Shown: positions 1-64,000 of the stretch, in pieces
Layout of the letters: each line of letters starts with the position of its first letter
How positions within the stretch are numbered: the first letter of the stretch is position 1
Assembly (NCBI RefSeq): GCF_000384315.1
Contig: NZ_ARVW01000001.1
Location: forward strand, 8,539,001 to 8,603,000
DNA: 64,000 nt
From: Amycolatopsis nigrescens CSC17Ta-90
GTDB taxonomy: Bacteria; Actinomycetota; Actinomycetes; Mycobacteriales; Pseudonocardiaceae
Direction of reading: 5' to 3'
Notes under the pieces: model-generated
The model's input: only the letters and a program-made list of their open reading frames with translations
The model's database searches: none
What the model was told of the DNA's origin: nothing
Position numbers and translations under genes: made by a program

Positions 1-5
1 GGACG

Positions 6-438
6 CTAGCCCGCGGCCCGATCGTCCGCCTTATCCGGAAGTGCTGGCACTGGCCGGGTGCCCATCATCAGGAAACAGCCGGGAACCGGCGGCGGCCCGC
101 TCGTGCGAGCGGCGGCCCGGTACTCGGTCGGTGCGCGGCCGGTCAGCTCGGTGAACCGCCGGCTGAAGGTGCCCAGGCTGGAGAAGCCGACCAGCACGCA
201 GATCTCGGTGACCGTGAGGTTCGCGCCGCGCAGCAGGTCCTGGGCCCGCTCGATCCGCCGCCGGGTCAGGTACGCCTTTGGCGTCTCCCCGTAGGCCGCG
301 GCGAAGGAGCGGATGAAATGCGCGCGACCAGCCCGCCACCGCGGCGAGCTGCTCGACGTTCAGCTCCTCGGCGAAATGCGCGTCCATCCAGTCCTTCGCC
401 CGGCGAAGGTGCGCCACGGCGGGAGGGCGGCCGGCCAT
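6..438 (-). pseudogene. AraC-type DNA-binding regulator, frameshifted
   Basis: The first part reads MAGRPPAVAHLRRAKDWMDA and then the first helix-turn-helix (ELNVEQLAAVAGWSR) in one frame. The continuation (HFIRSFAAAYGETPKAYLT, then LVGFSSLGTFSRRFTELTG, the classic second AraC HTH) is in another frame. The switch lies near 319-325, where adding two bases after TCGCGCG restores the AraC sequence. Rejoined, it is a compact protein of about 143 residues containing only the AraC DNA-binding domain, a known actinobacterial type. The ATG at 438 fits. It may be a real pseudogene or a base-calling error. No target is visible. Confidence 0.7.
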
Positions 439-445
439 CTGGCGG

Positions 446-3181
446 TCAGTGCGCCGCGTCGTTCCAGGACCGGCCGGAGCCGACCGAGACCTCCAGCGGT
501 ACCGCGAGCTGGTAGGCCGAGCCCATCTCCTTGCGTACCAAGGACTCCACCTCGGCGCGCTCGTCGCCGGCGACCTCCAGCACCAGTTCGTCGTGCACCT
601 GCAGCAGCACCCGGCTGTTCAGCTTCGCCTCGGTCAGCGCGCGGTGCACGTTCAGCATGGCGACCTTGATGATGTCCGCCGCGCTGCCCTGGATGGGCGC
701 GTTCAGCGCCATCCGCTCGGCCATCTCGCGACGCTGGCGATTGTCGCTGTTGAGGTCGGGCAGGTAGCGGCGGCGGCCGAAGATGGTCTCGGTGTAGCCG
801 ACCTTCCCCGCCTCCACGACCACCGTCTGCAGGTAGTCGCGCACCCCGCCGAACCTGGCGAAGTACGCGTCCATCTGCGCCTTGGCCTCCTCGGTGGAGA
901 TCCGCAGCTGCTGCGCGAGGCCGAAGGCGGACAGCCCGTAGGCCAGGCCGTAGGACATCGCCTTGATCCGGTAGCGCAGCTCCGGGGTTACCTCCTCTGG
1001 CGGCAGCGAGAACGCCTTCGACGCGACGAAGGTGTGCAGGTCCTCGCCGGTGTTGAAAGCCTCGATCAGGCCCTCGTCCCCGGACAGGTGCGCCATGATC
1101 CGCATCTCGATCTGGCTGTAGTCCGCGGTCATCAGCTCGGTGTAGCCACCGCCGACCACGAACGCGTCCCTGATCCGCCGCCCCTCCTCGGTGCGCACCG
1201 GGATGTTCTGCAGGTTCGGGTCCACAGAGGACAGCCGTCCGGTGGCGGCGATCGTCTGGTGCAGCGTGGTGTGGATCCGGCCGTCGTCCGCGATGGCCTT
1301 GATCAGCCCCTCCACCGTGCTGCGCAGCCGGGTGGCGTCCCGGTGCGCGAGCAGGTGCTGGAGGAAGGGGTGCTCGGTCTTCTCGTAGAGCGTCTGCAGC
1401 GCCTCGGCGTCGGTGGTGTAGCCGGTCTTGGTGCGCTTGGTCTTCGGCATCTCCAGCTTCTCGAAGAGCACCACCTGCAACTGCTTGGGCGAGCCGAGGT
1501 TGATCTGCTCGCCGATCACCGCGTAGGCGTCCTCGGCGGCCTGCCGGACCCCGGCCGCGTAGTGCGACTCCAACTCGGTCAGCTGCTCCGCATCCACCGC
1601 GATTCCGGCCGCCTCCAGCTCGGTGATCACCTCCAGCAGCGGCAGCTCGAGCTCGTCCAGCAGCTTCGCCGCGCCGATCTTGGTCAGCTCGCCGGCCAGC
1701 GATTCGGCCAGTTCGGCGATCGCGCGGGCGCGGACCAGTTCGGCCTGGACCAGCTTCTGGTCGCCCTCGTCGCCGTCGAGCAGGGACAGCTGCCCGTCGT
1801 CACCGTCAGCTTCCGAGCGCATCTCCCGCTGCAGGTAGCGCAGCACCAGGTCGTCCAGCTCGAAGGAGCGCTGCCCGGGGCGCACCAGGTAGGCGGCCAG
1901 CGCGGTGTCCATCGCCAACCCCGCCACCCGCCAGCCGCGGGCACGCGCCGCGTGCAGCGGCACCTTGAGCGAGTGCCCGACCTTGGGCACGTTGGCGTCC
2001 GCCAGCCAGCCGGCCAGTGCCTTCTCGTCGGACTCGTCCATTGTGGAGACATCGACGTACGCGCCCTCACCGTCCGCGGCGGCGAAGGCGACGGCCAGGA
2101 TGTCCGACTGCACGGACGCCCCGGTGGTGCGGAAGGACAGCCCGACCGGCTTGCCGGGGCCGGTGTGCCCGGCCAGCCAGCCGGCGAGCGCGCCGGAGCC
2201 CAGCGCCGCCCCGCTGACCTCGAAGCCCTCCTCGGCCTCCGGCTCGGCGCTGGACAGGGTGGCGAACAGCCGGTCCCGCAGCACCCGGAACTCGAGCTCG
2301 TCGAACAGCCGGTGCACCGCGTCGCGGTCCCACGGCCGCAGCTCCAGGTCCCCCGGCACGACCTCCATCGGCACGTCCCGGACCAGCTCGGTGAGCTGGC
2401 GGTTCAGCGTCACCGCGTCCAGGTGTGCGCGCAGCGCGTCGCCCACCTTGCCCTTGACCTCGTCCACCCGGTCGATCAGGTCGCCGAGCGAGCCGAACTG
2501 CTTGATCCACTTGGCCGCGGTCTTCTCGCCGACCCCCGGGATGCCGGGCAGGTTGTCCGACGGGTCGCCGCGCAGGGCGGCGAAGTCCGGGTACTGGACC
2601 GGGGTGAGGCTGTACTTCTCCTCCACCGCGGCCGGGTCGAACCGGACCAGCTCGGACACGCCCTTCTTCGGGTAGAGCACGGTGACCTGGTCGTTCACCA
2701 GCTGCAGCGCGTCCCGGTCGCCGGTACAGATCAGGACGTCGAAACCCTCCGCGACGGCCTGCGTGGTCAGCGTGGCGATCAGGTCGTCGGCCTCGTAGTT
2801 CACCTTGCTCAGCGCCGGGATGCCGAGCACGCTCAGCACCTCCTGGATCAGCGCGACCTGGCCCTTGAAGTCGTCCGGCGTGGCCGAGCGAGTGGCCTTG
2901 TACTCGGCGAAGGTCTCCGAGCGGAACGTCTGCCGCGAGACGTCGAAGGCGGTGGCCAGGTGCGTCGGCTGCTCGTCGCGCAGCAGGTTGATCAGCATCG
3001 AGGTGAACCCGAAGACCGCGTTGGTCACCTGGCCGGTCGACGTGCGGAACCGGTCCGCGGGCACCGCGAAGAAGGCGCGGTAGGCCATCGAATGGCCGTC
3101 GATCAGCAACAGGCGGGGCCGCTCCAGCGTGCCGTTCGCCGTTGTGGTGTTCGCTACTGTCTGGTTCTCGGTCGGGCTCAC
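446..3181 (-). CDS. polA: DNA polymerase I
   Basis: Family A polymerase of 911 residues from a GTG at 3181. The N-terminal 5'-3' exonuclease domain begins LLLIDGHSMAYRAFFAVP and keeps the helix-hairpin-helix segment GDPSDNLPGIPGVGEKTAAK. The middle 3'-5' exonuclease-like domain lacks clear DEDD residues, as in other actinobacterial PolA. The polymerase domain has motif A DYSQIEMRIMAHLSG, motif B RYRIKAMSYGLAYGL and motif C QVHDELVLEV. It fills gaps in repair and removes Okazaki RNA primers. It is divergent from the thioesterase gene across about 100 bp. An in-frame start at 3298 would add unconserved residues, so the GTG is preferred. Confidence 0.97.
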   Translation of the reverse strand: MSPTENQTVANTTTANGTLERPRLLLIDGHSMAYRAFFAVPADRFRTSTGQVTNAVFGFTSMLINLLRDEQPTHLATAFDVSRQTFRSETFAEYKATRSATPDDFKGQVALIQEVLSVLGIPALSKVNYEADDLIATLTTQAVAEGFDVLICTGDRDALQLVNDQVTVLYPKKGVSELVRFDPAAVEEKYSLTPVQYPDFAALRGDPSDNLPGIPGVGEKTAAKWIKQFGSLGDLIDRVDEVKGKVGDALRAHLDAVTLNRQLTELVRDVPMEVVPGDLELRPWDRDAVHRLFDELEFRVLRDRLFATLSSAEPEAEEGFEVSGAALGSGALAGWLAGHTGPGKPVGLSFRTTGASVQSDILAVAFAAADGEGAYVDVSTMDESDEKALAGWLADANVPKVGHSLKVPLHAARARGWRVAGLAMDTALAAYLVRPGQRSFELDDLVLRYLQREMRSEADGDDGQLSLLDGDEGDQKLVQAELVRARAIAELAESLAGELTKIGAAKLLDELELPLLEVITELEAAGIAVDAEQLTELESHYAAGVRQAAEDAYAVIGEQINLGSPKQLQVVLFEKLEMPKTKRTKTGYTTDAEALQTLYEKTEHPFLQHLLAHRDATRLRSTVEGLIKAIADDGRIHTTLHQTIAATGRLSSVDPNLQNIPVRTEEGRRIRDAFVVGGGYTELMTADYSQIEMRIMAHLSGDEGLIEAFNTGEDLHTFVASKAFSLPPEEVTPELRYRIKAMSYGLAYGLSAFGLAQQLRISTEEAKAQMDAYFARFGGVRDYLQTVVVEAGKVGYTETIFGRRRYLPDLNSDNRQRREMAERMALNAPIQGSAADIIKVAMLNVHRALTEAKLNSRVLLQVHDELVLEVAGDERAEVESLVRKEMGSAYQLAVPLEVSVGSGRSWNDAAH

Positions 3182-3282
3182 GCGAGCGAGTCTAGGGTGA
3201 TGCCCTGACACTCTTTCGTGAGCGTTCCGGTGAGGCCTGCTTCCGGACCCGGACGAGTGCCCTGCCGAATAAGGAGTCAAGG

Positions 3283-3711
3283 TTGCCCGAGCCAGCATCC
3301 GCCCAGTTCGCCGGTATCAACCCGGCGGCCGCCGACCAGCAGCTCAATGCCAAGCTCGGCATCGAGCTCACCGAGGTGACCAAGGACCGGGTGGTCGCCA
3401 CCATGCCGGTGAAGGGCAACCTGCAGCCCTACGGCCTGCTCCACGGTGGGGCGAACGCGGTGGTCGCCGAAGCGATCGGCTCCACCGTCGCCGCGCTAAA
3501 CGCCGGTGAAGGGCGGGTCGCGCTCGGTCTCGAGCTGTCCTGCACGCACCACCGCGCGGTGCGCGAGGGCACGGTGACCGCGGTGGCCACCCCGCTGCAC
3601 ATCGGCCGCGGCACCATCACGGTGGACATCGTGCTCACGGACGACGCCGACCGCCGCACCTGCACGGCCCGGCTGACCTGCGTGGTCCGGGACCAGCCGC
3701 CGGCGGGCTGA
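3283..3711 (+). CDS. PaaI-family hotdog thioesterase
   Basis: A 142-residue single hotdog-fold protein. It has the PaaI/YbgC-type active-site stretch NLQPYGLLHGGANAVVAEAIGS, with the LHGG loop and a following acidic helix residue, and the strand GLELSCTHHRAVREG. The family hydrolyses acyl-CoA (often phenylacetyl- or hydroxybenzoyl-CoA); the substrate here is unknown. It starts at TTG 3283 behind an AAGGAG-like ribosome site and ends 7 bp before the LysR gene, so the two are probably cotranscribed. Confidence 0.9.
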   Translation: MPEPASAQFAGINPAAADQQLNAKLGIELTEVTKDRVVATMPVKGNLQPYGLLHGGANAVVAEAIGSTVAALNAGEGRVALGLELSCTHHRAVREGTVTAVATPLHIGRGTITVDIVLTDDADRRTCTARLTCVVRDQPPAG

Positions 3712-3718
3712 GCCTCCG

Positions 3719-4693
3719 GTGGACCTCGATCTGGCTCAGGTGCGGGCGTTCCTCGTCACCGCGGAACACCAGCACTTCAGCCGGGCCGCGGAGACGCTTT
3801 TCCTCACCCAGCAGGCGCTGTCCAAGCGGATCAGGCGGCTGGAAGACGCCCTCGGCGTGCGGCTGTTCCTGCGCACCAACCGGTCGGTCGAGCTGACCGG
3901 GGACGGCACCCGGTTCCTCCCGTACGCCAGGGAGCTCATCCGAGCGGCGGACGCCGCGCTGGCCGCGATGGGCGCCGACGACCGGCCGCTGCGGGTGGAC
4001 CTGATCGACAACCGGCTGTCCCCGATGTTCGTGCTGCGCAAGGTCGCCGAGCTGGACCCGGAGCTGCGCATCGAGCGCAGCGGACGGCGGGGTCTCGCGG
4101 AGGCGCTGGACCCGCTCGTGCAAGGCGAGCTCGACGTGGCCTTCGGCCGGGTCAACGACCTCGGCCGGGAGCTTCCCGAGCAGCTGGACCGGCGGCTGGT
4201 GCGACTGGAGCCGCTGGTCGCGCTGCTGCCGCCGGAGCATCCGCTTGCCGGCGGCGACGCGATCCGGATGGCGGACCTTGGGCCCGCGGGCATCTGGCTG
4301 CCGTCACTGGCCGGGCCGGTGGAGTGGCTGACGTACCTGCGCCGGATGAGTGAGCGGCTGGACGTCGTGCTGGACACCTCCGGCAACACCTACGACCTGC
4401 GGCACACCCTGGAGCAGACCCGTTACGGCAAGAACCGGGTCACCCTGGCCGGTGCCGACATGGAGCTCGCGCCCGATCTCAACCTCCGGGTGCTGCCGTT
4501 CGCGCCGTCCCCGCTGTTCCCCTGGTCGATCGTCTGGCACCGGGACAACGACCGGGCCGCGCTCCGCCGCCTGCTGGCCGCACTGGGCCGGGCCAGCAGG
4601 TCGGCGGGCTGGTGCGCCTACGACCCCGGGCGGGACTGGCTGCCCGAGGCCGACCTGGTCACCGTGAAAGGTGCCGCCGGAACCAGGCGGTGA
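3719..4693 (+). CDS. LysR-family transcriptional regulator
   Basis: 324 residues from GTG 3719. The N-terminal winged HTH is typical: LDLAQVRAFLVTAEHQHFSRAAETL, then TQQALSKRIRRLEDALGVRLF and RTNRSVELTGDG. The C-terminal part is the substrate-binding effector domain. It follows the thioesterase gene by 7 bp. Its 3' end overlaps the convergent alpha/beta-hydrolase gene by 35 bp, so either neighbour could be a target. The ligand cannot be inferred. Confidence 0.93.
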   Translation: MDLDLAQVRAFLVTAEHQHFSRAAETLFLTQQALSKRIRRLEDALGVRLFLRTNRSVELTGDGTRFLPYARELIRAADAALAAMGADDRPLRVDLIDNRLSPMFVLRKVAELDPELRIERSGRRGLAEALDPLVQGELDVAFGRVNDLGRELPEQLDRRLVRLEPLVALLPPEHPLAGGDAIRMADLGPAGIWLPSLAGPVEWLTYLRRMSERLDVVLDTSGNTYDLRHTLEQTRYGKNRVTLAGADMELAPDLNLRVLPFAPSPLFPWSIVWHRDNDRAALRRLLAALGRASRSAGWCAYDPGRDWLPEADLVTVKGAAGTRR

Positions 4694-5465
4694 ACTCCGC
4701 GTCCACCACGGCCGCGTGCGCGGTCTGCGGCGCCGGCTCCACGCCGGGCTCCTCGGCCAGTGCGTGCGCCATGTCCGGCACGGTGACCAGCCTGGCCCGC
4801 GCGCCCAGCTCGCGGGCCAGCGCGGCGGCGGGCTCGCGGATCGCGATGTCGTCCGCCTCCCCGGTCACCAGCAGCACCTCGGCGTCGAGCTCACCCGCCC
4901 GGCGGACGAAGTCGAACCGGTCGGCGACCGCACGCGACCGTTCGGTCCAGTCGTAGACGGTGTCGTAGGCCCGCTCGTTGGCCGCCACCACGGGCGCGAG
5001 CTGGGTGACCGGGCTGACCAGCGCCGCCGCCTCGATCGGCAGCTCCGCCCTGGCCAGTACCTCCAGCGCAACGGCCGCGCCGGCCGAACCGCCGGCCACC
5101 CCGACCGGTCCGTCCACAAGGGACAGCCGCGTGCGCAGCGCGGCCACCGCGGCGGGGAGCTCGTCCGCGGCCTGTTCCGCGACCGGCCCGGCGACGTTGA
5201 GCACGTAGTCCTCGGCCGCCAGCCGGAACACCTCGTCCGGCCCGCCTGCCGGGGACCGGCCGCCGAACATCGGCAGCCCGAGGTACACCCGCCAGGCGTC
5301 CAGTCCGTGCATCGGCAGTGCCGCGGCCATCGCCGCCTCGGTGCGCGGCGCGTCCATCAGGTGCCAGGTCACCACCAGCGCACCGGACGTGCCGCCGCCC
5401 GTCGGTGCCAGCGCGACGAACGGCACGCCGGCGGCGACACCCTTGATGGTCGATGAGGTCTGCAT
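4659..5465 (-). CDS. Alpha/beta hydrolase family protein
   Basis: 268 residues from ATG 5465. It has the nucleophile elbow GVAGGSAGAAVALEVLA (G-G-S-A-G), an oxyanion-type segment early on, an acid region LLVTGEADDIAIREP and a late histidine in VTVPDMAHALAEEPG, which together complete a Ser-Asp-His triad. The family includes esterases, lipases and dienelactone-hydrolase-like enzymes. No signal peptide is seen, so it is probably cytoplasmic. It lies downstream of the liv operon but is separated from it by a strong hairpin at 5498-5547. Confidence 0.85.
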   Translation of the reverse strand: MQTSSTIKGVAAGVPFVALAPTGGGTSGALVVTWHLMDAPRTEAAMAAALPMHGLDAWRVYLGLPMFGGRSPAGGPDEVFRLAAEDYVLNVAGPVAEQAADELPAAVAALRTRLSLVDGPVGVAGGSAGAAVALEVLARAELPIEAAALVSPVTQLAPVVAANERAYDTVYDWTERSRAVADRFDFVRRAGELDAEVLLVTGEADDIAIREPAAALARELGARARLVTVPDMAHALAEEPGVEPAPQTAHAAVVDAEFTAWFRRHLSR

Positions 5466-5497
5466 GGTCACTCCCGTGTCCCGTTGGCGCTCCGAAC

Positions 5498-5547
5498 GAC
5501 CGGAACCCCGCCTGGGACAAGCAAAGCGCCCAGACGGGGTTCCGGTC
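5498..5547 (-). terminator. Hairpin terminator behind the liv operon
   Basis: A perfect 13-bp inverted repeat, GACCGGAACCCCG (5498-5510) and its complement (5535-5547). The inner 6 bp extend the stem with one mismatch, so the total stem is about 19 bp. It lies between livF and the downstream hydrolase, both on the minus strand. There is no clear U-tract, as is usual in high-GC actinomycetes. Confidence 0.75.
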
Positions 5548-5590
5548 CAACAGCCTTTGCGGCGAGCCGAGCACAACCGGTGGTTGTCAC

Positions 5591-6304
5591 TCAGCCGACG
5601 CCGAGGTACGCCTCCTTGACGCTGGCGTCCGCGAGCAGTTCCTTGCCGCCACCGGACTTGGTGATCCGCCCGGTCTCCAGCACGTACGCGCGGTGCGCCC
5701 TGGACAGTGCCTGCTGGGCGTTCTGCTCGACCAGTAGCACCGTGGTGCCCTGCTGGTTGATCTCGGTGATGATCCGGAAGATCTGCTGGATGAACTGGGG
5801 CGCCAGGCCCATCGACGGCTCGTCCAGCAGCAGCAACCGCGGCTTCGCCATCAACGCGCGACCGATGGCGAGCATCTGCTGCTCCCCGCCGGACAGCGTG
5901 CCACCGGCCTGCGACTTGCGTTCGGCCAGCCGCGGGAACAGCTCGAAGACCCGGTCCAGCTCCGCGGGCAGGTTCTTGCGGTCCTTGCGCGCGTACGCGC
6001 CCATGTCCAGGTTCTCCAGGATGGTCATCCCGGGGAAGATGCCCCGCCCCTCCGGCGCCTGGGAGATTCCCCGCACCACGCGCAGGTCCGCGCGCAGCTT
6101 GGTGATGTCCTCCCCGTCGAAGGTGATCTTGCCGGCGGACACCGGGCGGATTCCGGAGATGGCCCGCATCGTGGTGGACTTCCCGGCGCCGTTGGCCCCG
6201 ATCAGCGTCACGATCTCGCCCTCTTGGACACTGATCGACAGCTCGTGCACCGCCTGGATCCGTCCGTAGTGGACGGACACATCGGACAACTCAAGCAACG
6301 TCAT
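5591..6304 (-). CDS. livF: Branched-chain amino-acid ABC transporter ATPase LivF
   Basis: 237 residues. Walker A is GANGAGKSTT, the ABC signature is TLSGGEQQMLAIGRALM, Walker B is RLLLLDEPSMGLAP and the H-loop region reads VLLVEQNAQQAL. Length and the EQNA motif fit LivF, the shorter of the two ATPases that power uptake of Leu/Ile/Val or related compounds. Last gene of the five-gene operon; it overlaps livG by 14 bp, which suggests translational coupling. Confidence 0.95.
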   Translation of the reverse strand: MTLLELSDVSVHYGRIQAVHELSISVQEGEIVTLIGANGAGKSTTMRAISGIRPVSAGKITFDGEDITKLRADLRVVRGISQAPEGRGIFPGMTILENLDMGAYARKDRKNLPAELDRVFELFPRLAERKSQAGGTLSGGEQQMLAIGRALMAKPRLLLLDEPSMGLAPQFIQQIFRIITEINQQGTTVLLVEQNAQQALSRAHRAYVLETGRITKSGGGKELLADASVKEAYLGVG

Positions 6305-7214
6305 CGTCAGGCACTCCCAGGTAAGCGGCGATCACAGCGGGGTTCTCCCTGATCTCGGCCGGCTGTCCTTCAGCGATCTTCTTCCCGAACTCGAGCACGA
6401 CGATCCGGTCGGTCACGCCCATCACCAGTTTCATGTCGTGCTCGATCAGCAGCACGGTGAAACCGTCGTCGCGGATCTTGCGGATCAGCCCCATGAGCTC
6501 TTCCTTCTCATTGGGGTTGAACCCGGCCGCCGGCTCGTCGAGGCAGAGCAACTTCGGCTCGGTGGCCAGTGCCCTGGCGATCTCCAGCCGGCGTTGGTAG
6601 CCGTACGGCAGGTTCTTCGCCTTGTCGGCGGCGCGGTCCGCGATGCCGACGAACTCCAGCAGCGCCATCGCCTTGTCGATCGCGGCCCGCTCTTCGTGCA
6701 GGTGCCGCGGGGACCGGAACAGCGCCCCGACCACGCTGGTCCGGTGCCGGGCGTCGGTGCCCACCACCACGTTCTCCAGCGCGGTCATCTCGGAGAAGAG
6801 CCTGATGTTCTGGAACGTCCTGGCGATGCCGAGCCGGGTGATCCGGTTCTTCGCGGCCTTGCCGAGCGGCTTGTCCTCCAGCAGCACCTGCCCCGACGTG
6901 GGGCGGTAAACCCCGGTCATCGCGTTGAAGCAGGTGGTCTTGCCGGCACCGTTCGGCCCGATCAGGCCGAGGATCTCACCGCGCCGGATCTCGAAGGACA
7001 CCTCGTCCAGCGCGACCAGCCCGCCGAACCGGACGGTGAGCGCACGCAGTTCGAGCAGCGTCTCACCGACCGCGACCTCCATGTCGCGGTCCGCGGCGAC
7101 GACCTCGGCGACCTCGGCGTCGTGCTCGGCACGCTCCTCGGCGGTCATGTGCCGAAGTTCCTCGACCAGTCCGCCTTCGGCCGGCACTTCCGGGCCGTTG
7201 CCTGGCTCGGTCAT
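6291..7214 (-). CDS. livG: Branched-chain amino-acid ABC transporter ATPase LivG
   Basis: 307 residues. Walker A is [12 protein letters not shown], the signature region is [16 protein letters not shown], Walker B is [14 protein letters not shown] and the switch region is [14 protein letters not shown]. The LivG hallmark P-A-A-G-(F/M)-N-P is present. An acidic N-terminal extension of about 50 residues precedes the usual start. It overlaps livM upstream by 4 bp and livF downstream by 14 bp. Confidence 0.95.
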
Positions 7215-8335
7215 TTCTTGCCTCCCGCCGTCTGGTCGCTGACGAGCGCGCCGTCGCTGCTGATCTGCTCCCCCTTGCCGAGCAGGCGCTGGTACGCCTG
7301 TCTGCCGTAGGTGAGCAGCCGCTGCCGCGCGCCGAGCAGGCCCTGCGGGCGGAAGATCATCAGGATGATCAGCGCGACCCCGAAGATCAGGAACTTGTAC
7401 TCGGCGATACCCAGGAAGCGCAGCGGAACGTAGGAGACCACGACCGCGCCGAGCAGGACACCGACCTTGTTCCCGGAGCCGCCGAGGATCACCGCCGCCA
7501 GGAACAGCATCGAGGTGACCACGTCGAACTTCTGGTTGTTCACATAGGCGAGCTGCCCGGCGTAGAGCGAGCCGGACAGGCCGCCGATCGCGGCACCGAT
7601 GACGAAGGCCCAGATCTTGAACTTGAACGTGTTGACGCCCATGATCTCGGCCGCGTCCTCGTCGTCCCGGATCGCCACCCAGGCGCGGCCGACCCGGCTG
7701 CGTTCCAGGTTGCCGACCGCGAACAGGATGACGATCACGATCGTGACGCAGAGCCAGTACCAGGGCAGGCCGTCGGTGTTGTTGAACAAGGCTCTGCCGT
7801 CGGCATTGGTCCCCGGTGGATGGCCGACCTGCTGGAAACCCTGGTTGCCGCGCAACGGGTCCACGTTGTCGGCCAGCAACCGGACCAGCTCACCGAAACC
7901 GAGGGTGACGATGGCCAGGTAGTCCCCGCGTAATCGCAGGGTCGGGGTACCGAGGATGACCCCGAAGATCATCGTGATCGCCATGGCGAGCGGGATGACC
8001 GCCAGGTAGGGCAGCTTGCTCAACGAAGAGTCGGGACTGGTGAACAGGGCCGCGACATAGGCGCCGACGGCGAAGAACCCGACGTAGCCGAGGTCGAGCA
8101 GCCCGGCCTGGCCGACCACCACGTTCAGCCCGATCGCGATCAGCGCGTACCTGGCCACCTCGAACATGGCGATCGGGAAGTCGTAACCGGGCTCGGTGGA
8201 GATGAGCGGCGGGTTGAGCACCGGCAGCAGGTAGATCAGCACGACGATCGGGATCAGGATCGCCCACTGCTGCGGCCGGTTCAGGTTGTTCCATCGCTCG
8301 CCGAAAGAGCGGCGGGGGCTGGTCGTGGTCGTCAT
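7211..8335 (-). CDS. livM: Branched-chain amino-acid ABC transporter permease LivM
   Basis: 374 residues with many hydrophobic segments. The family region [21 protein letters not shown] and the ABC-contacting EAA-like loop [18 protein letters not shown] identify it. It forms the membrane channel with LivH. It overlaps livH by 4 bp (ATGA) and livG by 4 bp, typical coupling of this operon. Confidence 0.95.
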
Positions 8336-9348
8336 ACCCTCGCCTTTCCAAGAGATTCACCGAGTATGCCGGTCGGCCGGAACATCAGGATCAGCACCAG
8401 CAGCACGAACGCGACCACGTCGCGCCACTCGCCGCCGAACAGCGACTGGCCGTAGTTCTCGGCAAGGCCGAGCAGCAGCCCGCCGAGCACGGCGCCGCGG
8501 AGGTTGCCGATGCCGCCGAGCACGGCCGCGGTGAATGCCTTGATGCCCAGGATGAAACCGCCCTGGTACCAGGCGCCCTGCGGGATCTTCATCATGTAGA
8601 ACAACGCCGCCGCACCGGCGAGCAGGCCGCCGATGAGGAAGGTCAGCACGATGACCCGCTCCTTGTTCACCCCCATCAGGGTCGCGGTGTCCGGGTCCTG
8701 CGCGACCGCGCGGATACCCCGGCCGAGCCGGGTGCGGTTGACGAACAGGTCCGCGAACAGCATCAGCAGCAGCGACGCGAACACGATGATGATCGTGATG
8801 TTGGTGACGCTGGCGCCGAAGATCTCGAAGACCTTCTCCGGCCGCAGCAGCCTGATCGCCTGCTCGGCGTTCCCGCCGCGGGTGATGAAGATGATCTGCT
8901 GCAGGACGAACGAGGCGCCGATCGCGGTGATCAGGAAGACCAGCCTTGGCGCGCCCCGTTTTCGGAGCGGCCGGTAGGCGACCCGTTCCAGCACCACCGC
9001 CGTGCCGCCGGAGATCAGCATGGAGACGACCAGCGCGAGCAGCAGGAAGCCGATCAGTTCGAAGACCGGCAGCTCCGGCGTCGAACCGGGTCGGAAACCC
9101 AGGCCGTAGAAGGTGAACCAGGTGGCGTAGGCGCCGTAGATGAAGACTTCGGAATGGGCGAAGTTGATGAGCTTGAGGACGCCGTAGACCAAGGTGTAAC
9201 CCAGCGCCACCAGCGCGTAGATGCTGCCTTGGGAAAGACCCTCGACGGTGTTGTTCCAGAACTGGTCACCGAGAGCACCGACGTCGAACTTGATCCAGCT
9301 GTCGTCCTGCGCGAGGAACAGCGAGGGCATCGCTTGGTAAAAGGACAC
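8332..9348 (-). CDS. livH: Branched-chain amino-acid ABC transporter permease LivH
   Basis: 338 residues from GTG 9348, chosen because GGAG stands five bases upstream. It shows the LivH signature GLSQGSIYALVALGYTLVYG followed by LINFAHSEVFIYGAY, and the loop GRGIRAVAQDPDTATLMGVN. It is an integral membrane partner of LivM. An 88-bp gap separates it from livK. Confidence 0.95.
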   Translation of the reverse strand: MSFYQAMPSLFLAQDDSWIKFDVGALGDQFWNNTVEGLSQGSIYALVALGYTLVYGVLKLINFAHSEVFIYGAYATWFTFYGLGFRPGSTPELPVFELIGFLLLALVVSMLISGGTAVVLERVAYRPLRKRGAPRLVFLITAIGASFVLQQIIFITRGGNAEQAIRLLRPEKVFEIFGASVTNITIIIVFASLLLMLFADLFVNRTRLGRGIRAVAQDPDTATLMGVNKERVIVLTFLIGGLLAGAAALFYMMKIPQGAWYQGGFILGIKAFTAAVLGGIGNLRGAVLGGLLLGLAENYGQSLFGGEWRDVVAFVLLVLILMFRPTGILGESLGKARV

Positions 9349-9436
9349 TTGTTCTCCATGTGGGGCCGGGGCGCGCACCCGGCGGGATCAAGCCGCCGAA
9401 CGCGCGCCCCGGATACCGAGCCGATCGAAACCGAAG

Positions 9437-10657
9437 TCAGTTGTCCTTGATCTCGGTGTTGCGGACGATTTTTCCGTTCTCGACCTTGTAGGTCCACACC
9501 GTGGTCTTGGCCAGCTCGCCCTTGTCGTCCCACTTGAACGCCTTGGTCAGGCCCTGGCCGTCGTAGTTCTTCACGTGCTCGAGCAGGCCTGGCCGGTCCA
9601 GTTTCCCGGCGTCGATGCCCTTGAGCAGGATGGTGGCGAGGTCGTAGCCCTCGGGCGAGTAGGTGCCCGGGTCCTTGCCGGAAAGCGCCTTGTACGCGGT
9701 GCTGAACTCGGTGAAGGTGTCCGACGGGACGCAGGGGCAGGTGAAGTACGCCTTGGCGGCGGCGTCACCGGCGCCCTTGACGAACTCGTCGTCCTTCACG
9801 CCGTCCGGGCCGACGAAGGTGGCTTCGACGCCCTGGTCCGCGAGCTGCTGCGCGAAGGGCGCGCCCTCGCGGTAGTAGCCGGCGTAGAAGATGGCCTGCG
9901 GGCTCTCGGACTTGACCTTGTTGACGACCGCGGAGAAGTCGGTCTGCTTGGACTTGACCTTGTCCTGGCAGCTGGCCTTGTCGCCGAGCGCCTGGCGGAC
10001 CGCGGCGGCGAGGCCGACGCCGTACTCGGAGTCGTCCTCGATCACGCAGACCTTCTGCGCCTTGAGCTCGCCGGTCATGAACTTGGCGGCGGCGGGGCCC
10101 TGGGTGAGGTCGTTGCCGAGGCCGCGGAAGAAGGTCTTCCAGCCGTTCTGGCTCAGCGCCGGGCCGGTAGCCGACGGGGTCAGCTGGACAAGGCCGGCGT
10201 CGTTGAAGATGTTGCCCGCGGCCTTGGACTCGGTGGAGAACGGAAGCCCGATCACGCCGATGATGCCGGGCGTGTTGGCGATCTGGGTGACGATGCCGGG
10301 GGCCTTGTCGCCGGAGCCTTCGGTCTCGTACTGCTCCAGCTTGACCTGGCAGCCGGCGTTGGCCTTGTTGTGCCGCTCGACCGCGACCTTGACGCCATCG
10401 AGAATGTTCTGCCCGAGCGCCGCGTTGTCACCGGCGATCGTGCCGGCGTACGCGAGGCTCGTGGTCGGCGGGCATTGTGCCTTGCCGTCGCCCGCCGGAT
10501 CCGCGGCGTTGGCGGCCTGTTCCGGAGCGGCTGCCTGGGACTGACTGGGGCTGTTCGTGTTTCCGGAACTGCCTTCGTTACGCGCCGAACACGCGCCCAG
10601 AGCGAGAGAGCCCGCCGCTACCAGCACGAAAACCCGCGTGAGTCGTGCTTTTGACAC
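9437..10657 (-). CDS. livK: Branched-chain amino-acid binding lipoprotein LivK
   Basis: 406 residues from GTG 10657, which has a strong GGAGG site upstream. The N-terminus is a lipoprotein signal peptide (SKARLTRVFVLVAAGSLALGAC) with lipobox L-G-A-C, so it is predicted to be tethered outside the membrane. The rest is a type I periplasmic-binding fold (TSLAYAGTIAGDNAALGQNI; GVIGLPFSTESKAAGNIF). It is the receptor of the liv system and first gene of its operon. A Ser/Gln/Ala-rich linker follows the lipid anchor. Confidence 0.94.
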   Translation of the reverse strand: MSKARLTRVFVLVAAGSLALGACSARNEGSSGNTNSPSQSQAAAPEQAANAADPAGDGKAQCPPTTSLAYAGTIAGDNAALGQNILDGVKVAVERHNKANAGCQVKLEQYETEGSGDKAPGIVTQIANTPGIIGVIGLPFSTESKAAGNIFNDAGLVQLTPSATGPALSQNGWKTFFRGLGNDLTQGPAAAKFMTGELKAQKVCVIEDDSEYGVGLAAAVRQALGDKASCQDKVKSKQTDFSAVVNKVKSESPQAIFYAGYYREGAPFAQQLADQGVEATFVGPDGVKDDEFVKGAGDAAAKAYFTCPCVPSDTFTEFSTAYKALSGKDPGTYSPEGYDLATILLKGIDAGKLDRPGLLEHVKNYDGQGLTKAFKWDDKGELAKTTVWTYKVENGKIVRNTEIKDN

Positions 10658-11041
10658 TCGTTCCTCCATATGCCTACAGGCCGCTTTCTCCAGCGGCAGT
10701 CCCAGCAGGGACCGATCTGGCCGCTGAACGTAGCCGCCCAGCGGGTCTGTGCACAGAGTTGAAGAGACTCTTGTATCCACATCGTGACGGTCACCACAAG
10801 AATTACCTGATAATTAACACCCGTATGTCGGATTGCAACAAACGGGTGATAACCGATGGTGATACGGGTGAACACTAGGCAGAATGGCCGAACGGCCAGG
10901 TCAAAGCGCCTGGGAACGAACGTCGGCGCCGATCAGCGGGCGACGTTGGACGGTACACGCAGAGCTAGCCCGCCCACCAGACCATCACCCTTGAGAGTGG
11001 TAACGGTAGGTGAACGGGCTAGTCCGTTCAGTGGATAGTGG
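10658..11041. promoter_or_regulatory. Intergenic region upstream of livK
   Basis: About 380 bp without a convincing gene. It includes a 12-bp perfect palindrome TCTGTGCACAGA (10746-10757), an AT-rich dyad AATTA-CCTGA-TAATT (10801-10815) unusual for this DNA, and a small inverted repeat TGAACGG/CCGTTCA (11011-11030) just past the pdtaR stop that could be a weak terminator. The palindrome and the AT-rich dyad are plausible operator or promoter elements for the liv operon. This is inference. Confidence 0.45.
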
Positions 11042-11659
11042 TCAGCGCTGGCCGATACTCTCCACCACAGCTTCGGCGACCGCCTTCATGGTCGTGCGGC
11101 GGTCCATGGCGGTCCGCTGGATCCAGCGGAAGGCGTCCGGTTCGGTCAGGCCCTGCTCGCTCATCAGCAGCCCCTTGGCCCTGTCGATGACCTTGCGGGT
11201 CTCCAGCCGGTCGGTCAGACCGGCGACCTCGGACTCCAGCGCCTGCAGCTCGGCGAACCTGCTGACCGCGAGCTCGATGGCCGGCACCAGGTCGCGTTTG
11301 GCGAACGGCTTGACCAGATAGGCCATGGTGCCCGCGTCCCTGGCCCGCTCGACCAGGTCACGCTGGCTGAAGGCGGTCAGGATCACGACCGGCGCGACCC
11401 GGTCTCCGGTGATCTTGGAGGCCGCCTCGATCCCGTCCAGCTTGGGCATCTTGACGTCCAGGATCACCAGGTCCGGCCTGAGCTCGTTGGCCAGCTTGAT
11501 GGCCTCTTCCCCGTCACCGGCCTGGCCGACCACCTGGTAGCCCTCCTCGCGGAGCATCTCCACGAGGTCGAGCCGGATCAGTGCTTCGTCTTCGGCGACG
11601 AGCACCCGACGCTGCGGCGTGGTGGCGACTTCGCCGGCCTCGGTAGCCTGTCCGGTCAC
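11042..11659 (-). CDS. pdtaR: ANTAR-domain response regulator PdtaR
   Basis: 205 residues from GTG 11659 behind AGGAGGAG. The N-terminal receiver domain has the acidic pocket VLVAEDEALIRLD, the phospho-acceptor region LVILDVKMPKLDG and the conserved lysine in YLVKPFAKRD. The C-terminal ANTAR domain (TRKVIDRAKGLLM) binds RNA hairpins and acts by antitermination. The closest named relative is mycobacterial PdtaR (Rv1626), which also lies near polA. A sensor kinase is not in the window. Confidence 0.9.
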   Translation of the reverse strand: MTGQATEAGEVATTPQRRVLVAEDEALIRLDLVEMLREEGYQVVGQAGDGEEAIKLANELRPDLVILDVKMPKLDGIEAASKITGDRVAPVVILTAFSQRDLVERARDAGTMAYLVKPFAKRDLVPAIELAVSRFAELQALESEVAGLTDRLETRKVIDRAKGLLMSEQGLTEPDAFRWIQRTAMDRRTTMKAVAEAVVESIGQR

Positions 11660-11851
11660 CGGGCTCCTCCTGCGTGCTCGACGAAAATGGGAACGCGGCG
11701 GACCGCGAACCAAAATCCTACCGGGAACGATCCAGATCGACAGATGGCGTTCACCACGTGGTGCGCTCCGACTCGGACGTGTAGTGCCCCTCCGACTCCT
11801 CAGCCCCCGCTGCAGGCCACTCCCCCGGATCGCGTAATGTTTCGCGTCGCC

Positions 11852-11925
11852 GCCCCCGTAGCCCAATCGGCAGAGGCAGCGGACTCAAAATCCGTCCAGT
11901 GTGCGTTCGAGTCGCACCGGGGGCA
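11852..11925 (+). tRNA. tRNA with anticodon CAA (Leu)
   Basis: The acceptor stem GCCCCCG pairs with CGGGGGC (11918-11924). The anticodon stem-loop GCGGA-CTCAAAA-TCCGT gives anticodon CAA, which decodes UUG. The T arm GTGCG-TTCGAGT-CGCAC is intact. CCA is not fully encoded (A-CCC follows). The variable region is only about five bases, although leucine tRNAs usually carry a long variable arm. The 3' part is the attachment site of the element to its right. Confidence 0.85.
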
Positions 11926-11926
11926 C
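11884..11926 (+). repeat. attL: 43-bp direct repeat in the tRNA 3' part
   Basis: This segment runs from the anticodon loop to the tRNA 3' end and is repeated without a mismatch at 36249-36291. The repeat is the expected footprint of site-specific integration by a tyrosine recombinase into a tRNA gene. The integrase gene ends 64 bp further in. Confidence 0.93.
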
Positions 11927-11944
11927 CCAGCTAGACACGCAGAA

Positions 11945-11983
11945 ATCGGCCCCTCACCAGGCGAGACCCGGTGAGGGGCCGAT
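11945..11983. terminator. Hairpin between the tRNA and the integrase
   Basis: A perfect 14-bp stem, ATCGGCCCCTCACC (11945-11958) and its complement (11970-11983), with an 11-base loop. It is followed on the plus strand by CTTGCGTT. It could end transcription of the tRNA from the left, of int from the right, or both. Confidence 0.8.
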
Positions 11984-11989
11984 CTTGCG

Positions 11990-13513
11990 TTACCCGGTTG
12001 TACCCGGTCCACCTTGGTTGTCCACGGGTGGTCGCGGCCTATACGCGGCCTCGTTTTGGCCGTCGACCAGCCCCAACGCCCGGTTGAGGCTGTCCTTGGC
12101 GCTGGCTTCCATCCCGGCGATGATCGCGGCGTAGATCTGGAGCAGCACCGCGACCGAGTGCCCGGCCCATTCGGCAACCTGCCGGGCCGGCACCCCCGCC
12201 GCCAACTGGAACGACACACCGCCGTGCCGCAGGTCGTAGGGACGCCGGCACAGCACCGACCGGTACTCCTGCTCGCTCAACGCGGCCTTGCGGGCCTTGT
12301 CCCAGACCCGGTTGGTGGTCGACTCCGACAGGTCCCCTCCGGTCAGGCTCCGGAACAGACGGCCGTCCGCCGCGGTGCCGAACCGCACGAGATGCACGAA
12401 CAGCCGCTTCGTGAGTGGCGGCGGGCTCGGGACCGGGCGCACCTCCCCCACCGCCCGCTGCTTGAGCTGTCGCTGATCACGACGCTTGCCCGAGTCGGTC
12501 CATGCGGCGCCGGCGGTCGGCGCGGACCGGGACAGCAGCAACTCGCTCCAGCCGTCCTCACCCTCCGGGAACACCCAGTCTTGAGCCTCCTCGTCCCATT
12601 CCATGTTGGGCAGGTCCAGGTCTTCCTTGCTGAGCATGGCGGCCTCTTCGGGCCGAAGCGCCGCGTAGTACTGGGCCGCGAAGTACGCCTCCAGCATCGG
12701 GCCCGACGACCGCCGCGGCTCCCCTTCGACGTACTGCTGGGCAACACCTGCGAACAGGCGTTCAGCCTGCACAGGGTTGATGACCACCCGCTTGTCGATC
12801 GCCTTCAGCTCCTTCGGCGCGGTCCACTTGACTTCCGGCAACCGGTTCTTGGTCAGCAACTTTTCCTCGATCGCGTACTCCAGCGCGTTGTGCAGCACCG
12901 AACGCTTACGGGAGACAGTTTTCGCTGCCGCCGGCTTCCCGTCCATCTTCAGGGCGATCTGTTCGAGCACCTTGCGTGCCGCTGCTGGGTCATCCAGCCG
13001 GGAAACAGAGAGCGTGTTCGCCCCCAGCCACTTCAGCGCACGTTCGATCTCGTGTGGCTTCTCGGTGTCCCGCCGCTGGGTGTTGTACGCCCACCCTGTC
13101 ATCGCCTTTCGCAGAACCTTGTCGGCGGGCTTTCCCCGCTCAGTCGCCAACATCGCGAAGGTGGCCGTGGCCATCGTGTCCGCGTTCCCAGCGCGAGACT
13201 TCGCCGCGGCACGCGGCCACTTGAAGTCCGCGTAGCGTTGCGCGAACTCGAACCAGCTCTGGTCGACGACGTCCCGGCCCATCGAAACCGGCAGGCCATC
13301 CAAGCGCCGGAATGCCTCGCCCTTCTTCTGTGCGGTGCTCAGGTCGGACCGAAAGCCGTCCGCTAGTGGAAAAGTCGCGAAGTTCTTGGACCAGGGTTCC
13401 TTCGCAACGAACCACCGAACCCTGTAGGACTTCCGCCCCGGCTTGCCCTGCTTCCCCGACTTGCCTTCGATCACACGGATGCTCCAGATCTTCACGTCGA
13501 AAGTCGTGTCCAT
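11990..13513 (-). CDS. int: Tyrosine recombinase (integrase) of the AICE
   Basis: 507 residues from ATG 13513. The catalytic arginine is in YYAALRPEEAAML, the box II segment reads RRPYDLRHGGVSFQLAAG, and the C-terminal His/Tyr region reads WAGHSVAVLLQIYAAII. It inserts and excises the element at the tRNA. The gene points toward attL, the usual AICE arrangement. Its start overlaps the excisionase stop (TGATG) with GGAGG seven bases upstream. The C-terminal coding region holds one copy of a 17-bp repeat also found beside attR. Confidence 0.95.
   Translation of the reverse strand: MDTTFDVKIWSIRVIEGKSGKQGKPGRKSYRVRWFVAKEPWSKNFATFPLADGFRSDLSTAQKKGEAFRRLDGLPVSMGRDVVDQSWFEFAQRYADFKWPRAAAKSRAGNADTMATATFAMLATERGKPADKVLRKAMTGWAYNTQRRDTEKPHEIERALKWLGANTLSVSRLDDPAAARKVLEQIALKMDGKPAAAKTVSRKRSVLHNALEYAIEEKLLTKNRLPEVKWTAPKELKAIDKRVVINPVQAERLFAGVAQQYVEGEPRRSSGPMLEAYFAAQYYAALRPEEAAMLSKEDLDLPNMEWDEEAQDWVFPEGEDGWSELLLSRSAPTAGAAWTDSGKRRDQRQLKQRAVGEVRPVPSPPPLTKRLFVHLVRFGTAADGRLFRSLTGGDLSESTTNRVWDKARKAALSEQEYRSVLCRRPYDLRHGGVSFQLAAGVPARQVAEWAGHSVAVLLQIYAAIIAGMEASAKDSLNRALGLVDGQNEAAYRPRPPVDNQGGPGTTG
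12035..12051. repeat. Possible integrase arm site, left copy
   Basis: CGGCCTATACGCGGCCT lies inside the end of int, 109 bp from the attL core. A copy with one difference (CGGCCTATGCGCGGCCT) lies at 36179-36195, 53 bp from the attR core, in the same orientation. Paired placement beside both att cores suggests arm-type recombinase sites. Confidence 0.5.
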
Positions 13514-13701
13514 CAAGCAGCCTCCTCCAGTGATTCGGTCCAGCGTTCGAGTTCATCGCTGGGGATCCGCAGCTGCCCATTCGGGAGCTTGATGCACGGT
13601 GGTGCGGTGCGCTTCGCGCGCCAGTCATCCCACGTCGACCGCGCGACCTTGTACATGGCCATGAACTCTTCGACCGTGAAGTAGGTGATCTTGGCTTTCA
13701 T
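13513..13701 (-). CDS. xis: Excisionase-like HTH protein
   Basis: 62 residues from ATG 13701. A MerR/HTH_17-type DNA-binding fold is recognisable: YFTVEEFMAMYKVARSTWDD, then PPCIKLPNGQLRIPSDELE. Such small proteins bend DNA and steer the integrase towards excision. Its stop overlaps the int start by one base, so both are made from one transcript. Reading further upstream runs into the iteron array and is not coding. Confidence 0.88.
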   Translation of the reverse strand: MKAKITYFTVEEFMAMYKVARSTWDDWRAKRTAPPCIKLPNGQLRIPSDELERWTESLEEAA

Positions 13702-13859
13702 GCAGGTGCCCTTCCGGAAGCGTCGTGCGTGCGTCTGCCTGCGGTGGGTGCATGGGTCTGTCCTCCGTGGTTTGGTTGCGGTGTGTAACTGGCGTAGGGG
13801 TGGGTGGGAAGGGAGGCTGGCAGGAGCTGGGGTCAGAAAATGCTGGAGGGGGCGGAAAC

Positions 13860-14093
13860 AAACACCGCAATGCCGCAAACACCGCAAAAGTGGTTCTGAC
13901 CTGGGGATCTGTCTGCGGTGTTTGGAGTTGAGGGCGACTGGTCTAAACACCGCAAACACCGCAGAGTGCGGTGTTTGCGGTGTTTGGCCTCCACCACGTC
14001 CGGGGTCAAACACCGCAAGATCACAACCAGGTGTCCCCTGGCCAAGGCTGTCTCTCTGGCTCTGTTGCGGTGTTTGCGGTGTTTGCGGTGTTT
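13860..14093. repeat. Iteron array: 11 exact copies of GCGGTGTTT
   Basis: The 9-mer occurs on the plus strand at 13915, 13968, 13977, 14067, 14076 and 14085, and as its complement AAACACCGC at 13860, 13877, 13945, 13954 and 14008 (start positions). Several copies are head-to-tail with no spacer. A near copy (GCGGTGTGT) is at 13778. The array lies in the 400-bp gap between xis and the ATPase gene. It looks like a replication origin bound by an initiator, though a role in regulation or recombination is possible. Confidence 0.8.
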
Positions 14094-14103
14094 GTTTCGG
14101 GGG

Positions 14104-15720
14104 TCATGAAAATTCGGTGCCGCGTTCGACCTTGTAGAGCTTGAGCTTGGTGTGCGAGTCGATGTCGATACGTAACACAACGTCACCACGCCAGCGGTCC
14201 CTCTGCCCTGCCAGCCTCTTTCCCAGCGACTTCGGGTTCAGCGGTTTGCCGCTCGCGGTGGTCGGGAACGTTCCTTTCCAGGGGTCGGGGGCGCCGTACT
14301 CGGGTTCGGCGTCCGCGCGGAGTTGCTGGGCGGTGAGGGGTTCGTCGGCGTAGCGGCGGTGCCAGGTGGACAGGAACGCGTACCAGTCGGCGTGGTCCTC
14401 GTCGAGGCCGCGGCCGGCTTCGGCGTTGCCGAGGAAGTCGGGCACGCCGTGGTGTTGCAGGAACCCTCCGAGGTACTGGGCCCAGCGGGTGAACTGCCGC
14501 ATCTGCGGGACCGAACCGGCGAGTGCAGCGCCGTTGGCGGTCCAGTCGAGCACCAGGGTGAGCACGTGCCGCAGCACGGTGGCCCGGTTGACCGGATCCA
14601 GGATCCAGGTGTCCAGGTTGGGGATGGTGAACCCGGTCCGGGCCTCGGGTCGCGGGCAGTTCGGGTCCAGCCGCACCCACACCGAGCGCGACGCCATGTC
14701 CCCGCCGGTGCGCAGGTTGTTGCCGGTGGCCAGCCACAGACGGTCGTTCGGGAAGGTGCTGGCCACGTTGGTGCCCAGCCGCCGGTCCGACCAGGTCCGT
14801 TCGGTGACCAGCCGGGCCAGCACCGCGGACTTGACCTCCTCGCCTTCGGTGAGGTTGTCGAAGACCACCACACCGACCTGATCGGCCAGCACGGTGGTGA
14901 TGGACTTGCGCAGCTCTTCCTCGGAGTCGGTCCAGGTCAGCACCCGCTGTCCGACCAGCAGCCCGACACACCCGGCGAGGATGGTCTTACCCGAGCCGGG
15001 CATGGACGCGTCGATCATCCCGAACGGGGACAGCGCCCGGGTGAACGGCCGGATCAACGGTGTGACCAGCAGAGCCAGGTAGTTGGCCCGGTCCGCTCTC
15101 GTCCGCCAGGGGAAGTCGGCCAGGAACCGCTCCAGCAGAAACTCCCGCGCCGCCGCTACCTCCTCCGCACCCGGTCGGTCCGGGATCGGCTCCAGGTGGG
15201 TGTTCGCGGTGAGGTAGAAACCGGTGGCCGGGTCGTAGCCGGGGGTTTGCAGCAGCGTGCCGTCCTCGCGCAGCACCGGGGTGGAGATGACCCGTCGCAG
15301 CACCGGCAGCCCGGGCCAGGACCGGCGGGCCAGCACGGCGGCGAGCAGCTGCGCGCCCGGTGACCATTCTTCGGTGTAGGTCTCTCCCTTGTCGTTGATC
15401 CGGGTACGCACGAGATCGGTGTGCTCGGCCAAAAGGCCCGCCAGCAGCGGCGGTTTGAGCGGTGACGCCGTCAGCGGCAACGCGACATCGTCGTCACCGG
15501 AGGTGGGGTCGGCGGCACCGGAGACCTCTTCGAGGTAGACCGGTGCGCCATCGGTGACGTAGGTGCCGGGGATGATCCCGCCATCGAGCGCGGCACCCAG
15601 TACCCGGATGGTTTTCGGTGCGGCCCCGGTCCGCAGCTGCGGACGACCGCCCGGCCCCACCGACCACAGATGGGAGTCGCGCGCCGCGGCCGGTGTCGGG
15701 GTGTCGGGCGTGCTGGCCAT
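14104..15720 (-). CDS. P-loop ATPase, probable replication helicase or initiator
   Basis: 538 residues from ATG 15720 (GGAG seven bases upstream). Walker A is ASMPGSGKTILAG near the middle, Walker B is VGVVVFDNL, and a sensor-like stretch NDRLWLATGNNL follows. This order resembles the AAA/DUF927-like ATPases that accompany Prim-Pol proteins in plasmids and AICEs. It lies directly beside the iterons, whose last copy ends 11 bp from its stop. It probably opens or unwinds the element origin. No primase motifs are present in this protein. Confidence 0.7.
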   Translation of the reverse strand: MASTPDTPTPAAARDSHLWSVGPGGRPQLRTGAAPKTIRVLGAALDGGIIPGTYVTDGAPVYLEEVSGAADPTSGDDDVALPLTASPLKPPLLAGLLAEHTDLVRTRINDKGETYTEEWSPGAQLLAAVLARRSWPGLPVLRRVISTPVLREDGTLLQTPGYDPATGFYLTANTHLEPIPDRPGAEEVAAAREFLLERFLADFPWRTRADRANYLALLVTPLIRPFTRALSPFGMIDASMPGSGKTILAGCVGLLVGQRVLTWTDSEEELRKSITTVLADQVGVVVFDNLTEGEEVKSAVLARLVTERTWSDRRLGTNVASTFPNDRLWLATGNNLRTGGDMASRSVWVRLDPNCPRPEARTGFTIPNLDTWILDPVNRATVLRHVLTLVLDWTANGAALAGSVPQMRQFTRWAQYLGGFLQHHGVPDFLGNAEAGRGLDEDHADWYAFLSTWHRRYADEPLTAQQLRADAEPEYGAPDPWKGTFPTTASGKPLNPKSLGKRLAGQRDRWRGDVVLRIDIDSHTKLKLYKVERGTEFS

Positions 15721-15760
15721 GGGGTTCTCCAATCAAGCAAGGTCGTGCGGTGGTACTGGC

Positions 15761-16177
15761 TCAGGCCGTCTTCTCCACGGCGGTCACCGCGGCGAGCACG
15801 GCAGGCGGCGGGGTGAACAGCCCCAGCTGGCCAGGGCCGGGGATCGGCTCGGTCAGGACGCGCGGGCGGGTCAGGCACCAGTGCCACACCCCGGGTTCGC
15901 TCCACGGGGTGCAACCGCCGCAGTCGTCGGCGTGGTGCACGCCGATCAGCTGGACGCTGCCGAGGTAGGCGCCGGTCGGCAGGCCGGTGATGCCGTGCTC
16001 GGCCAGCACGTCCAGCATCGCCTGGTCGATCTGCCGTCCGGTGTGGACGATCAGACGGCCGCGATAGCCCGTGGCCCAGGTGCGGTTCTCCACCGGCTTG
16101 TGCCCGGCCAGGATCAGCGCGGCCCACGGCTGCCGGATCGACAACGCCCGCCTGGCGGGCTCGGTAGGTTCGGGCAT
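15761..16177 (-). CDS. ASCH-domain protein
   Basis: 138 residues from ATG 16177. The N-terminal ASCH signature reads RALSIRQPWAALILAGHKPVENRTWA, followed by GRLIVHTG. The fold is related to PUA and binds RNA or modified nucleosides; one characterised member hydrolyses N4-acetylcytidine. A CGGC pair sits in the middle. Its start overlaps the stop of the DpdA-like gene (TGATG), which makes it the last gene of a five-gene coupled unit. A role in recognising or editing a modified base is inference. Confidence 0.8.
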   Translation of the reverse strand: MPEPTEPARRALSIRQPWAALILAGHKPVENRTWATGYRGRLIVHTGRQIDQAMLDVLAEHGITGLPTGAYLGSVQLIGVHHADDCGGCTPWSEPGVWHWCLTRPRVLTEPIPGPGQLGLFTPPPAVLAAVTAVEKTA

Positions 16178-17049
16178 CAGGCGGCTTCTCCTTCCCAGAA
16201 TTCGAGCTGTTCGCCACGGGCCGGGGTGGCGGCAGCTGCGAGTGCGTCTTGGCGCCAGTGCAGGGCCCAGCGCAGGCAGTTCGCGCAGTTCTTGTGCACG
16301 CCGACGCATTCGGGGAACAGCGGGCGTTGTGCCCAGCGGGCCCAGGCGGACCACGCTTGGCTGTCGGCCGACCCCCCGTCACCGTCATCGGCGCTGTTCT
16401 GGTCACCGAGGAGGTGGCCGTAGCGGTTGAGTCCTTCGAGCTTGAACCCGAACCCGTGCATCCGGGTCAGCCCCCAGGAGCGCAGCGCGGTGAGGATGCG
16501 TCCGGCTTTGGCGGTGTTCTGGATTCGGCACACGCTCCCGACGCCCACCAGCGGTTCGCGGGTGAGGTCGATCCCGGCCAACGTCCAGTACAGGTCTGCG
16601 CAGCGGCGGTGACTGTCCGGGCCGCGGCCTTGCACCACCGGGATGAAGTGGAGATCGGGGGCTAGTTCGCGCAGATGCGCGACGTTGAGCACGGTGCGCC
16701 GGTGGTGCTCGTCCACCGTGAGGTGGGTGCCGGCGAAGTACTGGCCGCCGTACCAACCGCCGTTGATGATGGCGTCCTCGCACATCCAGTCCTGGGGTGC
16801 GGCCCAGTCGAGCAGGCCGGTCTCGTCGCGGTAGCGCCGCACCCGAGCTACGTACTCGGCTGGGGGCACGGTCCAGTCGCCGTACTTCTGCAACTGGGTG
16901 AACCCGCCGGAATCCAACGCCCACCGCGCGACCGCCACCGGCAACGTCTTGTAGCCCCGCAACCGAGTATCCGACACGAACAGCGGCACACCCGCCTTGG
17001 CCAGCCAGCCCGGCGCCGGCGCGCCGAGATAGAACGTCGGTCCGGGCAT
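16177..17049 (-). CDS. DpdA/TGT-like protein, putative base exchanger
   Basis: 290 residues from ATG 17049. It has the tRNA-guanine-transglycosylase hallmark in WALDSGGFTQLQKYG (D46-S-G-G-F50), then WAAPQDWMCED, IPVVQGRG and LVGVGSVCRIQ, which resemble strands of the TIM-barrel active site. The C-terminus CVGVHKNCANCLRWALHW could bind zinc. TGT-like DpdA proteins exchange guanine for a 7-deazaguanine in DNA; others act on tRNA. Homologues of this shape occur in actinobacterial phages and elements. The actual substrate is not known from sequence. It overlaps its neighbours on both sides by TGATG. Confidence 0.75.
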   Translation of the reverse strand: MPGPTFYLGAPAPGWLAKAGVPLFVSDTRLRGYKTLPVAVARWALDSGGFTQLQKYGDWTVPPAEYVARVRRYRDETGLLDWAAPQDWMCEDAIINGGWYGGQYFAGTHLTVDEHHRRTVLNVAHLRELAPDLHFIPVVQGRGPDSHRRCADLYWTLAGIDLTREPLVGVGSVCRIQNTAKAGRILTALRSWGLTRMHGFGFKLEGLNRYGHLLGDQNSADDGDGGSADSQAWSAWARWAQRPLFPECVGVHKNCANCLRWALHWRQDALAAAATPARGEQLEFWEGEAA

Positions 17050-17585
17050 CAGGCGACTCCCTCGGACAGGTCGTGCTGGGGCGGGCGGAAGTGCAGGGTG
17101 TGCCAGCCTTCGACAGGCAGGCGGGGCAGATCGGTGGTGATGGCGTGGTGCATCGCGGTGAGCACGTCCTCGGGGACGCGGCGCGCGGTCCGGCACACCG
17201 GGCAGATACGCGGGTCACGGCGGCCATTCCTGGCCAGCGCCAGACCCACCGGCGGCAGGATCACCACCCCGACCGTGCGGACCCGGTAGCCCGCGGCGAG
17301 GGCGAGCAGCCGCCGCCGGAACGCCGGTTTGTAGGCGGTGACGTCCCACAGCACCGTGCCCCCGGCGGCCAGCGTGTCCCGGGTCAGCGCCACGCCCTGC
17401 TCGGTCGCGGCCGCGTTCGCGCCCGGGTCGCTGGAACAGCCGCACGGCGAGTACTTGGCGCGCAGCTCGTCCAGCGACACCACCACCGCCCCGGCCGGCA
17501 TGTGCGTGGCGCGCCAGGTCGTCTTGCCCGCCCCGGGCGGCCCGATGGTGACGATCAGCCGGCCGCGGGCACCGCCAGCGGGCAT
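17049..17585 (-). CDS. P-loop kinase-like protein
   Basis: 178 residues from ATG 17585. Walker A is VTIGPPGAGKTTWR (about residues 13-25), followed by VVSLDELRAKYSP as in the Zeta/polynucleotide-kinase group, and VLWDVTAYKPAFRRRLLALA. A C-P-V-C pair near residue 130 may bind zinc. The fold suits phosphorylation of a nucleotide or nucleic-acid end. It is coupled by one-base overlaps to the PP-loop gene and the DpdA-like gene. An Icc- or toxin-type kinase is an alternative. Confidence 0.7.
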   Translation of the reverse strand: MPAGGARGRLIVTIGPPGAGKTTWRATHMPAGAVVVSLDELRAKYSPCGCSSDPGANAAATEQGVALTRDTLAAGGTVLWDVTAYKPAFRRRLLALAAGYRVRTVGVVILPPVGLALARNGRRDPRICPVCRTARRVPEDVLTAMHHAITTDLPRLPVEGWHTLHFRPPQHDLSEGVA

Positions 17586-18658
17586 CACGCGGCCTCGTTG
17601 GTCGGTGCGGTGGCGGTCCGCAGGCCGTCGCGCTGGTGGCCGGTCAGGAGTCCGTCGGCGACCCACTGATCCAGCAGATCGACCTGCCCGGCGGCGGGGA
17701 CGCAACTGGAGCAGAGCCGGCCGGGCGCACTGGAGGCTGCATCGCGGGGCGCCGCTTCCTTACCGGCACCCCATTTGCACCACGGGATACCGCGGGCCGC
17801 GACCTTGCGTTCTAGGGCGCGGATCCGCTCGGCGACTTCGGGGTAGAACAGCGCGGTCTCTTCCAGCTCGCCCTCGTGGGCGTAGGCGCCGCATTTGCAG
17901 TCGCCGGACTGGTGCAGGTTGCGCGAGACCTCGGACTGCGGAAGTGCGCCGGGATGGCACAGCAGATGCTCGTCGTGGTCATGGTGGAGCCGGCACATGT
18001 GCCGGTCGCGGTACTCCCGTAGATGCCCTTCGGTCCAGTGCACGATCGGCGAGACCCACACCACGGAACCGGCAACGTCGATCTCGTTGGCATTGCGCCA
18101 CCGCCGGTCAGATTCCGACCAACGGGTACCTGCGACGTACGCGACCTGACCTGTCCGGCCGCGTTTACCAACCAGCGACCGACGCAACTCGTCGAGAGCT
18201 TTCTCCTTGAGCCGCTGGTACATCACGCTGTGCGCGCCGGGGCCAGGGAACCCCCGCCACACCGTGTCGTTCTTGCCCCGCTCGGTCTTCGGCTTGACGT
18301 TGCCCAGCACCAGGTCCTCGTAGGAGTCCGGCGGGTCCGCCCACAACAGCGGCAGCCCCCACTCGGCACACACCGCCTCCACGTACTGGCTGGTTTGCGG
18401 AACCGCGATCGTGGTGCGGATGTGCACCGCCGCGTCCATCCGCTCGCGCACGACGTGCGCGAGCAGGCTGGAATCCGAGCCGCCCGAGAACAACAGCAAC
18501 AGCTTCTCCGGGCCGAACCGCTCGATCACCTCGTCCAACAGCGCGTGCGACCGGGCGATCGCCTCATCCAGCGTCAGCGCCTCATACTCACGCGACTTCG
18601 GTGGCACCTTCACCAACCGGTCCGGCATCCCCGGCAGAATGTCCGCCTGCTCGCTCAC
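17585..18658 (-). CDS. PAPS-reductase-like PP-loop protein
   Basis: 357 residues from GTG 18658. The ATP-pyrophosphatase loop is LLLLFSGGSDSSLLAHV (SGGSDS at 58-63). A cysteine and histidine-rich middle (MCRLHHDHDEHLLCHPG, then SGDCKCGAYAHEGE) could bind zinc or an iron-sulfur cluster, and two more cysteine pairs lie near the C-terminus. PP-loop relatives include PAPS reductase, DndC (DNA phosphorothioation) and QueC (7-deazaguanine synthesis). Here it probably activates a base or sulfur donor for the cassette. True sulfate assimilation is unlikely given the neighbours. Confidence 0.75.
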   Translation of the reverse strand: MSEQADILPGMPDRLVKVPPKSREYEALTLDEAIARSHALLDEVIERFGPEKLLLLFSGGSDSSLLAHVVRERMDAAVHIRTTIAVPQTSQYVEAVCAEWGLPLLWADPPDSYEDLVLGNVKPKTERGKNDTVWRGFPGPGAHSVMYQRLKEKALDELRRSLVGKRGRTGQVAYVAGTRWSESDRRWRNANEIDVAGSVVWVSPIVHWTEGHLREYRDRHMCRLHHDHDEHLLCHPGALPQSEVSRNLHQSGDCKCGAYAHEGELEETALFYPEVAERIRALERKVAARGIPWCKWGAGKEAAPRDAASSAPGRLCSSCVPAAGQVDLLDQWVADGLLTGHQRDGLRTATAPTNEAA

Positions 18659-19728
18659 CCGAACTCCTTCCGATCGCTGATGGACCGCCCCGCCGGCACC
18701 GCCGCGGGCGGGTACTGATCCCAAGTGCGGCCGTCCAACTCGCGGCCAGCGCGGCCCTTGCCGACCCTGCGCATGACCTGTCGGTGGCCCATCTCGTCCA
18801 CCGGCGGGCCGACCAGCACTTCGCGGCCGACGTTGTGTTGCGCCATGCCGATGCCCAGGCCGGCGGGAGCCCATTCGCCCCACTGCTTGAACAGAAACGG
18901 CACGGCCGCGGCCTCGCACTGGTCCCGCAGTGACCGCACCCAGCCCGGATGCATCGGCCGGACACCGCGATCGCGCCCGGACTCACCCCCGGCGATGACC
19001 CAGTGCAGACCGCGTTCGGTGCCGACCCGCCCGGCGAGGGTGGCGAGCATTTCCCGGCCCCAGCCGAAGCTGTCGTAGTACTCCAGCTCCAGCCACCGCG
19101 ACAGATCCACCGGGCCGAGCAGGGGTTCACAGGACAGGAACCGGATGGCGGCCGGGGTGTCCAGCAGCACCGGCACGCGGATGTCGGCCCACCGCTGGGT
19201 TTCCACGCTGGTGCCCAGCCAGACGTTGGGCAGTGGCCACCGGTCGGAGGCGACCCACCGGCGCGCGGCCTGGTCCAGCTTGTCCTCGGTCACCCCGAAT
19301 CCCGAACGGGTGTCGTGTCGCAGCATCGCGCGAACGAAGCCGTAGTCGGTCAGCAGCGACCGCATCCGCGCCGGCCGCTTGGTGAGGGTCTGGAAGGAGT
19401 GCTGGGGCGCGAGGGCCATCACCCGGAACACCCGGGCGATGAAGTCGTCGGGCACGTCCTTGTGGAACAAATCGCTCATCGAGTTGACGAACACCTTGCG
19501 CGGCTTGCGCCACCGCAACGGCAAGTCCAGCTTGTCCGGCCGCAGCTGCACGTCGAACCCGCGCTCGAAGTAATGGTCCGGGGTGCCGCGCCAGCGTTCG
19601 GCGAAGGTCTTGGCGTAGCAGCGATCGCAGCCCGGCGACACCTCGGTGCAGCCGGTGACGGGGTTCCAGGTGGAGCCAGGTGAGCCGTCCTCGCCGCGGG
19701 TCCATTCGATACTGGTAGTGGCGCTCAT
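18655..19728 (-). CDS. DUF5131 (phage Gp37/Gp68) family protein
   Basis: 357 residues from ATG 19728 with GGAG upstream. The family signature is clear: SIEWTRGEDGSPGSTWNPVT, then GCTEVSPGCDRCYAKTFAERW, with three cysteines arranged like a radical-SAM or iron-sulfur centre, and later VFVNSMSDLFHKDVP, TLTKRPARM and VIAGGESGR. The biochemical function of the family is not established, but it recurs in phages and elements beside DpdA-like genes. First gene of the cassette; it overlaps the PP-loop gene by 4 bp (GTGA). Confidence 0.85.
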   Translation of the reverse strand: MSATTSIEWTRGEDGSPGSTWNPVTGCTEVSPGCDRCYAKTFAERWRGTPDHYFERGFDVQLRPDKLDLPLRWRKPRKVFVNSMSDLFHKDVPDDFIARVFRVMALAPQHSFQTLTKRPARMRSLLTDYGFVRAMLRHDTRSGFGVTEDKLDQAARRWVASDRWPLPNVWLGTSVETQRWADIRVPVLLDTPAAIRFLSCEPLLGPVDLSRWLELEYYDSFGWGREMLATLAGRVGTERGLHWVIAGGESGRDRGVRPMHPGWVRSLRDQCEAAAVPFLFKQWGEWAPAGLGIGMAQHNVGREVLVGPPVDEMGHRQVMRRVGKGRAGRELDGRTWDQYPPAAVPAGRSISDRKEFG

Positions 19729-19742
19729 GCGATCTCCTTTCC

Positions 19743-20024
19743 TTAGTCGTGGGCGGGGTGTGCGTCCTGGTTCAGCAGCGCGGCCACGCGCTTGCCGAGG
19801 GCCTCGGACCAGTCGAATCCGTTGCGGTCGACGGCGAAGTCGATGTAGATCAGGACATCGGGGCACTCGTCGTTCGTGCCGGACCAGCCCCAGATCCACC
19901 AGCCGGCCGGGATCACCTCGGGCGGCTCGTCGATGTACGGGGTGCCGTGTTCGACCCGGACCGCCTCGTAGGTGAGCGCGGTGCGGGGTTCGGTGCTGGG
20001 CTGCTGGTTCTGGTGTGTGGTCAT
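19743..20024 (-). CDS. Hypothetical protein
   Basis: 93 residues from ATG 20024. It is Trp-rich in the middle (PAGWWIWGWSGTNDECPD), followed by VLIYIDFAVDRNGFDWSEALG. No family is recognised. It has good actinobacterial codon use and is closely spaced (14 bp) before the DUF5131 gene, so it may belong to the same transcript. Confidence 0.6.
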   Translation of the reverse strand: MTTHQNQQPSTEPRTALTYEAVRVEHGTPYIDEPPEVIPAGWWIWGWSGTNDECPDVLIYIDFAVDRNGFDWSEALGKRVAALLNQDAHPAHD

Positions 20025-20185
20025 TAGGTATCCCGTTCCGTGGAGGTGTAGGGGCATTTCGGGCAGCCGAACAGGCGTGTGGCCATGGACAACCAGCGCT
20101 CGGGCCACCCGCAGGCCGGGCAGTCGGCGTCAATGCACAGCACCGCTTCGGCGGTGCCCGGTTTGCTGTTGCTGGTGGCGTTCAT
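20024..20185 (-). CDS. Small zinc-ribbon-like protein
   Basis: 53 residues from ATG 20185. Two cysteine knuckles, CIDADCPACGWPE and GCPKCPYTS, suggest a zinc ribbon. It overlaps the Prim-Pol stop by 4 bp (ATGA), which supports translation. Function unknown; a nucleic-acid or protein adaptor is possible. Confidence 0.55.
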   Translation of the reverse strand: MNATSNSKPGTAEAVLCIDADCPACGWPERWLSMATRLFGCPKCPYTSTERDT

Positions 20186-21138
20186 GCGGCGGTCCCTTCT
20201 GGTCGGATGCGGCGGGGGTTGTTGCGGCCGGCGGTGAGGCTGGTGTCGATGACTCCCCCGGGTCCGAGGTCTTTGGCGGCAGAGGCGGGATCTGCCCAGG
20301 TGTGCCAGGCGGACTCGAGTTCGGTGCGGGCGGTGTGCTCGTCGAGCACCCCGGCACCGACGAGTTGCCCGAGGGCGTAGGAGGCGCGGCACAGGATGTG
20401 GTTGCGCTCCCCCAGGGGTGCGTGCCTGACGGCTTCGCACTCCCGGGTCACGGCGGCGGTCACGTAGGCGGATCGGCGCACAGCGGCCGTTTCAGCTCGC
20501 CCTGAGTTGGCCGGTGACGGCTTGGCGGTGAGGGCCTGGTGCAACCACCCCGGGAGTTCGGCGGGGTCATGCTCGTCGACGAGTTCGTAGCCGCGGTCCC
20601 CGATGATCGAACCGGGGCCGACGACGTAGCCGCCGTGCGCGCGGGTATCCACCTTCCAGCCGATCGTCCCGGCGGTGCTCCGCAAGCCGCCGGCGTCGTC
20701 GGTGCCGGGGTGGCGGTAGTACAGGTGCCAGCCGCCGCTCGGTGTCCGCACCGCGTAGGTCGGGGTGACCGTGTCGCCGTGGCGTTGGGCGAGGTTGCGC
20801 AGCACCCCGGCTCCGCAGCCGATCCCCATGACCCGCCATTGGTCCGGGATCTGGTCGCCGGGCTTGAGCACGTCGCAGTCCACGACCACCAGCCCGGACG
20901 GCCCGGTCGCCACGCCGATGTTGAACGGTGCCCGCTCCCAGGTCGCGGCGATGCGGTCCGGGTCGGTGGTGGCGCGGTGTTCCCACCCGAGGTGCCCGGC
21001 GTCGCACGGCCCGGTGCCGGGGCAGTTCTTCGCGTGATGAAGGGCGGGGATCTTGGTGCCGGGGTTGAGCGGGAACACCCGCCACCCCATCGCGGCCAGG
21101 TACAGCGCCCACTCGGTGAGCGCGGACTTCGCTGCCAT
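20182..21138 (-). CDS. Bifunctional DNA primase/polymerase (Prim-Pol)
   Basis: 318 residues from ATG 21138. The N-terminal Prim-Pol domain is typical: LAAMGWRVFPLNPGTKIPAL, a zinc-like C-H segment (KNCPGTGPCDAGHLGWEH), NIGVATGPSGLVVVDCDV with the catalytic acidic pair, GGWHLYYRHPG, and WKVDTRAHGGYVVGPGS. It probably primes and starts replication of the excised circle with the ATPase at 14104-15720, and marks this as a Prim-Pol rather than RepSA-type AICE. Confidence 0.9.
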   Translation of the reverse strand: MAAKSALTEWALYLAAMGWRVFPLNPGTKIPALHHAKNCPGTGPCDAGHLGWEHRATTDPDRIAATWERAPFNIGVATGPSGLVVVDCDVLKPGDQIPDQWRVMGIGCGAGVLRNLAQRHGDTVTPTYAVRTPSGGWHLYYRHPGTDDAGGLRSTAGTIGWKVDTRAHGGYVVGPGSIIGDRGYELVDEHDPAELPGWLHQALTAKPSPANSGRAETAAVRRSAYVTAAVTRECEAVRHAPLGERNHILCRASYALGQLVGAGVLDEHTARTELESAWHTWADPASAAKDLGPGGVIDTSLTAGRNNPRRIRPEGTAA

Positions 21139-21324
21139 CTTGTCGTCCTTTCAGGTGAACCGTCTGCAAACGAGGGGGTCAAACCCGGGTTGAGGTGGTG
21201 ACCGGGTCTCTGTCCTTCCCGGTCGGAAAGGGCCGGGTGGTGCCGTGTGGAGGGCCGCCTGGCCGGTGGGAGCGTGTCGGCCACCGGCCCGGCGAACCCG
21301 GTCAGCGAGGCGCGCGGCCCGGGG

Positions 21325-21825
21325 TCACAGGTCGATGCCGCGGGCGGCGAGCCAGGGCTTGGGGTCGATCCGTCTAGCGCGTTGCCCGTCCGGCCAGACT
21401 TCGAAATGCAGGTGCGGCCCGGTGGACTGGCCGCGCTGGCCGACGGTGGCGATCTGCTCCCCGGCGGACACCCGGGCGCCTTCGGGCCGGGTGATGGTGT
21501 GCATGTGGCCGTAGACGGTGACGGTGCCGTCGTCGTGGCGAAGCCGCATCCACAGCCCGAACCCGGTGGCGGGCCCGGCCTCGATCACCGTGGCGTCCGC
21601 GACCGCCCGGATCGGCGTGCCCTGCGGGGCGGCGATGTCGATGCCGTAGTGGTTGGTGCCCCACCGGGCGCCGAACCCGGACGTGAACTCGCCTTCGGCC
21701 GGCTTGACGGTCTCCCCGCCGCCGGTGTCCGCGCCGCCGGTGCGGGTGTAGGCCACCGCGGCCAGGACCAGGACCACGAGCAGCAGCAGCCCGCCGCCGC
21801 CGGACTTCTTCGCTGGTTTCGCCAT
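21325..21825 (-). CDS. M23 (LytM) peptidase with membrane anchor
   Basis: 166 residues. A basic N-terminus and one membrane segment (GGGGLLLLVVLVLAAVAYT) are followed by a LytM domain with metal-site residues in NHYGIDIAAPQGTPI, YGHMHTI and TGPHLHFEVW. It probably cuts peptidoglycan crosslinks to open the wall during mating. It lies downstream of traB beyond the repeat cluster. Confidence 0.88.
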   Translation of the reverse strand: MAKPAKKSGGGGLLLLVVLVLAAVAYTRTGGADTGGGETVKPAEGEFTSGFGARWGTNHYGIDIAAPQGTPIRAVADATVIEAGPATGFGLWMRLRHDDGTVTVYGHMHTITRPEGARVSAGEQIATVGQRGQSTGPHLHFEVWPDGQRARRIDPKPWLAARGIDL

Positions 21826-21900
21826 CGCATGCCCTCACATTTCGGTCACTGTGTGTAACGGTTTTGGGGTAGGGGGTGCCGCGGTGAGCGCCCGGTGGGC

Positions 21901-22078
21901 GGATGAGTCCCGGATGCGTTCGGGATGAGTTCCGCTTGAAGCGGATGAGTTGTCTCATTTCCGCACGTCAGGGGTGTGAGCTGCGAAAATGAGCGGAATG
22001 AGCCGAATGAGTGCCGCCGGGCGGGTGCCCGCACACCCCCGGATCAGGGGTGTGCGGACAGTCCCGGGATGCTCATTC
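21901..22078. repeat. Candidate clt locus: repeated ATGAG octamers
   Basis: Three exact GGATGAGT copies start at 21901, 21923 and 21943 (20-22 bp apart, two helical turns). They are followed by AAATGAGC (21987), GAATGAGC (21996) and GAATGAGT (22005), with inverted copies at 21953-21960 and 22071-22078. The cluster lies just past the TraB stop. In Streptomyces plasmids TraB binds short repeated sequences in a non-coding clt site close to traB. The same role here is inference. Confidence 0.55.
22029..22057 (-). terminator. Hairpin downstream of traB
   Basis: A perfect 11-bp stem, CCGCACACCCC (22029-22039) and its complement (22047-22057), with a seven-base loop, 16 bp past the traB stop. It probably terminates the transfer operon, or forms part of the clt structure. 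Confidence 0.65.
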
Positions 22079-24352
22079 GCCGGCCTCGGTGTCGCGTCGG
22101 GTGATCGCCTCGGCGACCTTGGCCGGGTCGACCGGATGGATACGGTCCGTGCTCGGAACCTTGTAGCCGTGCTCCGCGAGGGCGGTGACGACATCGGCGA
22201 TGCGCCAGTTCTGGTAGCGGGTCCAGCGGGCCCCGAGCGCGTCGGCGATCGCCGCGGCCCGGGGATGGTCCTCGCCCTCGCGGGGCTGGATCAGCCGGGC
22301 CACGGTCAGGATGTCGGCCAGCGGATCCCGTTCGACCGGTGCGGTCAGCTGCCCGGGCACGGTGCCGCCGCGCAGTTCCAGGGCCCGCTCCACGATGATC
22401 CGCTGCTGCTCCGGGGACAGGTAGTAGAACCGGACGGTGCCGTTGCTGTCCAGGAAGTTCAGCGTGATCGCCGTACCAACATCGTTGAGCTTGATCGTGC
22501 CGTCCTTGCGGCGAACCGAGGGCTTGAGCCCGAGCGCGGACAGCCCGTTCTCGTGGGCTTTCTCGCCCAACACCACGTTGTTACGGCCCTTGTCCTTGAT
22601 CGCGTAGCAGGCGCGGTTGCTGGTCACCGACACCATGCCGCGGGGCAGGTTCGCGTCCGAGGGGTCCGGGGTGGCCCAAGCGACGGTGACCGCGAACTTC
22701 CGGGCCCGCATGTAGAAGTCGTTGACCATCTTCACGATCTTTTTCCGCAGCTCGGACTCGTCCTGGTGGAAGAAGGTCTGGCATTCGTCCACCACGATCA
22801 GCTTCGGCCGCAACCCGGGCTCCTTGGCCGCCACCGCGCGGGTGACCTCCTTCACGCCGTGCTTGCGCAGCAGCTGCCCGCGGGTCTCCAGCTCGGTGTT
22901 CAGCTCGGCGAACCGGTCCATCAAGGCGGCGGTGAGCGCGGCCGGGGTCACCCCGTCCTTGCAGGAGTTGAACCCGGCCAGCGCGGGCTCCACGGTCTCG
23001 TAGTCCTGGTTGTCGGAGAACAACCACACCTCGACATCGACCAGCGGGTCCAGCAACGCCGAACAGATCATGGCGAGCACCCCGGTCGACTTGCCCGACC
23101 CCATCTCGCCGGCGAAGAGGAAGTTGCGCTGGAACACCGGGCACAGCACCTCGTCGCCGCGCGGGACGATCCCGACCGGGAAGCCCGTGAAGTAGTCGGT
23201 GACGCCATCGTGCAGCAACGGGTACTCCGGAACGGGTTCCCTCAGCACGCCCCGGTCCAGCCGGAACAGGTCCAGCACGGTCGGGTCGTCCTCGCTCTTG
23301 TCCAGGAACAACTCGGCGGGCAGGCACCCGAGGTTGTGCGCCAGCGTGGTCTTGGCGCGCTGCATGGCCTCCACCGACGCGCCCATGGGCAGCCGGATCT
23401 GCACGCCCCACCCCTTGCCTTCAGGCATCGGCGGTTTGACCCAGGCGTGGTCGGTGTCCCGGTTGGGCCAACCGTCCTTGATCGCCTGGTTCAGGTAGCG
23501 GTTCCCGAGGTTGCCCAGGGCCTTGACCAGCAGGTTCTCCGACAGTTCGGTCTGCTGCACCCGCTTACCTTCGCGGCGCAGATGCTCGGGCAGCACGAAC
23601 TCACCCAGCCGGGCGCCGTCCTTCCACCGACGGAACGACCAGACCACGAGCGCGGCCAGCCCGAACAGCCACCAGTGCGCCACCGACCAGGCCACCACCG
23701 CCCCCGCGGTGGACCCGAGTGCGCCGACGGTGTCGAGCACGTCGCCGGCGTCCCAGTCGCCGAACCAGCCGCCGAACCCGTTGAACACCCCGACCACCAG
23801 CGCCACTCCGAGCGTGACCGCCAGCGCCAGCGCGGTCTTGCGGGTCAGCTTCCACACCACGTCCACCCACTTGTCCAGGGTGTCCACCTGCAAGTGCCGG
23901 GAGTCCTGAACCTGTGCGTTCAGCGCTGTGACCTGCGCCAGGTCACCCTTCTCCAGCGCGTGAGCCCGCGCGGTCCGGGCATCGCCCTGGGCCCGCTCGG
24001 TCTTCTTGCGCTGCCGCTCAGCTTCGGCGCCCTTGGCGATGATCGTGAGGTGGCGGCGGGTGAACCGCACCGCCGGACCGCCCCCGGCCTTGACCGCCCG
24101 CCCACTCACGGACAGGACGGTCCTGGTGAACCGGTACAGCGTGACCACGTCATTGCGGTAGCCGCGGTAACGGGCCAGAGCCTGTTCCTTTTGCGAGGTC
24201 AGGCGGCGGTACTCCTCCTCGGTGATCGCCTCGCCCTCCAGCACCTCCCCGGCCCGCTCGGGCAGGCGGTGGACCCGCGCCAGCGTGACCTCCTCCACGC
24301 CCTCACCGGCCCGGCCGGCGGCCGCGAACTCGTCGTGGTCGCTGTGTTCCAT
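22073..24352 (-). CDS. traB: TraB/FtsK-like conjugative DNA translocase
   Basis: 759 residues from ATG 24352. The N-terminal half is basic and coiled, with two membrane segments (KTALALAVTLGVALVVGVF and VAHWWLFGLAALVVWSF). Walker A is FAGEMGSGKSTGVL (about residue 420) and Walker B is PKLIVVDECQTFF (about 520). The C-terminus (RTDRIHPVDPAKVAEAI region) looks like a winged-helix DNA-reading domain. In AICEs one hexameric FtsK-like pump moves double-stranded DNA between mycelia. It is followed by the repeat cluster and preceded by Spd-like genes. Confidence 0.9.
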   Translation of the reverse strand: MEHSDHDEFAAAGRAGEGVEEVTLARVHRLPERAGEVLEGEAITEEEYRRLTSQKEQALARYRGYRNDVVTLYRFTRTVLSVSGRAVKAGGGPAVRFTRRHLTIIAKGAEAERQRKKTERAQGDARTARAHALEKGDLAQVTALNAQVQDSRHLQVDTLDKWVDVVWKLTRKTALALAVTLGVALVVGVFNGFGGWFGDWDAGDVLDTVGALGSTAGAVVAWSVAHWWLFGLAALVVWSFRRWKDGARLGEFVLPEHLRREGKRVQQTELSENLLVKALGNLGNRYLNQAIKDGWPNRDTDHAWVKPPMPEGKGWGVQIRLPMGASVEAMQRAKTTLAHNLGCLPAELFLDKSEDDPTVLDLFRLDRGVLREPVPEYPLLHDGVTDYFTGFPVGIVPRGDEVLCPVFQRNFLFAGEMGSGKSTGVLAMICSALLDPLVDVEVWLFSDNQDYETVEPALAGFNSCKDGVTPAALTAALMDRFAELNTELETRGQLLRKHGVKEVTRAVAAKEPGLRPKLIVVDECQTFFHQDESELRKKIVKMVNDFYMRARKFAVTVAWATPDPSDANLPRGMVSVTSNRACYAIKDKGRNNVVLGEKAHENGLSALGLKPSVRRKDGTIKLNDVGTAITLNFLDSNGTVRFYYLSPEQQRIIVERALELRGGTVPGQLTAPVERDPLADILTVARLIQPREGEDHPRAAAIADALGARWTRYQNWRIADVVTALAEHGYKVPSTDRIHPVDPAKVAEAITRRDTEAGE

Positions 24353-24354
24353 GG

Positions 24355-25341
24355 CTACTGGTCCTTCCGGTCGGAGTGCAGGGCGTTGCGGACTTGGGTC
24401 GCGGTGTCCATCGCGCACCGCAGGGCGCGGCGGATTGGGCGCACCCCGGCCCCAGGGCGTAGTTCGCCGGCGGCGATCAGGTCGCGGACCCGCTGGGTCA
24501 GCACCGCCACTGAAGCGTCACTAGCGTCACTGGGCTGCCCGTCGGTGGTGGTGCTCGTGGGGGTGTTTGCGCTGCACGATGGGGGCACCGGCCGATCACC
24601 GGCCGGGGTCGGGGACAGGTCGGTGAACGCGGCCAGGATGTGCGGCAGGCACGTCACCACCGTGACGGCGACGATCGGTCCGAGCAGGTGCAAAACCAGG
24701 CTCGACACCGAGAACGTCTCGGCTACCCAGGGCAGGTGCGGCCAGGCGTTCATGCCGAGCGTGAGCCCGAGGAACACGAACTCCGACCGGCGCACCGCCC
24801 GGTGGTTCAGCGGCCGGCCCCGCACGGCCAGGTAGGCCCGCGCCCCGACGACCATCAGCAGCGCCAGCGAGCAGAACGGCTCCACCAGCCACGCGAACAC
24901 CCACCGCGGCGTCCACGCCAGCGCGCCTTCGGCGGCGAAGGTCTGCACCCCGGCCGTCGACCAGGCCAGCGCCAAGGTGAGCGCGACGAGGGCGACGGTG
25001 ACGAGCAGGCGCCGCATCCGGGCGTCGCGGTAGGCCAGCACCATGGGGTCCTGGTCCAGCTGCCACAGCTGCCCGGCCTCCCGCACCCGCCGCCGCCGGG
25101 TCCGAACCCGCTCACTGGCCACCAGGAACACGGTCTCGTCATCGTCCAAGTCCAGCAGCTGGTGGGCTTCGGCCTGTTCGACGCGGCGGCGCCGCACCCG
25201 CTTCGACACCGGCACGGTGTCCGGCCCGGCGGCGGGTTCCGGGGCGGCGTCGGCCAGGTGCCGTTCCAGCGCGGCCATCCCGCGCGACACCTCGCCGGAC
25301 TCGTCGTTGCCGCCGTCGTCGAACGTCGTGGACACGCTCAT
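24355..25341 (-). CDS. Spd-like DUF2637-type membrane protein
   Basis: 328 residues. A charged N-terminus (basic stretch SKRVRRRRVEQ) is followed by four or so membrane helices (LLVTVALVALTLALAWSTAG; FSLALLM-type; FVFLGLTLGMNAWPHLP; HLLGPIVAVTVVTCLPHI), then a C-terminal tail predicted in the cytoplasm. It resembles DUF2637 and spread (Spd) proteins encoded upstream of traB in Streptomyces plasmids, which help DNA move through septal walls. It ends 3 bp before the traB start and has an equivalent in the second element at 42210-43025. Confidence 0.75.
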   Translation of the reverse strand: MSVSTTFDDGGNDESGEVSRGMAALERHLADAAPEPAAGPDTVPVSKRVRRRRVEQAEAHQLLDLDDDETVFLVASERVRTRRRRVREAGQLWQLDQDPMVLAYRDARMRRLLVTVALVALTLALAWSTAGVQTFAAEGALAWTPRWVFAWLVEPFCSLALLMVVGARAYLAVRGRPLNHRAVRRSEFVFLGLTLGMNAWPHLPWVAETFSVSSLVLHLLGPIVAVTVVTCLPHILAAFTDLSPTPAGDRPVPPSCSANTPTSTTTDGQPSDASDASVAVLTQRVRDLIAAGELRPGAGVRPIRRALRCAMDTATQVRNALHSDRKDQ

Positions 25342-25661
25342 GCGCTGGCCTCCTTACCCTGCTCGGACCGCTCCCCGGTCTGTCCGGCCGGGGCGGTGGT
25401 GTGGTCGTCGGTGCCCGCCAGGCGGGCCGGGTCCGGCCCGGCGGCCAGGGCCGCGGGCCTGGTGCGGTGCTGGCGGATCTCGTGGACGGTCCACCCGGCG
25501 CCGGCCAGCACGGCCAGCACCACGAACCACCAGCTGACCGCGGCGGCGAGCACGAGCGGCACGCCGATGGAGGCGAGTTCGCCGATGTGCCACACCACCC
25601 ACTCCACAGCCCGGTCGGTCCTGGTCCGGGCGCCGGGCTCGCCGGTCTGGTGCCTGTTCAT
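25338..25661 (-). CDS. Small membrane protein of the transfer operon
   Basis: 107 residues from ATG 25661. Two adjacent hydrophobic stretches (LASIGVPLVLAAAVSWWFVV and VLAVLAGAGWTVHEI) follow a polar N-terminus, and the tail is Pro/Thr-rich. It overlaps both neighbours by 1-4 bp. Probably a Spd-type accessory membrane component; no family assigned. Confidence 0.65.
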   Translation of the reverse strand: MNRHQTGEPGARTRTDRAVEWVVWHIGELASIGVPLVLAAAVSWWFVVLAVLAGAGWTVHEIRQHRTRPAALAAGPDPARLAGTDDHTTAPAGQTGERSEQGKEASA

Positions 25662-25921
25662 CAGCCCCTCCTCTCCCTGCGCCCGGCCAGCAGCACGCCG
25701 GCCAGGTCCAGCAGCACCGCCGCCGCGGACGACGTGACGGCACCGAGCAGGAACACCGTCCACAGCACCCACGTGCCGAAGAAGTGGAAGGTGATCCAGG
25801 TCAGCCCGCCGGCCGCCAGGGCCGCGCCGGTCAGGATCTGCACGTCCCGGGTGATCTCCTCGCGCCGCGTGGCGGCCTCGGTCTCGCGCGGGTCGGTGCT
25901 CAGCAGGTCAGGCGTAGACAT
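25661..25921 (-). CDS. Small membrane protein of the transfer operon
   Basis: 86 residues from ATG 25921. A charged N-terminus (SDPRETEAATRREEITRD-like) precedes two membrane helices (ILTGAALAAGGLTWITFHFF and WVLWTVFLLGAVTSSAAAVL), and the protein ends in a basic GRRERRG. Coupled to its neighbours. Likely part of the Spd set; function inferred only from position. Confidence 0.65.
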   Translation of the reverse strand: MSTPDLLSTDPRETEAATRREEITRDVQILTGAALAAGGLTWITFHFFGTWVLWTVFLLGAVTSSAAAVLLDLAGVLLAGRRERRG

Positions 25922-26159
25922 TCGGGGCCTCCCTCGATTCGTTGGTGTGGGCGAAGAACTGGTTCACCGGACGCGGATTCCGGGCGCTGGCCTGTCGGGT
26001 GGCGTAGCCGTCCACCCGCCGCATCACGCCCTCCAAAATCCGGGCGAGCAGCACCAGAGGGATCCGCACCAGGTGCAGCACCAGGAACAGGAAGATCGCC
26101 CCGGCGAACCGCAGTAACGCGGCGGTGCCGTAGCGCTGGAGAACGTCGAAAGTGGACAT
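25908..26159 (-). CDS. Small membrane-associated protein
   Basis: 83 residues from ATG 26159. One long hydrophobic stretch, LLRFAGAIFLFLVLHLVRIPLVLLA, is followed by a polar C-terminus. It overlaps the genes on both sides by 1-14 bp. No family recognised; likely part of the transfer operon. Confidence 0.6.
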   Translation of the reverse strand: MSTFDVLQRYGTAALLRFAGAIFLFLVLHLVRIPLVLLARILEGVMRRVDGYATRQASARNPRPVNQFFAHTNESREAPNVYA

Positions 26160-26581
26160 CACCGGCCACCGCCGATCTGATCGGCCAGCGCGCGCAACGG
26201 GGCCAGCGGGATCTCGCGGTGATGGCCGACCGCGCGGAGCAGTGCGAGCAGCGGCTTCGGTGTGCCCGGGAGCAGGCACTGCACATCGAGCCCGGAGCCG
26301 TCGTGCAGATCACCGTGCACGTAGATGTGGAAGTACTCGTCGCTGGTGAGGCGTACCGTCACCGAGCGCAGCGTGTCCGCCCACGCCAGCACGTGGCCGA
26401 ACATCACCTCCACCTCGTCCTCGTCACTGTCGATGTGCACCGTGAAGAACCTGGTGCCGCCGCTGATGCGGTTCACGCCACCGAGCCGGTGCCACGTCAT
26501 GTGTGTGACCAGTGTGGACAGTCGCCCGATGAACGGGTCCAGCACGGGAACGGGCTGGGGGTTGGGGTTCTGGGTGGTCAT
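26159..26581 (-). CDS. Hypothetical protein of the transfer operon
   Basis: 140 residues from ATG 26581. Soluble, acidic in the centre (FTVHIDSDEDEVEVMFGHVL) and rich in histidine. The C-terminus ends PLAPLRALADQIGGGR. No family recognised. One-base overlap with the gene downstream and 4-bp overlap upstream show a coupled operon. Confidence 0.6.
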   Translation of the reverse strand: MTTQNPNPQPVPVLDPFIGRLSTLVTHMTWHRLGGVNRISGGTRFFTVHIDSDEDEVEVMFGHVLAWADTLRSVTVRLTSDEYFHIYVHGDLHDGSGLDVQCLLPGTPKPLLALLRAVGHHREIPLAPLRALADQIGGGR

Positions 26582-27171
26582 GCGGAACGTACCTCCGTGC
26601 GGTGGGTGTGGGTGCCGCTGGTGCGGCGGGGGCGGTGGATCGGGATGACCGCGGCCAGGCCGCAGGTCAGGTCCCGCTCCAGCGCGGCGTGCCCGGCCGG
26701 GCCGAACGTCGACTCGCCGGCCAAGAAGTCGTGCAGGTAGTCGAGCGGGTCGAGCAGCCCGAGGGTGTAGCGGCAGGGCTCGCAGGTGCGGCCAGCTTTG
26801 GGGAGTTCGGCGTAGCCGGTCTCCCCGCACTCCCGGCAGGTGCGCCGGGCGGCCATCGCCTTATCGAGTGCGGCCTGCCGTGCCGGGGTCATCGGCCGCA
26901 CCGGCAGCGCCTTCTCGACCAGGTACAGGTTCGCGAAGGTGAGCCGGCATGCCTTGCGGCAGCGGAAATACAGCACCGCCACCGGGTCCTGCCCGCCCGG
27001 CCGCAACCCCATCGCCCGCAACTGCCGTTTCGTGGCGAGCTTGTCGCGCGGGCCGGTGCCGTAGGACAACAGGATCGTGCCGTCATCGGCGAGGCCGCGG
27101 GTGTACTCCCGAAGATCCGACCAGGGCACCGGGCGCAGATCCCACGCCCGTTTTCCGTGCAGCTCCACCAT
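26578..27171 (-). CDS. RRQRL-type zinc-binding protein
   Basis: 197 residues from ATG 27171. Characteristic segments are ILLSYGTGPRDKLATKRQLR, ALPVRPMTPARQAALDKAMA, and four zinc cysteines in two pairs, RTCRECGETG and RTCEPCRYT, plus an earlier C-R-K-A-C. This resembles a small zinc protein family often carried by Streptomyces plasmids and AICEs and named for an R-R-Q-R-L-like motif (here KRQLR). Molecular function is unknown. Confidence 0.65.
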   Translation of the reverse strand: MVELHGKRAWDLRPVPWSDLREYTRGLADDGTILLSYGTGPRDKLATKRQLRAMGLRPGGQDPVAVLYFRCRKACRLTFANLYLVEKALPVRPMTPARQAALDKAMAARRTCRECGETGYAELPKAGRTCEPCRYTLGLLDPLDYLHDFLAGESTFGPAGHAALERDLTCGLAAVIPIHRPRRTSGTHTHRTEVRSA

Positions 27172-27491
27172 CACCGCTCACCCCGCTTCGGCCGGTGCCC
27201 GCCCGAAGCGAGCGGGGCGGCGGCGCGGGCGCGGTGCAGCAGCGCGGCGACCGCGGCGACGGTGCCGGTCTCCCAGCGCGCCAGCCATTCCAGCTGGCGG
27301 CGCTCGAAGTGCGACACCTCCATATCCGCTAGCGGCTCCAGGAGCGCCGCGACCCGGTCGGCGTGCACGCGGGCCCGCCACTGGTCGGTGGTCTCGATCC
27401 CGAACATCGGCAGGTGCAGGGACCGGTCCGGCTCCCCGTACGGGGGCCGTACCCGGCGCGGCTCGGCACCGATCGGCCCGAACGTCGGCAT
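27171..27491 (-). CDS. Hypothetical protein
   Basis: 106 residues from ATG 27491. It is helical and basic towards the C-terminus (HFERRQLEWLARWETGTVAA). No family recognised. TGATG overlaps at both ends show it belongs to the coupled transfer operon. Confidence 0.55.
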   Translation of the reverse strand: MPTFGPIGAEPRRVRPPYGEPDRSLHLPMFGIETTDQWRARVHADRVAALLEPLADMEVSHFERRQLEWLARWETGTVAAVAALLHRARAAAPLASGGHRPKRGER

Positions 27492-27706
27492 CACCGACCA
27501 CCCCCGCGCAGCCGGGTTCGGGCGGCATCGACCACGGTGGCCAGCCGGACCGCTTCCAGCCCGTGCGGACCGGGCACCGCCCGAACCAGCGCCTCATGTG
27601 TCTTGCGCAGCCACGCTTCCTGCACCTCCGCCGGAGCGGAAGTAGCCGGCCTATCGGCGAGCAGCCCGATGAACGGGGCGGGAACGAACACCCACTCGGT
27701 CATCAT
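27491..27706 (-). CDS. Small hypothetical protein
   Basis: 71 residues from ATG 27706. It begins MMTEWVFVPAPFIGLLADRP and is followed by a helical part (EVQEAWLRKTHEALVRA). No family recognised. It is coupled by one-base overlaps to both neighbours. Confidence 0.5.
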   Translation of the reverse strand: MMTEWVFVPAPFIGLLADRPATSAPAEVQEAWLRKTHEALVRAVPGPHGLEAVRLATVVDAARTRLRGGGR

Positions 27707-28173
27707 CACTCGCCCCCGCTCAGCAGCAGGAGCGGCCAGTCCGGGTCCCAGCCGGCGGTCTCGGACCCCGCCGGGACCAAGGCTTCGGTGGCGTCCAGGG
27801 CGTGCTCCAGCTCCGCGCGCTCCAGCGCGAGCGTCGCCGCTCCGTCCGGGGACGACAGCCCGATCCACACCCGCCCCGCCAGCTCGCAGTCCGGCGAGAT
27901 ACGGACATCGCCCTCACCCACCGACACGTCCTCACCGGCGGCGAGCAGCAGCCCTTCGGCCAGCAACTCGCGGGACAGGAGCCACTCCACCCAGTTCTCG
28001 TCGCCGCTACGGAAGGCCAGCACCACCGCGAATGGATCCGCCGGGTCGTAGCGCAGATTCGCCCGCATCGCGAGCAGATGCGGCCCCGGCAGCAACTGGC
28101 CAGGACGCTGCGCCATGATCTCCAGGTGCGCGGTCAGCGACCGGCACACGGTCTTCGCCGGCTGCCCGGTCAT
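27706..28173 (-). CDS. SsgA-like sporulation and cell-division protein
   Basis: 155 residues. The SsgA/SALP pattern is visible: PHLLAMRANLRYDPADPFAV, FRSGDENWVEWLLSRELLAE, then VSVGEGDVRISP, GRVWIGLSSPDGAATLALER and the closing ALDATEALVPAGSE. SALPs recruit FtsZ and steer septation and peptidoglycan remodelling in sporulating actinomycetes. Carriage on an AICE could adjust host septa to aid transfer or spread into spores, which is inference. It overlaps the next gene by 4 bp. Confidence 0.8.
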   Translation of the reverse strand: MTGQPAKTVCRSLTAHLEIMAQRPGQLLPGPHLLAMRANLRYDPADPFAVVLAFRSGDENWVEWLLSRELLAEGLLLAAGEDVSVGEGDVRISPDCELAGRVWIGLSSPDGAATLALERAELEHALDATEALVPAGSETAGWDPDWPLLLLSGGE

Positions 28174-28448
28174 CGCAGACCACCCCCGACGAGGGTTCCG
28201 GTGATCGTGGCGACCGCGTCGCGGACCAGGTCCAGCGCGGCCCGGTACACCTCGTCACCGGGCCGGGGCGGCCGCCGGACGGCCGTGTCGGCGGTCCTGG
28301 TGAAGGTCACCCTGTCCAGCCGGTCCAGCGCCTCGGCCATCTCGAACAGCCACGCCACCCGGTCGGGCCGCGGTGCCTCCGGCGTCGGGGCCGCACGCAG
28401 CAGCTGCACCACTTCGTCACACCGGGCACGCACCTGCTTGGGGTTCAT
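28170..28448 (-). CDS. Small hypothetical protein
   Basis: 92 residues from ATG 28448. It is helical (NPKQVRARCDEVVQLLRAAP; VAWLFEMAEALDRLDR) with a basic, proline-rich centre. No family recognised. It overlaps the genes on both sides by 4 bp. Confidence 0.55.
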   Translation of the reverse strand: MNPKQVRARCDEVVQLLRAAPTPEAPRPDRVAWLFEMAEALDRLDRVTFTRTADTAVRRPPRPGDEVYRAALDLVRDAVATITGTLVGGGLR

Positions 28449-29761
28449 CGCGCACCTCCCGCCCGAAGCTCGTTCGCGGCCAGCCGGCACAGGAACAGCG
28501 CCAGCACCAGACCCACCCCGGTCCCGCGGGCGTCCTCCCCCGTGCGGGCCACAGACGCGGATTCGGCGGCCAGGTCGTCGGCCAGCCGGTCCAGCGCGGT
28601 CGCCGCGCCCGCGCGGGCGGCCGCGTCGGCCACCGCGTTCACGCCGGTGGCGTGGGCCTCGATCGGCGCCCCCGCCGTGCGGGCATACGCCGTCCAGTAG
28701 GTGGCCTGGACGCTGTTGTAGTCCTGGGGTTCCAGCAGCTCCAGCACCGCGCCCCGCTCGTTCTGCACGGCGGGTTCGGGTGGCTGCACCGCGAGGAGTT
28801 CGGTGACGAACTCGTGCTCGGGCAGCACGTAGGCGCGCAGGTCGATGTCGTGCAGCAGCACCGGCGGCCGGCCCAGCAGCACGGTGCCCGCCGCGACCAG
28901 GAACACCCGGTTTACGGAGTCGCTGCCCTTCTTCATCTGGGGCGCCTGATACAGCAGATATGCGGCCTTCGCCCACGCGTTCCGGGCCGCCGTCCAGTTC
29001 CGGTACTCGCCGGCCAGCAGCCCCATCGCGGCGGCCCAGATCCGGCGGCGGTCGGTCGTGCTGCCGGTCGCGGCGTAGAGCAGGTCCCCGCCGACCTCCA
29101 TCTGGGAGGCGTCCTCACCGCGGGCGGCGACCCGCGCGGTCAGCTCGTCGGCCGCCGCCTTCGCCACGTCGCCGCGCAGCAACCGCGCGCCCGTCGCCCG
29201 GCCACTGGGCAGGACCAGGTACAGACCGCTGGGCAGCACCAGGTGGTTGTGCGCCACGTCCGCACCGGGAGCGAAACGGCGGGCGGCCAGCTCCCCGATT
29301 CGGCGCATGGCCAGGCTGGCCGGGGTCTGTTCACCACCGGTCCAGGTGCGGGTGGCCTGGTCGTACGCGGAACCTTCCCGCAGCCGGCCGACCTCGCCGA
29401 GGCGGTCGTAGTTGGCGGTGTCGTCGGTGATCTGGGTGCGGAACCGTTCCGCCCGGTCCCGCCCGTAGCGGCCGGTGGCCTCGGCACTGGCCAGCGCCAG
29501 CTGATAGCGCCAGTCCTGGACCGCGTCGAACGCGGTCCAGACCGCGTTAAACCGGGCACCCCGGTCGTTCGCCGCGGCCAGCGCGGCGGCCAGCCGCCCG
29601 CAGACCCGCCGGGCGGCCACGGCCTGCTCGCCGGCGAAAGCGCGCACCTTGGCCTGCTTGGCCGGGTCGTTGCTGCGTAACGCCAGCTCAGGGGTCGGGA
29701 AACACTCCGCCGTGATCGACTCCGCCGTGATCGCCCTAGCCAGGGCCGTCTTGCCTATCAT
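28445..29761 (-). CDS. Large hypothetical protein of the transfer operon
   Basis: 438 residues from ATG 29761 with GGAGAGGAAT upstream, probably the first gene of the coupled operon running to traB. The sequence is soluble and helical, beginning IGKTALARAITAESITAECF. It has no P-loop despite the GKT at the start, and no membrane helices. No domain recognised. Its size and leading position suggest a structural or regulatory role in transfer or maintenance. Confidence 0.7.
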   Translation of the reverse strand: MIGKTALARAITAESITAECFPTPELALRSNDPAKQAKVRAFAGEQAVAARRVCGRLAAALAAANDRGARFNAVWTAFDAVQDWRYQLALASAEATGRYGRDRAERFRTQITDDTANYDRLGEVGRLREGSAYDQATRTWTGGEQTPASLAMRRIGELAARRFAPGADVAHNHLVLPSGLYLVLPSGRATGARLLRGDVAKAAADELTARVAARGEDASQMEVGGDLLYAATGSTTDRRRIWAAAMGLLAGEYRNWTAARNAWAKAAYLLYQAPQMKKGSDSVNRVFLVAAGTVLLGRPPVLLHDIDLRAYVLPEHEFVTELLAVQPPEPAVQNERGAVLELLEPQDYNSVQATYWTAYARTAGAPIEAHATGVNAVADAAARAGAATALDRLADDLAAESASVARTGEDARGTGVGLVLALFLCRLAANELRAGGAR

Positions 29762-29862
29762 GGGATTCCTCTCCGAACAGTCACCTGATGAATGGGTTGG
29801 GGAGACCCGGCCCGGGTGGGGGTGGCTTCTTGGCTGGAGCACCCCCACCGGGCCGGGAACCA

Positions 29863-30033
29863 TCACGCGCCCCGGCTGCTCTTGCTCTTCTTCTCCCCGC
29901 CCGGGGCGGCGAACAGGAACGCGATCGAGATGGCGCCCATGACGAACGCGATGGTCCAGTCACCGGTCTTGCCCGCCGATATCGCCAGCGCCAGGAACGC
30001 CACGACGCCGGTCCACAGAATGAGGCCCTTCAT
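29863..30033 (-). CDS. Small two-helix membrane protein
   Basis: 56 residues from ATG 30033 with GGAGG upstream. Two hydrophobic helices (LILWTGVVAFLALAISAG and IAFVMGAISIAFLFAAPGG) are followed by a lysine and serine-rich tail. Function unknown; it lies between a lytic transglycosylase and the large operon protein. Confidence 0.65.
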   Translation of the reverse strand: MKGLILWTGVVAFLALAISAGKTGDWTIAFVMGAISIAFLFAAPGGEKKSKSSRGA

Positions 30034-30106
30034 TACAAATACCTCCACAAAATGGGTTGATGGATCTCGAAAGGTGTTGCTGCTACTGAACTTCGTGATG
30101 TACGGG

Positions 30107-30610
30107 TCAGGCTGCTGCCCGGTAGGCCGCGGCCTGGCCACGAACTTTCGCCACGTACCAGCCAGCGCGGTTGTAGGCGAAAATGGCGCGATACTCGCTG
30201 CCGTCACGCAAACCCGAATCACACAGGTAATGCGCCGCCGCCGGGATCGCGTCCGCCGGGTCGTACACATCCGACCCGACATCCGGGTGCCGCTTGCGCA
30301 CCGCGGCGAACGTCGGGCCCAGGAACTGCATCGGCCCCTTCGCCCCCGCGCTGTTACTGCCCGAGCGGACCCCGGGCAGATCGGCGCGGCCGTGGTTGGT
30401 CTCGACCTTCCCGATCCCCGCCAGCAGAGCCCAGTCCAGCTTCGGGCACGTGCCCGCCGCCGCCCGATACAGCGTCATGTACCCGGCCGGGATATCCCCA
30501 GCCGAACCGCCGCCGGCCGCGCCGCCGGGCTTCTGGTCCGTGGCCAACGCGACCACCGCCAGAACACCCACAGCAGCGCCCAACTTGCCAATGCCAGACA
30601 ATGGACTCAC
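30107..30610 (-). CDS. Lytic transglycosylase-like secreted protein
   Basis: 167 residues from GTG 30610 (GAGGAATCG upstream). The N-terminal signal or anchor is GIGKLGAAVGVLAVVALA. The SLT domain has the catalytic glutamate in GIGKVETNHG, the G-P-M-Q-F motif, and later DPADAIPAAAHYLCDSG and AYNRAGWYV. It cleaves peptidoglycan glycan strands, and with the LytM peptidase would open the wall for conjugation. Confidence 0.88.
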   Translation of the reverse strand: MSPLSGIGKLGAAVGVLAVVALATDQKPGGAAGGGSAGDIPAGYMTLYRAAAGTCPKLDWALLAGIGKVETNHGRADLPGVRSGSNSAGAKGPMQFLGPTFAAVRKRHPDVGSDVYDPADAIPAAAHYLCDSGLRDGSEYRAIFAYNRAGWYVAKVRGQAAAYRAAA

Positions 30611-30685
30611 CGATTCCTCTCGCAGGGATTGGGGAACCGGTCAGGCGCGTCGCTTCCGCCAAGAACTGAGCGCGCCTGGCCGGTG

Positions 30686-30934
30686 CTAACAACCTTCGCC
30701 GGCATCACCCGCCTCCCCCGGCCCCGCCCGGTGCCGCCTGTCCACCAGCGCGAAGTACCCGGCGCTGCCGAACGGCGGGCACTGACACGGCGCCTGCTCG
30801 CACAGCACGCACCGGAGCTGACTCGCGCTGATCTCGCCGGCCACCCAACGGTCAAAGCTGTCCGACCACAGCGCACCCAGCGCGGCCACCGCATCCGTCG
30901 CAGTCCCGTTCAGCCGTGGGCTCGGCTGGGTCAT
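30686..30934 (-). CDS. Small Cys-rich hypothetical protein
   Basis: 82 residues from ATG 30934, overlapping the upstream stop (TGATG). The cysteines RCVLCEQAPCQCPPFG could hold a metal. The C-terminus is basic, then acidic. No family recognised. Confidence 0.5.
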   Translation of the reverse strand: MTQPSPRLNGTATDAVAALGALWSDSFDRWVAGEISASQLRCVLCEQAPCQCPPFGSAGYFALVDRRHRAGPGEAGDAGEGC

Positions 30935-31269
30935 CACGCGGCCTCGCCGTCGAACTCGGCCAGCGTCGCGCCCGGCGACCCGGCAGGAAGGCGACGTAAC
31001 GCGACACGGCCGGACCGGCGACGCGACCGGCGAGCGAACACCGGATCCGTCATGTTCCGAGTCAGCCGCACCGACTCCGTGCGCTCCTCCGCGGCCAGCT
31101 CACGCTCCACCGCCTCAATCAACGCGTCGATCCGCTCCTGCTCGTTCACCCGCTCCTCCTCTGCTCGGACTGCGAAAACAACCGGGTCAAGGGCCAACTC
31201 CACGACCTCCGCGACCTGCTGGTCGGTGATCCGTCCGGACCTCATCTGATCCTCTAGCCCTTCATTCAT
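30934..31269 (-). CDS. Hypothetical protein
   Basis: 111 residues from ATG 31269. The N-terminal half is acidic and likely coiled-coil (VNEQERIDALIEAVERELAA). The C-terminus is basic (ARRSRRRSGRVALRRLP). Divergently transcribed from the XRE regulator at 31400 across a repeat-bearing gap, so it is a likely target of that regulator. Confidence 0.6.
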   Translation of the reverse strand: MNEGLEDQMRSGRITDQQVAEVVELALDPVVFAVRAEEERVNEQERIDALIEAVERELAAEERTESVRLTRNMTDPVFARRSRRRSGRVALRRLPAGSPGATLAEFDGEAA

Positions 31270-31270
31270 G

Positions 31271-31365
31271 GCGCTAACTCTAGCGCTACTAATGGCGATT
31301 ACAAGACTTGCTGCCGCACCTGACGCCGCACACAAGCGGGCCCCACTTGACCAGTGGCGCTACTA
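31271..31365. promoter_or_regulatory. Divergent operator region of the XRE regulator
   Basis: An inverted repeat GCGCTA-ACTC-TAGCGC lies at 31271-31286. A 9-bp direct repeat GCGCTACTA occurs at 31283-31291 and 31357-31365. These fill the gap between two divergent genes. A TTGACC at 31347 could serve a -35. Autoregulation by the 31400 protein is inferred. Confidence 0.55.
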
Positions 31366-31399
31366 TTTGCGCTGGTAGTCACGCATCTTGGGAGGCTGT

Positions 31400-31711
31400 G
31401 TGCAGAAGGATTGGGACGCCGTGGCGTCTGCGATAAACACCCGAATGGCCGAACTGGGAATGACCCAGGCCAAGCTGGCCGCCAAGGCGAGAGTGAGTAC
31501 GGCGGCCCTTCGGGAGATCCAGCACGCGGTCCCGAAGGACCGCAACCCCCGAACCTTGGCCGCCATCTCCGAGGCGCTCAGGCGGCCACCTCTTTGGCTT
31601 GAGGAGGTGGCCGGCGGCGACTCGCCCGAGGTCGGAGACGACCGCGTTTCCCAGCTGGCCGCCGAAGTCGCCGCGCTTCGGGAGCGAGTGGAACGACTCG
31701 AAGGTCGGTAG
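31400..31711 (+). CDS. XRE-like DNA-binding protein
   Basis: 103 residues from GTG 31400 (GGAGG five bases upstream). The HTH reads RMAELGMTQAKLAAKARVST, followed by AALREIQHAVPKD and a C-terminal coiled coil (LAAEVAALRERVERLEGR). It is a clear relative of the protein at 40715-41104 in the second element (same order W-x-A-V-A-x-A-I-N, HTH, coiled coil). Probably a small element regulator acting on the flanking divergent promoter. Confidence 0.75.
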   Translation: MQKDWDAVASAINTRMAELGMTQAKLAAKARVSTAALREIQHAVPKDRNPRTLAAISEALRRPPLWLEEVAGGDSPEVGDDRVSQLAAEVAALRERVERLEGR

Positions 31712-31782
31712 GTGCCAGCATGGCGAGCACCGGCCGTAGCAGCGCTCCACCGTCGGCCCCGAAACCCGGAACGCGCTTGCCA

Positions 31783-32118
31783 TCACGCAGCAGCCCTACG
31801 CGACAGCGGAGTATCCAGACGCGGGCGTCGGCCTTCAGTGGCGGTCCAGGCCATGTCGGCCCGCACTTGAGCACGTTGCCATACCTGGTAGGCCAGCCGT
31901 GTCCGTTGCGCGGCGGCACAGTAGTCAGCCGACGCATTGCCCGCGGCCGTGCGGTAGTCGGCCCGCTTCGGCCGTTCATCGGCCAGCCTTCGCAGGGAAG
32001 CCGCCCGGCCTGCCAACGTGACCATGTCCCGACGAGCCTCCAGATATCCAGCACACGCCCTTTCTTCAGCCAGCCGAAGGGCCGTCAGGGTCGAGCTGCC
32101 GGTGGCGTTTTTCTCCAT
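31783..32118 (-). CDS. Hypothetical helical protein
   Basis: 111 residues from ATG 32118. Alanine and arginine-rich and probably helical throughout (LAEERACAGYLEARRDMVTL; ADYCAAAQRTRLAYQVWQRA). No family recognised. The codon pattern is reasonable but this is the least certain gene of the element's right part. Confidence 0.4.
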   Translation of the reverse strand: MEKNATGSSTLTALRLAEERACAGYLEARRDMVTLAGRAASLRRLADERPKRADYRTAAGNASADYCAAAQRTRLAYQVWQRAQVRADMAWTATEGRRPRLDTPLSRRAAA

Positions 32119-32648
32119 TGCAAGTACCCCTTATGTCGACACGAAAAAAGACAGTGGATTGCAGGTGTTGAGCTGAACGAGGCTGGCGGCACGGCACGTC
32201 GATCACCGTGCCGCCAGACCTCAGGTTCGGTCGTCTACCAGCGGAAATGCTGGAGACAGCAGTTGATTTATCGAAGTTTTGCCCAGTTTCGTTCATCAGG
32301 GCGACGGACTAGGCGGGTCGCTTACGGCTTAGCTACCTGTCCGCCCCTAGCTTTTCTCCGAGCAAGGCCGGGTACATTAAATTCTCAATCAACAAAGACG
32401 CAATTGGACACACTTGTGGCGCGATCGGAATTGCTACTGAATCAAGCGGTTCGGTCGATCCCCGCTACCGCGAGGGCCCTGTTCTCGTGTGTTGCGGTGT
32501 CCATGACTCAAGAATCGCCCGGTCCGGCGCTGGGCAGCAGTGCACACGTGGGGGCACACGGAGCCTCGGAGGGGGCACACGGAGTTTTCCGTGTGCCCCC
32601 TCCCCTGTCAGAGGATCATGTTTACTTGAGCCTGGGAGGGGTGGACTG
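32119..32648. promoter_or_regulatory. Non-coding region with a 13-bp triple repeat and hairpin
   Basis: A 530-bp gap upstream of the regulator at 32649. GGGGGCACACGGA occurs at 32550-32562 and 32571-32583 and inverted at 32588-32600. The last two form a perfect 16-bp stem (32568-32583 with 32588-32603) around a GTTT loop. The gap also contains an AT-richer patch near 32270-32420. The repeats are plausible operators or an attenuator for the downstream gene. Confidence 0.55.
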
Positions 32649-34064
32649 GTGACCGAGCAGCAGCGCAAGCCCAATCGTCAGCTCGCCGCGCTTATGCGCG
32701 AGGCTGGAGTCAGCAACAAGGGACTGTCCAGACGGATGTTCGACTGGAGCCGCCGCGACCAGGGCGACCCGATCTCGCCCTCGCACACGAGCATCGCCAA
32801 GTACCTCAGCGGGCAGATTGCTCGGCCAACGGCAAGAGCTTGCCAGGTCATGGCTAAGGTGCTGGGCGCCCAGCTAGGCCGGCCTGTCGCCCTTCACGAG
32901 ATCGGCTACCCCGACGTAGCCCCCGAAGCCGTCGACACCACCCTGCAGTATCCAGAGACGATCACGGATAGCATCACAGCCCTGACCCAGCTCACGAAGT
33001 ACGAGTTGACCAGCACGGATGCCGCGGCGAAGCTGCTTGTCGTGCCAGAGGCGTGGGCGTCGCTGCTGGTCAAGTCGATGTACGGCAGCGACGAGGAAGT
33101 CGCCATCGTCCACGAGCCTGTTGAACTGTCACCGGTGCACATCCAGGAAGTTCACGACGCTACCGAGATGTTCTCGACCTTCGATCATCGCTACGGCGGC
33201 GGAAAGTCGAAACCTCTGATTGCACAGTACCTAGAACGCGAAGTTCTGCCTCTTATTCCGCGCGTATCGGCCAGTTCACCACTAGGGCGGAACTATTTTC
33301 AGGCCGTTGCATCGCTGACCCTTCGCGCGGGATGGACAGCGTACGATAGCGGCGAACATGCCCGTGCTCAACGTTTCCTGTATCAGGCATACCGACTTGC
33401 GCGAGCAGCCGGCGATCGGGCTTTTAGTGGCCACGTGCTCGGCTGCATGAGTCATCAAGCCAATTTTCTGGGTCATTTCGAGGACGCCGTACATCTCGCC
33501 CGCGCGGCAGTCCACCACGGAGAGACTGGCGGGGCGACGCCAACAACCATGGCGTTATTCTACGCAATGAAAGCGCGAGCCCTCGCTTCTCAGGGCAACG
33601 AGAAGGAGGCGACGAGAGCGCTCCTGGCCGCTGAATCGTGGCTCGGCGCCAGCAATCCCGCAGATGACCCGGACTGGGTCTGGTACTTCGATTCGGCTGA
33701 ATTGCATGCAGAGTTCGCTCATTGCTTCCGCGACCTAGGGAATGCGGGGCTGGCAAATCAACACGCGATGACCTCAATCGCCGAGTCGAAAGACGTTTTC
33801 GTTCGCAGCTTGTCCTTTTGCAATTCTGTGCTGGCTACGTCACACTTGCTCGCCAACGATATAGACCAAGCGGTGGAGGTTGCGTGCAGTGTTGTGGACA
33901 CGGCAGTAACCCTGAATTCGTACCGCGTAATCTCGTACCTGAACGAGTTTCGCGGTCGGCTCGCGCCTTACGACTCCGCCGCAACCCGAACCTTCGATGA
34001 CTACTTCTCCAGCAAGGGCTTACTAAAAAACCGACCAGCAGCGAGGGGCATCATCATCCCTTAG
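32649..34064 (+). CDS. HTH-TPR type transcriptional regulator
   Basis: 471 residues from GTG 32649 behind GGGAGGGG. The N-terminal DNA-binding part reads NRQLAALMREAGVSNKGLSR, then HTSIAKYLSGQIARPTARAC. The long C-terminal part is tetratricopeptide-like (AARAAGDRAFSGHVLGCMS-type helices). This large actinobacterial class is often paired with small metabolic or signalling enzymes. Here it converges on a phosphotransferase gene and overlaps it by 42 bp. The gene body is less GC-rich than its neighbours in the latter half. Confidence 0.8.
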   Translation: MTEQQRKPNRQLAALMREAGVSNKGLSRRMFDWSRRDQGDPISPSHTSIAKYLSGQIARPTARACQVMAKVLGAQLGRPVALHEIGYPDVAPEAVDTTLQYPETITDSITALTQLTKYELTSTDAAAKLLVVPEAWASLLVKSMYGSDEEVAIVHEPVELSPVHIQEVHDATEMFSTFDHRYGGGKSKPLIAQYLEREVLPLIPRVSASSPLGRNYFQAVASLTLRAGWTAYDSGEHARAQRFLYQAYRLARAAGDRAFSGHVLGCMSHQANFLGHFEDAVHLARAAVHHGETGGATPTTMALFYAMKARALASQGNEKEATRALLAAESWLGASNPADDPDWVWYFDSAELHAEFAHCFRDLGNAGLANQHAMTSIAESKDVFVRSLSFCNSVLATSHLLANDIDQAVEVACSVVDTAVTLNSYRVISYLNEFRGRLAPYDSAATRTFDDYFSSKGLLKNRPAARGIIIP

Positions 34065-34922
34065 GTCACGGATTCGGCGGGTCACTTCCTTGTCAACTTT
34101 AGCCGACTGGCCGACCATCTGAGCCAACCATGTAGTCATATTCAATTCGCGTATCGCTTTAATTACTCGAAATCCCGACCATTCCAGGGCATCGAAACCA
34201 CACGCCCGTACGTAGCTGTAGTAGTCACTACGGGAAATCCAGCCAAACACACTGTAACCGATAGCTTCCACACAGAGATCCCACTCTCGGGGTCCTATGC
34301 AAAAGTCCTCGAAGTCAATCAGTTTCACCTTGCCGGTTTCACGGGAGCGAATAAGGTTATCCCTGTGAGCGTCGCCATGAATTGGACCACACCTCAGCGA
34401 AAACTCCAGCGTTTTGAATTGGGCGGCTAGTTCAACACTACGTTCATGTAGAAACGTTCGATCTCCATCGCACAGCGATGGGCCAATCTTGTCCAGGCGC
34501 CGCGCAACCTTCGGCATCGGGTCGAAAGATGGTAAGGTAAAATGCTTCGGCCACGGCAATCCGTGCAAGCGGCGAAGCATTGTTCCCAGGTCTCCGGAGG
34601 TAGGCCGGGAATCACCACTTGTGATGAACTCCCAAAAGGTCACAGCCATACCGTTCACTTCGTGAGGCTGCTGCTCCACGTCGGCTAACGCAACCGCGGG
34701 GTAGTTGTGGGCCGATAGCCAGCGCGCCACCTCAGCCTCTTTGTGGCTCGCCTCAGCCGATCGGCCGACTCTGACCATGACCGGCGCGGTCGCGAGCTTG
34801 AACAGCGCGTTCTCCCCCATCCGGATCAACTCAGCCCCGGTGGGATCGAGTTGCACGGCACGGCAGGCGGCCTCAGCGGCTTTTGTCGTGGTCTCAGGCG
34901 TGAACTTGGCCGCAGATGCCAT
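34023..34922 (-). CDS. Phosphotransferase (APH) family protein
   Basis: 299 residues from ATG 34922. The kinase-like fold shows the catalytic loop CGPIHGDAHRDNLIRS and metal loop VKLIDFEDFCIGPREWDL; the N-terminal phosphate-binding lobe is short. The family phosphorylates aminoglycosides, choline and other small alcohols. No feature here points to antibiotic resistance, and paired HTH-TPR regulators suggest signalling or metabolic use. Codon use is less GC-rich, suggesting recent transfer. Confidence 0.8.
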   Translation of the reverse strand: MASAAKFTPETTTKAAEAACRAVQLDPTGAELIRMGENALFKLATAPVMVRVGRSAEASHKEAEVARWLSAHNYPAVALADVEQQPHEVNGMAVTFWEFITSGDSRPTSGDLGTMLRRLHGLPWPKHFTLPSFDPMPKVARRLDKIGPSLCDGDRTFLHERSVELAAQFKTLEFSLRCGPIHGDAHRDNLIRSRETGKVKLIDFEDFCIGPREWDLCVEAIGYSVFGWISRSDYYSYVRACGFDALEWSGFRVIKAIRELNMTTWLAQMVGQSAKVDKEVTRRIRDLRDDDAPRCWSVF

Positions 34923-34980
34923 TCCTCGGTGATCTCCTTTGCTTGGGGGTCGCTAGTTAAGGCTACTGGGATGCGCAGCT

Positions 34981-35014
34981 GCTGGCCGCTGCTGGAGCTC
35001 CAGCAGCGGCCAGC
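34981..35014 (-). terminator. 34-bp perfect palindrome, likely terminator
   Basis: GCTGGCCGCTGCTGGAG (34981-34997) is followed directly by its exact complement (34998-35014), with no spacer. It sits 6 bp past the PIN toxin stop and upstream of the phosphotransferase start, so it most likely ends the toxin-antitoxin transcript. Confidence 0.7.
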
Positions 35015-35020
35015 GCGCGG

Positions 35021-35443
35021 TCAGCTAGGGGGAGCGTCGTCGCTGGTGAGGAGTTCGAGCCGTTCGTGGGTGGCGAAGGTGCCGTAGTGCTTCACGTTCA
35101 GCGTCGCCAGCGGCAGGCCGTAGGCGAGGCAGCTCGCGGCGATCCAGGAGTCGTTGCCGTCGCTGCGCTGCCCGCGGCGGTGCGCATGAGCGGAGATCAG
35201 CCCCCAGGTGTGGGCCACGTTCTCGTGGTAGGGCACCACGGCCGCGTTGTCGAGCCAGTCGTCCAGGCGTGCTCGCCGGGCTGGTCCCCAGCCGTAGATC
35301 TCGGCCCATTTGGTCAGCTCGCCCAGGGTGACGAAGGTAATCAGGAACTGCCGACCGGTCAGTTTCGTCCCGAGCGAGGGCGGCAGCTGGCGCTTGAGGA
35401 GTTTGGACACGACGTCGGTGTCCAGCACGATCGGCGACGGCAC
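35021..35443 (-). CDS. PIN-domain toxin (VapC-like)
   Basis: 140 residues. PIN-fold acidic residues are visible: PIVLDTDVVSKLLK, TFVTLGELTKWAEIYG, and GNDSWIAASCLAYGLPLATL. It would cut RNA (often tRNA or rRNA) when free of antitoxin. It sits 5 bp downstream of the putative antitoxin gene at the right end of the AICE, where addiction modules stabilise elements. Confidence 0.85.
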   Translation of the reverse strand: MPSPIVLDTDVVSKLLKRQLPPSLGTKLTGRQFLITFVTLGELTKWAEIYGWGPARRARLDDWLDNAAVVPYHENVAHTWGLISAHAHRRGQRSDGNDSWIAASCLAYGLPLATLNVKHYGTFATHERLELLTSDDAPPS

Positions 35444-35448
35444 GGCAC

Positions 35449-35697
35449 TCAGGCGGTGCCCGTCTGGCGCTGGGCGTAGGTGAACGTGATGAACTCGTCG
35501 ACCTCGTCTTCGGTGTCGAAGATGCCCTCGCAGGCCAGGTCGTCCACCGACCGGATCGGCTGCACGTTCTTGCTGCTGAGCAGGTTGTCCAGCAGCTCAC
35601 GCGGACTCGACCGCGGCTGCCGGTGCTGCACGAGTTCCGGCCCGTCCAGCGGCGCGGACGGGCCGGCGGCAGGATGGTCCGCAGGGCCGGTCGTCAT
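35449..35697 (-). CDS. Putative antitoxin of the PIN pair
   Basis: 82 residues from ATG 35697 (GGAGG eight bases upstream). It is proline-rich at first, then ELLDNLLSSKNVQPIRSVDD and an acidic end EDEVDEFITFTYAQRQTG, the sort of extended tail that wraps a PIN toxin. No DNA-binding fold is recognised. Assignment comes from position and size. Confidence 0.6.
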   Translation of the reverse strand: MTTGPADHPAAGPSAPLDGPELVQHRQPRSSPRELLDNLLSSKNVQPIRSVDDLACEGIFDTEDEVDEFITFTYAQRQTGTA

Positions 35698-35797
35698 CAC
35701 GAGCACCTCCAGGTCGGCGGGCGGCAGGGCCAGTATCTCACGGGCCCGCCGTCTCGCTGGGCGATCCAGGTCCGCGCGTCGATCCGAGGTCACCTGG

Positions 35798-35986
35798 TCA
35801 CAACAGCCCAGCATCGTGCAGCTTGATCAACGCGCCTGCCGGCATCGTGCCGATCAGGAGCAGGCGCAGCACGCGCACGGCGCGGTCAGCCCGGCCCTGG
35901 TCGCGATCGAGTACCGCGACCACGACGACGAACGCCACCAGCAGCAGCGCGTACCCAACGACCGCCGCGACAAGCCAGTCCCGCAT
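35798..35986 (-). CDS. Small membrane protein
   Basis: 62 residues from ATG 35986. A hydrophobic segment MRDWLVAAVVGYALLLVAFV-type is followed by a basic stretch and a second weaker one (VLRLLLIGTMPAGALIKL). No family recognised. An upstream in-frame start at 36028 would add 14 residues. Confidence 0.5.
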   Translation of the reverse strand: MRDWLVAAVVGYALLLVAFVVVVAVLDRDQGRADRAVRVLRLLLIGTMPAGALIKLHDAGLL

Positions 35987-36064
35987 CGGGTCCCTCTTCC
36001 ACACAATCCTGACGACCAGGAAGAGCACGACGGTCGTGCCCGCTCGAATTCATACGGGCCAGGT

Positions 36065-36097
36065 GTGGCAAAAACGTGGCGAAAGCGTGGCGATGCA
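36065..36097. repeat. Three tandem 11-bp repeats near attR
   Basis: GTGGCAAAAAC, GTGGCGAAAGC and GTGGCGATGCA lie end to end. The 11-bp period is about one helical turn, and the cluster is 150 bp from attR in DNA without a gene. Candidate integrase or excisionase arm sites. Confidence 0.45.
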
Positions 36098-36178
36098 CGG
36101 TCAGGTCGTGGCCAGGTCCCGGTGCGTTCGGGTCGACCCGGTCAAGGTCTAGGACGGCCCGTCCGGGGAGCCAGTGCT

Positions 36179-36195
36179 CGGCCTATGCGCGGCCT
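36179..36195. repeat. Possible integrase arm site, right copy
   Basis: CGGCCTATGCGCGGCCT, one base different from the copy at 12035-12051 inside int. The spacing to the attR core is 53 bp. Confidence 0.5.
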
Positions 36196-36248
36196 TACTC
36201 ACGGTGGCGGAGTTGTTTTCGCTGGTCACGCATAGTTAGGTGAATCCC

Positions 36249-36291
36249 CTCAAAATCCGTCCAGTGTGCGTTCGAGTCGCACCGGGGGCAC
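36249..36291 (+). repeat. attR: second copy of the 43-bp tRNA segment
   Basis: Identical over 43 bp to 11884-11926. Upstream bases (GAATCCC) do not match the tRNA 5' half, so this is not a working tRNA. It marks the right end of the AICE and the left border of the next integrase-bearing segment. Confidence 0.93.
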
Positions 36292-36321
36292 AGCGCCTGA
36301 CCAGGCGTTACAACCGAAGAG

Positions 36322-36374
36322 TGATCAACCCTGTTGATCATTGGGTGCGGCCGTGGGTGCGAGTACACCCACGG
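36322..36374. promoter_or_regulatory. Two inverted repeats before the second integrase
   Basis: TGATCAA-CCCTG-TTGATCA (36322-36340) and CCGTGGGT-(8 bp)-ACCCACGG (36351-36374) are both perfect. The second ends 2 bp before the ATG of int and could occlude its start. They are candidate operator or recombinase sites. Confidence 0.5.
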
Positions 36375-36376
36375 CC

Positions 36377-37639
36377 ATGACTGCTGCGCGCGCAGAGAAT
36401 CGGCAGCGCGGCCGCATCGAGGAACGCGGCAACACGCTCCGTGTGGTCGTCTACGCCGGCCTGGACCCCGTCACCGGCAAACGCACCTACCTGCGCGAGA
36501 AGATCGACGGCACCGACAAGCCTGCACAGAGGCGCGCTCAGAAGACCCTGAACAAGCTGCTTACCCAGGTCGACCAGCAGCGCTCCCCCAGTTCGTCCGT
36601 CACGCTCTCCTATGCGCTCGACGAGTGGATGCGCGTCACCGAACTGGAAGACAGCACCCGCAAGACGTACCAGGGCTACATAGACCGCACCATCAAGCCC
36701 GCCCTCGGCGCCGAACCGGCGAAGAAGATCGACGCGCGAGTCCTGGAAAGCTTCTACACCGAACTCCGCCGCTGCCGAATCCGCTGCGACGACAAGCCCT
36801 TCATCGAGAAGCACAAATCGGTTGAGGCGGACCACGACTGCAAGGATTCGGACTGCAAGGCGCACAAATGCCGCCCCATGGCCGCTTCTACCGTTCGCCA
36901 GTTACACGCCATCCTGAGCGGCACGCTCGGCGCTGCCGAGCGCTGGGGCTGGATCGCCAGCAACCCCGCCCGAGTAGCCCGCCGACCGAAGCAGAAGCCT
37001 CCGGAGCCCGATCCCCCGTCCCCAGCCGAGGCCGCACGCCTGGTCGAGGAGGCTTTCCGGATGGACGACGACTGGGGCACTCTCGTCTGGCTCGCCATGA
37101 CAACCGGCGTTCGCCGCGGCGAACTCGTCGGCCTCCGCTTCTCTCGCCTCGACCTTGACGGCGAGATCATCGACCTCCGTCGCAACTGGGTCGGCGGCAA
37201 GGAGAAGGACACCAAGACCCACCAGAACCGCCGCATCGCACTCGACTCCGAAACCGTCGTCCTGCTCAAGGAGCAGCGCGCCCGCGTCCAGCAGCGAGTC
37301 AAAGACCTGGGCGTCAAGTTCTCAAACGACCTGTTCGTCTTCTCCGGCAGCAAGACCCCCGACCACTCCGAGCCCTACTCCCCCAACGCCGTCACCCAGC
37401 GATACAAGGACATGGCCACCCGCCTGAGCATCGACACCCACCTGCACGCCCTGCGGCACTACAGCGCCACCGAGCTGCTCTCCGCCGGAATCGACCTCCG
37501 CACCGTCGCCGGCCGCCTCGGCCACGGCGGAGGCGGCGCTACCACCCTCCGCGTCTACGCCGCCTGGGTAGCCGCCACCGACCGCAAAGCCGCCGAGATC
37601 CTCGGGTCGCGGATGCCGAAACGAAACCACCACCTGTAA
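36377..37639 (+). CDS. Second tyrosine recombinase (integrase)
   Basis: 420 residues from ATG 36377. An N-terminal arm-binding part (RGRIEERGNTLRVVVYAGLD), a core-binding part with a Cys/His insert (DHDCKDSDCKAHKCRPM), and a catalytic domain with arginine in TTGVRRGELVGLRF, box II LHALRHYSATELLSAG, and GHGGGGATTLRVYAAW with the nucleophile tyrosine. It is unlike the first integrase in sequence and direction, reading away from the att core. A TTG start at 36341 would run through the inverted repeats and is less likely. Confidence 0.93.
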   Translation: MTAARAENRQRGRIEERGNTLRVVVYAGLDPVTGKRTYLREKIDGTDKPAQRRAQKTLNKLLTQVDQQRSPSSSVTLSYALDEWMRVTELEDSTRKTYQGYIDRTIKPALGAEPAKKIDARVLESFYTELRRCRIRCDDKPFIEKHKSVEADHDCKDSDCKAHKCRPMAASTVRQLHAILSGTLGAAERWGWIASNPARVARRPKQKPPEPDPPSPAEAARLVEEAFRMDDDWGTLVWLAMTTGVRRGELVGLRFSRLDLDGEIIDLRRNWVGGKEKDTKTHQNRRIALDSETVVLLKEQRARVQQRVKDLGVKFSNDLFVFSGSKTPDHSEPYSPNAVTQRYKDMATRLSIDTHLHALRHYSATELLSAGIDLRTVAGRLGHGGGGATTLRVYAAWVAATDRKAAEILGSRMPKRNHHL

Positions 37640-37702
37640 CAAGACGCCCCGCCGGACCGACCCTCAGTCCAAAGCGCCGAGGAGAAAGCAGCGGAGGCCA
37701 CT

Positions 37703-39469
37703 TTGCCGTCTACTGGCACTCAGACCCTGATCAAGACTATATTCGAGCAATGGAAAATAGCAAACGTTCCCCTGAGCTCGCCAAACGACGCATGGGAGTT
37801 GTTTACCGCTTGGCTGCTGTTAAAAGATAACGACCTCACACTCAACGAGATAGAGCTAGGCGTTGTTGACGGCGAGAATGATGGCGGAGCTGACGCAATT
37901 TATACATTGCTCGAAGGTTCAATTATCGAAGCAGACTCCGCAATAATCGAAAACGCCGACACGGCTCGCGAGTACCCCGAAGGATTAACTCTCGAACTCA
38001 AGGTAATTCAGTCCAAGAACAATACATCCTTTCCTCAAAGTGAAATAACAAAACTGCATTCACTGCTACCTCGCGCCCTGGACATAAGTCGAGATCTAGA
38101 CGAATTGCACGAAGAAGTGCGCGAGGAAGTCCGGGAGCAACTCCAAATATTTCGCACTGCACTGAAGAACCTCTTAGTCCGACGGCCACGAATATCAGTT
38201 CACATTTCGATTGCCTCACAAGGAGTAACACGCCACATAGACTCAAACGTTCACGGCAGAGCCGGCCGCCTGAAAGAAGACTTGCGTGAGCTTCTTCCAA
38301 TGGCCGACATCAAGGTTGAATTCATTGGGGCGGATGAACTCTGGAAAATTTATGACACACGATCCCCGGAGACGATCGAGCTACACTGTGACGAAATCCT
38401 GACCAGCGGCGAGTCCTACGTCGCATTGGCACCGCTAGACAACTACATCAGACTAATTTGCGAGAAAGATTATTCCATACGTCGCCATTTGTTCGACGCC
38501 AATGTTCGCGATTACGAGGGGCAAGTCGCCGTAAACAAGGAGATCATGGCCACCTTAAATGATCCCATGAGTCCCGAATTCTGGTGGCTCAATAATGGTG
38601 TAACTATCCTATGCGACGGCGCACATAGCGTAGGAAAGCGATTCGCCCTCAACAATATTCAAATTGTAAATGGTCTTCAGACCTCTCATACCATTGCCCG
38701 ATGGTTCAAGCAAACGAGCGAATCGGTGGGCGCCGAGGAACCAACCGCAGAACTTGCCAAACGAAAGATCCTCGTCAGGATAATTGTGGCCGACGAGAAT
38801 TCGGTACGCGATAGCATAATTCGCGCAACAAACAGGCAAACTCCGGTACCCGAAGCATCACTTCGAGCAACCGACAAGATCCAAAGACAAATAGAAAAGT
38901 ACTTCGAATCCAAGGGACTCTTCTACGATCGCAGGAAAGGCTACTATAGAAATATCGGGAAAGACCCAGCGCGAATCGTAAGTATCTCTTACTTGGGACA
39001 GGCAATGTATGCCCTTGCATACGGAAGACCCGAAGTGGCACGAGGAAAGCCCAACTCGCTTCTTGCAGAGGATGCACGCTACAGACAGGCCTTTGATGCA
39101 ACTGCAGACCTTGAGATTTTCTACTGGACTGCATCCGTACTTCGCGCCGTGGACTCTCACCTTCGATCAGCCACTTCCCAAATGCGCTATCCTGAGCGCC
39201 GATACCTTTCTCCCGTGATTGCATATGCGACCGTTGTCAAGGCATTGAACTCCATACCGCAACACTGGACACAACTGTTGCCACTAACAAAAAGAGAAGC
39301 AGACTTCTCGGATTTCGAAATCGAATCAGCGGCAGCAATTGTCAAAGAAGGGCTTGACGAGTTCACCAAGATGCATTCCACCACTCCGGCTGAAGCTACC
39401 AAGAGGCAGCCTTTTACACTCTACCTCGCTGACAAGGTTCTTTTCGGCGTAGTTGCCGGTCGGACTTGA
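37703..39469 (+). CDS. AIPR abortive-infection protein
   Basis: 588 residues from TTG 37703 (GGAGG six bases upstream). It carries the AIPR core: LIKTIFEQWKIANVP at the start, LTLELKVIQSKNNTSF, ANVRDYEGQVAVNKEIMATL, MSPEFWWLNNGVTILCDGAH, IVNGLQTSHTIAR and IIRATNRQTPVPEASLRATD. Proteins with this domain block phage growth (named from lactococcal abortive infection). The gene is markedly AT-richer than everything around it, a sign of recent acquisition. It follows the second integrase by 63 bp, the usual cargo position. Confidence 0.88.
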   Translation: MPSTGTQTLIKTIFEQWKIANVPLSSPNDAWELFTAWLLLKDNDLTLNEIELGVVDGENDGGADAIYTLLEGSIIEADSAIIENADTAREYPEGLTLELKVIQSKNNTSFPQSEITKLHSLLPRALDISRDLDELHEEVREEVREQLQIFRTALKNLLVRRPRISVHISIASQGVTRHIDSNVHGRAGRLKEDLRELLPMADIKVEFIGADELWKIYDTRSPETIELHCDEILTSGESYVALAPLDNYIRLICEKDYSIRRHLFDANVRDYEGQVAVNKEIMATLNDPMSPEFWWLNNGVTILCDGAHSVGKRFALNNIQIVNGLQTSHTIARWFKQTSESVGAEEPTAELAKRKILVRIIVADENSVRDSIIRATNRQTPVPEASLRATDKIQRQIEKYFESKGLFYDRRKGYYRNIGKDPARIVSISYLGQAMYALAYGRPEVARGKPNSLLAEDARYRQAFDATADLEIFYWTASVLRAVDSHLRSATSQMRYPERRYLSPVIAYATVVKALNSIPQHWTQLLPLTKREADFSDFEIESAAAIVKEGLDEFTKMHSTTPAEATKRQPFTLYLADKVLFGVVAGRT

Positions 39470-40532
39470 TCTGGCCGGCGAGGCGGCGAGCCTGCCGGGC
39501 CTGAGCGAGAGCCTCATCGCGGTCGCCGGAAGCGGCGTGGGCGTAGGCGAGGTCGACGAGCATCCCGGTCTTGGCGCGGATGAAGTCCGCGGGCAGGCGC
39601 GGTAGGGCATGGCTGAGTTGGTCGATGGCGTCGGGTTCGCCGAGCTTGCTGAGCGCGTGGCCGCGCCAGCGGTCGAGGTGGGCGCCGCCGAGGAAGAGAA
39701 ACGGGAGTGCGGGATCTTCCGGGTCAGCGGGGAGGAGTCCGTCGGCGGAGTCGAACGCGCGGAGTGCCTCGCTGCGGTGACCGGCGGCGGCGAGTCCTTC
39801 GCCGTGGGCGGCGGCCAGCCAGGAACGCAGCAGCGGCGGCGCCGTGTGCTTGGCGATGGTGCGGGCCTCGGCGAGCTGCTCGACGGCCGGGCCGGTTTCG
39901 CCGAGGTCGACCAGGATGAACGCCTGCTGGGCGAGCGAGTGCGCGAACAGCAGCGGTGAGCCTGCTTCACGGGCGGCGGTCTTGGCGGTCTCGTGGTGCT
40001 CCCATGCCTGACGGATGGCGTTGCGGTCGAGTGCTTCCCAACCAGCGAGCGCGGACGCCTCGGTGAGGACGCCGGCGAGCGCCTCGCGCTGGCCGGCGAC
40101 GGTGCTGAAGCTGAGTAGCCCGCGAATCTGCTTGATGTTGCTGCGGAGCTGGTCCAGGACCACTACCCCGCCGAGGCGCCGGTCGACGTGCCGGGCGTCG
40201 TCGACCTGCCGCCGGAACACCTCGACCATCTCAGAGTCGACCGAGCGGGCCAGTGCCAGCCGTGAGAGCAGCTCTTCAGCTTCGTTGTTGTCGTCGTCAG
40301 GCGGGAACCCGAGTTCGTCGTTGGTCCGGCCGTAGATGTCGCGGAAGAGCCGCCGGTAGGGCTGGCTGACCTCCTCGTGCCCGTTCTCCCAGCGGGACAG
40401 CTTGGTCTTGAGGCTCACCGGCGACATGACGGCCAAGCCGAGCATGTCGGCCCGGCGGAGCAGCATCGTGATCACCGCGTCGGCCTTGTAGCCGAGCTGT
40501 TTGCGGACGCCTTGAAGCTTGGTCTCGGTCAT
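39414..40532 (-). CDS. HTH-TPR type transcriptional regulator
   Basis: 372 residues from ATG 40532. The N-terminal XRE-like HTH (VRKQLGYKADAVITMLLRRA; SLKTKLSRWENGHEEVSQPY) precedes a long TPR-like domain (ASALAGWEALDRNAIRQAWE; GEGLAAAGHRSEALRAFD). Its TPR part is paralogous to the protein at 46650-47825. The 3' end overlaps AIPR by 56 bp. Direct repeats CGCGGTTAA upstream near 40570-40605 could be its operator. Confidence 0.78.
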   Translation of the reverse strand: MTETKLQGVRKQLGYKADAVITMLLRRADMLGLAVMSPVSLKTKLSRWENGHEEVSQPYRRLFRDIYGRTNDELGFPPDDDNNEAEELLSRLALARSVDSEMVEVFRRQVDDARHVDRRLGGVVVLDQLRSNIKQIRGLLSFSTVAGQREALAGVLTEASALAGWEALDRNAIRQAWEHHETAKTAAREAGSPLLFAHSLAQQAFILVDLGETGPAVEQLAEARTIAKHTAPPLLRSWLAAAHGEGLAAAGHRSEALRAFDSADGLLPADPEDPALPFLFLGGAHLDRWRGHALSKLGEPDAIDQLSHALPRLPADFIRAKTGMLVDLAYAHAASGDRDEALAQARQARRLAGQIKSDRQLRRKEPCQRGRV

Positions 40533-40714
40533 CAGCTGATCCCCCCGGATAACTGGTCTGACCTGCGCGGTTAATAGCAGTTAATGGTTTCGCGGTTAAC
40601 CGGAGCCACCTGCGAAAAGGTGCCTCGCTGCCGTTTGCTGAAGCCATGAACGGAAACAGCGAACGCCCGGCAGTCACGTTGCGGCAGCAGCGTGAATGGC
40701 CGGACATGCGAGAC

Positions 40715-41104
40715 CTACCGCGGCCCTCGATGGCCGTTGGACTCGATCAGGCTGGCGACGTCCGCGCTCAGGCCGGCGAGCTGCTCGGTGATCACGGCGA
40801 GACGGTCTTCGATCGCGGCCAGGCGGGCGGACACGGCATCGTCCATGTCTTCCCGCGGCTGGCCGACCGCAGGCGGCTTGCGGTCGCTGAGCAGGGCGAG
40901 CAGGTGCTGCGGGTGCCAGCCGAGCGCGAGCGAGAGCGCCTCGAGCGTGCGCGCGCTGCGGCGGCGGTGCACCCGGTTCTGCTGGAGTTCACGCACGATC
41001 GCCTGCGAGACCTGCGACCGCTCCGCGAGTTCGCGTTGCCGCCAGCCGAGCTCGTTAACGCGCTCGTTGATGGCGCCCGCGACCGCCGACCAATTCTCCG
41101 ACAC
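40715..41104 (-). CDS. XRE-family regulator
   Basis: 129 residues from ATG 41104. The HTH reads ELGWRQRELAERSQVSQAIV, then RTLEALSLALGWHPQHL, ending with a coiled coil (AAIEDRLAVITEQLAGLS). Related to the protein at 31400-31711. Divergent from the HTH gene at 41260 across 155 bp, so it probably represses that operon, the position of the Kor-type or XRE switch of conjugative elements. Confidence 0.82.
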   Translation of the reverse strand: MSENWSAVAGAINERVNELGWRQRELAERSQVSQAIVRELQQNRVHRRRSARTLEALSLALGWHPQHLLALLSDRKPPAVGQPREDMDDAVSARLAAIEDRLAVITEQLAGLSADVASLIESNGHRGPR

Positions 41105-41128
41105 CTATTCCTCCGTGCTCCGCCTCAG

Positions 41129-41241
41129 CGCTGACATTAGCGTTTCACGGCATTCCGCGCGGCCACCACCCGGCAGCGTCGCGCATTCGGACCATTCGCG
41201 CACCGTCGTGCGCTGATATCGGTGAGTAATTCACGCTGAAA
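41129..41241. promoter_or_regulatory. Divergent control region with CGCTGANA boxes
   Basis: Three octamers CGCTGACA (41129), CGCTGATA (41211) and CGCTGAAA (41234) occur between the XRE gene and the HTH gene that leads the transfer operon. Likely binding sites of the adjacent XRE protein. Confidence 0.4.
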
Positions 41242-41259
41242 TAATCTTAGGAATCTTCC

Positions 41260-41541
41260 ATGAGTACTTCTATGCCCAATGCCGGTTCGCCGGCCTTCTA
41301 CACAGTCAAAGAGGCGGCGCGGATAGTCCGCGTCGACCCGTCCACCCTCTACCGCGCCATCAGGGAAGGAGCCTTTCCCGCAGTCCGGGTCCGCACCCGC
41401 TACGTCGTACCCGCCGCCGCCTTGGACCGGCTGATCAGCGAGGCCGCCGAGTCGGGCGGCTGTGTCGATCCGGCGCGGATGGTCGCCGACTGGCGCACCG
41501 CCCGCGAGGTCGCTCGGGTGAGCGGAGGTGCGCCGTGGTGA
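41260..41541 (+). CDS. Excisionase-family HTH protein
   Basis: 93 residues from ATG 41260. The HTH_17/MerR-like fold is FYTVKEAARIVRVDPSTLYR, then AIREGAFPAVRVRTRYVVPA. It may serve as excisionase for the second integrase or as operon regulator. Its stop overlaps the start of the WhiB-like gene (TGGTGA). Confidence 0.78.
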   Translation: MSTSMPNAGSPAFYTVKEAARIVRVDPSTLYRAIREGAFPAVRVRTRYVVPAAALDRLISEAAESGGCVDPARMVADWRTAREVARVSGGAPW

Positions 41542-41884
41542 ATCACGAGGAGGCCGTGGTGAATCACGAGGAGATCGCGGCCCGGCTCGACCGGTTCGCG
41601 GACGTGCCCGACGACGTGCTGGCCGAGGTGGTCACCAGGGGCGGCTTGTGCTTCTGGGCGTTCGATCGGGCCGACATCCCGGAGCTGACCGGTGAGGACA
41701 CACGCCCGACCGCGAACTGGCCGCGCGGATGTGCGCCGGCTGCCCGGTCATCGATGAATGCCTGGAACTGGAGCTACGCACGACTGGCGCGAACACCGTC
41801 GGCGTGTGGGGCGCTCTGCCGGACGCCGACCGGCGCGAAGTGCACCGGGCGTGGTTGCGGCACCGGGGTGGTGAGCGGCCATGA
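41535..41884 (+). pseudogene. WhiB-like protein broken by a 2-bp slip
   Basis: The first frame gives an N-terminal region with the first cysteine in TRGGLCFWAFDRADIPELTG. The rest (RMCAGCPVIDECLELELRTT, then TVGVWGALPDADRREVHRAW) lies in another frame and ends at 41884. The switch is at ACACAC near 41698; removing one AC gives a continuous WhiB-like protein with the four cysteines and the G-V-W-G turn. The start region is a tandem duplication (GTGGTGAATCACGAGGAG twice), giving two possible starts each with its own ribosome site. WhiB proteins hold a 4Fe-4S cluster and control transcription. Confidence 0.75.
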
Positions 41885-42213
41885 CGGTGGATCTCACGCC
41901 CACGCAGGTGCTCGCCGGGCTCGGCGTGCTGCTGACGCTGGTGATGGTGTGGCGGTCGGGCTCCCGGCGGGCTCGCCGCGCGGCCGAAGTCGCCCGGACG
42001 AGTTCGCGAGTGGTTTCGCTGGCCGGGCGGGTGCTGTTCACCGCGGCGGCGATCGTCGGTGCGCAGTGGCTGGTGATCACGTACGCGACCAGCAACACGA
42101 CGCTGCTCGTCGTGGCGCTGGCGCTGCCGGATCTGCTCGCCGCGCACGTGCTCACCCGCACGCTCACGGTGACCTCGATGGACACCACGAGTCGCCGGGG
42201 TGATCGGCGATGA
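41881..42213 (+). CDS. Small membrane protein of the second transfer operon
   Basis: 110 residues from ATG 41881. The membrane segments are VLAGLGVLLTLVMVW, then LFTAAAIVGAQWLVITYA and TLLVVALALPDLLAAHVL. It overlaps the WhiB-like stop and the next start by 4 bp each (ATGA), so it is translated as part of the operon. Spd-like accessory function is inferred from place. Confidence 0.7.
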   Translation: MTVDLTPTQVLAGLGVLLTLVMVWRSGSRRARRAAEVARTSSRVVSLAGRVLFTAAAIVGAQWLVITYATSNTTLLVVALALPDLLAAHVLTRTLTVTSMDTTSRRGDRR

Positions 42214-43025
42214 CCGGCAGGAAAGGGGCGGCCGCTTTCGGGCGGCCGCCCGCCTCCGCCGACGCGCGGCACGTCCCGTTGAGCCGAGGGCAACGGCTGG
42301 CGCAGGATGCGGCCGAGGCCGCCGAGGTCCGCAGGTACGCGACTCACCCGGATGTGGTGGCGTTGCGGGTGGAGCGGGTCCGGACGCAAGTGGACCGGCT
42401 GTGCTGGACGGGCATCGTGCTCGGGCTGGCTTTCACCATGAGCAACGTCCAGTGGTTCGCGGCCGCGGGCTCGCCGGCCTGGTCGCTGCCGTGGCTGGCG
42501 GCCTGGTTGCTGGACCCCACGGTGTCGCTGGTGCTGCTGGCGATCCTGCGGGCCGAGCAGGTGACCGCTCGATACCAGGTCCGGACCGGCGGATGGGTGC
42601 GCGCGGCGAAGTGGCTCGCCCTGGCCGCCACGTACGTGATGAACACCTGGGCGTCCTACGCGGCCGGCTCGCTGTCCGGGATCGTGCTGCACTCGATACC
42701 GCCGCTGATCGTGTTCGCGGCCGCCGAGGCGATCACGGATCTCCGGGACAAGCTCACCGAAGCGGTCACCGTGGCGTTCACGGACGCAGCTCGGCGCGTG
42801 CCGAACACAGCCGGGCGCACTCGCCGGAAGCGCAGTGGCCGCAAGCTGTTCGGTGACTATCTCGCAGAGGCACGAGAGGCATGGACCCCGGGCGTGGTGA
42901 TCACACCGGCATGGGTTCGCAAGGTGACGACGTGTTCGCGCGGGTTGTCGCCCCGGCTGGCCGCCGCTCTCGCGGCCGAGGTCGCCGAGAGGAGGGATGG
43001 TCGTGAACAGTCCCGTGAACGGTGA
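42210..43025 (+). CDS. DUF2637-type (Spd-like) membrane protein
   Basis: 271 residues from ATG 42210. A charged N-terminus is followed by about four membrane helices (WTGIVLGLAFTMSNVQWFAA; SLPWLAAWLLDPTVSLVLL; WLALAATYVMNTWASYAAG; IVLHSIPPLIVFAAAEAIT). The order matches DUF2637 proteins that precede traB-like genes in actinomycete plasmids. The C-terminal cytoplasmic tail overlaps the TraB start by 23 bp. Confidence 0.8.
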   Translation: MTGRKGAAAFGRPPASADARHVPLSRGQRLAQDAAEAAEVRRYATHPDVVALRVERVRTQVDRLCWTGIVLGLAFTMSNVQWFAAAGSPAWSLPWLAAWLLDPTVSLVLLAILRAEQVTARYQVRTGGWVRAAKWLALAATYVMNTWASYAAGSLSGIVLHSIPPLIVFAAAEAITDLRDKLTEAVTVAFTDAARRVPNTAGRTRRKRSGRKLFGDYLAEAREAWTPGVVITPAWVRKVTTCSRGLSPRLAAALAAEVAERRDGREQSRER

Positions 43026-45120
43026 TGCGTCCGCAATGACCGGTTCACGTGAGGTCGAGAAGGCCGAGCCGATCCTCGATGGTGAACTCGTCGACGACAC
43101 GTTGCCGCAACCGCGTCCGCGGAGCTGGAGGCTACGGTTCGCGCGGTGGTGGCTGTACTCGCCACGTGTGCCGGTCTCGCTGAAGAGTCGTGCGCAGGCG
43201 TGGCAGCTCGTCAAGGATGCCGCGGTCGCGGTGCTGCGCTCTCCGTGGCGGTACCTCCGTGCGGTGGTGCGCGGGCTCGTGACGGCGGTGCGATGGTGGC
43301 GCGGTTGGGTGAAAGTGCGCGACTACCGCGAGGCGGCCGAGCAGTCGGAGAAGCTGGCGGACAAGTTCAGTGAGATTCGTGAGCTGACCTTGTTCCGCTG
43401 GCGCGTCACCGGTGCCGTCATCGGAGCTACCACCGTCGTGGGTGGACTGGCCGTGCTGGTCTACGGCTACCGTCCACTCTGGATCGCGGGGGGCGTGGTG
43501 TCGCTGGCGCTGGCCTTGCTCGGCAGGCGCAAGGACGGCAGCCCGGGCCGCAAGCCCGCACTGGCCGGGCCGCGCACACTCACCTGGACCATGGACCCGC
43601 AGATCTTGGTCGATGCCTTCCGGGACGCGAAGCTGATCGGCAAGGACGAGGCACTCCGGCTGGTCGAACGCGCGACTCGGGTCGGTGACGGGTGGGCGGT
43701 CACTGTCGATCTCCCGGCCACTCGCAAGGCGGCCGACGTGGTGAAGAACCGCGAGGCGCTCGCCTCAGCTCTGGCAGTCGACGAGCTTCAGTTGATCGTG
43801 GAGCGGGTGCGCGGCAACGGCGGTCACGCCGGCCGGGTGTCGATGTGGGTGGCCGACGAGGACCCGTACGCCTCACCACCGGTTCGGACACCTCTGCTCG
43901 GGGTGAGCCGGTGGGATGCGTGGCGGCCGGTGCCGTTCGGCCGTGACGCCCGCGACCGCCGGATCGACCTGCCGCTGGTGTGGACGTCGTTGCTCGTCGG
44001 TGCGATTCCGAGGCAGGGCAAGACTTTCGCCGCACGGTTGGCCGCCGCGGGTCTGATCCTGGACGCTCACGTTCGCCTGTACGTGGCGGACTTCAAGGCG
44101 GGTAAGGACTGGGACGCGGCCGAGCAGGTCGCCCACCGGTTCATGTCCGGCGACGAAACCGACCACGTGCTGACGCTCAAGGATTGGCTGGTCGAGCTGG
44201 TCGGCGAAGTGCAGGGCCGCTACCGGCGGATGCGGGACCTCGACGACCTGACCTGTCCGGAGTCGAAGGTCACGCCGGACATGTCGCGGGACCGGTCGCT
44301 GAACATGCCCATTACCGCGATCTTCGTCGACGAGGTACAGGTACCGCTCGAAGACCGCACACCCGTTGCTGTACAAGGAAAGAAGCTCACCGTGGGCGAG
44401 TACATCGGCGAGTTGCTCACCTGGTTGGCGAAGAAGGGACCGGCCGCCGGCATCGTGCTCGTTCTCGCCACCCAGCGGCCGGACTCGAAAACCATCCCCT
44501 CCGGCCTGCGCGCAGTCCTTGGCTCACGGTTCGCACTGCGAGTGATGGACTGGCGTGACAGCAACATCGTGCTCGGCGAGCAGATGAACACCCGCGGTTT
44601 CGACTCCAGCCGCCTGCTGCCTTCGCACAAGGGCGTCGGCATCCTGCGGCCGGACGGCGAGACCCATGACGCGCTGGCCACGACGGTTCGCACGTACTAC
44701 ATGCCCAATGAGGACTGGCAGACCATCTGCCAGCAAGGGCGGGCGCTCCGGGAGGCCGAGGGCACGTTGACCGGACATGCGGCCGGGCAGGACACGGCTC
44801 CGGTACTTGACCATGCCGCCGTGGCGAAGGCGATCGGCACCGGCCCGGCCGAGGTCACCGAGGCGGTCGAACTGCCGGAACCGCTGGCGTCCGTTGTGGA
44901 GTACCTCGGCGACGACGGCCGCGAGTTCGTGCCCACGGCCGAACTGGTCGAAGCACTCGATGTTGAGCCGACCGCGTTCGGGCGGCAGATGGGTGCGCTC
45001 GGCTGCCGGTCCGAGCGCGGCAGGCTCACCGCCGAGGACGGCACCACTCGGCAAGTCCGCGGCTATCTCGTCGCCGACATCCGCGCGGCGGTGCGCGAAG
45101 TGGCTGAAGGGAGATCCTGA
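43003..45120 (+). CDS. Second TraB/FtsK-like DNA translocase
   Basis: 705 residues from GTG 43003, preferred over ATG 42997 because GAGGAGGG then sits at the right distance. Two N-terminal membrane helices (VTGAVIGATTVVGGLAVLVY; WIAGGVVSLALALLG) are followed by Walker A VGAIPRQGKTFAAR (about residues 331-345) and Walker B ITAIFVDEVQVPL (about 437). It ends in a winged-helix-like part (LVEALDVEPTAFGRQMGALG). It is distant from the first TraB and should recognise a different DNA site. Immediately followed by the repeat cluster. Confidence 0.88.
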   Translation: MNSPVNGDASAMTGSREVEKAEPILDGELVDDTLPQPRPRSWRLRFARWWLYSPRVPVSLKSRAQAWQLVKDAAVAVLRSPWRYLRAVVRGLVTAVRWWRGWVKVRDYREAAEQSEKLADKFSEIRELTLFRWRVTGAVIGATTVVGGLAVLVYGYRPLWIAGGVVSLALALLGRRKDGSPGRKPALAGPRTLTWTMDPQILVDAFRDAKLIGKDEALRLVERATRVGDGWAVTVDLPATRKAADVVKNREALASALAVDELQLIVERVRGNGGHAGRVSMWVADEDPYASPPVRTPLLGVSRWDAWRPVPFGRDARDRRIDLPLVWTSLLVGAIPRQGKTFAARLAAAGLILDAHVRLYVADFKAGKDWDAAEQVAHRFMSGDETDHVLTLKDWLVELVGEVQGRYRRMRDLDDLTCPESKVTPDMSRDRSLNMPITAIFVDEVQVPLEDRTPVAVQGKKLTVGEYIGELLTWLAKKGPAAGIVLVLATQRPDSKTIPSGLRAVLGSRFALRVMDWRDSNIVLGEQMNTRGFDSSRLLPSHKGVGILRPDGETHDALATTVRTYYMPNEDWQTICQQGRALREAEGTLTGHAAGQDTAPVLDHAAVAKAIGTGPAEVTEAVELPEPLASVVEYLGDDGREFVPTAELVEALDVEPTAFGRQMGALGCRSERGRLTAEDGTTRQVRGYLVADIRAAVREVAEGRS

Positions 45121-45243
45121 ACCCGTCACAACCTGTCCCGCGGACCCGTCACGCTCGCTCGGCCGACGTGACGGGTTCGCGGCGCGCTGACCAGCGGAAA
45201 CAGTTCACGTGACGGTCGTGACGGGTTAGCGCGAACTCGTCAC
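45121..45243. repeat. Candidate second clt: repeated GTGACGGGT
   Basis: Exact copies lie on the plus strand at 45169-45177 and 45219-45227, and inverted (ACCCGTCAC) at 45121-45129 and 45144-45152. Near copies are at 45209-45215 (GTGACGG) and 45235-45243 (inverted, one change). The cluster fills the gap between the second traB stop and the convergent XRE gene. The dyads may also act as terminator or operator. Confidence 0.6.
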
Positions 45244-45566
45244 ATGGGCTCGCCGAGCGGCCAGGGAGCCATCGGATCGAGGTCACCGCCCGGCAGGCGT
45301 GCCGGGCGGCTGTCCGGCGGTTGATGGAACTCGACGTAGTGGCGGTAGGCGCGATGCAGCACGAAGCCGGGGTCCACGTCCAGCCCCACGCAGATCTCCA
45401 TGAGCCGGTGCACGGCAAGCGGCCGCGCACCGGTCTCGTAGCGGCAGTACGCCGAGTGCGACATGGTGCCGACCGCTCGGACCAGCTCCAGTTGCCGCAG
45501 GTTCGCGACGCCACGCCACAACCGAAGCTCGCCGCCCAGCGAAACGTAGAACGGGCGTTCGCTCAC
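45240..45566 (-). CDS. XRE-family regulator
   Basis: 108 residues from GTG 45566. HTH region GELRLWRGVANLRQLELVRA, then GTMSHSAYCRYETGARPLAV, HRLMEICVGLDVDPGFVL. It overlaps the upstream small gene by 4 bp and ends in the repeat cluster behind traB. Likely an element regulator. Confidence 0.75.
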   Translation of the reverse strand: MSERPFYVSLGGELRLWRGVANLRQLELVRAVGTMSHSAYCRYETGARPLAVHRLMEICVGLDVDPGFVLHRAYRHYVEFHQPPDSRPARLPGGDLDPMAPWPLGEPM

Positions 45567-45745
45567 GTGTCCCGCTCCATCTCCCCAGCACGCTCAATCA
45601 GCCGTTGCCCGAGCTCTTGGAGCTGCTCGCCGAGGCTCCGGAGCCTGGTGGCCTGCTGCTCGTGCGGGTAGAGGAAGTCCGTCTCCAGGTGCGCGAGCCG
45701 GACCTTGGTGAGCCAGACCTCCTGCAGCAACTCGGCGTCACTCAT
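45563..45745 (-). CDS. Small coiled-coil protein
   Basis: 60 residues from ATG 45745. Helical, leucine-rich (ELLQEVWLTKVRLAHLETDF; LRSLGEQLQELGQRLIERAG). It overlaps genes on both sides. No family recognised; it may partner the XRE protein. Confidence 0.6.
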   Translation of the reverse strand: MSDAELLQEVWLTKVRLAHLETDFLYPHEQQATRLRSLGEQLQELGQRLIERAGEMERDT

Positions 45746-46079
45746 CGCGCGATCCCGACTGCCGCGACAACAGAGCTTTGAGAGCCCTGGTCAGCTCCTC
45801 CATCGCGGCAACCAGCTCCTCAACGGTCACCAGCGGCACCGTCGCAGCCGATTCGATCGCCAGCGGTTCCGGTGCTGGCACGTTACGCAGGCAGGGCTCG
45901 CACGGCATCCCCGCGATCGATCCGAGGGTCTCCAGCTCGTTGATATCGAACTCGGCGCCGCAGGTCGCCCTCAGATGCTCGGCCACCGGCCCAGGTCCGA
46001 CTGGGAACAGGTGCGCCACCCTGCGAGCCTCGCCAACCGTGCCGCGCAGTGGCCGCGCGATGATCAACCGGGCGCTCAC
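45738..46079 (-). CDS. Hypothetical Cys-motif protein
   Basis: 113 residues from GTG 46079 (GGAGAAG upstream). It reads MSARLIIARPLRGTVGEARR, then VAHLFPVGPGPVAEHLRATC, GMPCEPCLRNVP with a C-x-x-C pair, and a helical tail (VEELVAAMEELTRALKALLS). Such proteins occur in regulator clusters of Pseudonocardiaceae mobile elements, but no function is known. The same frame stays open upstream to 46502, so a longer fused reading cannot be excluded. Confidence 0.5.
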   Translation of the reverse strand: MSARLIIARPLRGTVGEARRVAHLFPVGPGPVAEHLRATCGAEFDINELETLGSIAGMPCEPCLRNVPAPEPLAIESAATVPLVTVEELVAAMEELTRALKALLSRQSGSRDE

Positions 46080-46502
46080 CGGACTTCTCCGGTCGAGATG
46101 GCCCCGGCGGGCGCAAGTGGGCCGCCTGCGCCCGCCGGGGTTGATATCCGCTCGCGCCGTCCGGCCGCCGAGGAAGGCAACGACGGCGACTGCGCGATCG
46201 GAGTCCGAGCACACCGGAACAGCCGCCCGGCGCCTCCTGCGATGACTCGTCGGACGGGCGATGCTTCGCAGGTCGGCCAGGTGCGCACAGCAGTACGGGC
46301 ACCGGCCGCCCGGAGCCAGCAACGCCGGCCCGATCAGCACCACATGCCCGCACACCGACGCGTACCGGCCCTGCTTCTCATGCACCCCGCGGGCGAAGTT
46401 CTCATCGGTCACCGCGTGGTCGAGCCCGTCGACCACGCACCGGTACCACGCCACGTACGGCCCACCGGCCGCGAACCCCCGCCTCGACACGCCCACGATC
46501 AC
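46080..46502 (-). CDS. Hypothetical Cys-rich protein, frame uncertain
   Basis: From ATG 46502: MIVGVSRRGFAAGGPYVAWY, then DGLDHAVTDENFARGVHEKQ, VCGHVVLIGPALLAPGG and RCPYCCAHLADL (possible zinc knuckle). Beyond about 46290 a second frame ends at 46076 with a GTGA overlap onto the next gene, which is the usual junction. That suggests the real protein changes frame near the CPYCC segment, or that it is fused to the downstream module. Function unknown. Confidence 0.35.
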
Positions 46503-46649
46503 CCTTCTGCATGCAATACCGACCTGACCAGCCCTGACGAGCTGTGAAACACTGAAATTAGCTTTACATTCGGCATGATTTCAGCGACAGGCCGCGCGTG
46601 GGCCACGACTGGCCATGTAGAGGACATGGCGAACGGGGAGGACAAGGAC

Positions 46650-47825
46650 ATGACCACCGACGACACCGGCGCCCGCCCGGCGCGCACCGTGCTCGAACAG
46701 CGAATCTGGGACCGACGCGAGAGCCTCGAACGCTTCGCCGAGTTCGCCAACACCTACGCCCGCCAGCACGGCGAACCCGGCACCCTCAGCTACCGCCACC
46801 TCCGACGCCTCGTCGCCGGCCGCGGCGAAGGCGGCAAACCCCTCGGCCGCCCTCAGGCAGCGACCGCCCGCCTACTCGAACACATCTTCAGCACGTCCAT
46901 CGACGAGTTGCTCTCACCGCCGCCCGGGGTAGAGATCGACACGAGTAGCGACGACAAGCTCCGCGCGATGCTCCGTTCGTCAGCACGCGTTGATCAGTCA
47001 GTACTTGCACTACTACAAGACCAACTCACCGCGATCCGCCGTCTCGACCGCCAACTCGGCGCCGTCGTCACGCACGACGAAGTACTTACCAAGGCCACCC
47101 AAGTCAGCCGACTTATGACCCACAGCCTCGCGCCAGCTATCCGCGAGCAGCTAGCTGGCTTACTTTCCGAACTCTGCGCTCTCGCTGGCTGGCAAGCCCT
47201 TGATATGAGTGACATAACGACGTCATGGCAGCACTACGATCGCGGCCGCTTAATTGCTAGGGACGCTGGGAATCCAGCATTCGAATCCTACACGGCTGCA
47301 GGACAGGCCTTTGTCCTGCTCGACCTCCACGAAGCATCGTCTGCCGTCGAACTGCTCGCCGCAACTCGCCAACAAGCGAACGGCAAAGTCAATAGTTTTC
47401 TGCAGGCATGGCTTGCAGCCGCAGAAGGGGAAGCACTTGCAGCAAACAAACAGGGCTTACCCAGTTTAGATGCCTTCGACCATGCGTCGACCGTATTGCT
47501 CGATAAAGAATACCATACGGATGGCCCATACGTTGCCCTCGATTTCACTCATCTCGCAAGGTGGCGCGGGCACGCAATGGCAAGACTTGGACACCCAGAC
47601 GCAGTGAATGCCCTAACTTCGACCCTAAGTCAACTCGACACCACATTTATGCGCGCACGTACTGCACTCCAGATTGATCTAGCAATGGCACTCGGAGGAT
47701 CCGGCGAGTTCGCCATGTCGAAACTCTATATTGAACACGCAAAAGAGCTAGCGATCTCCATAGGATCAAAGCGCCAACGGAATCTAATTGGCCCACTTAT
47801 CAAGTATATTAAAACATCAAAGTAG
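46650..47825 (+). CDS. TPR-containing regulator upstream of SRA-KAP
   Basis: 391 residues from ATG 46650 (GGGGAGG eight bases upstream). The N-terminal part (VLEQRIWDRRESLERFAEFA; GTLSYRHLRRLVAGRGEGG) is a putative HTH. The rest is TPR-like (LSELCALAGWQALDMSDITT; AAGQAFVLLDLHEASSAVEL; ARTALQIDLAMALGGSGEFA). It parallels the protein at 39414-40532 segment by segment, so the two are paralogues. The C-terminal third is AT-rich. It ends 88 bp before the SRA-KAP gene. Confidence 0.72.
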   Translation: MTTDDTGARPARTVLEQRIWDRRESLERFAEFANTYARQHGEPGTLSYRHLRRLVAGRGEGGKPLGRPQAATARLLEHIFSTSIDELLSPPPGVEIDTSSDDKLRAMLRSSARVDQSVLALLQDQLTAIRRLDRQLGAVVTHDEVLTKATQVSRLMTHSLAPAIREQLAGLLSELCALAGWQALDMSDITTSWQHYDRGRLIARDAGNPAFESYTAAGQAFVLLDLHEASSAVELLAATRQQANGKVNSFLQAWLAAAEGEALAANKQGLPSLDAFDHASTVLLDKEYHTDGPYVALDFTHLARWRGHAMARLGHPDAVNALTSTLSQLDTTFMRARTALQIDLAMALGGSGEFAMSKLYIEHAKELAISIGSKRQRNLIGPLIKYIKTSK

Positions 47826-47899
47826 TGTTTCAAGCCCAGCACCCCTACGGCTCTACCCTCCACCGACGGGGCCGATTCCCAGGTCATCGACGCCTGGAA

Positions 47900-47905
47900 T
47901 ATACT
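47900..47905 (+). promoter_or_regulatory. Possible -10 box for a leaderless SRA-KAP message
   Basis: TATACT stands eight bases before GTG 47914, so transcription would start at or next to the start codon. No good ribosome site precedes the GTG. Leaderless messages are common in actinobacteria. A -35 is weak (TTCCCA at 47876). Confidence 0.4.
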
Positions 47906-47913
47906 CCAACACC

Positions 47914-49974
47914 GTGGCGGAAGAGCGGTTTTACGGCGAGATACCGGGCTACCCTGAAGGCAGCCATTTCCCAGACCGCCCTGCCCTCCAACGCTCACGG
48001 GTGCACCGCCCCGGCCAAGCCGGCATCTCAGGCGGGCAGGACGGGGCGGACTCCATCGTGGTCTCCGGCGGTTATGTCGACGACGAGGACAACGGCGACG
48101 AGATCATCTACACCGGTCAGGGAGGTCGAGACCCCGGCACGGGGCGCCAAATAGCGGATCAGGAATTGACCCGTGGGAACCTTGGCCTCGTTCGCAGCCG
48201 GCAAGACGGACGTCCCGTCCGAGTTGTTCGCGGGTCGAACGGCGACCCCAAATACTCGCCCGAGAGCGGCTACCGGTACGACGGCCTGTTCCGCGTAATC
48301 GATCATTGGCAGGAGGATGGCAAGGACGGGTTCACAGTTTGGCGGTTCCGGCTCGCCAAGACCGAGGACGAGGCATCGATCCCGACAGGCAGCGGTAGCG
48401 CGACGGCTTCCGTCCCTGCTCAACAAACTTCTGACAACGAAGACGCTGACGGTGAAGATTCTGAGTTCGTCGGGCTACCAGCCGAGCAGGAGCATTGGGC
48501 GAGCGACGCGCCGGCGGATAAGGACCTACTCAAGCGCGACGCCCTCGCATCGGTGATCGCAGCCAGGTTGCTCCGCTTCTCACACAACGAGCCTAACCTG
48601 TCCTTCTTGCTTCACGTGGACGGACCTTGGGGGTCGGGCAAAAGCACGTTGCTCCGATTTCTCGGCCATCATCTCAAGGATCACTACCTCGTCGTACCGT
48701 TCGATTCCTGGAAACATGCCAAGGTAGACCCGCCGTGGTGGGCGCTGCTCGTCACGTTGCGGCAGCACGTGTCACGAGCTTTGCCGTGGTGGAGCCGAGT
48801 CGGCCTGCGGATCGCGGATAGTTGGACGCGGGCGCGCCGGGGCAGCACGCCGTACCTGCTCACCGGGCTTGTACTGCTGGTAGCAGTACTCGGCCTGGTC
48901 CTCATCAATCCTGGTTGGGTGGGGCAGCTCAAGAACCTCACCACTGTGTTGAGCCTTTTCGGTTCTATAGCACTCGTAGTTCTGCTGATCAGCCGCTTCG
49001 TGTGGTGGGATTCCGCACGAGGCGCGCGGCGACTGGAGCAAGTGCACACCAACCCGATGCAAGAAGTCACGCAACACTTCAGCTGGCTGTTGGCGCGTGC
49101 ACCACGCCGGGTGGTCTTCTTCCTCGACGATTTGGACCGCTGCGGAGAGAAGTACGTCGTCGATCTTCTCGATGCGGTGCAGACCCTGGTCCGCGACGCT
49201 CCAGAACGGAAGGGCAAGACAGACAAGTCGGCGTATTTCATCGTCGCCGCGCACGGGAACTGGCTGCGACGAGCTTATGAGACCGTTCACCAGTCCTTTC
49301 AAGGCGCAGTCGATGAACCTGGGCGCAAGCTCGGTCATCTGTTCCTCGACAAGCTCTTCCAATTGACCATCCCGATGCCCACTCTCGGTACGGACACGAA
49401 GCAGCTTTACTTCGACCGCGTGCTCGGCATTCAAGGGTCTGATCAGGCGCTCGACGAGGAAGACAACGAACTTCTGGAACAGATCGAACGCAGTACCAGC
49501 GAGCGGGAGATCCTCGAAGCGCTTCAGGCCGCCACCGCGCAGCAACGGGAGAGGTCGGTTTCCCGGGCCGTCGAGAAGATGAGCGAGCCAACCATCGCTG
49601 AAGTCACTGAGCACGCCCTGCAGAAGTTCGCGCCGCTGCTCGATGGAAACCCGCGGAGCATGAAGCGGTTCGTCAACACCTACAGCGTCGTGCGCGCGGC
49701 GAGAACGTTGGAAGGGATCACCGTTGAAAGCGACGTGCTGGCCTTCTGGACCGTCCTCAGCATCCGCTGGCCGATCCTAACCGAGTACTTGGCCGCTAAC
49801 CTCAGTTCCCTGGTGGAGGGCACTTCGAAGGAGGTCAGGCTCGACTCGATGCCCGACTACTACGCGCCCCTCCTGGCTGACGTCGAACTGCGCCGCGTAC
49901 TGGCCAACGCTCCCGTGCGCTTCACACCTGACCTGATCCAGGCTTGTTGCGGCGCGCTCACCTATGGCAACTGA
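47914..49974 (+). CDS. SRA(YDG)-KAP NTPase fusion, putative defence protein
   Basis: 686 residues from GTG 47914. Residues about 6-148 form an SRA/YDG domain: FYGEIPGYPEGSHFPDRPAL, HRPGQAGISGG, SIVVSGGYVDDEDNGDEIIY, TGQGGRDPGTGRQIADQELT, RGNLGLVRS, PVRVVRG and GYRYDGLFRV. SRA domains flip and read 5-methyl- or hydroxymethylcytosine. After an acidic linker comes a KAP P-loop NTPase with Walker A GPWGSGKST (237-245), a two-helix membrane hairpin (about 313-332 and 343-361) inserted before Walker B VVFFLDDLDRC (about 400), and a helical C-terminus. KAP NTPases such as PifA mediate membrane-linked phage exclusion. The fusion predicts a modified-DNA sensor driving a membrane effector. No nuclease domain is visible. 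Confidence 0.88.
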   Translation: MAEERFYGEIPGYPEGSHFPDRPALQRSRVHRPGQAGISGGQDGADSIVVSGGYVDDEDNGDEIIYTGQGGRDPGTGRQIADQELTRGNLGLVRSRQDGRPVRVVRGSNGDPKYSPESGYRYDGLFRVIDHWQEDGKDGFTVWRFRLAKTEDEASIPTGSGSATASVPAQQTSDNEDADGEDSEFVGLPAEQEHWASDAPADKDLLKRDALASVIAARLLRFSHNEPNLSFLLHVDGPWGSGKSTLLRFLGHHLKDHYLVVPFDSWKHAKVDPPWWALLVTLRQHVSRALPWWSRVGLRIADSWTRARRGSTPYLLTGLVLLVAVLGLVLINPGWVGQLKNLTTVLSLFGSIALVVLLISRFVWWDSARGARRLEQVHTNPMQEVTQHFSWLLARAPRRVVFFLDDLDRCGEKYVVDLLDAVQTLVRDAPERKGKTDKSAYFIVAAHGNWLRRAYETVHQSFQGAVDEPGRKLGHLFLDKLFQLTIPMPTLGTDTKQLYFDRVLGIQGSDQALDEEDNELLEQIERSTSEREILEALQAATAQQRERSVSRAVEKMSEPTIAEVTEHALQKFAPLLDGNPRSMKRFVNTYSVVRAARTLEGITVESDVLAFWTVLSIRWPILTEYLAANLSSLVEGTSKEVRLDSMPDYYAPLLADVELRRVLANAPVRFTPDLIQACCGALTYGN

Positions 49975-49988
49975 TCGCGCCTGATTCT

Positions 49989-50447
49989 TCAACTCGATCG
50001 GGATCGACGCTCACGCCACAGCCGCGCGATCCCGTCCGCCGCAGTTTCGAAGTCCTCGTGCTCCCACACCCGCACGACGAGCCAGCCCGCGGCTGCCAGT
50101 TCGGCGTCGGTATCGCGATCGCGCCGCACAACTCCCTCCAGCTTGCGGCGCCACCACTCCCGATTGTTCTTCGGCGGATGAGCGTGCGCCGGGCACGAGT
50201 GCCAGAAGCAGCCGTCGACGAACACAGCTATGCCCGCTGCCGTGAGGAGAATGTCAGCGCGACGGCGTCTGTTCGTTCCGGGAGGGGAGGCGTCGACTAG
50301 GAACCTCAGCCCCCTGCGGTGCAGCGCTCTCCGCAACCTCAACTCCGGCTGCGTGTCCCGACGTCCGGTCCTGCGCATCACCCTCGCTGTCGCAGGAGAT
50401 GTCGCCTTCGGCGTCGGTCCCGGATCGATGTACTGGTAGGCACTCAT
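49989..50447 (-). CDS. vsr: Very-short-patch-repair (Vsr) type endonuclease
   Basis: 152 residues from ATG 50447. Vsr motifs are clear: MRRTGRRDTQPELRLRRALH, then LRFLVDASPPGTNRRRRADI with the metal aspartate, VFVDGCFWHSCPAHAHPPKN, NREWWRRKLEGVVRRDRDTD and WLVVRVWEHED. Vsr nicks next to the T of T:G mismatches produced by deamination of 5-methylcytosine. No cytosine methyltransferase is near, so it is not part of an ordinary restriction-modification set here. Convergent with SRA-KAP, stops 14 bp apart. Confidence 0.92.
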   Translation of the reverse strand: MSAYQYIDPGPTPKATSPATARVMRRTGRRDTQPELRLRRALHRRGLRFLVDASPPGTNRRRRADILLTAAGIAVFVDGCFWHSCPAHAHPPKNNREWWRRKLEGVVRRDRDTDAELAAAGWLVVRVWEHEDFETAADGIARLWRERRSRSS

Positions 50448-50703
50448 GCTCCCCCTCGAACGTCGCATCAGCTAAGGAGACCGCTACCTGAAGCCTTCAG
50501 CCGCTGATCACGAATAACAGAGCACCACGACAAGTACGATCATGATCTTCTCGAGGTATGGTGCATCCCGCATCGTGCGCGATGACGCGGCCAACTGGGA
50601 ACCAGGACTTCGACTTGCTCGGCCGGGAGCGGCCCGCGAACACGCCGTCCGCACGCGAGTCGCAGGTCGGCGAACCGCGGGCAGCGTCACCACCCGACAC
50701 GGC

Positions 50704-51261
50704 TCAGCGGGTCCGGTAGCGCGCGTAGATCAGCCCGCTGTCGAAGGCACGCTCCTCGACCAGTTCGAGATCGAGGCGCACGCCGTCGGGGAAGAATCGC
50801 TTGCCGCCGCCGACCACGCTCGTGGTGATGAACAGGTGGTACTCGTCCACCAGGCCGGCCGCGATCGCCTCGGCCGCGAGGTTCGGGCCATCGACGGTGA
50901 GGTCGTGATCAGCCTCGGCCTTGAGCTTGCGCACCGCGTCCGGGTCGAAGGTCCGCTCGATCCTGGTCTTCGCGCTGGACACCGACTCCAGCGTCGTGGA
51001 GTACACGATCTTCTCCGCGGCCTGCCAGTCGCGGGCGTACTGCAGGATGTGCGGCGGCTGGTCGGGCTCGGTATGCGCGGTCTCCCAGTAGACCATCGTC
51101 TCGTACATCCGCCGGCCGTAGAGGTACGTGCCGACTGGGCGGAAGAGGTCGTTGACGAAGGTGTGCACCTCCTGGTCGTCGGCCCCGACACCGAGGTCGC
51201 CCTCCGCCGCCTCGGCGTAGCCGTCGAGCGAGGTGATCATCGAGTAGATGAGCTTTGCCAT
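50704..51261 (-). CDS. Dihydrofolate-reductase/RibD-like family protein
   Basis: 185 residues from ATG 51261. The fold is recognised by KLIYSMITSLDGYAEAAEGD, GTYLYGRRMYETMVYWE, and DLTVDGPNLAAEAIAAGLVD with EYHLFITTSVVGGGKRFFPD. These small NADPH-dependent reductase-like proteins are common in actinomycetes and their substrates are usually unknown. Monocistronic, facing away from 51479. Confidence 0.88.
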   Translation of the reverse strand: MAKLIYSMITSLDGYAEAAEGDLGVGADDQEVHTFVNDLFRPVGTYLYGRRMYETMVYWETAHTEPDQPPHILQYARDWQAAEKIVYSTTLESVSSAKTRIERTFDPDAVRKLKAEADHDLTVDGPNLAAEAIAAGLVDEYHLFITTSVVGGGKRFFPDGVRLDLELVEERAFDSGLIYARYRTR

Positions 51262-51478
51262 GTCTCTCCTCCGGGTTCCAGCGCGGCGGGCTGCCAGCGG
51301 TCCTGCGGGTTTGACCTCCGCACGACCCGAAACTCATCGGTCGGCCAGTGGAGCAGTCCACGCGCCGCGATCGTCGATCGCCACCGCCTCGCGAGCTGAC
51401 CCCGCGCTGACGCCGGGACCAGTCCCGACGGGCCGTCGTACCGTGCTGCGGTGGTGACCAGGTGGGGAGGACAGCGAC

Positions 51479-52237
51479 ATGCCGACATCGGCCGAGGACG
51501 ACCACAACCCGGGACACGGGGCCTTCGGACCGGACCCTCGCGACTTCGTCCGGCAGGGACCCCCTACGAACACCCAGCCTGCTCGCTTCGGGCGGGCCCG
51601 GATCGGCAGGCGCGTCCTGTTCAGCAGGCCGGGACGGCGGCGGCACCAGCTGAAGTTGTGGTCGGCCGCCTTGGTTGCCGCCGCCGCCCTGGCCGGCATC
51701 CTCGGGGCGATCTTCGGGTATTCGGTCGTCGTCATCGTGATCAGCGCCGCGGTCGGGCTCGTCATCGGAGGTTTCGGGCACACCGAGGCCGACCTGCTGT
51801 TCCGGATCACCGACCGGGGCATCAATCTGGGCGTGGCAGGGGGATCGTTCCGCTGGGCGGACATCACCAGCCTGACCCTGGTCACGATGCCGTGCGAGGG
51901 CGCCGAGTACGTGGGCCCGAGCGGGAACGTGAACACCCAGTGCCCGCGATGTGGCAAGAAAGGCTTCCGGGCCAGCGCCGCGCTCGAACTCCACGGCGCC
52001 GACGGCGGCACCGTCGCTCAGCTCAACATGGCCTACGTGACCGCACCCGGCACCATCCACTGCCTTGCCTGCCTGGTGAGGAAGCAGGACGCGAACGTGG
52101 TGGGGCCCTACGCTCGACGCCGCATCGCCCCGCCGGTCGGCTTGGCCTTCCTGGACGAAGGCTGGGACCGATTTTCCGAACTCGTCACCGATGTCGCACC
52201 CCACGTCAAGCTCATCAAGCACTCGCCGCGAACCTGA
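51479..52237 (+). CDS. Membrane protein with C-x-x-C pair
   Basis: 252 residues from ATG 51479 behind GGGGAGG. A polar N-terminus of about 60 residues, two close membrane helices (LWSAALVAAAALAGILGAIF; VVVIVISAAVGLVIGGFGHT), then a soluble part resembling a PH-like or YcxB-type domain (LLFRITDRGINLGVAGGSFR) with cysteines TQCPRCGKKGF and IHCLACLVRK that may hold zinc. Function unknown. Probably cotranscribed with the next gene 30 bp downstream. Confidence 0.7.
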   Translation: MPTSAEDDHNPGHGAFGPDPRDFVRQGPPTNTQPARFGRARIGRRVLFSRPGRRRHQLKLWSAALVAAAALAGILGAIFGYSVVVIVISAAVGLVIGGFGHTEADLLFRITDRGINLGVAGGSFRWADITSLTLVTMPCEGAEYVGPSGNVNTQCPRCGKKGFRASAALELHGADGGTVAQLNMAYVTAPGTIHCLACLVRKQDANVVGPYARRRIAPPVGLAFLDEGWDRFSELVTDVAPHVKLIKHSPRT

Positions 52238-52267
52238 ACCGCCGGACGGCTTGCCGAGGAGACCACC

Positions 52268-52792
52268 TTGACCGGAAACCCCTTGGGCCCGCTGGTCCGA
52301 ACCCATGAAACCGATATCCGCGCCCGGCGGACCCGAGTCCTCAGCGCGGTCGGCGCCGGGTTGTTGCTGACGACCGCCGCGGTGGCGCTCACCGGGTGGC
52401 TCTTCATCGCGCAGGACATCAGGTTCCTGGCCATGTTCGTGTTGGTCCCGCTATTGGGCGGTCCCGGGACCGTTTGTCTGTCGACCGGGATTTCGAAGCT
52501 GGGACGCGCCCTCGGCACCGGGCGGGAATATGTCGAACTCCATGAGCGGGGCATCGTGCTCCACGTCGACGAAGAGTCGACGACGATCAAATGGCGCGAT
52601 ATCCACCGGGTGGGCAAACGGGGGCATCGGGCGAACTCGCTCGAACGGATGGCGGGCGTGGACCTCCAGTGGAAGATATGGATCACCGACGGCCGGACCA
52701 CCTGGTTCGACGGCAACACCGAAGACGCGGAGGAACTGGCCGACGTCATCACCGCCGCCTGGCAACGGGAGCAAGACAAGCGATCACCTTGA
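52268..52792 (+). CDS. Two-helix membrane protein
   Basis: 174 residues from TTG 52268 (GAGGAGACC upstream). Membrane helices VLSAVGAGLLLTTAAVALTG and FLAMFVLVPLLGGPGTVCL, then a soluble YcxB/PH-like stretch (YVELHERGIVLHVDEESTTI, KWRDIHRVGKRG; WKIWITDGRTTWFDGNTEDA). Similar in plan to the preceding gene. Function unknown. Confidence 0.7.
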   Translation: MTGNPLGPLVRTHETDIRARRTRVLSAVGAGLLLTTAAVALTGWLFIAQDIRFLAMFVLVPLLGGPGTVCLSTGISKLGRALGTGREYVELHERGIVLHVDEESTTIKWRDIHRVGKRGHRANSLERMAGVDLQWKIWITDGRTTWFDGNTEDAEELADVITAAWQREQDKRSP

Positions 52793-53386
52793 GCAGGAGG
52801 GGAAGCCGGACCTGCTCTGTCTTGCCGGACGTCACTCCGGCCATGATCGTTCACGCAACGAGGCAGTCCGTGCGGCGATGTGCCCCTGACGACAACCTGA
52901 AGCCGGTCCCGAACGCGGCAGCACTCGCAAGAGTCGCCGATCGGGCAGAGGTCCGGCCGGCCCAAGACCGTCTGCACGGTGAACCCGGCCGAGGTCAAAG
53001 CTCGCTGGAACGGATTGGACACCGGCCCATCATGCGCACCTCGGCCGGGACCCCTCCCGCCACGGCGAAACCCACCAGGCCAGGACGGCCACCGATGGCC
53101 AAGGCGCCGGGAACAGCTGTGGCCCGATCCGCACCAGCGCGAGGCGCGGTCATCGACCCTCCCGATGGTCAGGAATCAGGAACCCGCGCGCGGTCAAGCA
53201 GGCAAGAGTCCACAGTGGAGTGCCAACTGCCACGCCTCGGCGACCGCTTCTCGGTGGCGCCGCGCCGGACCACGACTCCCCAGAGGAACAGCCCGGCCGT
53301 GGCTGAGGAGTGAGCCACCGGCTCGGTCGTCGAGCGCGCCGTCTGGCATGGCCTTCGCCGGGATCCGTTCATGACAGGCTGGGGGC
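52793..53386. other. Gap with no recognisable gene
   Basis: 594 bp. Open frames exist on both strands but none shows a family motif or a good ribosome site; a minus-strand start near 53022 (NPFQRALTSAGFTVQTVLGR) is intriguing but quickly loses protein-like character. Possibly decayed DNA. Confidence 0.4.
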
Positions 53387-53890
53387 ATGCGCTGGCTGAT
53401 TGCTGTGCTCGTTGCCGCTGCCGTCGTGGTCATCGGCCTCCAGGTGTTCGACGATGTCTTCCACACCCCGGCCGCGTTCTGCCCGGACGACGTCGATGGC
53501 GACGATCCGCACGGCCGCTCCGAGCTGGACGCGCACCCGCCGGACGGTGTGCTCCTGTACGGGGTGGGCGAGGACGGCATGGACGACCAGACCAGTCAGA
53601 TCGCGACCCGCTTCCCGTCGGATTTCCCGTACCGCCCGGCGCTGGTGTGCGAGTACCTCACCATGTCCGACGAGCAGATCTCCGCGTGCCCGACCTCAGG
53701 CGGTGAGACGATCCCGGTGGTACGGACCAGGTACGACTACAAGGTGTACGCCATCCCCGGCAAGGAACTGCTCGGCGTGTTCGACCTGCCCGGTACGCCC
53801 CTGTGCGGCGGCATCGTCACCCAGCCGGAAATCCCCGCCGAGCCTGACTACTCCGCCGTCGTCGAGCGCCTGGCGCCGCTGCTGCGCTAG
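53387..53890 (+). CDS. Secreted or membrane-anchored hypothetical protein
   Basis: 167 residues from ATG 53387. An N-terminal signal anchor (MRWLIAVLVAAAVVVIGLQV) is followed by a soluble acidic domain with four cysteines (AAFCPDD; ALVCEYL; SACPTSGG; PLCGGIV) that could form disulfides outside the cell. No family recognised. Confidence 0.65.
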   Translation: MRWLIAVLVAAAVVVIGLQVFDDVFHTPAAFCPDDVDGDDPHGRSELDAHPPDGVLLYGVGEDGMDDQTSQIATRFPSDFPYRPALVCEYLTMSDEQISACPTSGGETIPVVRTRYDYKVYAIPGKELLGVFDLPGTPLCGGIVTQPEIPAEPDYSAVVERLAPLLR

Positions 53891-54063
53891 AGAAACCGGA
53901 TCACCAGGCCATGACCACGAGGGCTCGAAGGCTCGTCGCCACCAAACGTTGACGATCACAACTCACCCGGAAACCGTCCACTCGGCTGGGCCGACCGCTC
54001 GTTGGCGGGTAGGCGGTCGATCGAGGCGCGAAGTGCTCTTCGTTACAGCAGCACAGGCGCGCG

Positions 54064-54086
54064 TTGACCTAAACCAAAGTTAAGGT
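54064..54086 (+). promoter_or_regulatory. MerR-type promoter/operator
   Basis: TTGACC (54064-54069) is the -35. A dyad ACCTAAACC...AAGTTAAGGT fills the long spacer, the layout recognised by MerR-family activators that untwist an over-long spacer. The -10 is weak. It stands just upstream of the gene starting at 54101. Confidence 0.6.
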
Positions 54087-54100
54087 TGCAGGATCAGTCC

Positions 54101-54370
54101 ATGGCTGATGATGACGCGTTGACGGATGTGGTGGCTCGGTATGAGACCGCGTTCAATGTCAACGATGCTCGTGCGATGAACGACCTGTTCGCCGCGGATC
54201 CGATCTTCGTGAACGTCGCGGTCGTCCATGTTCGTCAGCGCCCGGCCAATCCGGACGGATCCCTTCGACCGGTGGACGGCCAGGAGCAGGAGAGCGTGCT
54301 GGTGTTGGTGCTGGCCAGAGAGACTGATGGCTGGCATATCCGGGTGGGGCAGAACACGGTGGTCGCATGA
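54101..54370 (+). CDS. SgcJ/EcaC-like NTF2-fold protein, internally shortened
   Basis: 89 residues from ATG 54101. It begins like the SgcJ/SnoaL-like family (VVARYETAFNVNDARAMNDL, FAADPIFVN) and ends like it (VAVVHVRQRPANPDG; DGWHIRVGQNTVVA), but about 40-45 residues normally lying between FVN and VAVVH are missing in frame. The fold is therefore probably incomplete. It overlaps the DsbA-like gene by 4 bp. Confidence 0.65.
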   Translation: MADDDALTDVVARYETAFNVNDARAMNDLFAADPIFVNVAVVHVRQRPANPDGSLRPVDGQEQESVLVLVLARETDGWHIRVGQNTVVA

Positions 54371-55011
54371 TCACCGCCGAGGTGTGGTTCGACATCGCAT
54401 GCCCGTGGTGCTACATCGGCATGCGGAAGTGGGCGCAGGCCGTGGCCGGCAGCGGTCAGCGCGTGCGCACCCGATGGCGATCCTTCCAACTCCGTCCGGA
54501 CGCCGCCCGAACACCGGCCAGGTCCCTGCCCGAGATCATGAGCACTGATTGGGGCCTGAGCGCGACGGAGATCGACCAGATCTTCACCCGCATCCGTCAC
54601 GCCGGCGCCGAGCATGGCCTCGTCCTGCGCACCGAATCGGTGCACCCGGTGAACACCATGGACGCGCACCGCCTCGTGCACCACGCCGCCAAGCACGATG
54701 TGGTCCCAGCCCTGCTCGAGCGGCTTTACTTCGCCTACCACACGGAATTGCGCAACATCGCCGACCACGACGTGCTCACCGAACTCGCCACCGACACCGG
54801 CCTCGTCAAGGACGAGATCGTCACGCTGCTCGCCGGCGACCAGCACGCCGACACGGTGCTGACCGACCACGCGGAAGCCGACAAAGCCGGGGTCACGGCC
54901 GTACCCGGCTACCGCATCGGCGACCGAACGCTCTCCGGAGCGCTACCGGTGGACGAACTTCGGGCGCTACTCAGTGGCCGTTCCGTGAACTCCGATTCGG
55001 TTGTGCCGTAA
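54367..55011 (+). CDS. DsbA/FrnE-family oxidoreductase
   Basis: 214 residues from ATG 54367. The thioredoxin-fold active site is in VWFDIACPWCYIGMRKWAQA (CPWC). The helical insert and the cis-proline region GVTAVPGYRIGDRTLSGALP follow. FrnE-like proteins act as cytoplasmic disulfide or 2-hydroxychromene-carboxylate-type enzymes. Coupled to the preceding gene and so probably under the MerR-type promoter. Confidence 0.9.
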   Translation: MITAEVWFDIACPWCYIGMRKWAQAVAGSGQRVRTRWRSFQLRPDAARTPARSLPEIMSTDWGLSATEIDQIFTRIRHAGAEHGLVLRTESVHPVNTMDAHRLVHHAAKHDVVPALLERLYFAYHTELRNIADHDVLTELATDTGLVKDEIVTLLAGDQHADTVLTDHAEADKAGVTAVPGYRIGDRTLSGALPVDELRALLSGRSVNSDSVVP

Positions 55012-55068
55012 CGGTTTCGGCGTGGCGCGAGGGTGTCTGGGCCGATCAGGGGCTGAAGTGGGTTCGTC

Positions 55069-55164
55069 ATGTTGAGTATCGGAGAACTCGCTTGCCGCGC
55101 CCGAGTCTCGGTCGGGATGCTGCGTCACTACGACGTCGTGGTCGGTGCGTTGCTGCCGGTGTAA
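55069..55164 (+). pseudogene. MerR-family regulator remnant
   Basis: 31 codons reading MLSIGELACRARVSVGMLRH then YDVVVGALLPV and a stop. This is the start of a MerR winged HTH cut off after the first recognition helix. It may be what remains of the regulator of the promoter at 54064. Its end overlaps the convergent Dabb gene. Confidence 0.65.
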
Positions 55165-55541
55165 GAGGGCAGGTCGGCCACGAGTTTGGTAAGGGCGGGA
55201 TTGCCGGAGTAGCGGCGCGCGTGTAATTCGGCGATCTTCTCGGCGATCCCGGGGTCGTCGCTGTCGGTGGTGTCGTAGGAGACGAATTTTTCCACCAGCG
55301 GCAGGCCGATATGGTCGGTGTGCGTGTGCGACGGAGCCGTCAGATATTCCCAGTACCCCTTCAGGTCTTCGATGACGAAGACGGCACTGTACTCGAACTC
55401 GCCACCGATATCCTTACCGACGACATAACGTATCACTGCGTCGATTTTCTCACCCTGGTTACGCAGGCTCGCAAGAGCTTCCGCACGCTGTTCGTCGGTT
55501 GCGGTCGTTTTGAAGATTATCCGGTTGTGGTGGTAAATCAT
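55128..55541 (-). CDS. Dabb (stress-responsive A/B barrel) protein
   Basis: 137 residues from ATG 55541. The ferredoxin-like barrel pattern is MIYHHNRIIFKTTATDEQRA, EALASLRNQGEKIDAVIRYV, VGKDIGGEFEYSAVFVIEDL, GYWEYLTAPSHTHTDHIGLP, with the H-x-H in the family place. Function generally unknown; some relatives are cyclases or heme enzymes. It may be a target of the TetR regulator downstream of its start. Confidence 0.8.
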   Translation of the reverse strand: MIYHHNRIIFKTTATDEQRAEALASLRNQGEKIDAVIRYVVGKDIGGEFEYSAVFVIEDLKGYWEYLTAPSHTHTDHIGLPLVEKFVSYDTTDSDDPGIAEKIAELHARRYSGNPALTKLVADLPSYTGSNAPTTTS

Positions 55542-55548
55542 TGTTCTC

Positions 55549-56208
55549 TCACCTTCTGGTGACGGTTGACGAATCGCCCCGGGTCGCCATGGCCTCGGTG
55601 GCCGGGGAGTTGACGGTGGTCAGGGAGCCGGACCAGTAGGCGAGCAGGGCAGCTACCGCCTGATCGGCCAATCGCAGCGCGCGGTCAAATCCGATGTCCG
55701 CGAGTAAACCGATGCCGGCCAGGCCGTGCGTCGTGGCCCAGAGGAGGTCGCATGCGTCCTCGACGCTACGCAGGCGCACTGACTCAGCAGCCGCCCACTC
55801 CTGGATGACCTGCCCGGTGAACTCGATCACCTCAGCGGCGGCCCGACGCCGTGCGACAGCGTCGACCACCGCGCCGGGCGGGCTGGCCATCAACTGGTAG
55901 AGGCTGGGCTGGGACCGGGCGAACTCGAGATACGCGACCGCCGCGAGACGCACTCCGTCGGACGCCGGACCGGCGTCCACCGCGTCCCGCATCCGCCGCA
56001 GCAACGCCGCGTTGCCCCGGTCCAGGACGGTGTGCAGCACCGCGTCCTTGTTCTCGAAATGCTGGTAGATCACTGGCGCGCTGTAGCCGATCTCGGCGGC
56101 GATCCGCCGAATCGTCACCGCTGGCCACCCCTCATCCTCCGCCACCCGGCTCGCGGCCGACAAGATCTCATCGAACGTCCGGCGGCGCACCTCCTCTCGC
56201 CGCCCCAT
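55549..56208 (-). CDS. TetR-family regulator
   Basis: 219 residues from ATG 56208 (GGAG six bases upstream). The HTH region is ILSAASRVAEDEGWPAVTIR, RIAAEIGYSAPVIYQHFENK, DAVLHTVLDRG. The C-terminus is of the TetR_C_13-like type with WATTHGLAGIGLLADIGFDR. Its stop lies 7 bp from the Dabb start, and operator repeats precede its own gene. Confidence 0.93.
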   Translation of the reverse strand: MGRREEVRRRTFDEILSAASRVAEDEGWPAVTIRRIAAEIGYSAPVIYQHFENKDAVLHTVLDRGNAALLRRMRDAVDAGPASDGVRLAAVAYLEFARSQPSLYQLMASPPGAVVDAVARRRAAAEVIEFTGQVIQEWAAAESVRLRSVEDACDLLWATTHGLAGIGLLADIGFDRALRLADQAVAALLAYWSGSLTTVNSPATEAMATRGDSSTVTRR

Positions 56209-56217
56209 GGCCAACTC

Positions 56218-56248
56218 CTAACGTTGTTAGATTTCCTAACGACGTTAA
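56218..56248. promoter_or_regulatory. TetR operator with two palindromes
   Basis: CTAACGTTGTTAG (56218-56230) and CTAACGACGTTAA (56236-56248) lie 10 bp upstream of the TetR start, 18 bp apart centre to centre. A further TTAG follows at 56251. This is a typical autoregulatory double operator in an otherwise GC-rich sequence. Confidence 0.75.
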
Positions 56249-56496
56249 TGTTAGCTCGCGTCGGGACGCTGTCAAGCCGCATCGCGCGCTGCGGGCACCT
56301 GCCGCGGCGGCGGTTGGTGATCAAGGCGGTGCGCCAAACCGGTTTGTGGTCTGTGGTTCCAGATTCGGGGGCAACGCCAGGTGTCCGGACAACCGGGGGA
56401 AGCTCACTCGCCTTCCACATCCTCGGAGCCACCCGCTCGACTCGTTGGCAGTCGACCATGCCGGGGCGTGGGTATCCCACTCGATCGCGACATCGC

Positions 56497-57363
56497 TCAG
56501 AACAGGGTGGCGGGCTCAACCGGTTCGGGCTCGGCCAGTGGGTCGAGGCTGGGCACGAGCGTTCGCACGTCGTCGTGGAATCGGCGGGCAAGTGCGGGCG
56601 CGTCGTCGTTGTCGGGGGTGTGCAGGAAAACCGTCGGTGACCGGCCCTCACGTAGCCAGCCGGCGACCACCGCGGTCCAGACCTGCCATCCCTCGACGGT
56701 CTTCTCGATCGAGTCGCGGCCCAGGTAGCGGACAATGGGTCGGTCGGTCAGTGCCCGTGTGCGTCGCGGCAGCCGTGGTTTCTTGGCCCAGGCGTCCTGT
56801 TCGGCCTCGCTGGTTGGCGGGCTCTGGAAGAAGGCCGTGGTGTCGAAAGGCAGCCATTCGGCGTTCGCGTCGGCGAGCGTTGCCTCCAGCAGAGATGTGG
56901 AGACGGTGTTGGTGAAGAACCCAGGGTGACGCACCTCCACGGCGCGCCGGCGGTCGGCGGGGAGCCGGCGCAGGAAACGGCCGAGGGCATCGACGTCCGA
57001 AGGGCCGAACGAGCCGGGCAACTGGGTCCACAGGACCGCCCGTTCGCCGAGGGGCTCGATCGCATCGAGGAACGCCCGCATCTCGGTCTCGACACCGACC
57101 AGCCGGCGCTCGTGTGTGACGACCTTGGGCAGCTTGACCACGAACCGGAAGCCGGGGTCGGTCTGCTGCGCCCACGTCGCGACTGTGGCTTGCGTGGGGA
57201 TCGCGTAGAAGGTGGTGTTGCCCTCGACCGCGTTGCACCAGCCGGCATAGGCACGCAGACGCTGGTTGGCCGGCAACGACTGCGGCAGGAACCGCCCAGA
57301 CCACGCCTTGTGGGTCCACATCGCACAGCCGACATGAAGACGCGCCACTCCGCCAACTCCCAT
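56497..57363 (-). CDS. DUF72 family protein
   Basis: 288 residues from ATG 57363. Family hallmarks are LHVGCAMWTHKAWSGRFLP, YAGWCNAVEGNTTFYAIPTQ, FRFVVKLPKVVTHERRL, LWTQLPGSFGP, RRAVEVRHPGFF and VFLHTPDNDDAPALARRF. This TIM-barrel family (YecE-like) has no proven function. Isolated gene. Confidence 0.92.
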   Translation of the reverse strand: MGVGGVARLHVGCAMWTHKAWSGRFLPQSLPANQRLRAYAGWCNAVEGNTTFYAIPTQATVATWAQQTDPGFRFVVKLPKVVTHERRLVGVETEMRAFLDAIEPLGERAVLWTQLPGSFGPSDVDALGRFLRRLPADRRRAVEVRHPGFFTNTVSTSLLEATLADANAEWLPFDTTAFFQSPPTSEAEQDAWAKKPRLPRRTRALTDRPIVRYLGRDSIEKTVEGWQVWTAVVAGWLREGRSPTVFLHTPDNDDAPALARRFHDDVRTLVPSLDPLAEPEPVEPATLF

Positions 57364-57825
57364 CGATCGCGAGTGAAGATAGCCTGTCGCCAGCTCGGAG
57401 AGACGGCGGTAGCCGAACACCCGCTCATGCCGCGACGAGGTCGTTAGTCATGCTCACGGCGTTCATCGTCGTGGGCATGACTACTTCAGATTGTCGCCGG
57501 ACGGCGGTTGTCAGTAACTTCTACCGCACCTGTGTGATTGACGCAGTTCTGGCACCTGACCGTCACCGAGTGGGACCTGGCCCGTGCGTCCGGCCAGGCC
57601 GAGTCGCTCGATCCGGCCGTGCACGACGCGCTGGCGCGCTGGGCCGCACCACCTGACGGACGTGGCGATTCGGCGCTCGATATCGCGCCGGAACCGAGTC
57701 GATTTCCAGCCTGACGGTGGCACGGATGTGCCCGGTTCTGGATACGCGCGGAGAGCACGCGCATTGTCGGATTGATACCAGGCTCGCGCTGCGCCCTGGA
57801 CGATCAGAACGGAGATATTGCGGGC
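57364..57825. other. Gap with a possible gene fragment
   Basis: 460 bp. From TTG 57538 to 57714 one plus-strand frame reads TQFWHLTVTEWDLARASGQA, ESLDPAVHDALARWAAPPDG and on to a stop; it looks protein-like but has no family match and no ribosome site. Likely a fragment or non-coding. Confidence 0.3.
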
Positions 57826-58410
57826 TCAGCGTGGGCTGTTCCGGCTCCGGTAGGCCGCGACGCTGGCCCGGTGTGCGCAGGTTCGGGTGCAGTACTGCTT
57901 CGAGCCGTTGCGCGAGAGGTCCACAAAAGTGGCCCGGCAGGTCGGCCCGGCACATGCGCCGAGGCGAGCGGGACCGAGCGTGGCGATCACGGAGGCCAGT
58001 GCGCTGAGCGCAGTCGCGGCAAGGTGCGCCGAGCAGCGGTCGGTGTCGGAGGTCACCTCGGTCAACCAGCGGTCGTCCTCGCGACGCAGTACCGGGGTGG
58101 CGCGGCTGCGACGCAGACCCTCGTTGATCAGAGCCGCAGCTTCGACCGCGTCCGCGTTCGCCCGTTCGAGAACCTCACGCACCGTCTCGCGCAACGCGCG
58201 GACTTCCGCCAGGTCGGCGCGGGTGAGATGCCGCGTACCGGTCCCCTGGTTCGCGGCCGAACTCGGAGGCTCAGCCGCGGGATGGTCGTCAAGGAAGTCC
58301 CGGAGCTGCTCCACGGTCTCGAGCGCGTCCTCTCCCTTGATCGGCCGCAAGGTGTTGGCCAGGTCGACGGCCGTCTGGACCGCCGAGGTGGTGTAACACG
58401 CATCAAGCAT
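57826..58410 (-). CDS. CGNR-type zinc-finger regulator
   Basis: 194 residues from ATG 58410 (AGGAGA eight bases upstream). The N-terminal part has AVQTAVDLANTLRPIKGED. The C-terminal treble-clef finger is ACAGPTCRATFVDLSRNGSK, QYCTRTCAHRASVAAYR, where the usual C-G-N-R reads C-A-H-R. These proteins probably bind DNA and often sit divergent from the exporters they control, as here. A start at 58461 would abut the MFS gene region and is less likely. Confidence 0.85.
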   Translation of the reverse strand: MLDACYTTSAVQTAVDLANTLRPIKGEDALETVEQLRDFLDDHPAAEPPSSAANQGTGTRHLTRADLAEVRALRETVREVLERANADAVEAAALINEGLRRSRATPVLRREDDRWLTEVTSDTDRCSAHLAATALSALASVIATLGPARLGACAGPTCRATFVDLSRNGSKQYCTRTCAHRASVAAYRSRNSPR

Positions 58411-58494
58411 TTGACCTGTCTCCTCACCGTTCCGTAGCGTGACATCCATAGTAGCTTTCACGTGTCACAGAACGTACCCGGGGAGGAGGCGACG

Positions 58495-59889
58495 ATGCCG
58501 CAGACGATCCCCGTCGTCGGAGCCCCCAGCGGAGGATCGAACCACGCCCCGGACGAGCGTCGGCTGGGGCTGACATTGGGGATGCTGGTGCTGCCGATGT
58601 ACGTGGCACTGGGAGCGCCGTCGGTGGCCCTGCCTGCCATCGGCCGCGCACTCGAGGTGCCGTTCGGGGCCACCGCATGGATTCTCGCCGCGTGGTCGCT
58701 GACCTCCGCGCTTGCGATGCCGGTCGCGGGTCGGCTGCTGGTCCGCTGGAGCCCCTTCCAGGTCCTCGTCGCCGGGGTCATGGCGCTCGCCGCGGGCTCC
58801 GCGCTCGCCGGAGCCGGGCCGACGCTGTCCGTCGTGATCATCGGCCGACTGATCGGCGGTGCCGGGGCGGGCGCGACCGTGATCGCCGTCTTCGCCGCGG
58901 CCACCGCCCTTCCCGGGCGGCAACGGATCCGCGCCCTGGGAATCATCGCGGCCGCCAGCGCGACAGCGTCGGGGTGCGGGACCCTGTTGGGCGGAGCGGT
59001 GACCGCATGGCTCGGGTGGCGTGCCGTGCTCGCGATCCCGGTCCTCGCGCTGCCCCTGCTGCTGGCCGCGTTGCCGAGCAGGCGCGCGCTGAGCGGTAGC
59101 GGCGAGCGAAACGGCTCGACCGGACGACTCGATATCGTCGGCGCGGCCCGGCTGTCGGTACTCGCCGGCTCCTTGATCACGTTGCTGCAGGCACACTCGG
59201 TCGGCCTGCCCGCTCCGGTCACGCTCGTCGTGGCCGCCGCCGGGGCGCTCGCCGCCGTGGGACTGTGGTGGCGCGTGCGAAGGACGCCCGACGGGTTCGT
59301 GCCTCGGCGGGTGATCGCATCCCGCGGCTTCCTGGCGGCCGGGCTCATCGGCGGGACCGTCTTCGCCGGCTACTACGGGGTGCTGTTCCGCGCCCCGTCC
59401 CTGATCGAGCAGGCCACGGGCGGTGGCCCCCTGGAAGCCGGCGTGCTCTTGGTCCCGGCCGCCGCCTGCTCGGTGCTGGCCGGGCGGCTGGTCGGCACCT
59501 TGACCGACCGGTTCACCGGCTGGCAGGTGTCGGCCGGGCTTGCGGCGCTCACCGTCGTCGGCGTGCTCGTGGTCGCGATCTTCACCGGGCCGATCCCGAT
59601 TGTCGTCGGCACGGCGTTGACCGTGTGCGGGTTCGCCGGCACCCAAGCCGTACTGGTGAGCCTCGCACCGGACCTGGTCGCCGCGGACGACCGCGACACC
59701 GCACAGGGCCTGTTCAACTTCATGACCGCCCTAGGTGGCGGAATCGGTCCGGCCGCTGTCGCCGGCCTGTCCGGCATCGTGTCGGTGCCGGTGGCCCTCG
59801 CCGTGCTCGCGGCACTCCCCCTGGCCGGACTCGTCCTCAGCCTGACCCGGCGCCCCGAACCCGACGCCACGCGTGGGAGCCCGCGATGA
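58495..59889 (+). CDS. MFS multidrug exporter
   Basis: 464 residues from ATG 58495 behind GGGAGGAGG. About 14 membrane helices. Motif A and C-like segments include LAAWSLTSALAMPVAGRLLV, IGRLIGGAGAGATVIAVFAA and AASATASGCGTLLGGAVTAW, as in EmrB/QacA-type drug:proton antiporters. Substrate unknown. Divergent from the CGNR regulator and possibly repressed by it. Confidence 0.9.
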   Translation: MPQTIPVVGAPSGGSNHAPDERRLGLTLGMLVLPMYVALGAPSVALPAIGRALEVPFGATAWILAAWSLTSALAMPVAGRLLVRWSPFQVLVAGVMALAAGSALAGAGPTLSVVIIGRLIGGAGAGATVIAVFAAATALPGRQRIRALGIIAAASATASGCGTLLGGAVTAWLGWRAVLAIPVLALPLLLAALPSRRALSGSGERNGSTGRLDIVGAARLSVLAGSLITLLQAHSVGLPAPVTLVVAAAGALAAVGLWWRVRRTPDGFVPRRVIASRGFLAAGLIGGTVFAGYYGVLFRAPSLIEQATGGGPLEAGVLLVPAAACSVLAGRLVGTLTDRFTGWQVSAGLAALTVVGVLVVAIFTGPIPIVVGTALTVCGFAGTQAVLVSLAPDLVAADDRDTAQGLFNFMTALGGGIGPAAVAGLSGIVSVPVALAVLAALPLAGLVLSLTRRPEPDATRGSPR

Positions 59890-59941
59890 CGGTCCACCTG
59901 CATCTGATCCGCTAAAGCCTTGACCAGTAAGGAGCCTTGCC

Positions 59942-61063
59942 ATGTCCGCCGAGCCATTCGAGGTCAGCATCACCGAAGCCGAGATCGCGGACCTGCGGGA
60001 ACGATTGCGACGGACACGGTGGCCCGAGCGCGAGCCGGTGGACGACTGGTCGCAGGGGTTGCCGCTGGCTTATGCGCAGGAGCTTTGCCGCAGCTGGGCC
60101 GAGGACTACGACTTCGGGTTCGCCGAGCGGCTGAACGCCTTCCCGCAGTACCGCGACACGATCGACGGGCTGGGCATCCACTTCCTGCACGTCCGATCGC
60201 CGGAGCCGGACGCGTTCCCGCTCGTGCTCACGCACGGGTGGCCGGGTTCGGTGCTCGAGTTCCTGGAGGTCCTCGGCCCGCTGACCGACCCGCGCGCGCA
60301 CGGCGGTGACCCGGCGGACGCGTTCCACGTGGTCGCGCCGTCGTTGCCCGGATACGGCTGGAGTGACAAGCCGTCGACGACCGGGTGGGGCATCACTCGC
60401 ATCGCGCGCGCTTGGGACACGTTGATGGTCTCGCTGGGTTACGAACGGTACGGCGCGCAGGGCGGTGACTGGGGTTCGGCGGTGTCCGGCGCGCTGGGCG
60501 AGGTGGCGCCCGAGCGGGTCGCCGGCGTGCACCTGAACCTGGGATCCGTTGCGGCGGGCACCTTCGACAACCCGACACCAGCGGAGCTAGCGAACCTCGA
60601 GGCCACAAAGGAGTTCCAGCGCACCGGCCGGGGGTACTCGGCGATCCAGGCGACCCGGCCGCAGACACTCGGCTACGGCCTCACCGACTCCCCGGCGGGG
60701 CAGGCCGCCTGGATCGCCGAGAAGTTCTGGGCCTGGACGGACAACAACGGCCATCCCGAGGACGCGTTGTCGCGGCAGACGATCCTCGACGAGATCTCGG
60801 TCTATTGGTTCACCGCGTCGGCCACGTCGTCGGCGCGCCTGTACTGGGAGAGCTTCGCCAACTTCCGGGACAAGGTCACCGCGCCAACCGGGCTGTCGGT
60901 CTACCCACGTGACATAACCCGCCCGTCGCGGCGGGAGGCCGAGCTGCGGTTCACCGACCTGCGCTGGTTCGAGGAACTGCCGCGAGGTGGCCACTTCGCC
61001 GCACTGGAGCAGCCGAAGTCGCTGGTCAAGCAAGTGCGCGGGTTCTTCCGCCTGTTCCGCTGA
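59942..61063 (+). CDS. Epoxide hydrolase
   Basis: 373 residues from ATG 59942. The N-terminal EHN lid domain begins PFEVSITEAEIADLRERLRR. The alpha/beta core has the oxyanion motif LTHGWPGSVLEFLEVLG, the nucleophile aspartate in GAQGGDWGSAVSGALG, and the base histidine in LPRGGHFAALEQP. It opens epoxides by hydration, probably in detoxification. It follows the MFS gene by 52 bp. Confidence 0.93.
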   Translation: MSAEPFEVSITEAEIADLRERLRRTRWPEREPVDDWSQGLPLAYAQELCRSWAEDYDFGFAERLNAFPQYRDTIDGLGIHFLHVRSPEPDAFPLVLTHGWPGSVLEFLEVLGPLTDPRAHGGDPADAFHVVAPSLPGYGWSDKPSTTGWGITRIARAWDTLMVSLGYERYGAQGGDWGSAVSGALGEVAPERVAGVHLNLGSVAAGTFDNPTPAELANLEATKEFQRTGRGYSAIQATRPQTLGYGLTDSPAGQAAWIAEKFWAWTDNNGHPEDALSRQTILDEISVYWFTASATSSARLYWESFANFRDKVTAPTGLSVYPRDITRPSRREAELRFTDLRWFEELPRGGHFAALEQPKSLVKQVRGFFRLFR

Positions 61064-61082
61064 CTGTCCGTGTCGCGCTGGT

Positions 61083-62108
61083 TCATTGGGCTAAGGCGGC
61101 GACGAGTTCCTCACGGCTGTTCACGCTGGTCTTGCGGTAGATGGCTTTGAGGTGATCGGTGGCGGTGTGCGGGGAGATGCCGAGGTGCCGGGCGATCTGC
61201 TTGGTCGGCAGGCCTTCCAGAATCAGCTCGACGACGGCTTGCTCTCGGGGAGTGATGCCATGCCAGGCAGCGGTCGCAGGCAGGAGGACGCGACCTGATG
61301 GGGGTTGGATGGTGATGGCCACATCACGGGCCCCGTCGATCAACTCACCTTGCAGCGACAACCACCCGTCGAGGGTGGGCACCGTGTTGATCACCGGTCG
61401 GCCCGTGCGGACGGTGGCGAAGGCGACGCTGCGCACCAGTCGGATCGACATCACTTCGTTGACCGCTACCTGGTCGGGTGACAGCTTGCGCAGCCAGGCC
61501 CGGGCGGAGTGGGTTGCGGCCTTGACCGTGAGGTGCTGGTCGAGGACGAGCACGCCCACTCCGTGCCCACCACGGGTGGGTCGCATGGGCTTGCCGACCA
61601 CGAACTGGCGCAGGGCTGTGGCCAGTGGTAAGCACATGCGTTCGGCGTCGGCGATGTTCTCGGCAGAGAACGGCCTGCTCGACCGCTCCCGCAGCAGGGC
61701 CATCGCCCCCCATGGCCGGCCGCCCTGGATGAACGCGATCCGCAGCTCGCTGCCGAACCCCTCAGCGGCCATGACCTCACGCACCGGCTCGTCGCGCGGG
61801 TCTGGCAGGCCGAGGCCGAGTAGTTCGACCGGGCGGCCGTGGACCAGGCGCCCAAAGGGCGTCCCACGCCGACCGGAGAAGTCCTGAGGGACCTTGAGAT
61901 ACTGGTTGGCCTGGTCGGTGTAGCAGTTCTGCTGGGCGTAGAGGCAGCCCGCCCGCGCGATGGGGTCCAAGCCGATCATCTGGAATCCGTCGTGCCCGAC
62001 CAGCCGCCCGACCTGCCGCGAGATGACCGCGCCCAACTCCCCCTCGGTGCCGGCCTCCGCCGCCAGCGCGGGAATGTTGCTGTGGATAGCGCCCGACGCC
62101 CTGGTCAT
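61083..62108 (-). CDS. LuxR-family regulator with sensor domain
   Basis: 341 residues from ATG 62108. The N-terminal GAF-like region (GELGAVISRQVGRLVGHDGF; IAFIQGGRPWGAMALLRERS) precedes a PAS-like part. The C-terminal LuxR HTH is clear: HGITPREQAVVELILEGLPT, KQIARHLGISPHTATDHLKA, IYRKTSVNSREELVA. Convergent with the epoxide hydrolase. Confidence 0.92.
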   Translation of the reverse strand: MTRASGAIHSNIPALAAEAGTEGELGAVISRQVGRLVGHDGFQMIGLDPIARAGCLYAQQNCYTDQANQYLKVPQDFSGRRGTPFGRLVHGRPVELLGLGLPDPRDEPVREVMAAEGFGSELRIAFIQGGRPWGAMALLRERSSRPFSAENIADAERMCLPLATALRQFVVGKPMRPTRGGHGVGVLVLDQHLTVKAATHSARAWLRKLSPDQVAVNEVMSIRLVRSVAFATVRTGRPVINTVPTLDGWLSLQGELIDGARDVAITIQPPSGRVLLPATAAWHGITPREQAVVELILEGLPTKQIARHLGISPHTATDHLKAIYRKTSVNSREELVAALAQ

Positions 62109-62117
62109 GCACCGAGT

Positions 62118-62297
62118 ATGACCGATGACAACCTGCAGGAACTACCACTGATGTCCCTCGGCCGCTTCCTATTCACAGGCCGCCGTCAACCCCCGGTTCC
62201 CTGGGGATGGGCACTGCCGGCGACGTTGCTGCTGGCAGCCGCCGCAGCCGGACCGGCGATCGCGTCCGCCCAGCGGTGGTGGGGAATTCATCGGTGA
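62118..62297 (+). CDS. Small membrane peptide
   Basis: 59 residues from ATG 62118: a polar N-terminus (TDDNLQELPLMSLGRFLFTG) and one membrane helix (WALPATLLLAAAAAGPAIAS). It starts 9 bp from the divergent LuxR gene and has no strong ribosome site. Real but unknown, or a remnant. Confidence 0.4.
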   Translation: MTDDNLQELPLMSLGRFLFTGRRQPPVPWGWALPATLLLAAAAAGPAIASAQRWWGIHR

Positions 62298-62348
62298 CGC
62301 ACACGTCTACACCGAAAGCGTCGCGGTGGGTGCACACCGGATGGGGCT

Positions 62349-62471
62349 TGCGTCGCAGCCGAAGTGGGCCTCTACGACCAAAGCCAGCTCAACCGCTACT
62401 TCCGCCGACTATGGGACACCAGCGCCGGCGCCTATGCCAAGTCGGCCGCTGAAGTCGCTCGTCGACCGTAG
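62349..62471 (+). pseudogene. AraC-type HTH remnant
   Basis: One frame reads ACVAAEVGLYDQSQLNRYFR, RLWDTSAGAYAKSAAEVARR and a stop at 62471. This is the second helix-turn-helix and tail of an AraC regulator. No start and no upstream domain remain. Confidence 0.6.
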
Positions 62472-62524
62472 TAGGGTGCTGGCCATGGAGTGCTTCGCGG
62501 CGACTCGGACTCGCGCCTGAGAGA

Positions 62525-62569
62525 TGCCCCACGGGGCGTGATCGCCGTTGCCCGACACGGGCAACGGCG
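62525..62569. terminator. Two tandem hairpins
   Basis: GCCCC-ACG-GGGC (about 62525-62537), then a perfect 12-bp stem CGCCGTTGCCCG-ACA-CGGGCAACGGCG (62543-62569). They lie between the AraC remnant and the GNAT gene, so they may end upstream transcription or act in the GNAT leader. Confidence 0.6.
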
Positions 62570-62602
62570 TCGGATTCACACTCTCTCAAGAAAGGCACCT
62601 TC

Positions 62603-63085
62603 ATGGACATTCGTCCACTCAGTCCCGCGGATCTCCCCGCTCTTCTCGAGCTGACGCTCAGCGTCTTCGGGCCGTTCTACGAGGACTCCTTCCGGTCGGT
62701 CGTCGGCGATACCGTTTTCCTCAATCGCCACGGCGACTGGAAGGAGGACTACCGACGTCACCTGGCCGGCATCCATGCCCCGGACAACGGCAAGTTCGCC
62801 GCCGTCGCACGGATCGACGGACAGGTGGCCGGCTTTGTCGGCTGGATCATCGAGGAAACCGAGCGTCACGGCGAAATCGACATCCTGGCCGTCGCGGAGG
62901 CGTCCAGAAGGCTCGGGACCGGCCGAGCGCTGGCAGCACATGCCTTGGCGCACCTGAAGACCGCCGGGGTGGAAGTCGTCTCCATCGGTACCGGTGGAGA
63001 CGACTTCCACGCACCCGCGCGGAGCCTGTACGACTCGCTCGGCTTCACGCCGTTTCCCAACATCAGCTACACGAAGGCAATCTGA
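62603..63085 (+). CDS. GNAT-family acetyltransferase
   Basis: 160 residues from ATG 62603 (AAAGG upstream). It begins MDIRPLSPADLPALLELTLS. The acetyl-CoA-binding region is IDILAVAEASRRLGTGRALA, and the final strand is ARSLYDSLGFTPFPNISYTK. Substrate unknown; a small-molecule or protein N-acetyltransferase. Confidence 0.9.
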   Translation: MDIRPLSPADLPALLELTLSVFGPFYEDSFRSVVGDTVFLNRHGDWKEDYRRHLAGIHAPDNGKFAAVARIDGQVAGFVGWIIEETERHGEIDILAVAEASRRLGTGRALAAHALAHLKTAGVEVVSIGTGGDDFHAPARSLYDSLGFTPFPNISYTKAI

Positions 63086-63213
63086 GCAGGCGGGCCATAC
63101 CGGGTCGGTGTGGTCGAGGACCACGCCGACCCGGACAGCGCCGGATCGACGCCGTCCCCGACCGCTGTCACCACACCCGCAGCGCGGTCTCGTGGTAGCT
63201 GACACCGATCGCC

Positions 63214-64000
63214 TCAGTACGGACCAGCACCTGACCCCGGTCGCGCTGGCTGCGCGCATTCAGCAGCCCTGGGCAGCGGACGGCCCGCGAGCCGGTCGGT
63301 GAGGAAGTCCAGTGCCGGCCCGGCGAAGGACAGGTAGCCGGTGAGGTGCTCGCCGAACGGGATGTCCACGGCGTGCGCGTTCACCCCGAGCGCGCACCAC
63401 TGCCGGTACAGCTCCCGGCCCTGCTGGGCGGGGATGACCTCGTCCTGGCCGGCGTTGCCGAGCAGCACCGAGGTGGTGGGGGCGAGCGCGCCGAGGTTGT
63501 TCTCGGTGAGCCGGGCCTGCCAGTCGGGCCGGCGCAGCGGGTTGGTGGTGGTGATCTCGTCGATCCGGTGCGGCAGGATCGGCGAACGGAGGAAGGCGTC
63601 GACGATGCAGGTGTCGCGGAGGGTGGCGACCGTCCGCCTGCCGAGGTCGTTGAAGTACCGGTCAAGGTGGAGTTCCGGGTAGGCGGCGTCGAACCCGATG
63701 GCGGCGTAGGCCAGCAGGAACGCCAGCGGGCCGCCGTCGTGGGTGGCTGCCAGGCCCCGCAGGTCGGCCGGTGCGGCGCCGACGGTGACGCCGGCCAGCG
63801 GCAGGTCGGGGGCGTAGGACGGCTGAAGCTGGGCGGTCCAGCCGGCGGCGTTGCCGCCCTCGGAGTAGCCGTGCACCGCCAGCGGGCCGGCCGGATCGAG
63901 CCCGGCGGGCGGGAGCCGGCGGGCGGCGCGCATCGCGTCGAGCACGGCGGGGCCGAGCGCACGGCCGACGACGTACGGGTGCTCACCGGGGGTGCCGAGT
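63214..64000 (-). CDS. Lipase-family alpha/beta hydrolase, partial
   Basis: The 5' end lies beyond the window; 261 codons plus stop are present and the frame is open to base 64000. The nucleophile elbow is LAVHGYSEGGNAAGWTAQL (G-Y-S-E-G), with acid and histidine regions LLGNAGQDEVIPAQQGRELY and VDIPFGEHLTGYLSFA. The sequence fits the secretory lipase (LIP) family, so a signal peptide is expected upstream. A trailing C-terminus is basic and proline-rich. Confidence 0.88.
   Translation of the reverse strand, partial: LGTPGEHPYVVGRALGPAVLDAMRAARRLPPAGLDPAGPLAVHGYSEGGNAAGWTAQLQPSYAPDLPLAGVTVGAAPADLRGLAATHDGGPLAFLLAYAAIGFDAAYPELHLDRYFNDLGRRTVATLRDTCIVDAFLRSPILPHRIDEITTTNPLRRPDWQARLTENNLGALAPTTSVLLGNAGQDEVIPAQQGRELYRQWCALGVNAHAVDIPFGEHLTGYLSFAGPALDFLTDRLAGRPLPRAAECAQPARPGSGAGPY

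What the first reader, a model, noticed from the sequence alone, without database searches (positions are those of the whole stretch)
47914..49974. SRA(YDG) domain fused to a membrane KAP P-loop NTPase
Seen: one open frame joins a well-kept SRA domain (YDG, SGGYVDDED and TGQGG blocks) through an acidic linker to a KAP NTPase with Walker A, membrane hairpin and Walker B. Known: SRA domains read 5mC or hmC in DNA and in bacteria are usually fused to HNH or other nucleases; KAP NTPases such as PifA cause membrane-linked phage exclusion. Inference: a type IV-like defence system that senses modified phage DNA and triggers a membrane or abortive effector rather than cutting. I do not know of a described system with this architecture.
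Basis: partly seen in the sequence, partly recalled or inferred. Interest (0 to 1): 0.92.

Follow-up and report, generated by a model that had tools for sequence, protein, structure and literature searches.

The report
Methyl-DNA reader fused to membrane ATPase
A bacterium of the actinomycete group carries a single gene that joins a domain built to read methylated DNA to a membrane-type ATPase of a kind found in phage defence, which suggests that bacteria may sense a foreign DNA mark and respond at the membrane instead of cutting the DNA.

The parts
47914..49974 (+). SRA-KAP fusion gene, 686 aa, GTG start
   Evidence: Pfam; homologue L004
47932..48369 (+). SRA (SAD_SRA) domain, residues 7-152
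48016..48018 (+). Gln35, equivalent of TagI thumb residue Gln35
   Evidence: alignment; role in TagI from PMC6212794 passages
48073..48111 (+). stretch holding the flipped-base pocket residues Tyr54, Asp57, Tyr66 = TagI Tyr55, Asp58, Tyr67
   Evidence: alignment; roles from PMC6212794 passages
48373..48513 (+). disordered, partly acidic linker, residues 154-200
   Evidence: pLDDT under 50
48496..49971 (+). KAP NTPase module, residues 195-686
   Evidence: Pfam; conserved across relatives
48622..48645 (+). Walker A GPWGSGKS, residues 237-244
48850..48906 (+). predicted transmembrane helix 1, residues 313-331
   Evidence: hydropathy 2.58; helix 314-331 in model
48946..49002 (+). predicted transmembrane helix 2, residues 345-363
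   Evidence: hydropathy 2.36; helix 342-365 in model
49114..49143 (+). Walker B VFFLDDLDRC, residues 401-410
47900..47905 (+). possible -10 box TATACT 8 bp before the GTG (leaderless transcript?)
   Evidence: TAAGCT at the same distance in L004; consensus match only, weak
36341..37639 (+). context: tyrosine recombinase/integrase
   Evidence: Pfam Phage_integrase E 7.9e-18
37703..39469 (+). context: AbiU/AIPR abortive-infection gene
   Evidence: PADLOC AbiU E 3.5e-166; Pfam AIPR E 8.4e-37
42997..45120 (+). context: FtsK/SpoIIIE-like ATPase, probable transfer gene of a mobile element
   Evidence: Pfam FtsK_SpoIIIE E 8.9e-5, just under its cut-off
49989..50468 (-). context: Vsr-like endonuclease gene, convergent neighbour; no relative beside L004, L005, L063 or L064
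   Evidence: Pfam Vsr E 1.3e-12; tblastn

Best explanation
A one-gene, modification-triggered conflict (defence) protein. The SRA head flips out and holds 5-methyl- or 5-hydroxymethyl-cytosine in incoming DNA, a mark that this host itself probably does not make. The KAP NTPase sits on the inner face of the membrane through its two-helix hairpin; DNA-bound heads gather or switch the NTPases, possibly into rings, and the assembled KAP acts at the membrane (leak or depolarisation leading to abortive infection or exclusion) rather than cutting DNA. Shown here: the domains, pocket residues, Walker motifs, hydrophobic hairpin, no recognised nuclease domain, no PF00145 methyltransferase match in the host, and coupling of two forms of SRA head to one KAP clade. 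Inferred: DNA binding, oligomerisation, membrane action, protection from phage.
Against: No experiment. The output is inferred from KAP relatives only. The second SRA-KAP genome (G648, Actinosynnema) has one PF00145 match, so that 5mC is foreign there is not shown; the avoidance statistic rests mainly on other SRA proteins, and the window's host carries an SRA-HNH as well (L002). No scanned neighbour of the Actinosynnema and G775 genes is a clear defence gene. In several relatives the head position holds an effector-type domain (trypsin, caspase) and not a sensor, so the head could in principle be the output. In Tmn, deletion of nmad5 did not abolish sensitivity. PMC8594841 itself raises the possibility that PifA did not evolve as immunity.
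Confidence: 0.5

Rival explanations
1. Exclusion without cell death: the SRA-KAP holds modified incoming DNA at the membrane, or loads on it as an ATP-driven ring, and blocks its entry, replication or transcription; the cell survives.
Against: PifA, a KAP relative, is suggested to cause membrane depolarisation (passage). No loader partner or DNA path was identified.
Confidence: 0.22
2. The KAP is only a switch that recruits an effector encoded elsewhere, for instance a nuclease, so the system cuts DNA in trans.
For: A Vsr-like endonuclease gene ends 14 bp from the fusion's stop codon, convergent; related NTPases work in multi-gene systems (PMC8195603 passage; qat recalled).
Against: No relative of the Vsr gene or of five other window neighbours lies beside L004, L005, L063 or L064 (tblastn E 1e-3).
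Confidence: 0.12
3. Not defence: a tether or regulator of the mobile element itself (for example anchoring element DNA at the membrane during transfer), or epigenetic housekeeping.
For: It lies near an integrase and an FtsK-like gene; the G775 gene has an HTH_17 (excisionase-type) gene about 5 kb away.
Against: The Actinosynnema gene lies between molybdenum-hydroxylase, amidohydrolase, thermolysin and ABC-transporter genes; the host has no PF00145 match to write the mark; the related SRA heads that were scanned sit on nucleases.
Confidence: 0.1
4. The SRA head is a relic that now serves only oligomerisation or protein binding.
For: Heads in this chassis include protein-interaction or signalling domains such as WD40 and NB-ARC.
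Against: Pocket Tyr-Asp-Tyr and thumb Gln are kept, and sister proteins carry a different but still SRA-fold head.
Confidence: 0.06

Closest known systems
SRA-HNH modification-dependent endonucleases (TagI, ScoA3IV, Tbis1)
   Same: N-terminal SRA domain with the same pocket residues; 54% identity to TagI in the structure match.
   Different: No HNH or other nuclease family among the Pfam matches; a membrane-type KAP NTPase follows instead.
ScoMcrA (SBD-SRA-HNH)
   Same: Its SRA fold is the best match of the head on the sister KAP proteins.
   Different: The sister KAP proteins have a KAP tail; the window's own SRA is of TagI type.
KAP NTPases in defence: PifA, QatA, Tmn, PADLOC candidate PDC-S20
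   Same: KAP NTPase; PADLOC models of QatA, PDC-S20 and PifA hit; Tmn is described as a KAP with two transmembrane domains.
   Different: No passage that I saw reports an SRA head on any of them; the PADLOC matches lie in the NTPase part.
RADAR RdrA
   Different: 15% identity; SRA head and hydrophobic hairpin here. A RdrB-like partner was not searched for.
STAND/KAP conflict systems (Kaur et al. 2021, PMC8195603)
   Same: KAP may replace the STAND NTPase in such systems (passage); trypsin, caspase, NB-ARC, WD40 and a weak TIR match seen here on the same KAP module.
   Different: SRA has 0 occurrences in that paper's main text.
SauUSI and McrBC (NTP-dependent type IV systems)
   Same: Modified-cytosine reader plus NTPase.
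   Different: SauUSI has a PLD nuclease and helicase-type ATPase (passage); McrBC has a nuclease subunit (recalled).

Membership tests
SAD/SRA domain family | Profile match over the curated cut-off and SRA fold | tested here: met
SAD/SRA domain family | Base-flipping pocket Tyr/Asp/Tyr | tested here: met
   Tyr54, Asp57, Tyr66 aligned to TagI Tyr55, Asp58, Tyr67
SAD/SRA domain family | Binds 5mC or 5hmC DNA | not testable with these tools
   needs a binding assay
SRA-HNH type IV restriction endonuclease | Nuclease domain fused to SRA | tested here: not met
   no nuclease family among 17 Pfam matches at E up to 1
KAP NTPase family | KAP profile over cut-off; Walker A and B | tested here: met
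   97.8 vs 20 bits; motifs
KAP NTPase family | Transmembrane insertion between Walker A and B | tested here: met
   two hydropathy peaks at 313-331 and 345-363; prediction only
Qat system (QatA) | qatB, qatC, qatD beside qatA (recalled) | tested here: not met
   neighbours scanned with Pfam and in part with PADLOC gave no qat partner
PifA | Full-length PifA similarity | tested here: inconclusive
   PADLOC PifA E 1e-9 over residues 205-417 only
Tmn | Match to a Tmn model | tested here: inconclusive
   no Tmn row among PADLOC matches at E up to 1; whether that library has a Tmn model was not checked
STAND/KAP conflict systems | Same NTPase module with varied heads | tested here: met
   36-protein tree, 11 head labels; 27 of 36 labels rest on a scan of that protein
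STAND/KAP conflict systems | Effector-associated domain pairs in neighbouring genes | not tested
   no search for these domains beyond the Pfam scans

The most novel reading that the evidence does not exclude
The first kind of bacterial immune receptor in which an epigenetic mark on invading DNA triggers a membrane-acting NTPase and no DNA cutting at all: an NLR-like, single-gene receptor made by plugging SRA-type readers of restriction enzymes, in two forms, into a general actinobacterial KAP chassis that elsewhere carries protease, WD40, TIR-like and NB-ARC heads.
Probability: 0.38. Interest if true: 0.87.

Novelty: new variant of a known kind. Interest (0 to 1): 0.68.

Why it matters
The SRA-type modification-dependent enzymes described in the passages that I read end in DNA cleavage. 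A methyl-DNA reader wired to a membrane NTPase would separate recognition of foreign modified DNA from cutting, would show how a phage that repairs or survives cuts could still be stopped, and would show that restriction-enzyme readers and NLR-like receptors exchange parts. It is directly testable with one gene, one purified domain and classical hmC phages.

Tried and rejected
Chance or artefact of the fusion: rejected by the 77%-identical full-length homologue. Conserved partner gene: six window neighbours (Vsr-like, upstream regulator, AbiU, integrase, FtsK-like, ORF 45738-46502) have no tblastn match at 1e-3 in L004, L005, L063 or L064 (an earlier comparison with L004, L005, L008 gave outside the fusion only weak matches of two far-off ORFs, at 5591-7214, in L004). 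Ten neighbours of the Actinosynnema and G775 genes by Pfam (plus one) and ten by PADLOC: no clear defence gene; PADLOC's hits there are generic ATPase and HTH likenesses (an ABC transporter matching mad3, an HTH_17 protein matching mad1). Mobile-element ends: direct repeats in 31000-59000 gave no convincing att pair, and sister-genome contigs matched only a RibD-like gene on the right and, in one, a stretch at 3.7-5.6 kb, so the borders stay unknown. Phylum-wide census of the KAP module with an alignment found only the own genome among 396 (three candidates scored per genome, a lower bound). Viral contigs: none. Phage records: none. Plasmids: 47 records, none covering 80% of the query. Type-2 head: no PDB match from one sequence, no Pfam match at 0.01 for L039, BLASTP against the window SRA E 0.11; only the profile and the fold showed SRA. 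First rpoB tree had about half the rows on the wrong strand and was discarded; one search replaces it. The AVAST type 5 paper PMC12931631: KAP as a whole word has 0 occurrences in its main text. A search for SRA with Shedu or DUF4263 gave 0 papers. The KAP part was not folded or searched alone.

Labels on the KAP tree: 27 of 36 rows had a Pfam scan of that protein's head (two of these, L015 and L053, gave nothing, and L039 got its SRA label). Nine (L009, L019, L020, L023, L036, L042, L043, L045, L054) were named by likeness to a scanned relative. Weak labels: L051 caspase E 0.0063; L014 and L041 AAA_16 under cut-off; the TIR_2 match of L010 is under its cut-off (20.3 vs 28 bits). Loci that are second copies of a protein already in the tree (L008, L037, L038, L040, L049) were left out; matches without a locus were not examined. 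The nuclease-like tail of the type-2 head relatives was read by eye; Pfam named no nuclease there.

Full report

THE POCKET. In passages of the TagI paper (PMC6212794) the flipped base is held by Tyr55, Asp58 and Tyr67, Gln35 should fill the gap, and TagI cleaves DNA with 5mC or 5hmC but not with glucosyl-5hmC. The alignment puts Tyr54, Asp57, Tyr66 and Gln35 of the window's protein at these places. Specificity itself was not tested.

HOW COMMON. The genome-contig scan gave 10 loci; one, Actinosynnema sp. ALI-1.44 (L004), is a full-length SRA-KAP at 77% identity (the same genome is G648, equal contig length). In 390 genomes of the same family, 42 had a match at E 1e-60 or better; in four of these (G763, G764, G767, G772) the match is SRA only, which leaves 38 with the KAP module (three candidates scored per genome, so a lower bound). 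Of these 38, two show a canonical SRA head (own genome and G648) and two (G775; G778, whose protein equals that of the Saccharopolyspora endophytica locus L005) a divergent head. Among the 59 other genomes of the genus searched no second SRA-KAP was found.

A CHASSIS WITH DIFFERENT HEADS. Pfam scans of relatives name the heads: Trypsin_2 (L006, L007, L011), NB-ARC (L008, L017, L046, L056), WD40 with a weak, sub-threshold TIR_2 (L010), caspase C14 (L018, L047, L057; weakly L051), VMAP-M0 (L016), WD40 (L044, L048, L050, L052, L055), AAA-type (L014, L021, L022, L041; L014 and L041 under cut-off), and nothing for L015 and L053. On a tree of 36 KAP modules the 11 head labels need 11 changes (least possible 10; shuffled mean 25.6), so heads are kept within clades and differ between them; the four SRA-type proteins form one clade with support 100/99.

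SELF AND NON-SELF. The own genome (one contig, 99.87% complete) has no PF00145 match; the same search rings in 10 of 14 control genomes. Among 60 genomes of the genus 12 have an SRA domain like the window's at E 1e-20; 9 of the 12 lack PF00145 at E 0.001. The three that have it are G021, G045 and, with one weak match (E 4.3e-4), G036. Of the 48 without SRA, 1 (G015) lacks it (Fisher p 1.4e-7). The two traits change 11 and 10 times on a tree of an rpoB fragment, and in 8 independent pairs that differ in SRA, methyltransferase goes the opposite way in 5.8, the same way in 0 and does not differ in 2.2 on average (median p 0.031, range 0.0156-0.125). KAP modules without SRA do not show this: 9 of their 10 carrier genomes in the genus have PF00145. 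This supports that SRA domains of this kind treat C5-methylated DNA as foreign. Limits: more divergent SRA domains were not counted; 11 of the 12 carriers have the SRA on other proteins, and the own genome has an SRA-HNH as well (L002); of the four genomes with SRA-headed KAP, three lack PF00145 and G648 has one match, a short methyltransferase-like stretch about 2.5-3 kb from a probable integrase (both read by eye).

CONTEXT. In the window the gene lies downstream of an integrase (36341-37639), an AbiU/AIPR gene (37703-39469; PADLOC E 3.5e-166), an HTH_17 gene (41260-41541) and an FtsK-like gene (42997-45120), so probably in or beside an integrative element; its borders were not found. In Actinosynnema (L064) the neighbours are molybdenum-hydroxylase subunits, an amidohydrolase, a thermolysin-like protease and an ABC transporter; beside the G775 gene (L063) they are a carboxymuconolactone-decarboxylase-type protein, an HTH/DUF5753 protein, an HTH_17 and a TetR protein. 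None of six window neighbours has a relative there. A TANNNT box lies 8 bp before the GTG in both the window (TATACT) and L004 (TAAGCT), with no clear ribosome-binding site by eye, which would suit a leaderless mRNA of its own (weak, consensus only). Together this points to a self-sufficient single gene.

MECHANISM. Best reading: the SRA senses 5mC/5hmC in incoming DNA and the KAP responds at the membrane. Precedents, seen as passages: PifA and RexAB were suggested to sense phage proteins and kill by membrane depolarisation, though the same paper raises the possibility that PifA did not evolve as immunity (PMC8594841); Tmn, a KAP with two unusual transmembrane domains, is escaped by mutation of the phage DNA-modification gene nmad5 (PMC11846954), which fits the idea that KAP systems can answer to modified DNA, although deletion of nmad5 did not abolish sensitivity. 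[quoted passage not shown] a ring is therefore plausible here but not shown.

LITERATURE. Searches that paired SRA with KAP returned no paper with the fusion: 0 papers; 4 listed; 4; 6; on KAP in defence showed none either in title or start of abstract. Of the listed papers I opened as passages those on prokaryotic systems (PMC12707154; PMC10853773, where SRA and KAP occur in different systems); PMC7461809 and the CoCoNuTs papers were seen in the listing only, and the eukaryotic papers were not opened. Kaur et al. 2021 (PMC8195603, passages) says a KAP ATPase may replace the STAND NTPase in conflict systems; SRA has 0 occurrences there. Many subscription papers and all bioRxiv preprints not deposited in PMC are outside the library.

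VERDICT. Real, conserved in at least one further genus, not chance. The chassis kind is known in outline; I found no description of the SRA-headed form without a nuclease. Sensor role likely, membrane output plausible, defence role likely but untested.

Noticed in passing
L062:3611-4822 (-), genome G093: An SRA head 69% identical to the window's is fused to a Shedu (SduA_C, DUF4263) nuclease domain, near MmeI-like methyltransferase and HNH_2 genes; a second unusual SRA fusion.
   Followed up: partly
window 49989-50468 (-): A Vsr-like mismatch endonuclease in a genome without any PF00145 C5-methyltransferase match; its usual partner (recalled) is missing.
   Followed up: no
L078-L093: A group of proteins with the ScoMcrA-type SRA head and a conserved nuclease-like tail that Pfam does not name; possible unnamed modification-dependent endonucleases.
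   Followed up: partly
window 39414-40532 (-) and 46575-47825 (+): Two paralogous regulator-like proteins (38% identity over 303 aa, E 3.7e-55) flank the transfer-type genes; the second ends 88 bp before the SRA-KAP start.
   Followed up: partly
genus-wide, G000-G059: SRA domains and C5-methyltransferases avoid each other across the genus.
   Followed up: yes
G000:C1:8238961-8240538: A second, different KAP NTPase (875-aa frame) in the own genome.
   Followed up: no
window 34023-34922 (-): APH-family phosphotransferase gene beside a PIN-domain gene at 35021-35443.
   Followed up: no
window 41532-41573: Perfect 21-nt tandem duplication across the end of the HTH_17 gene.
   Followed up: no
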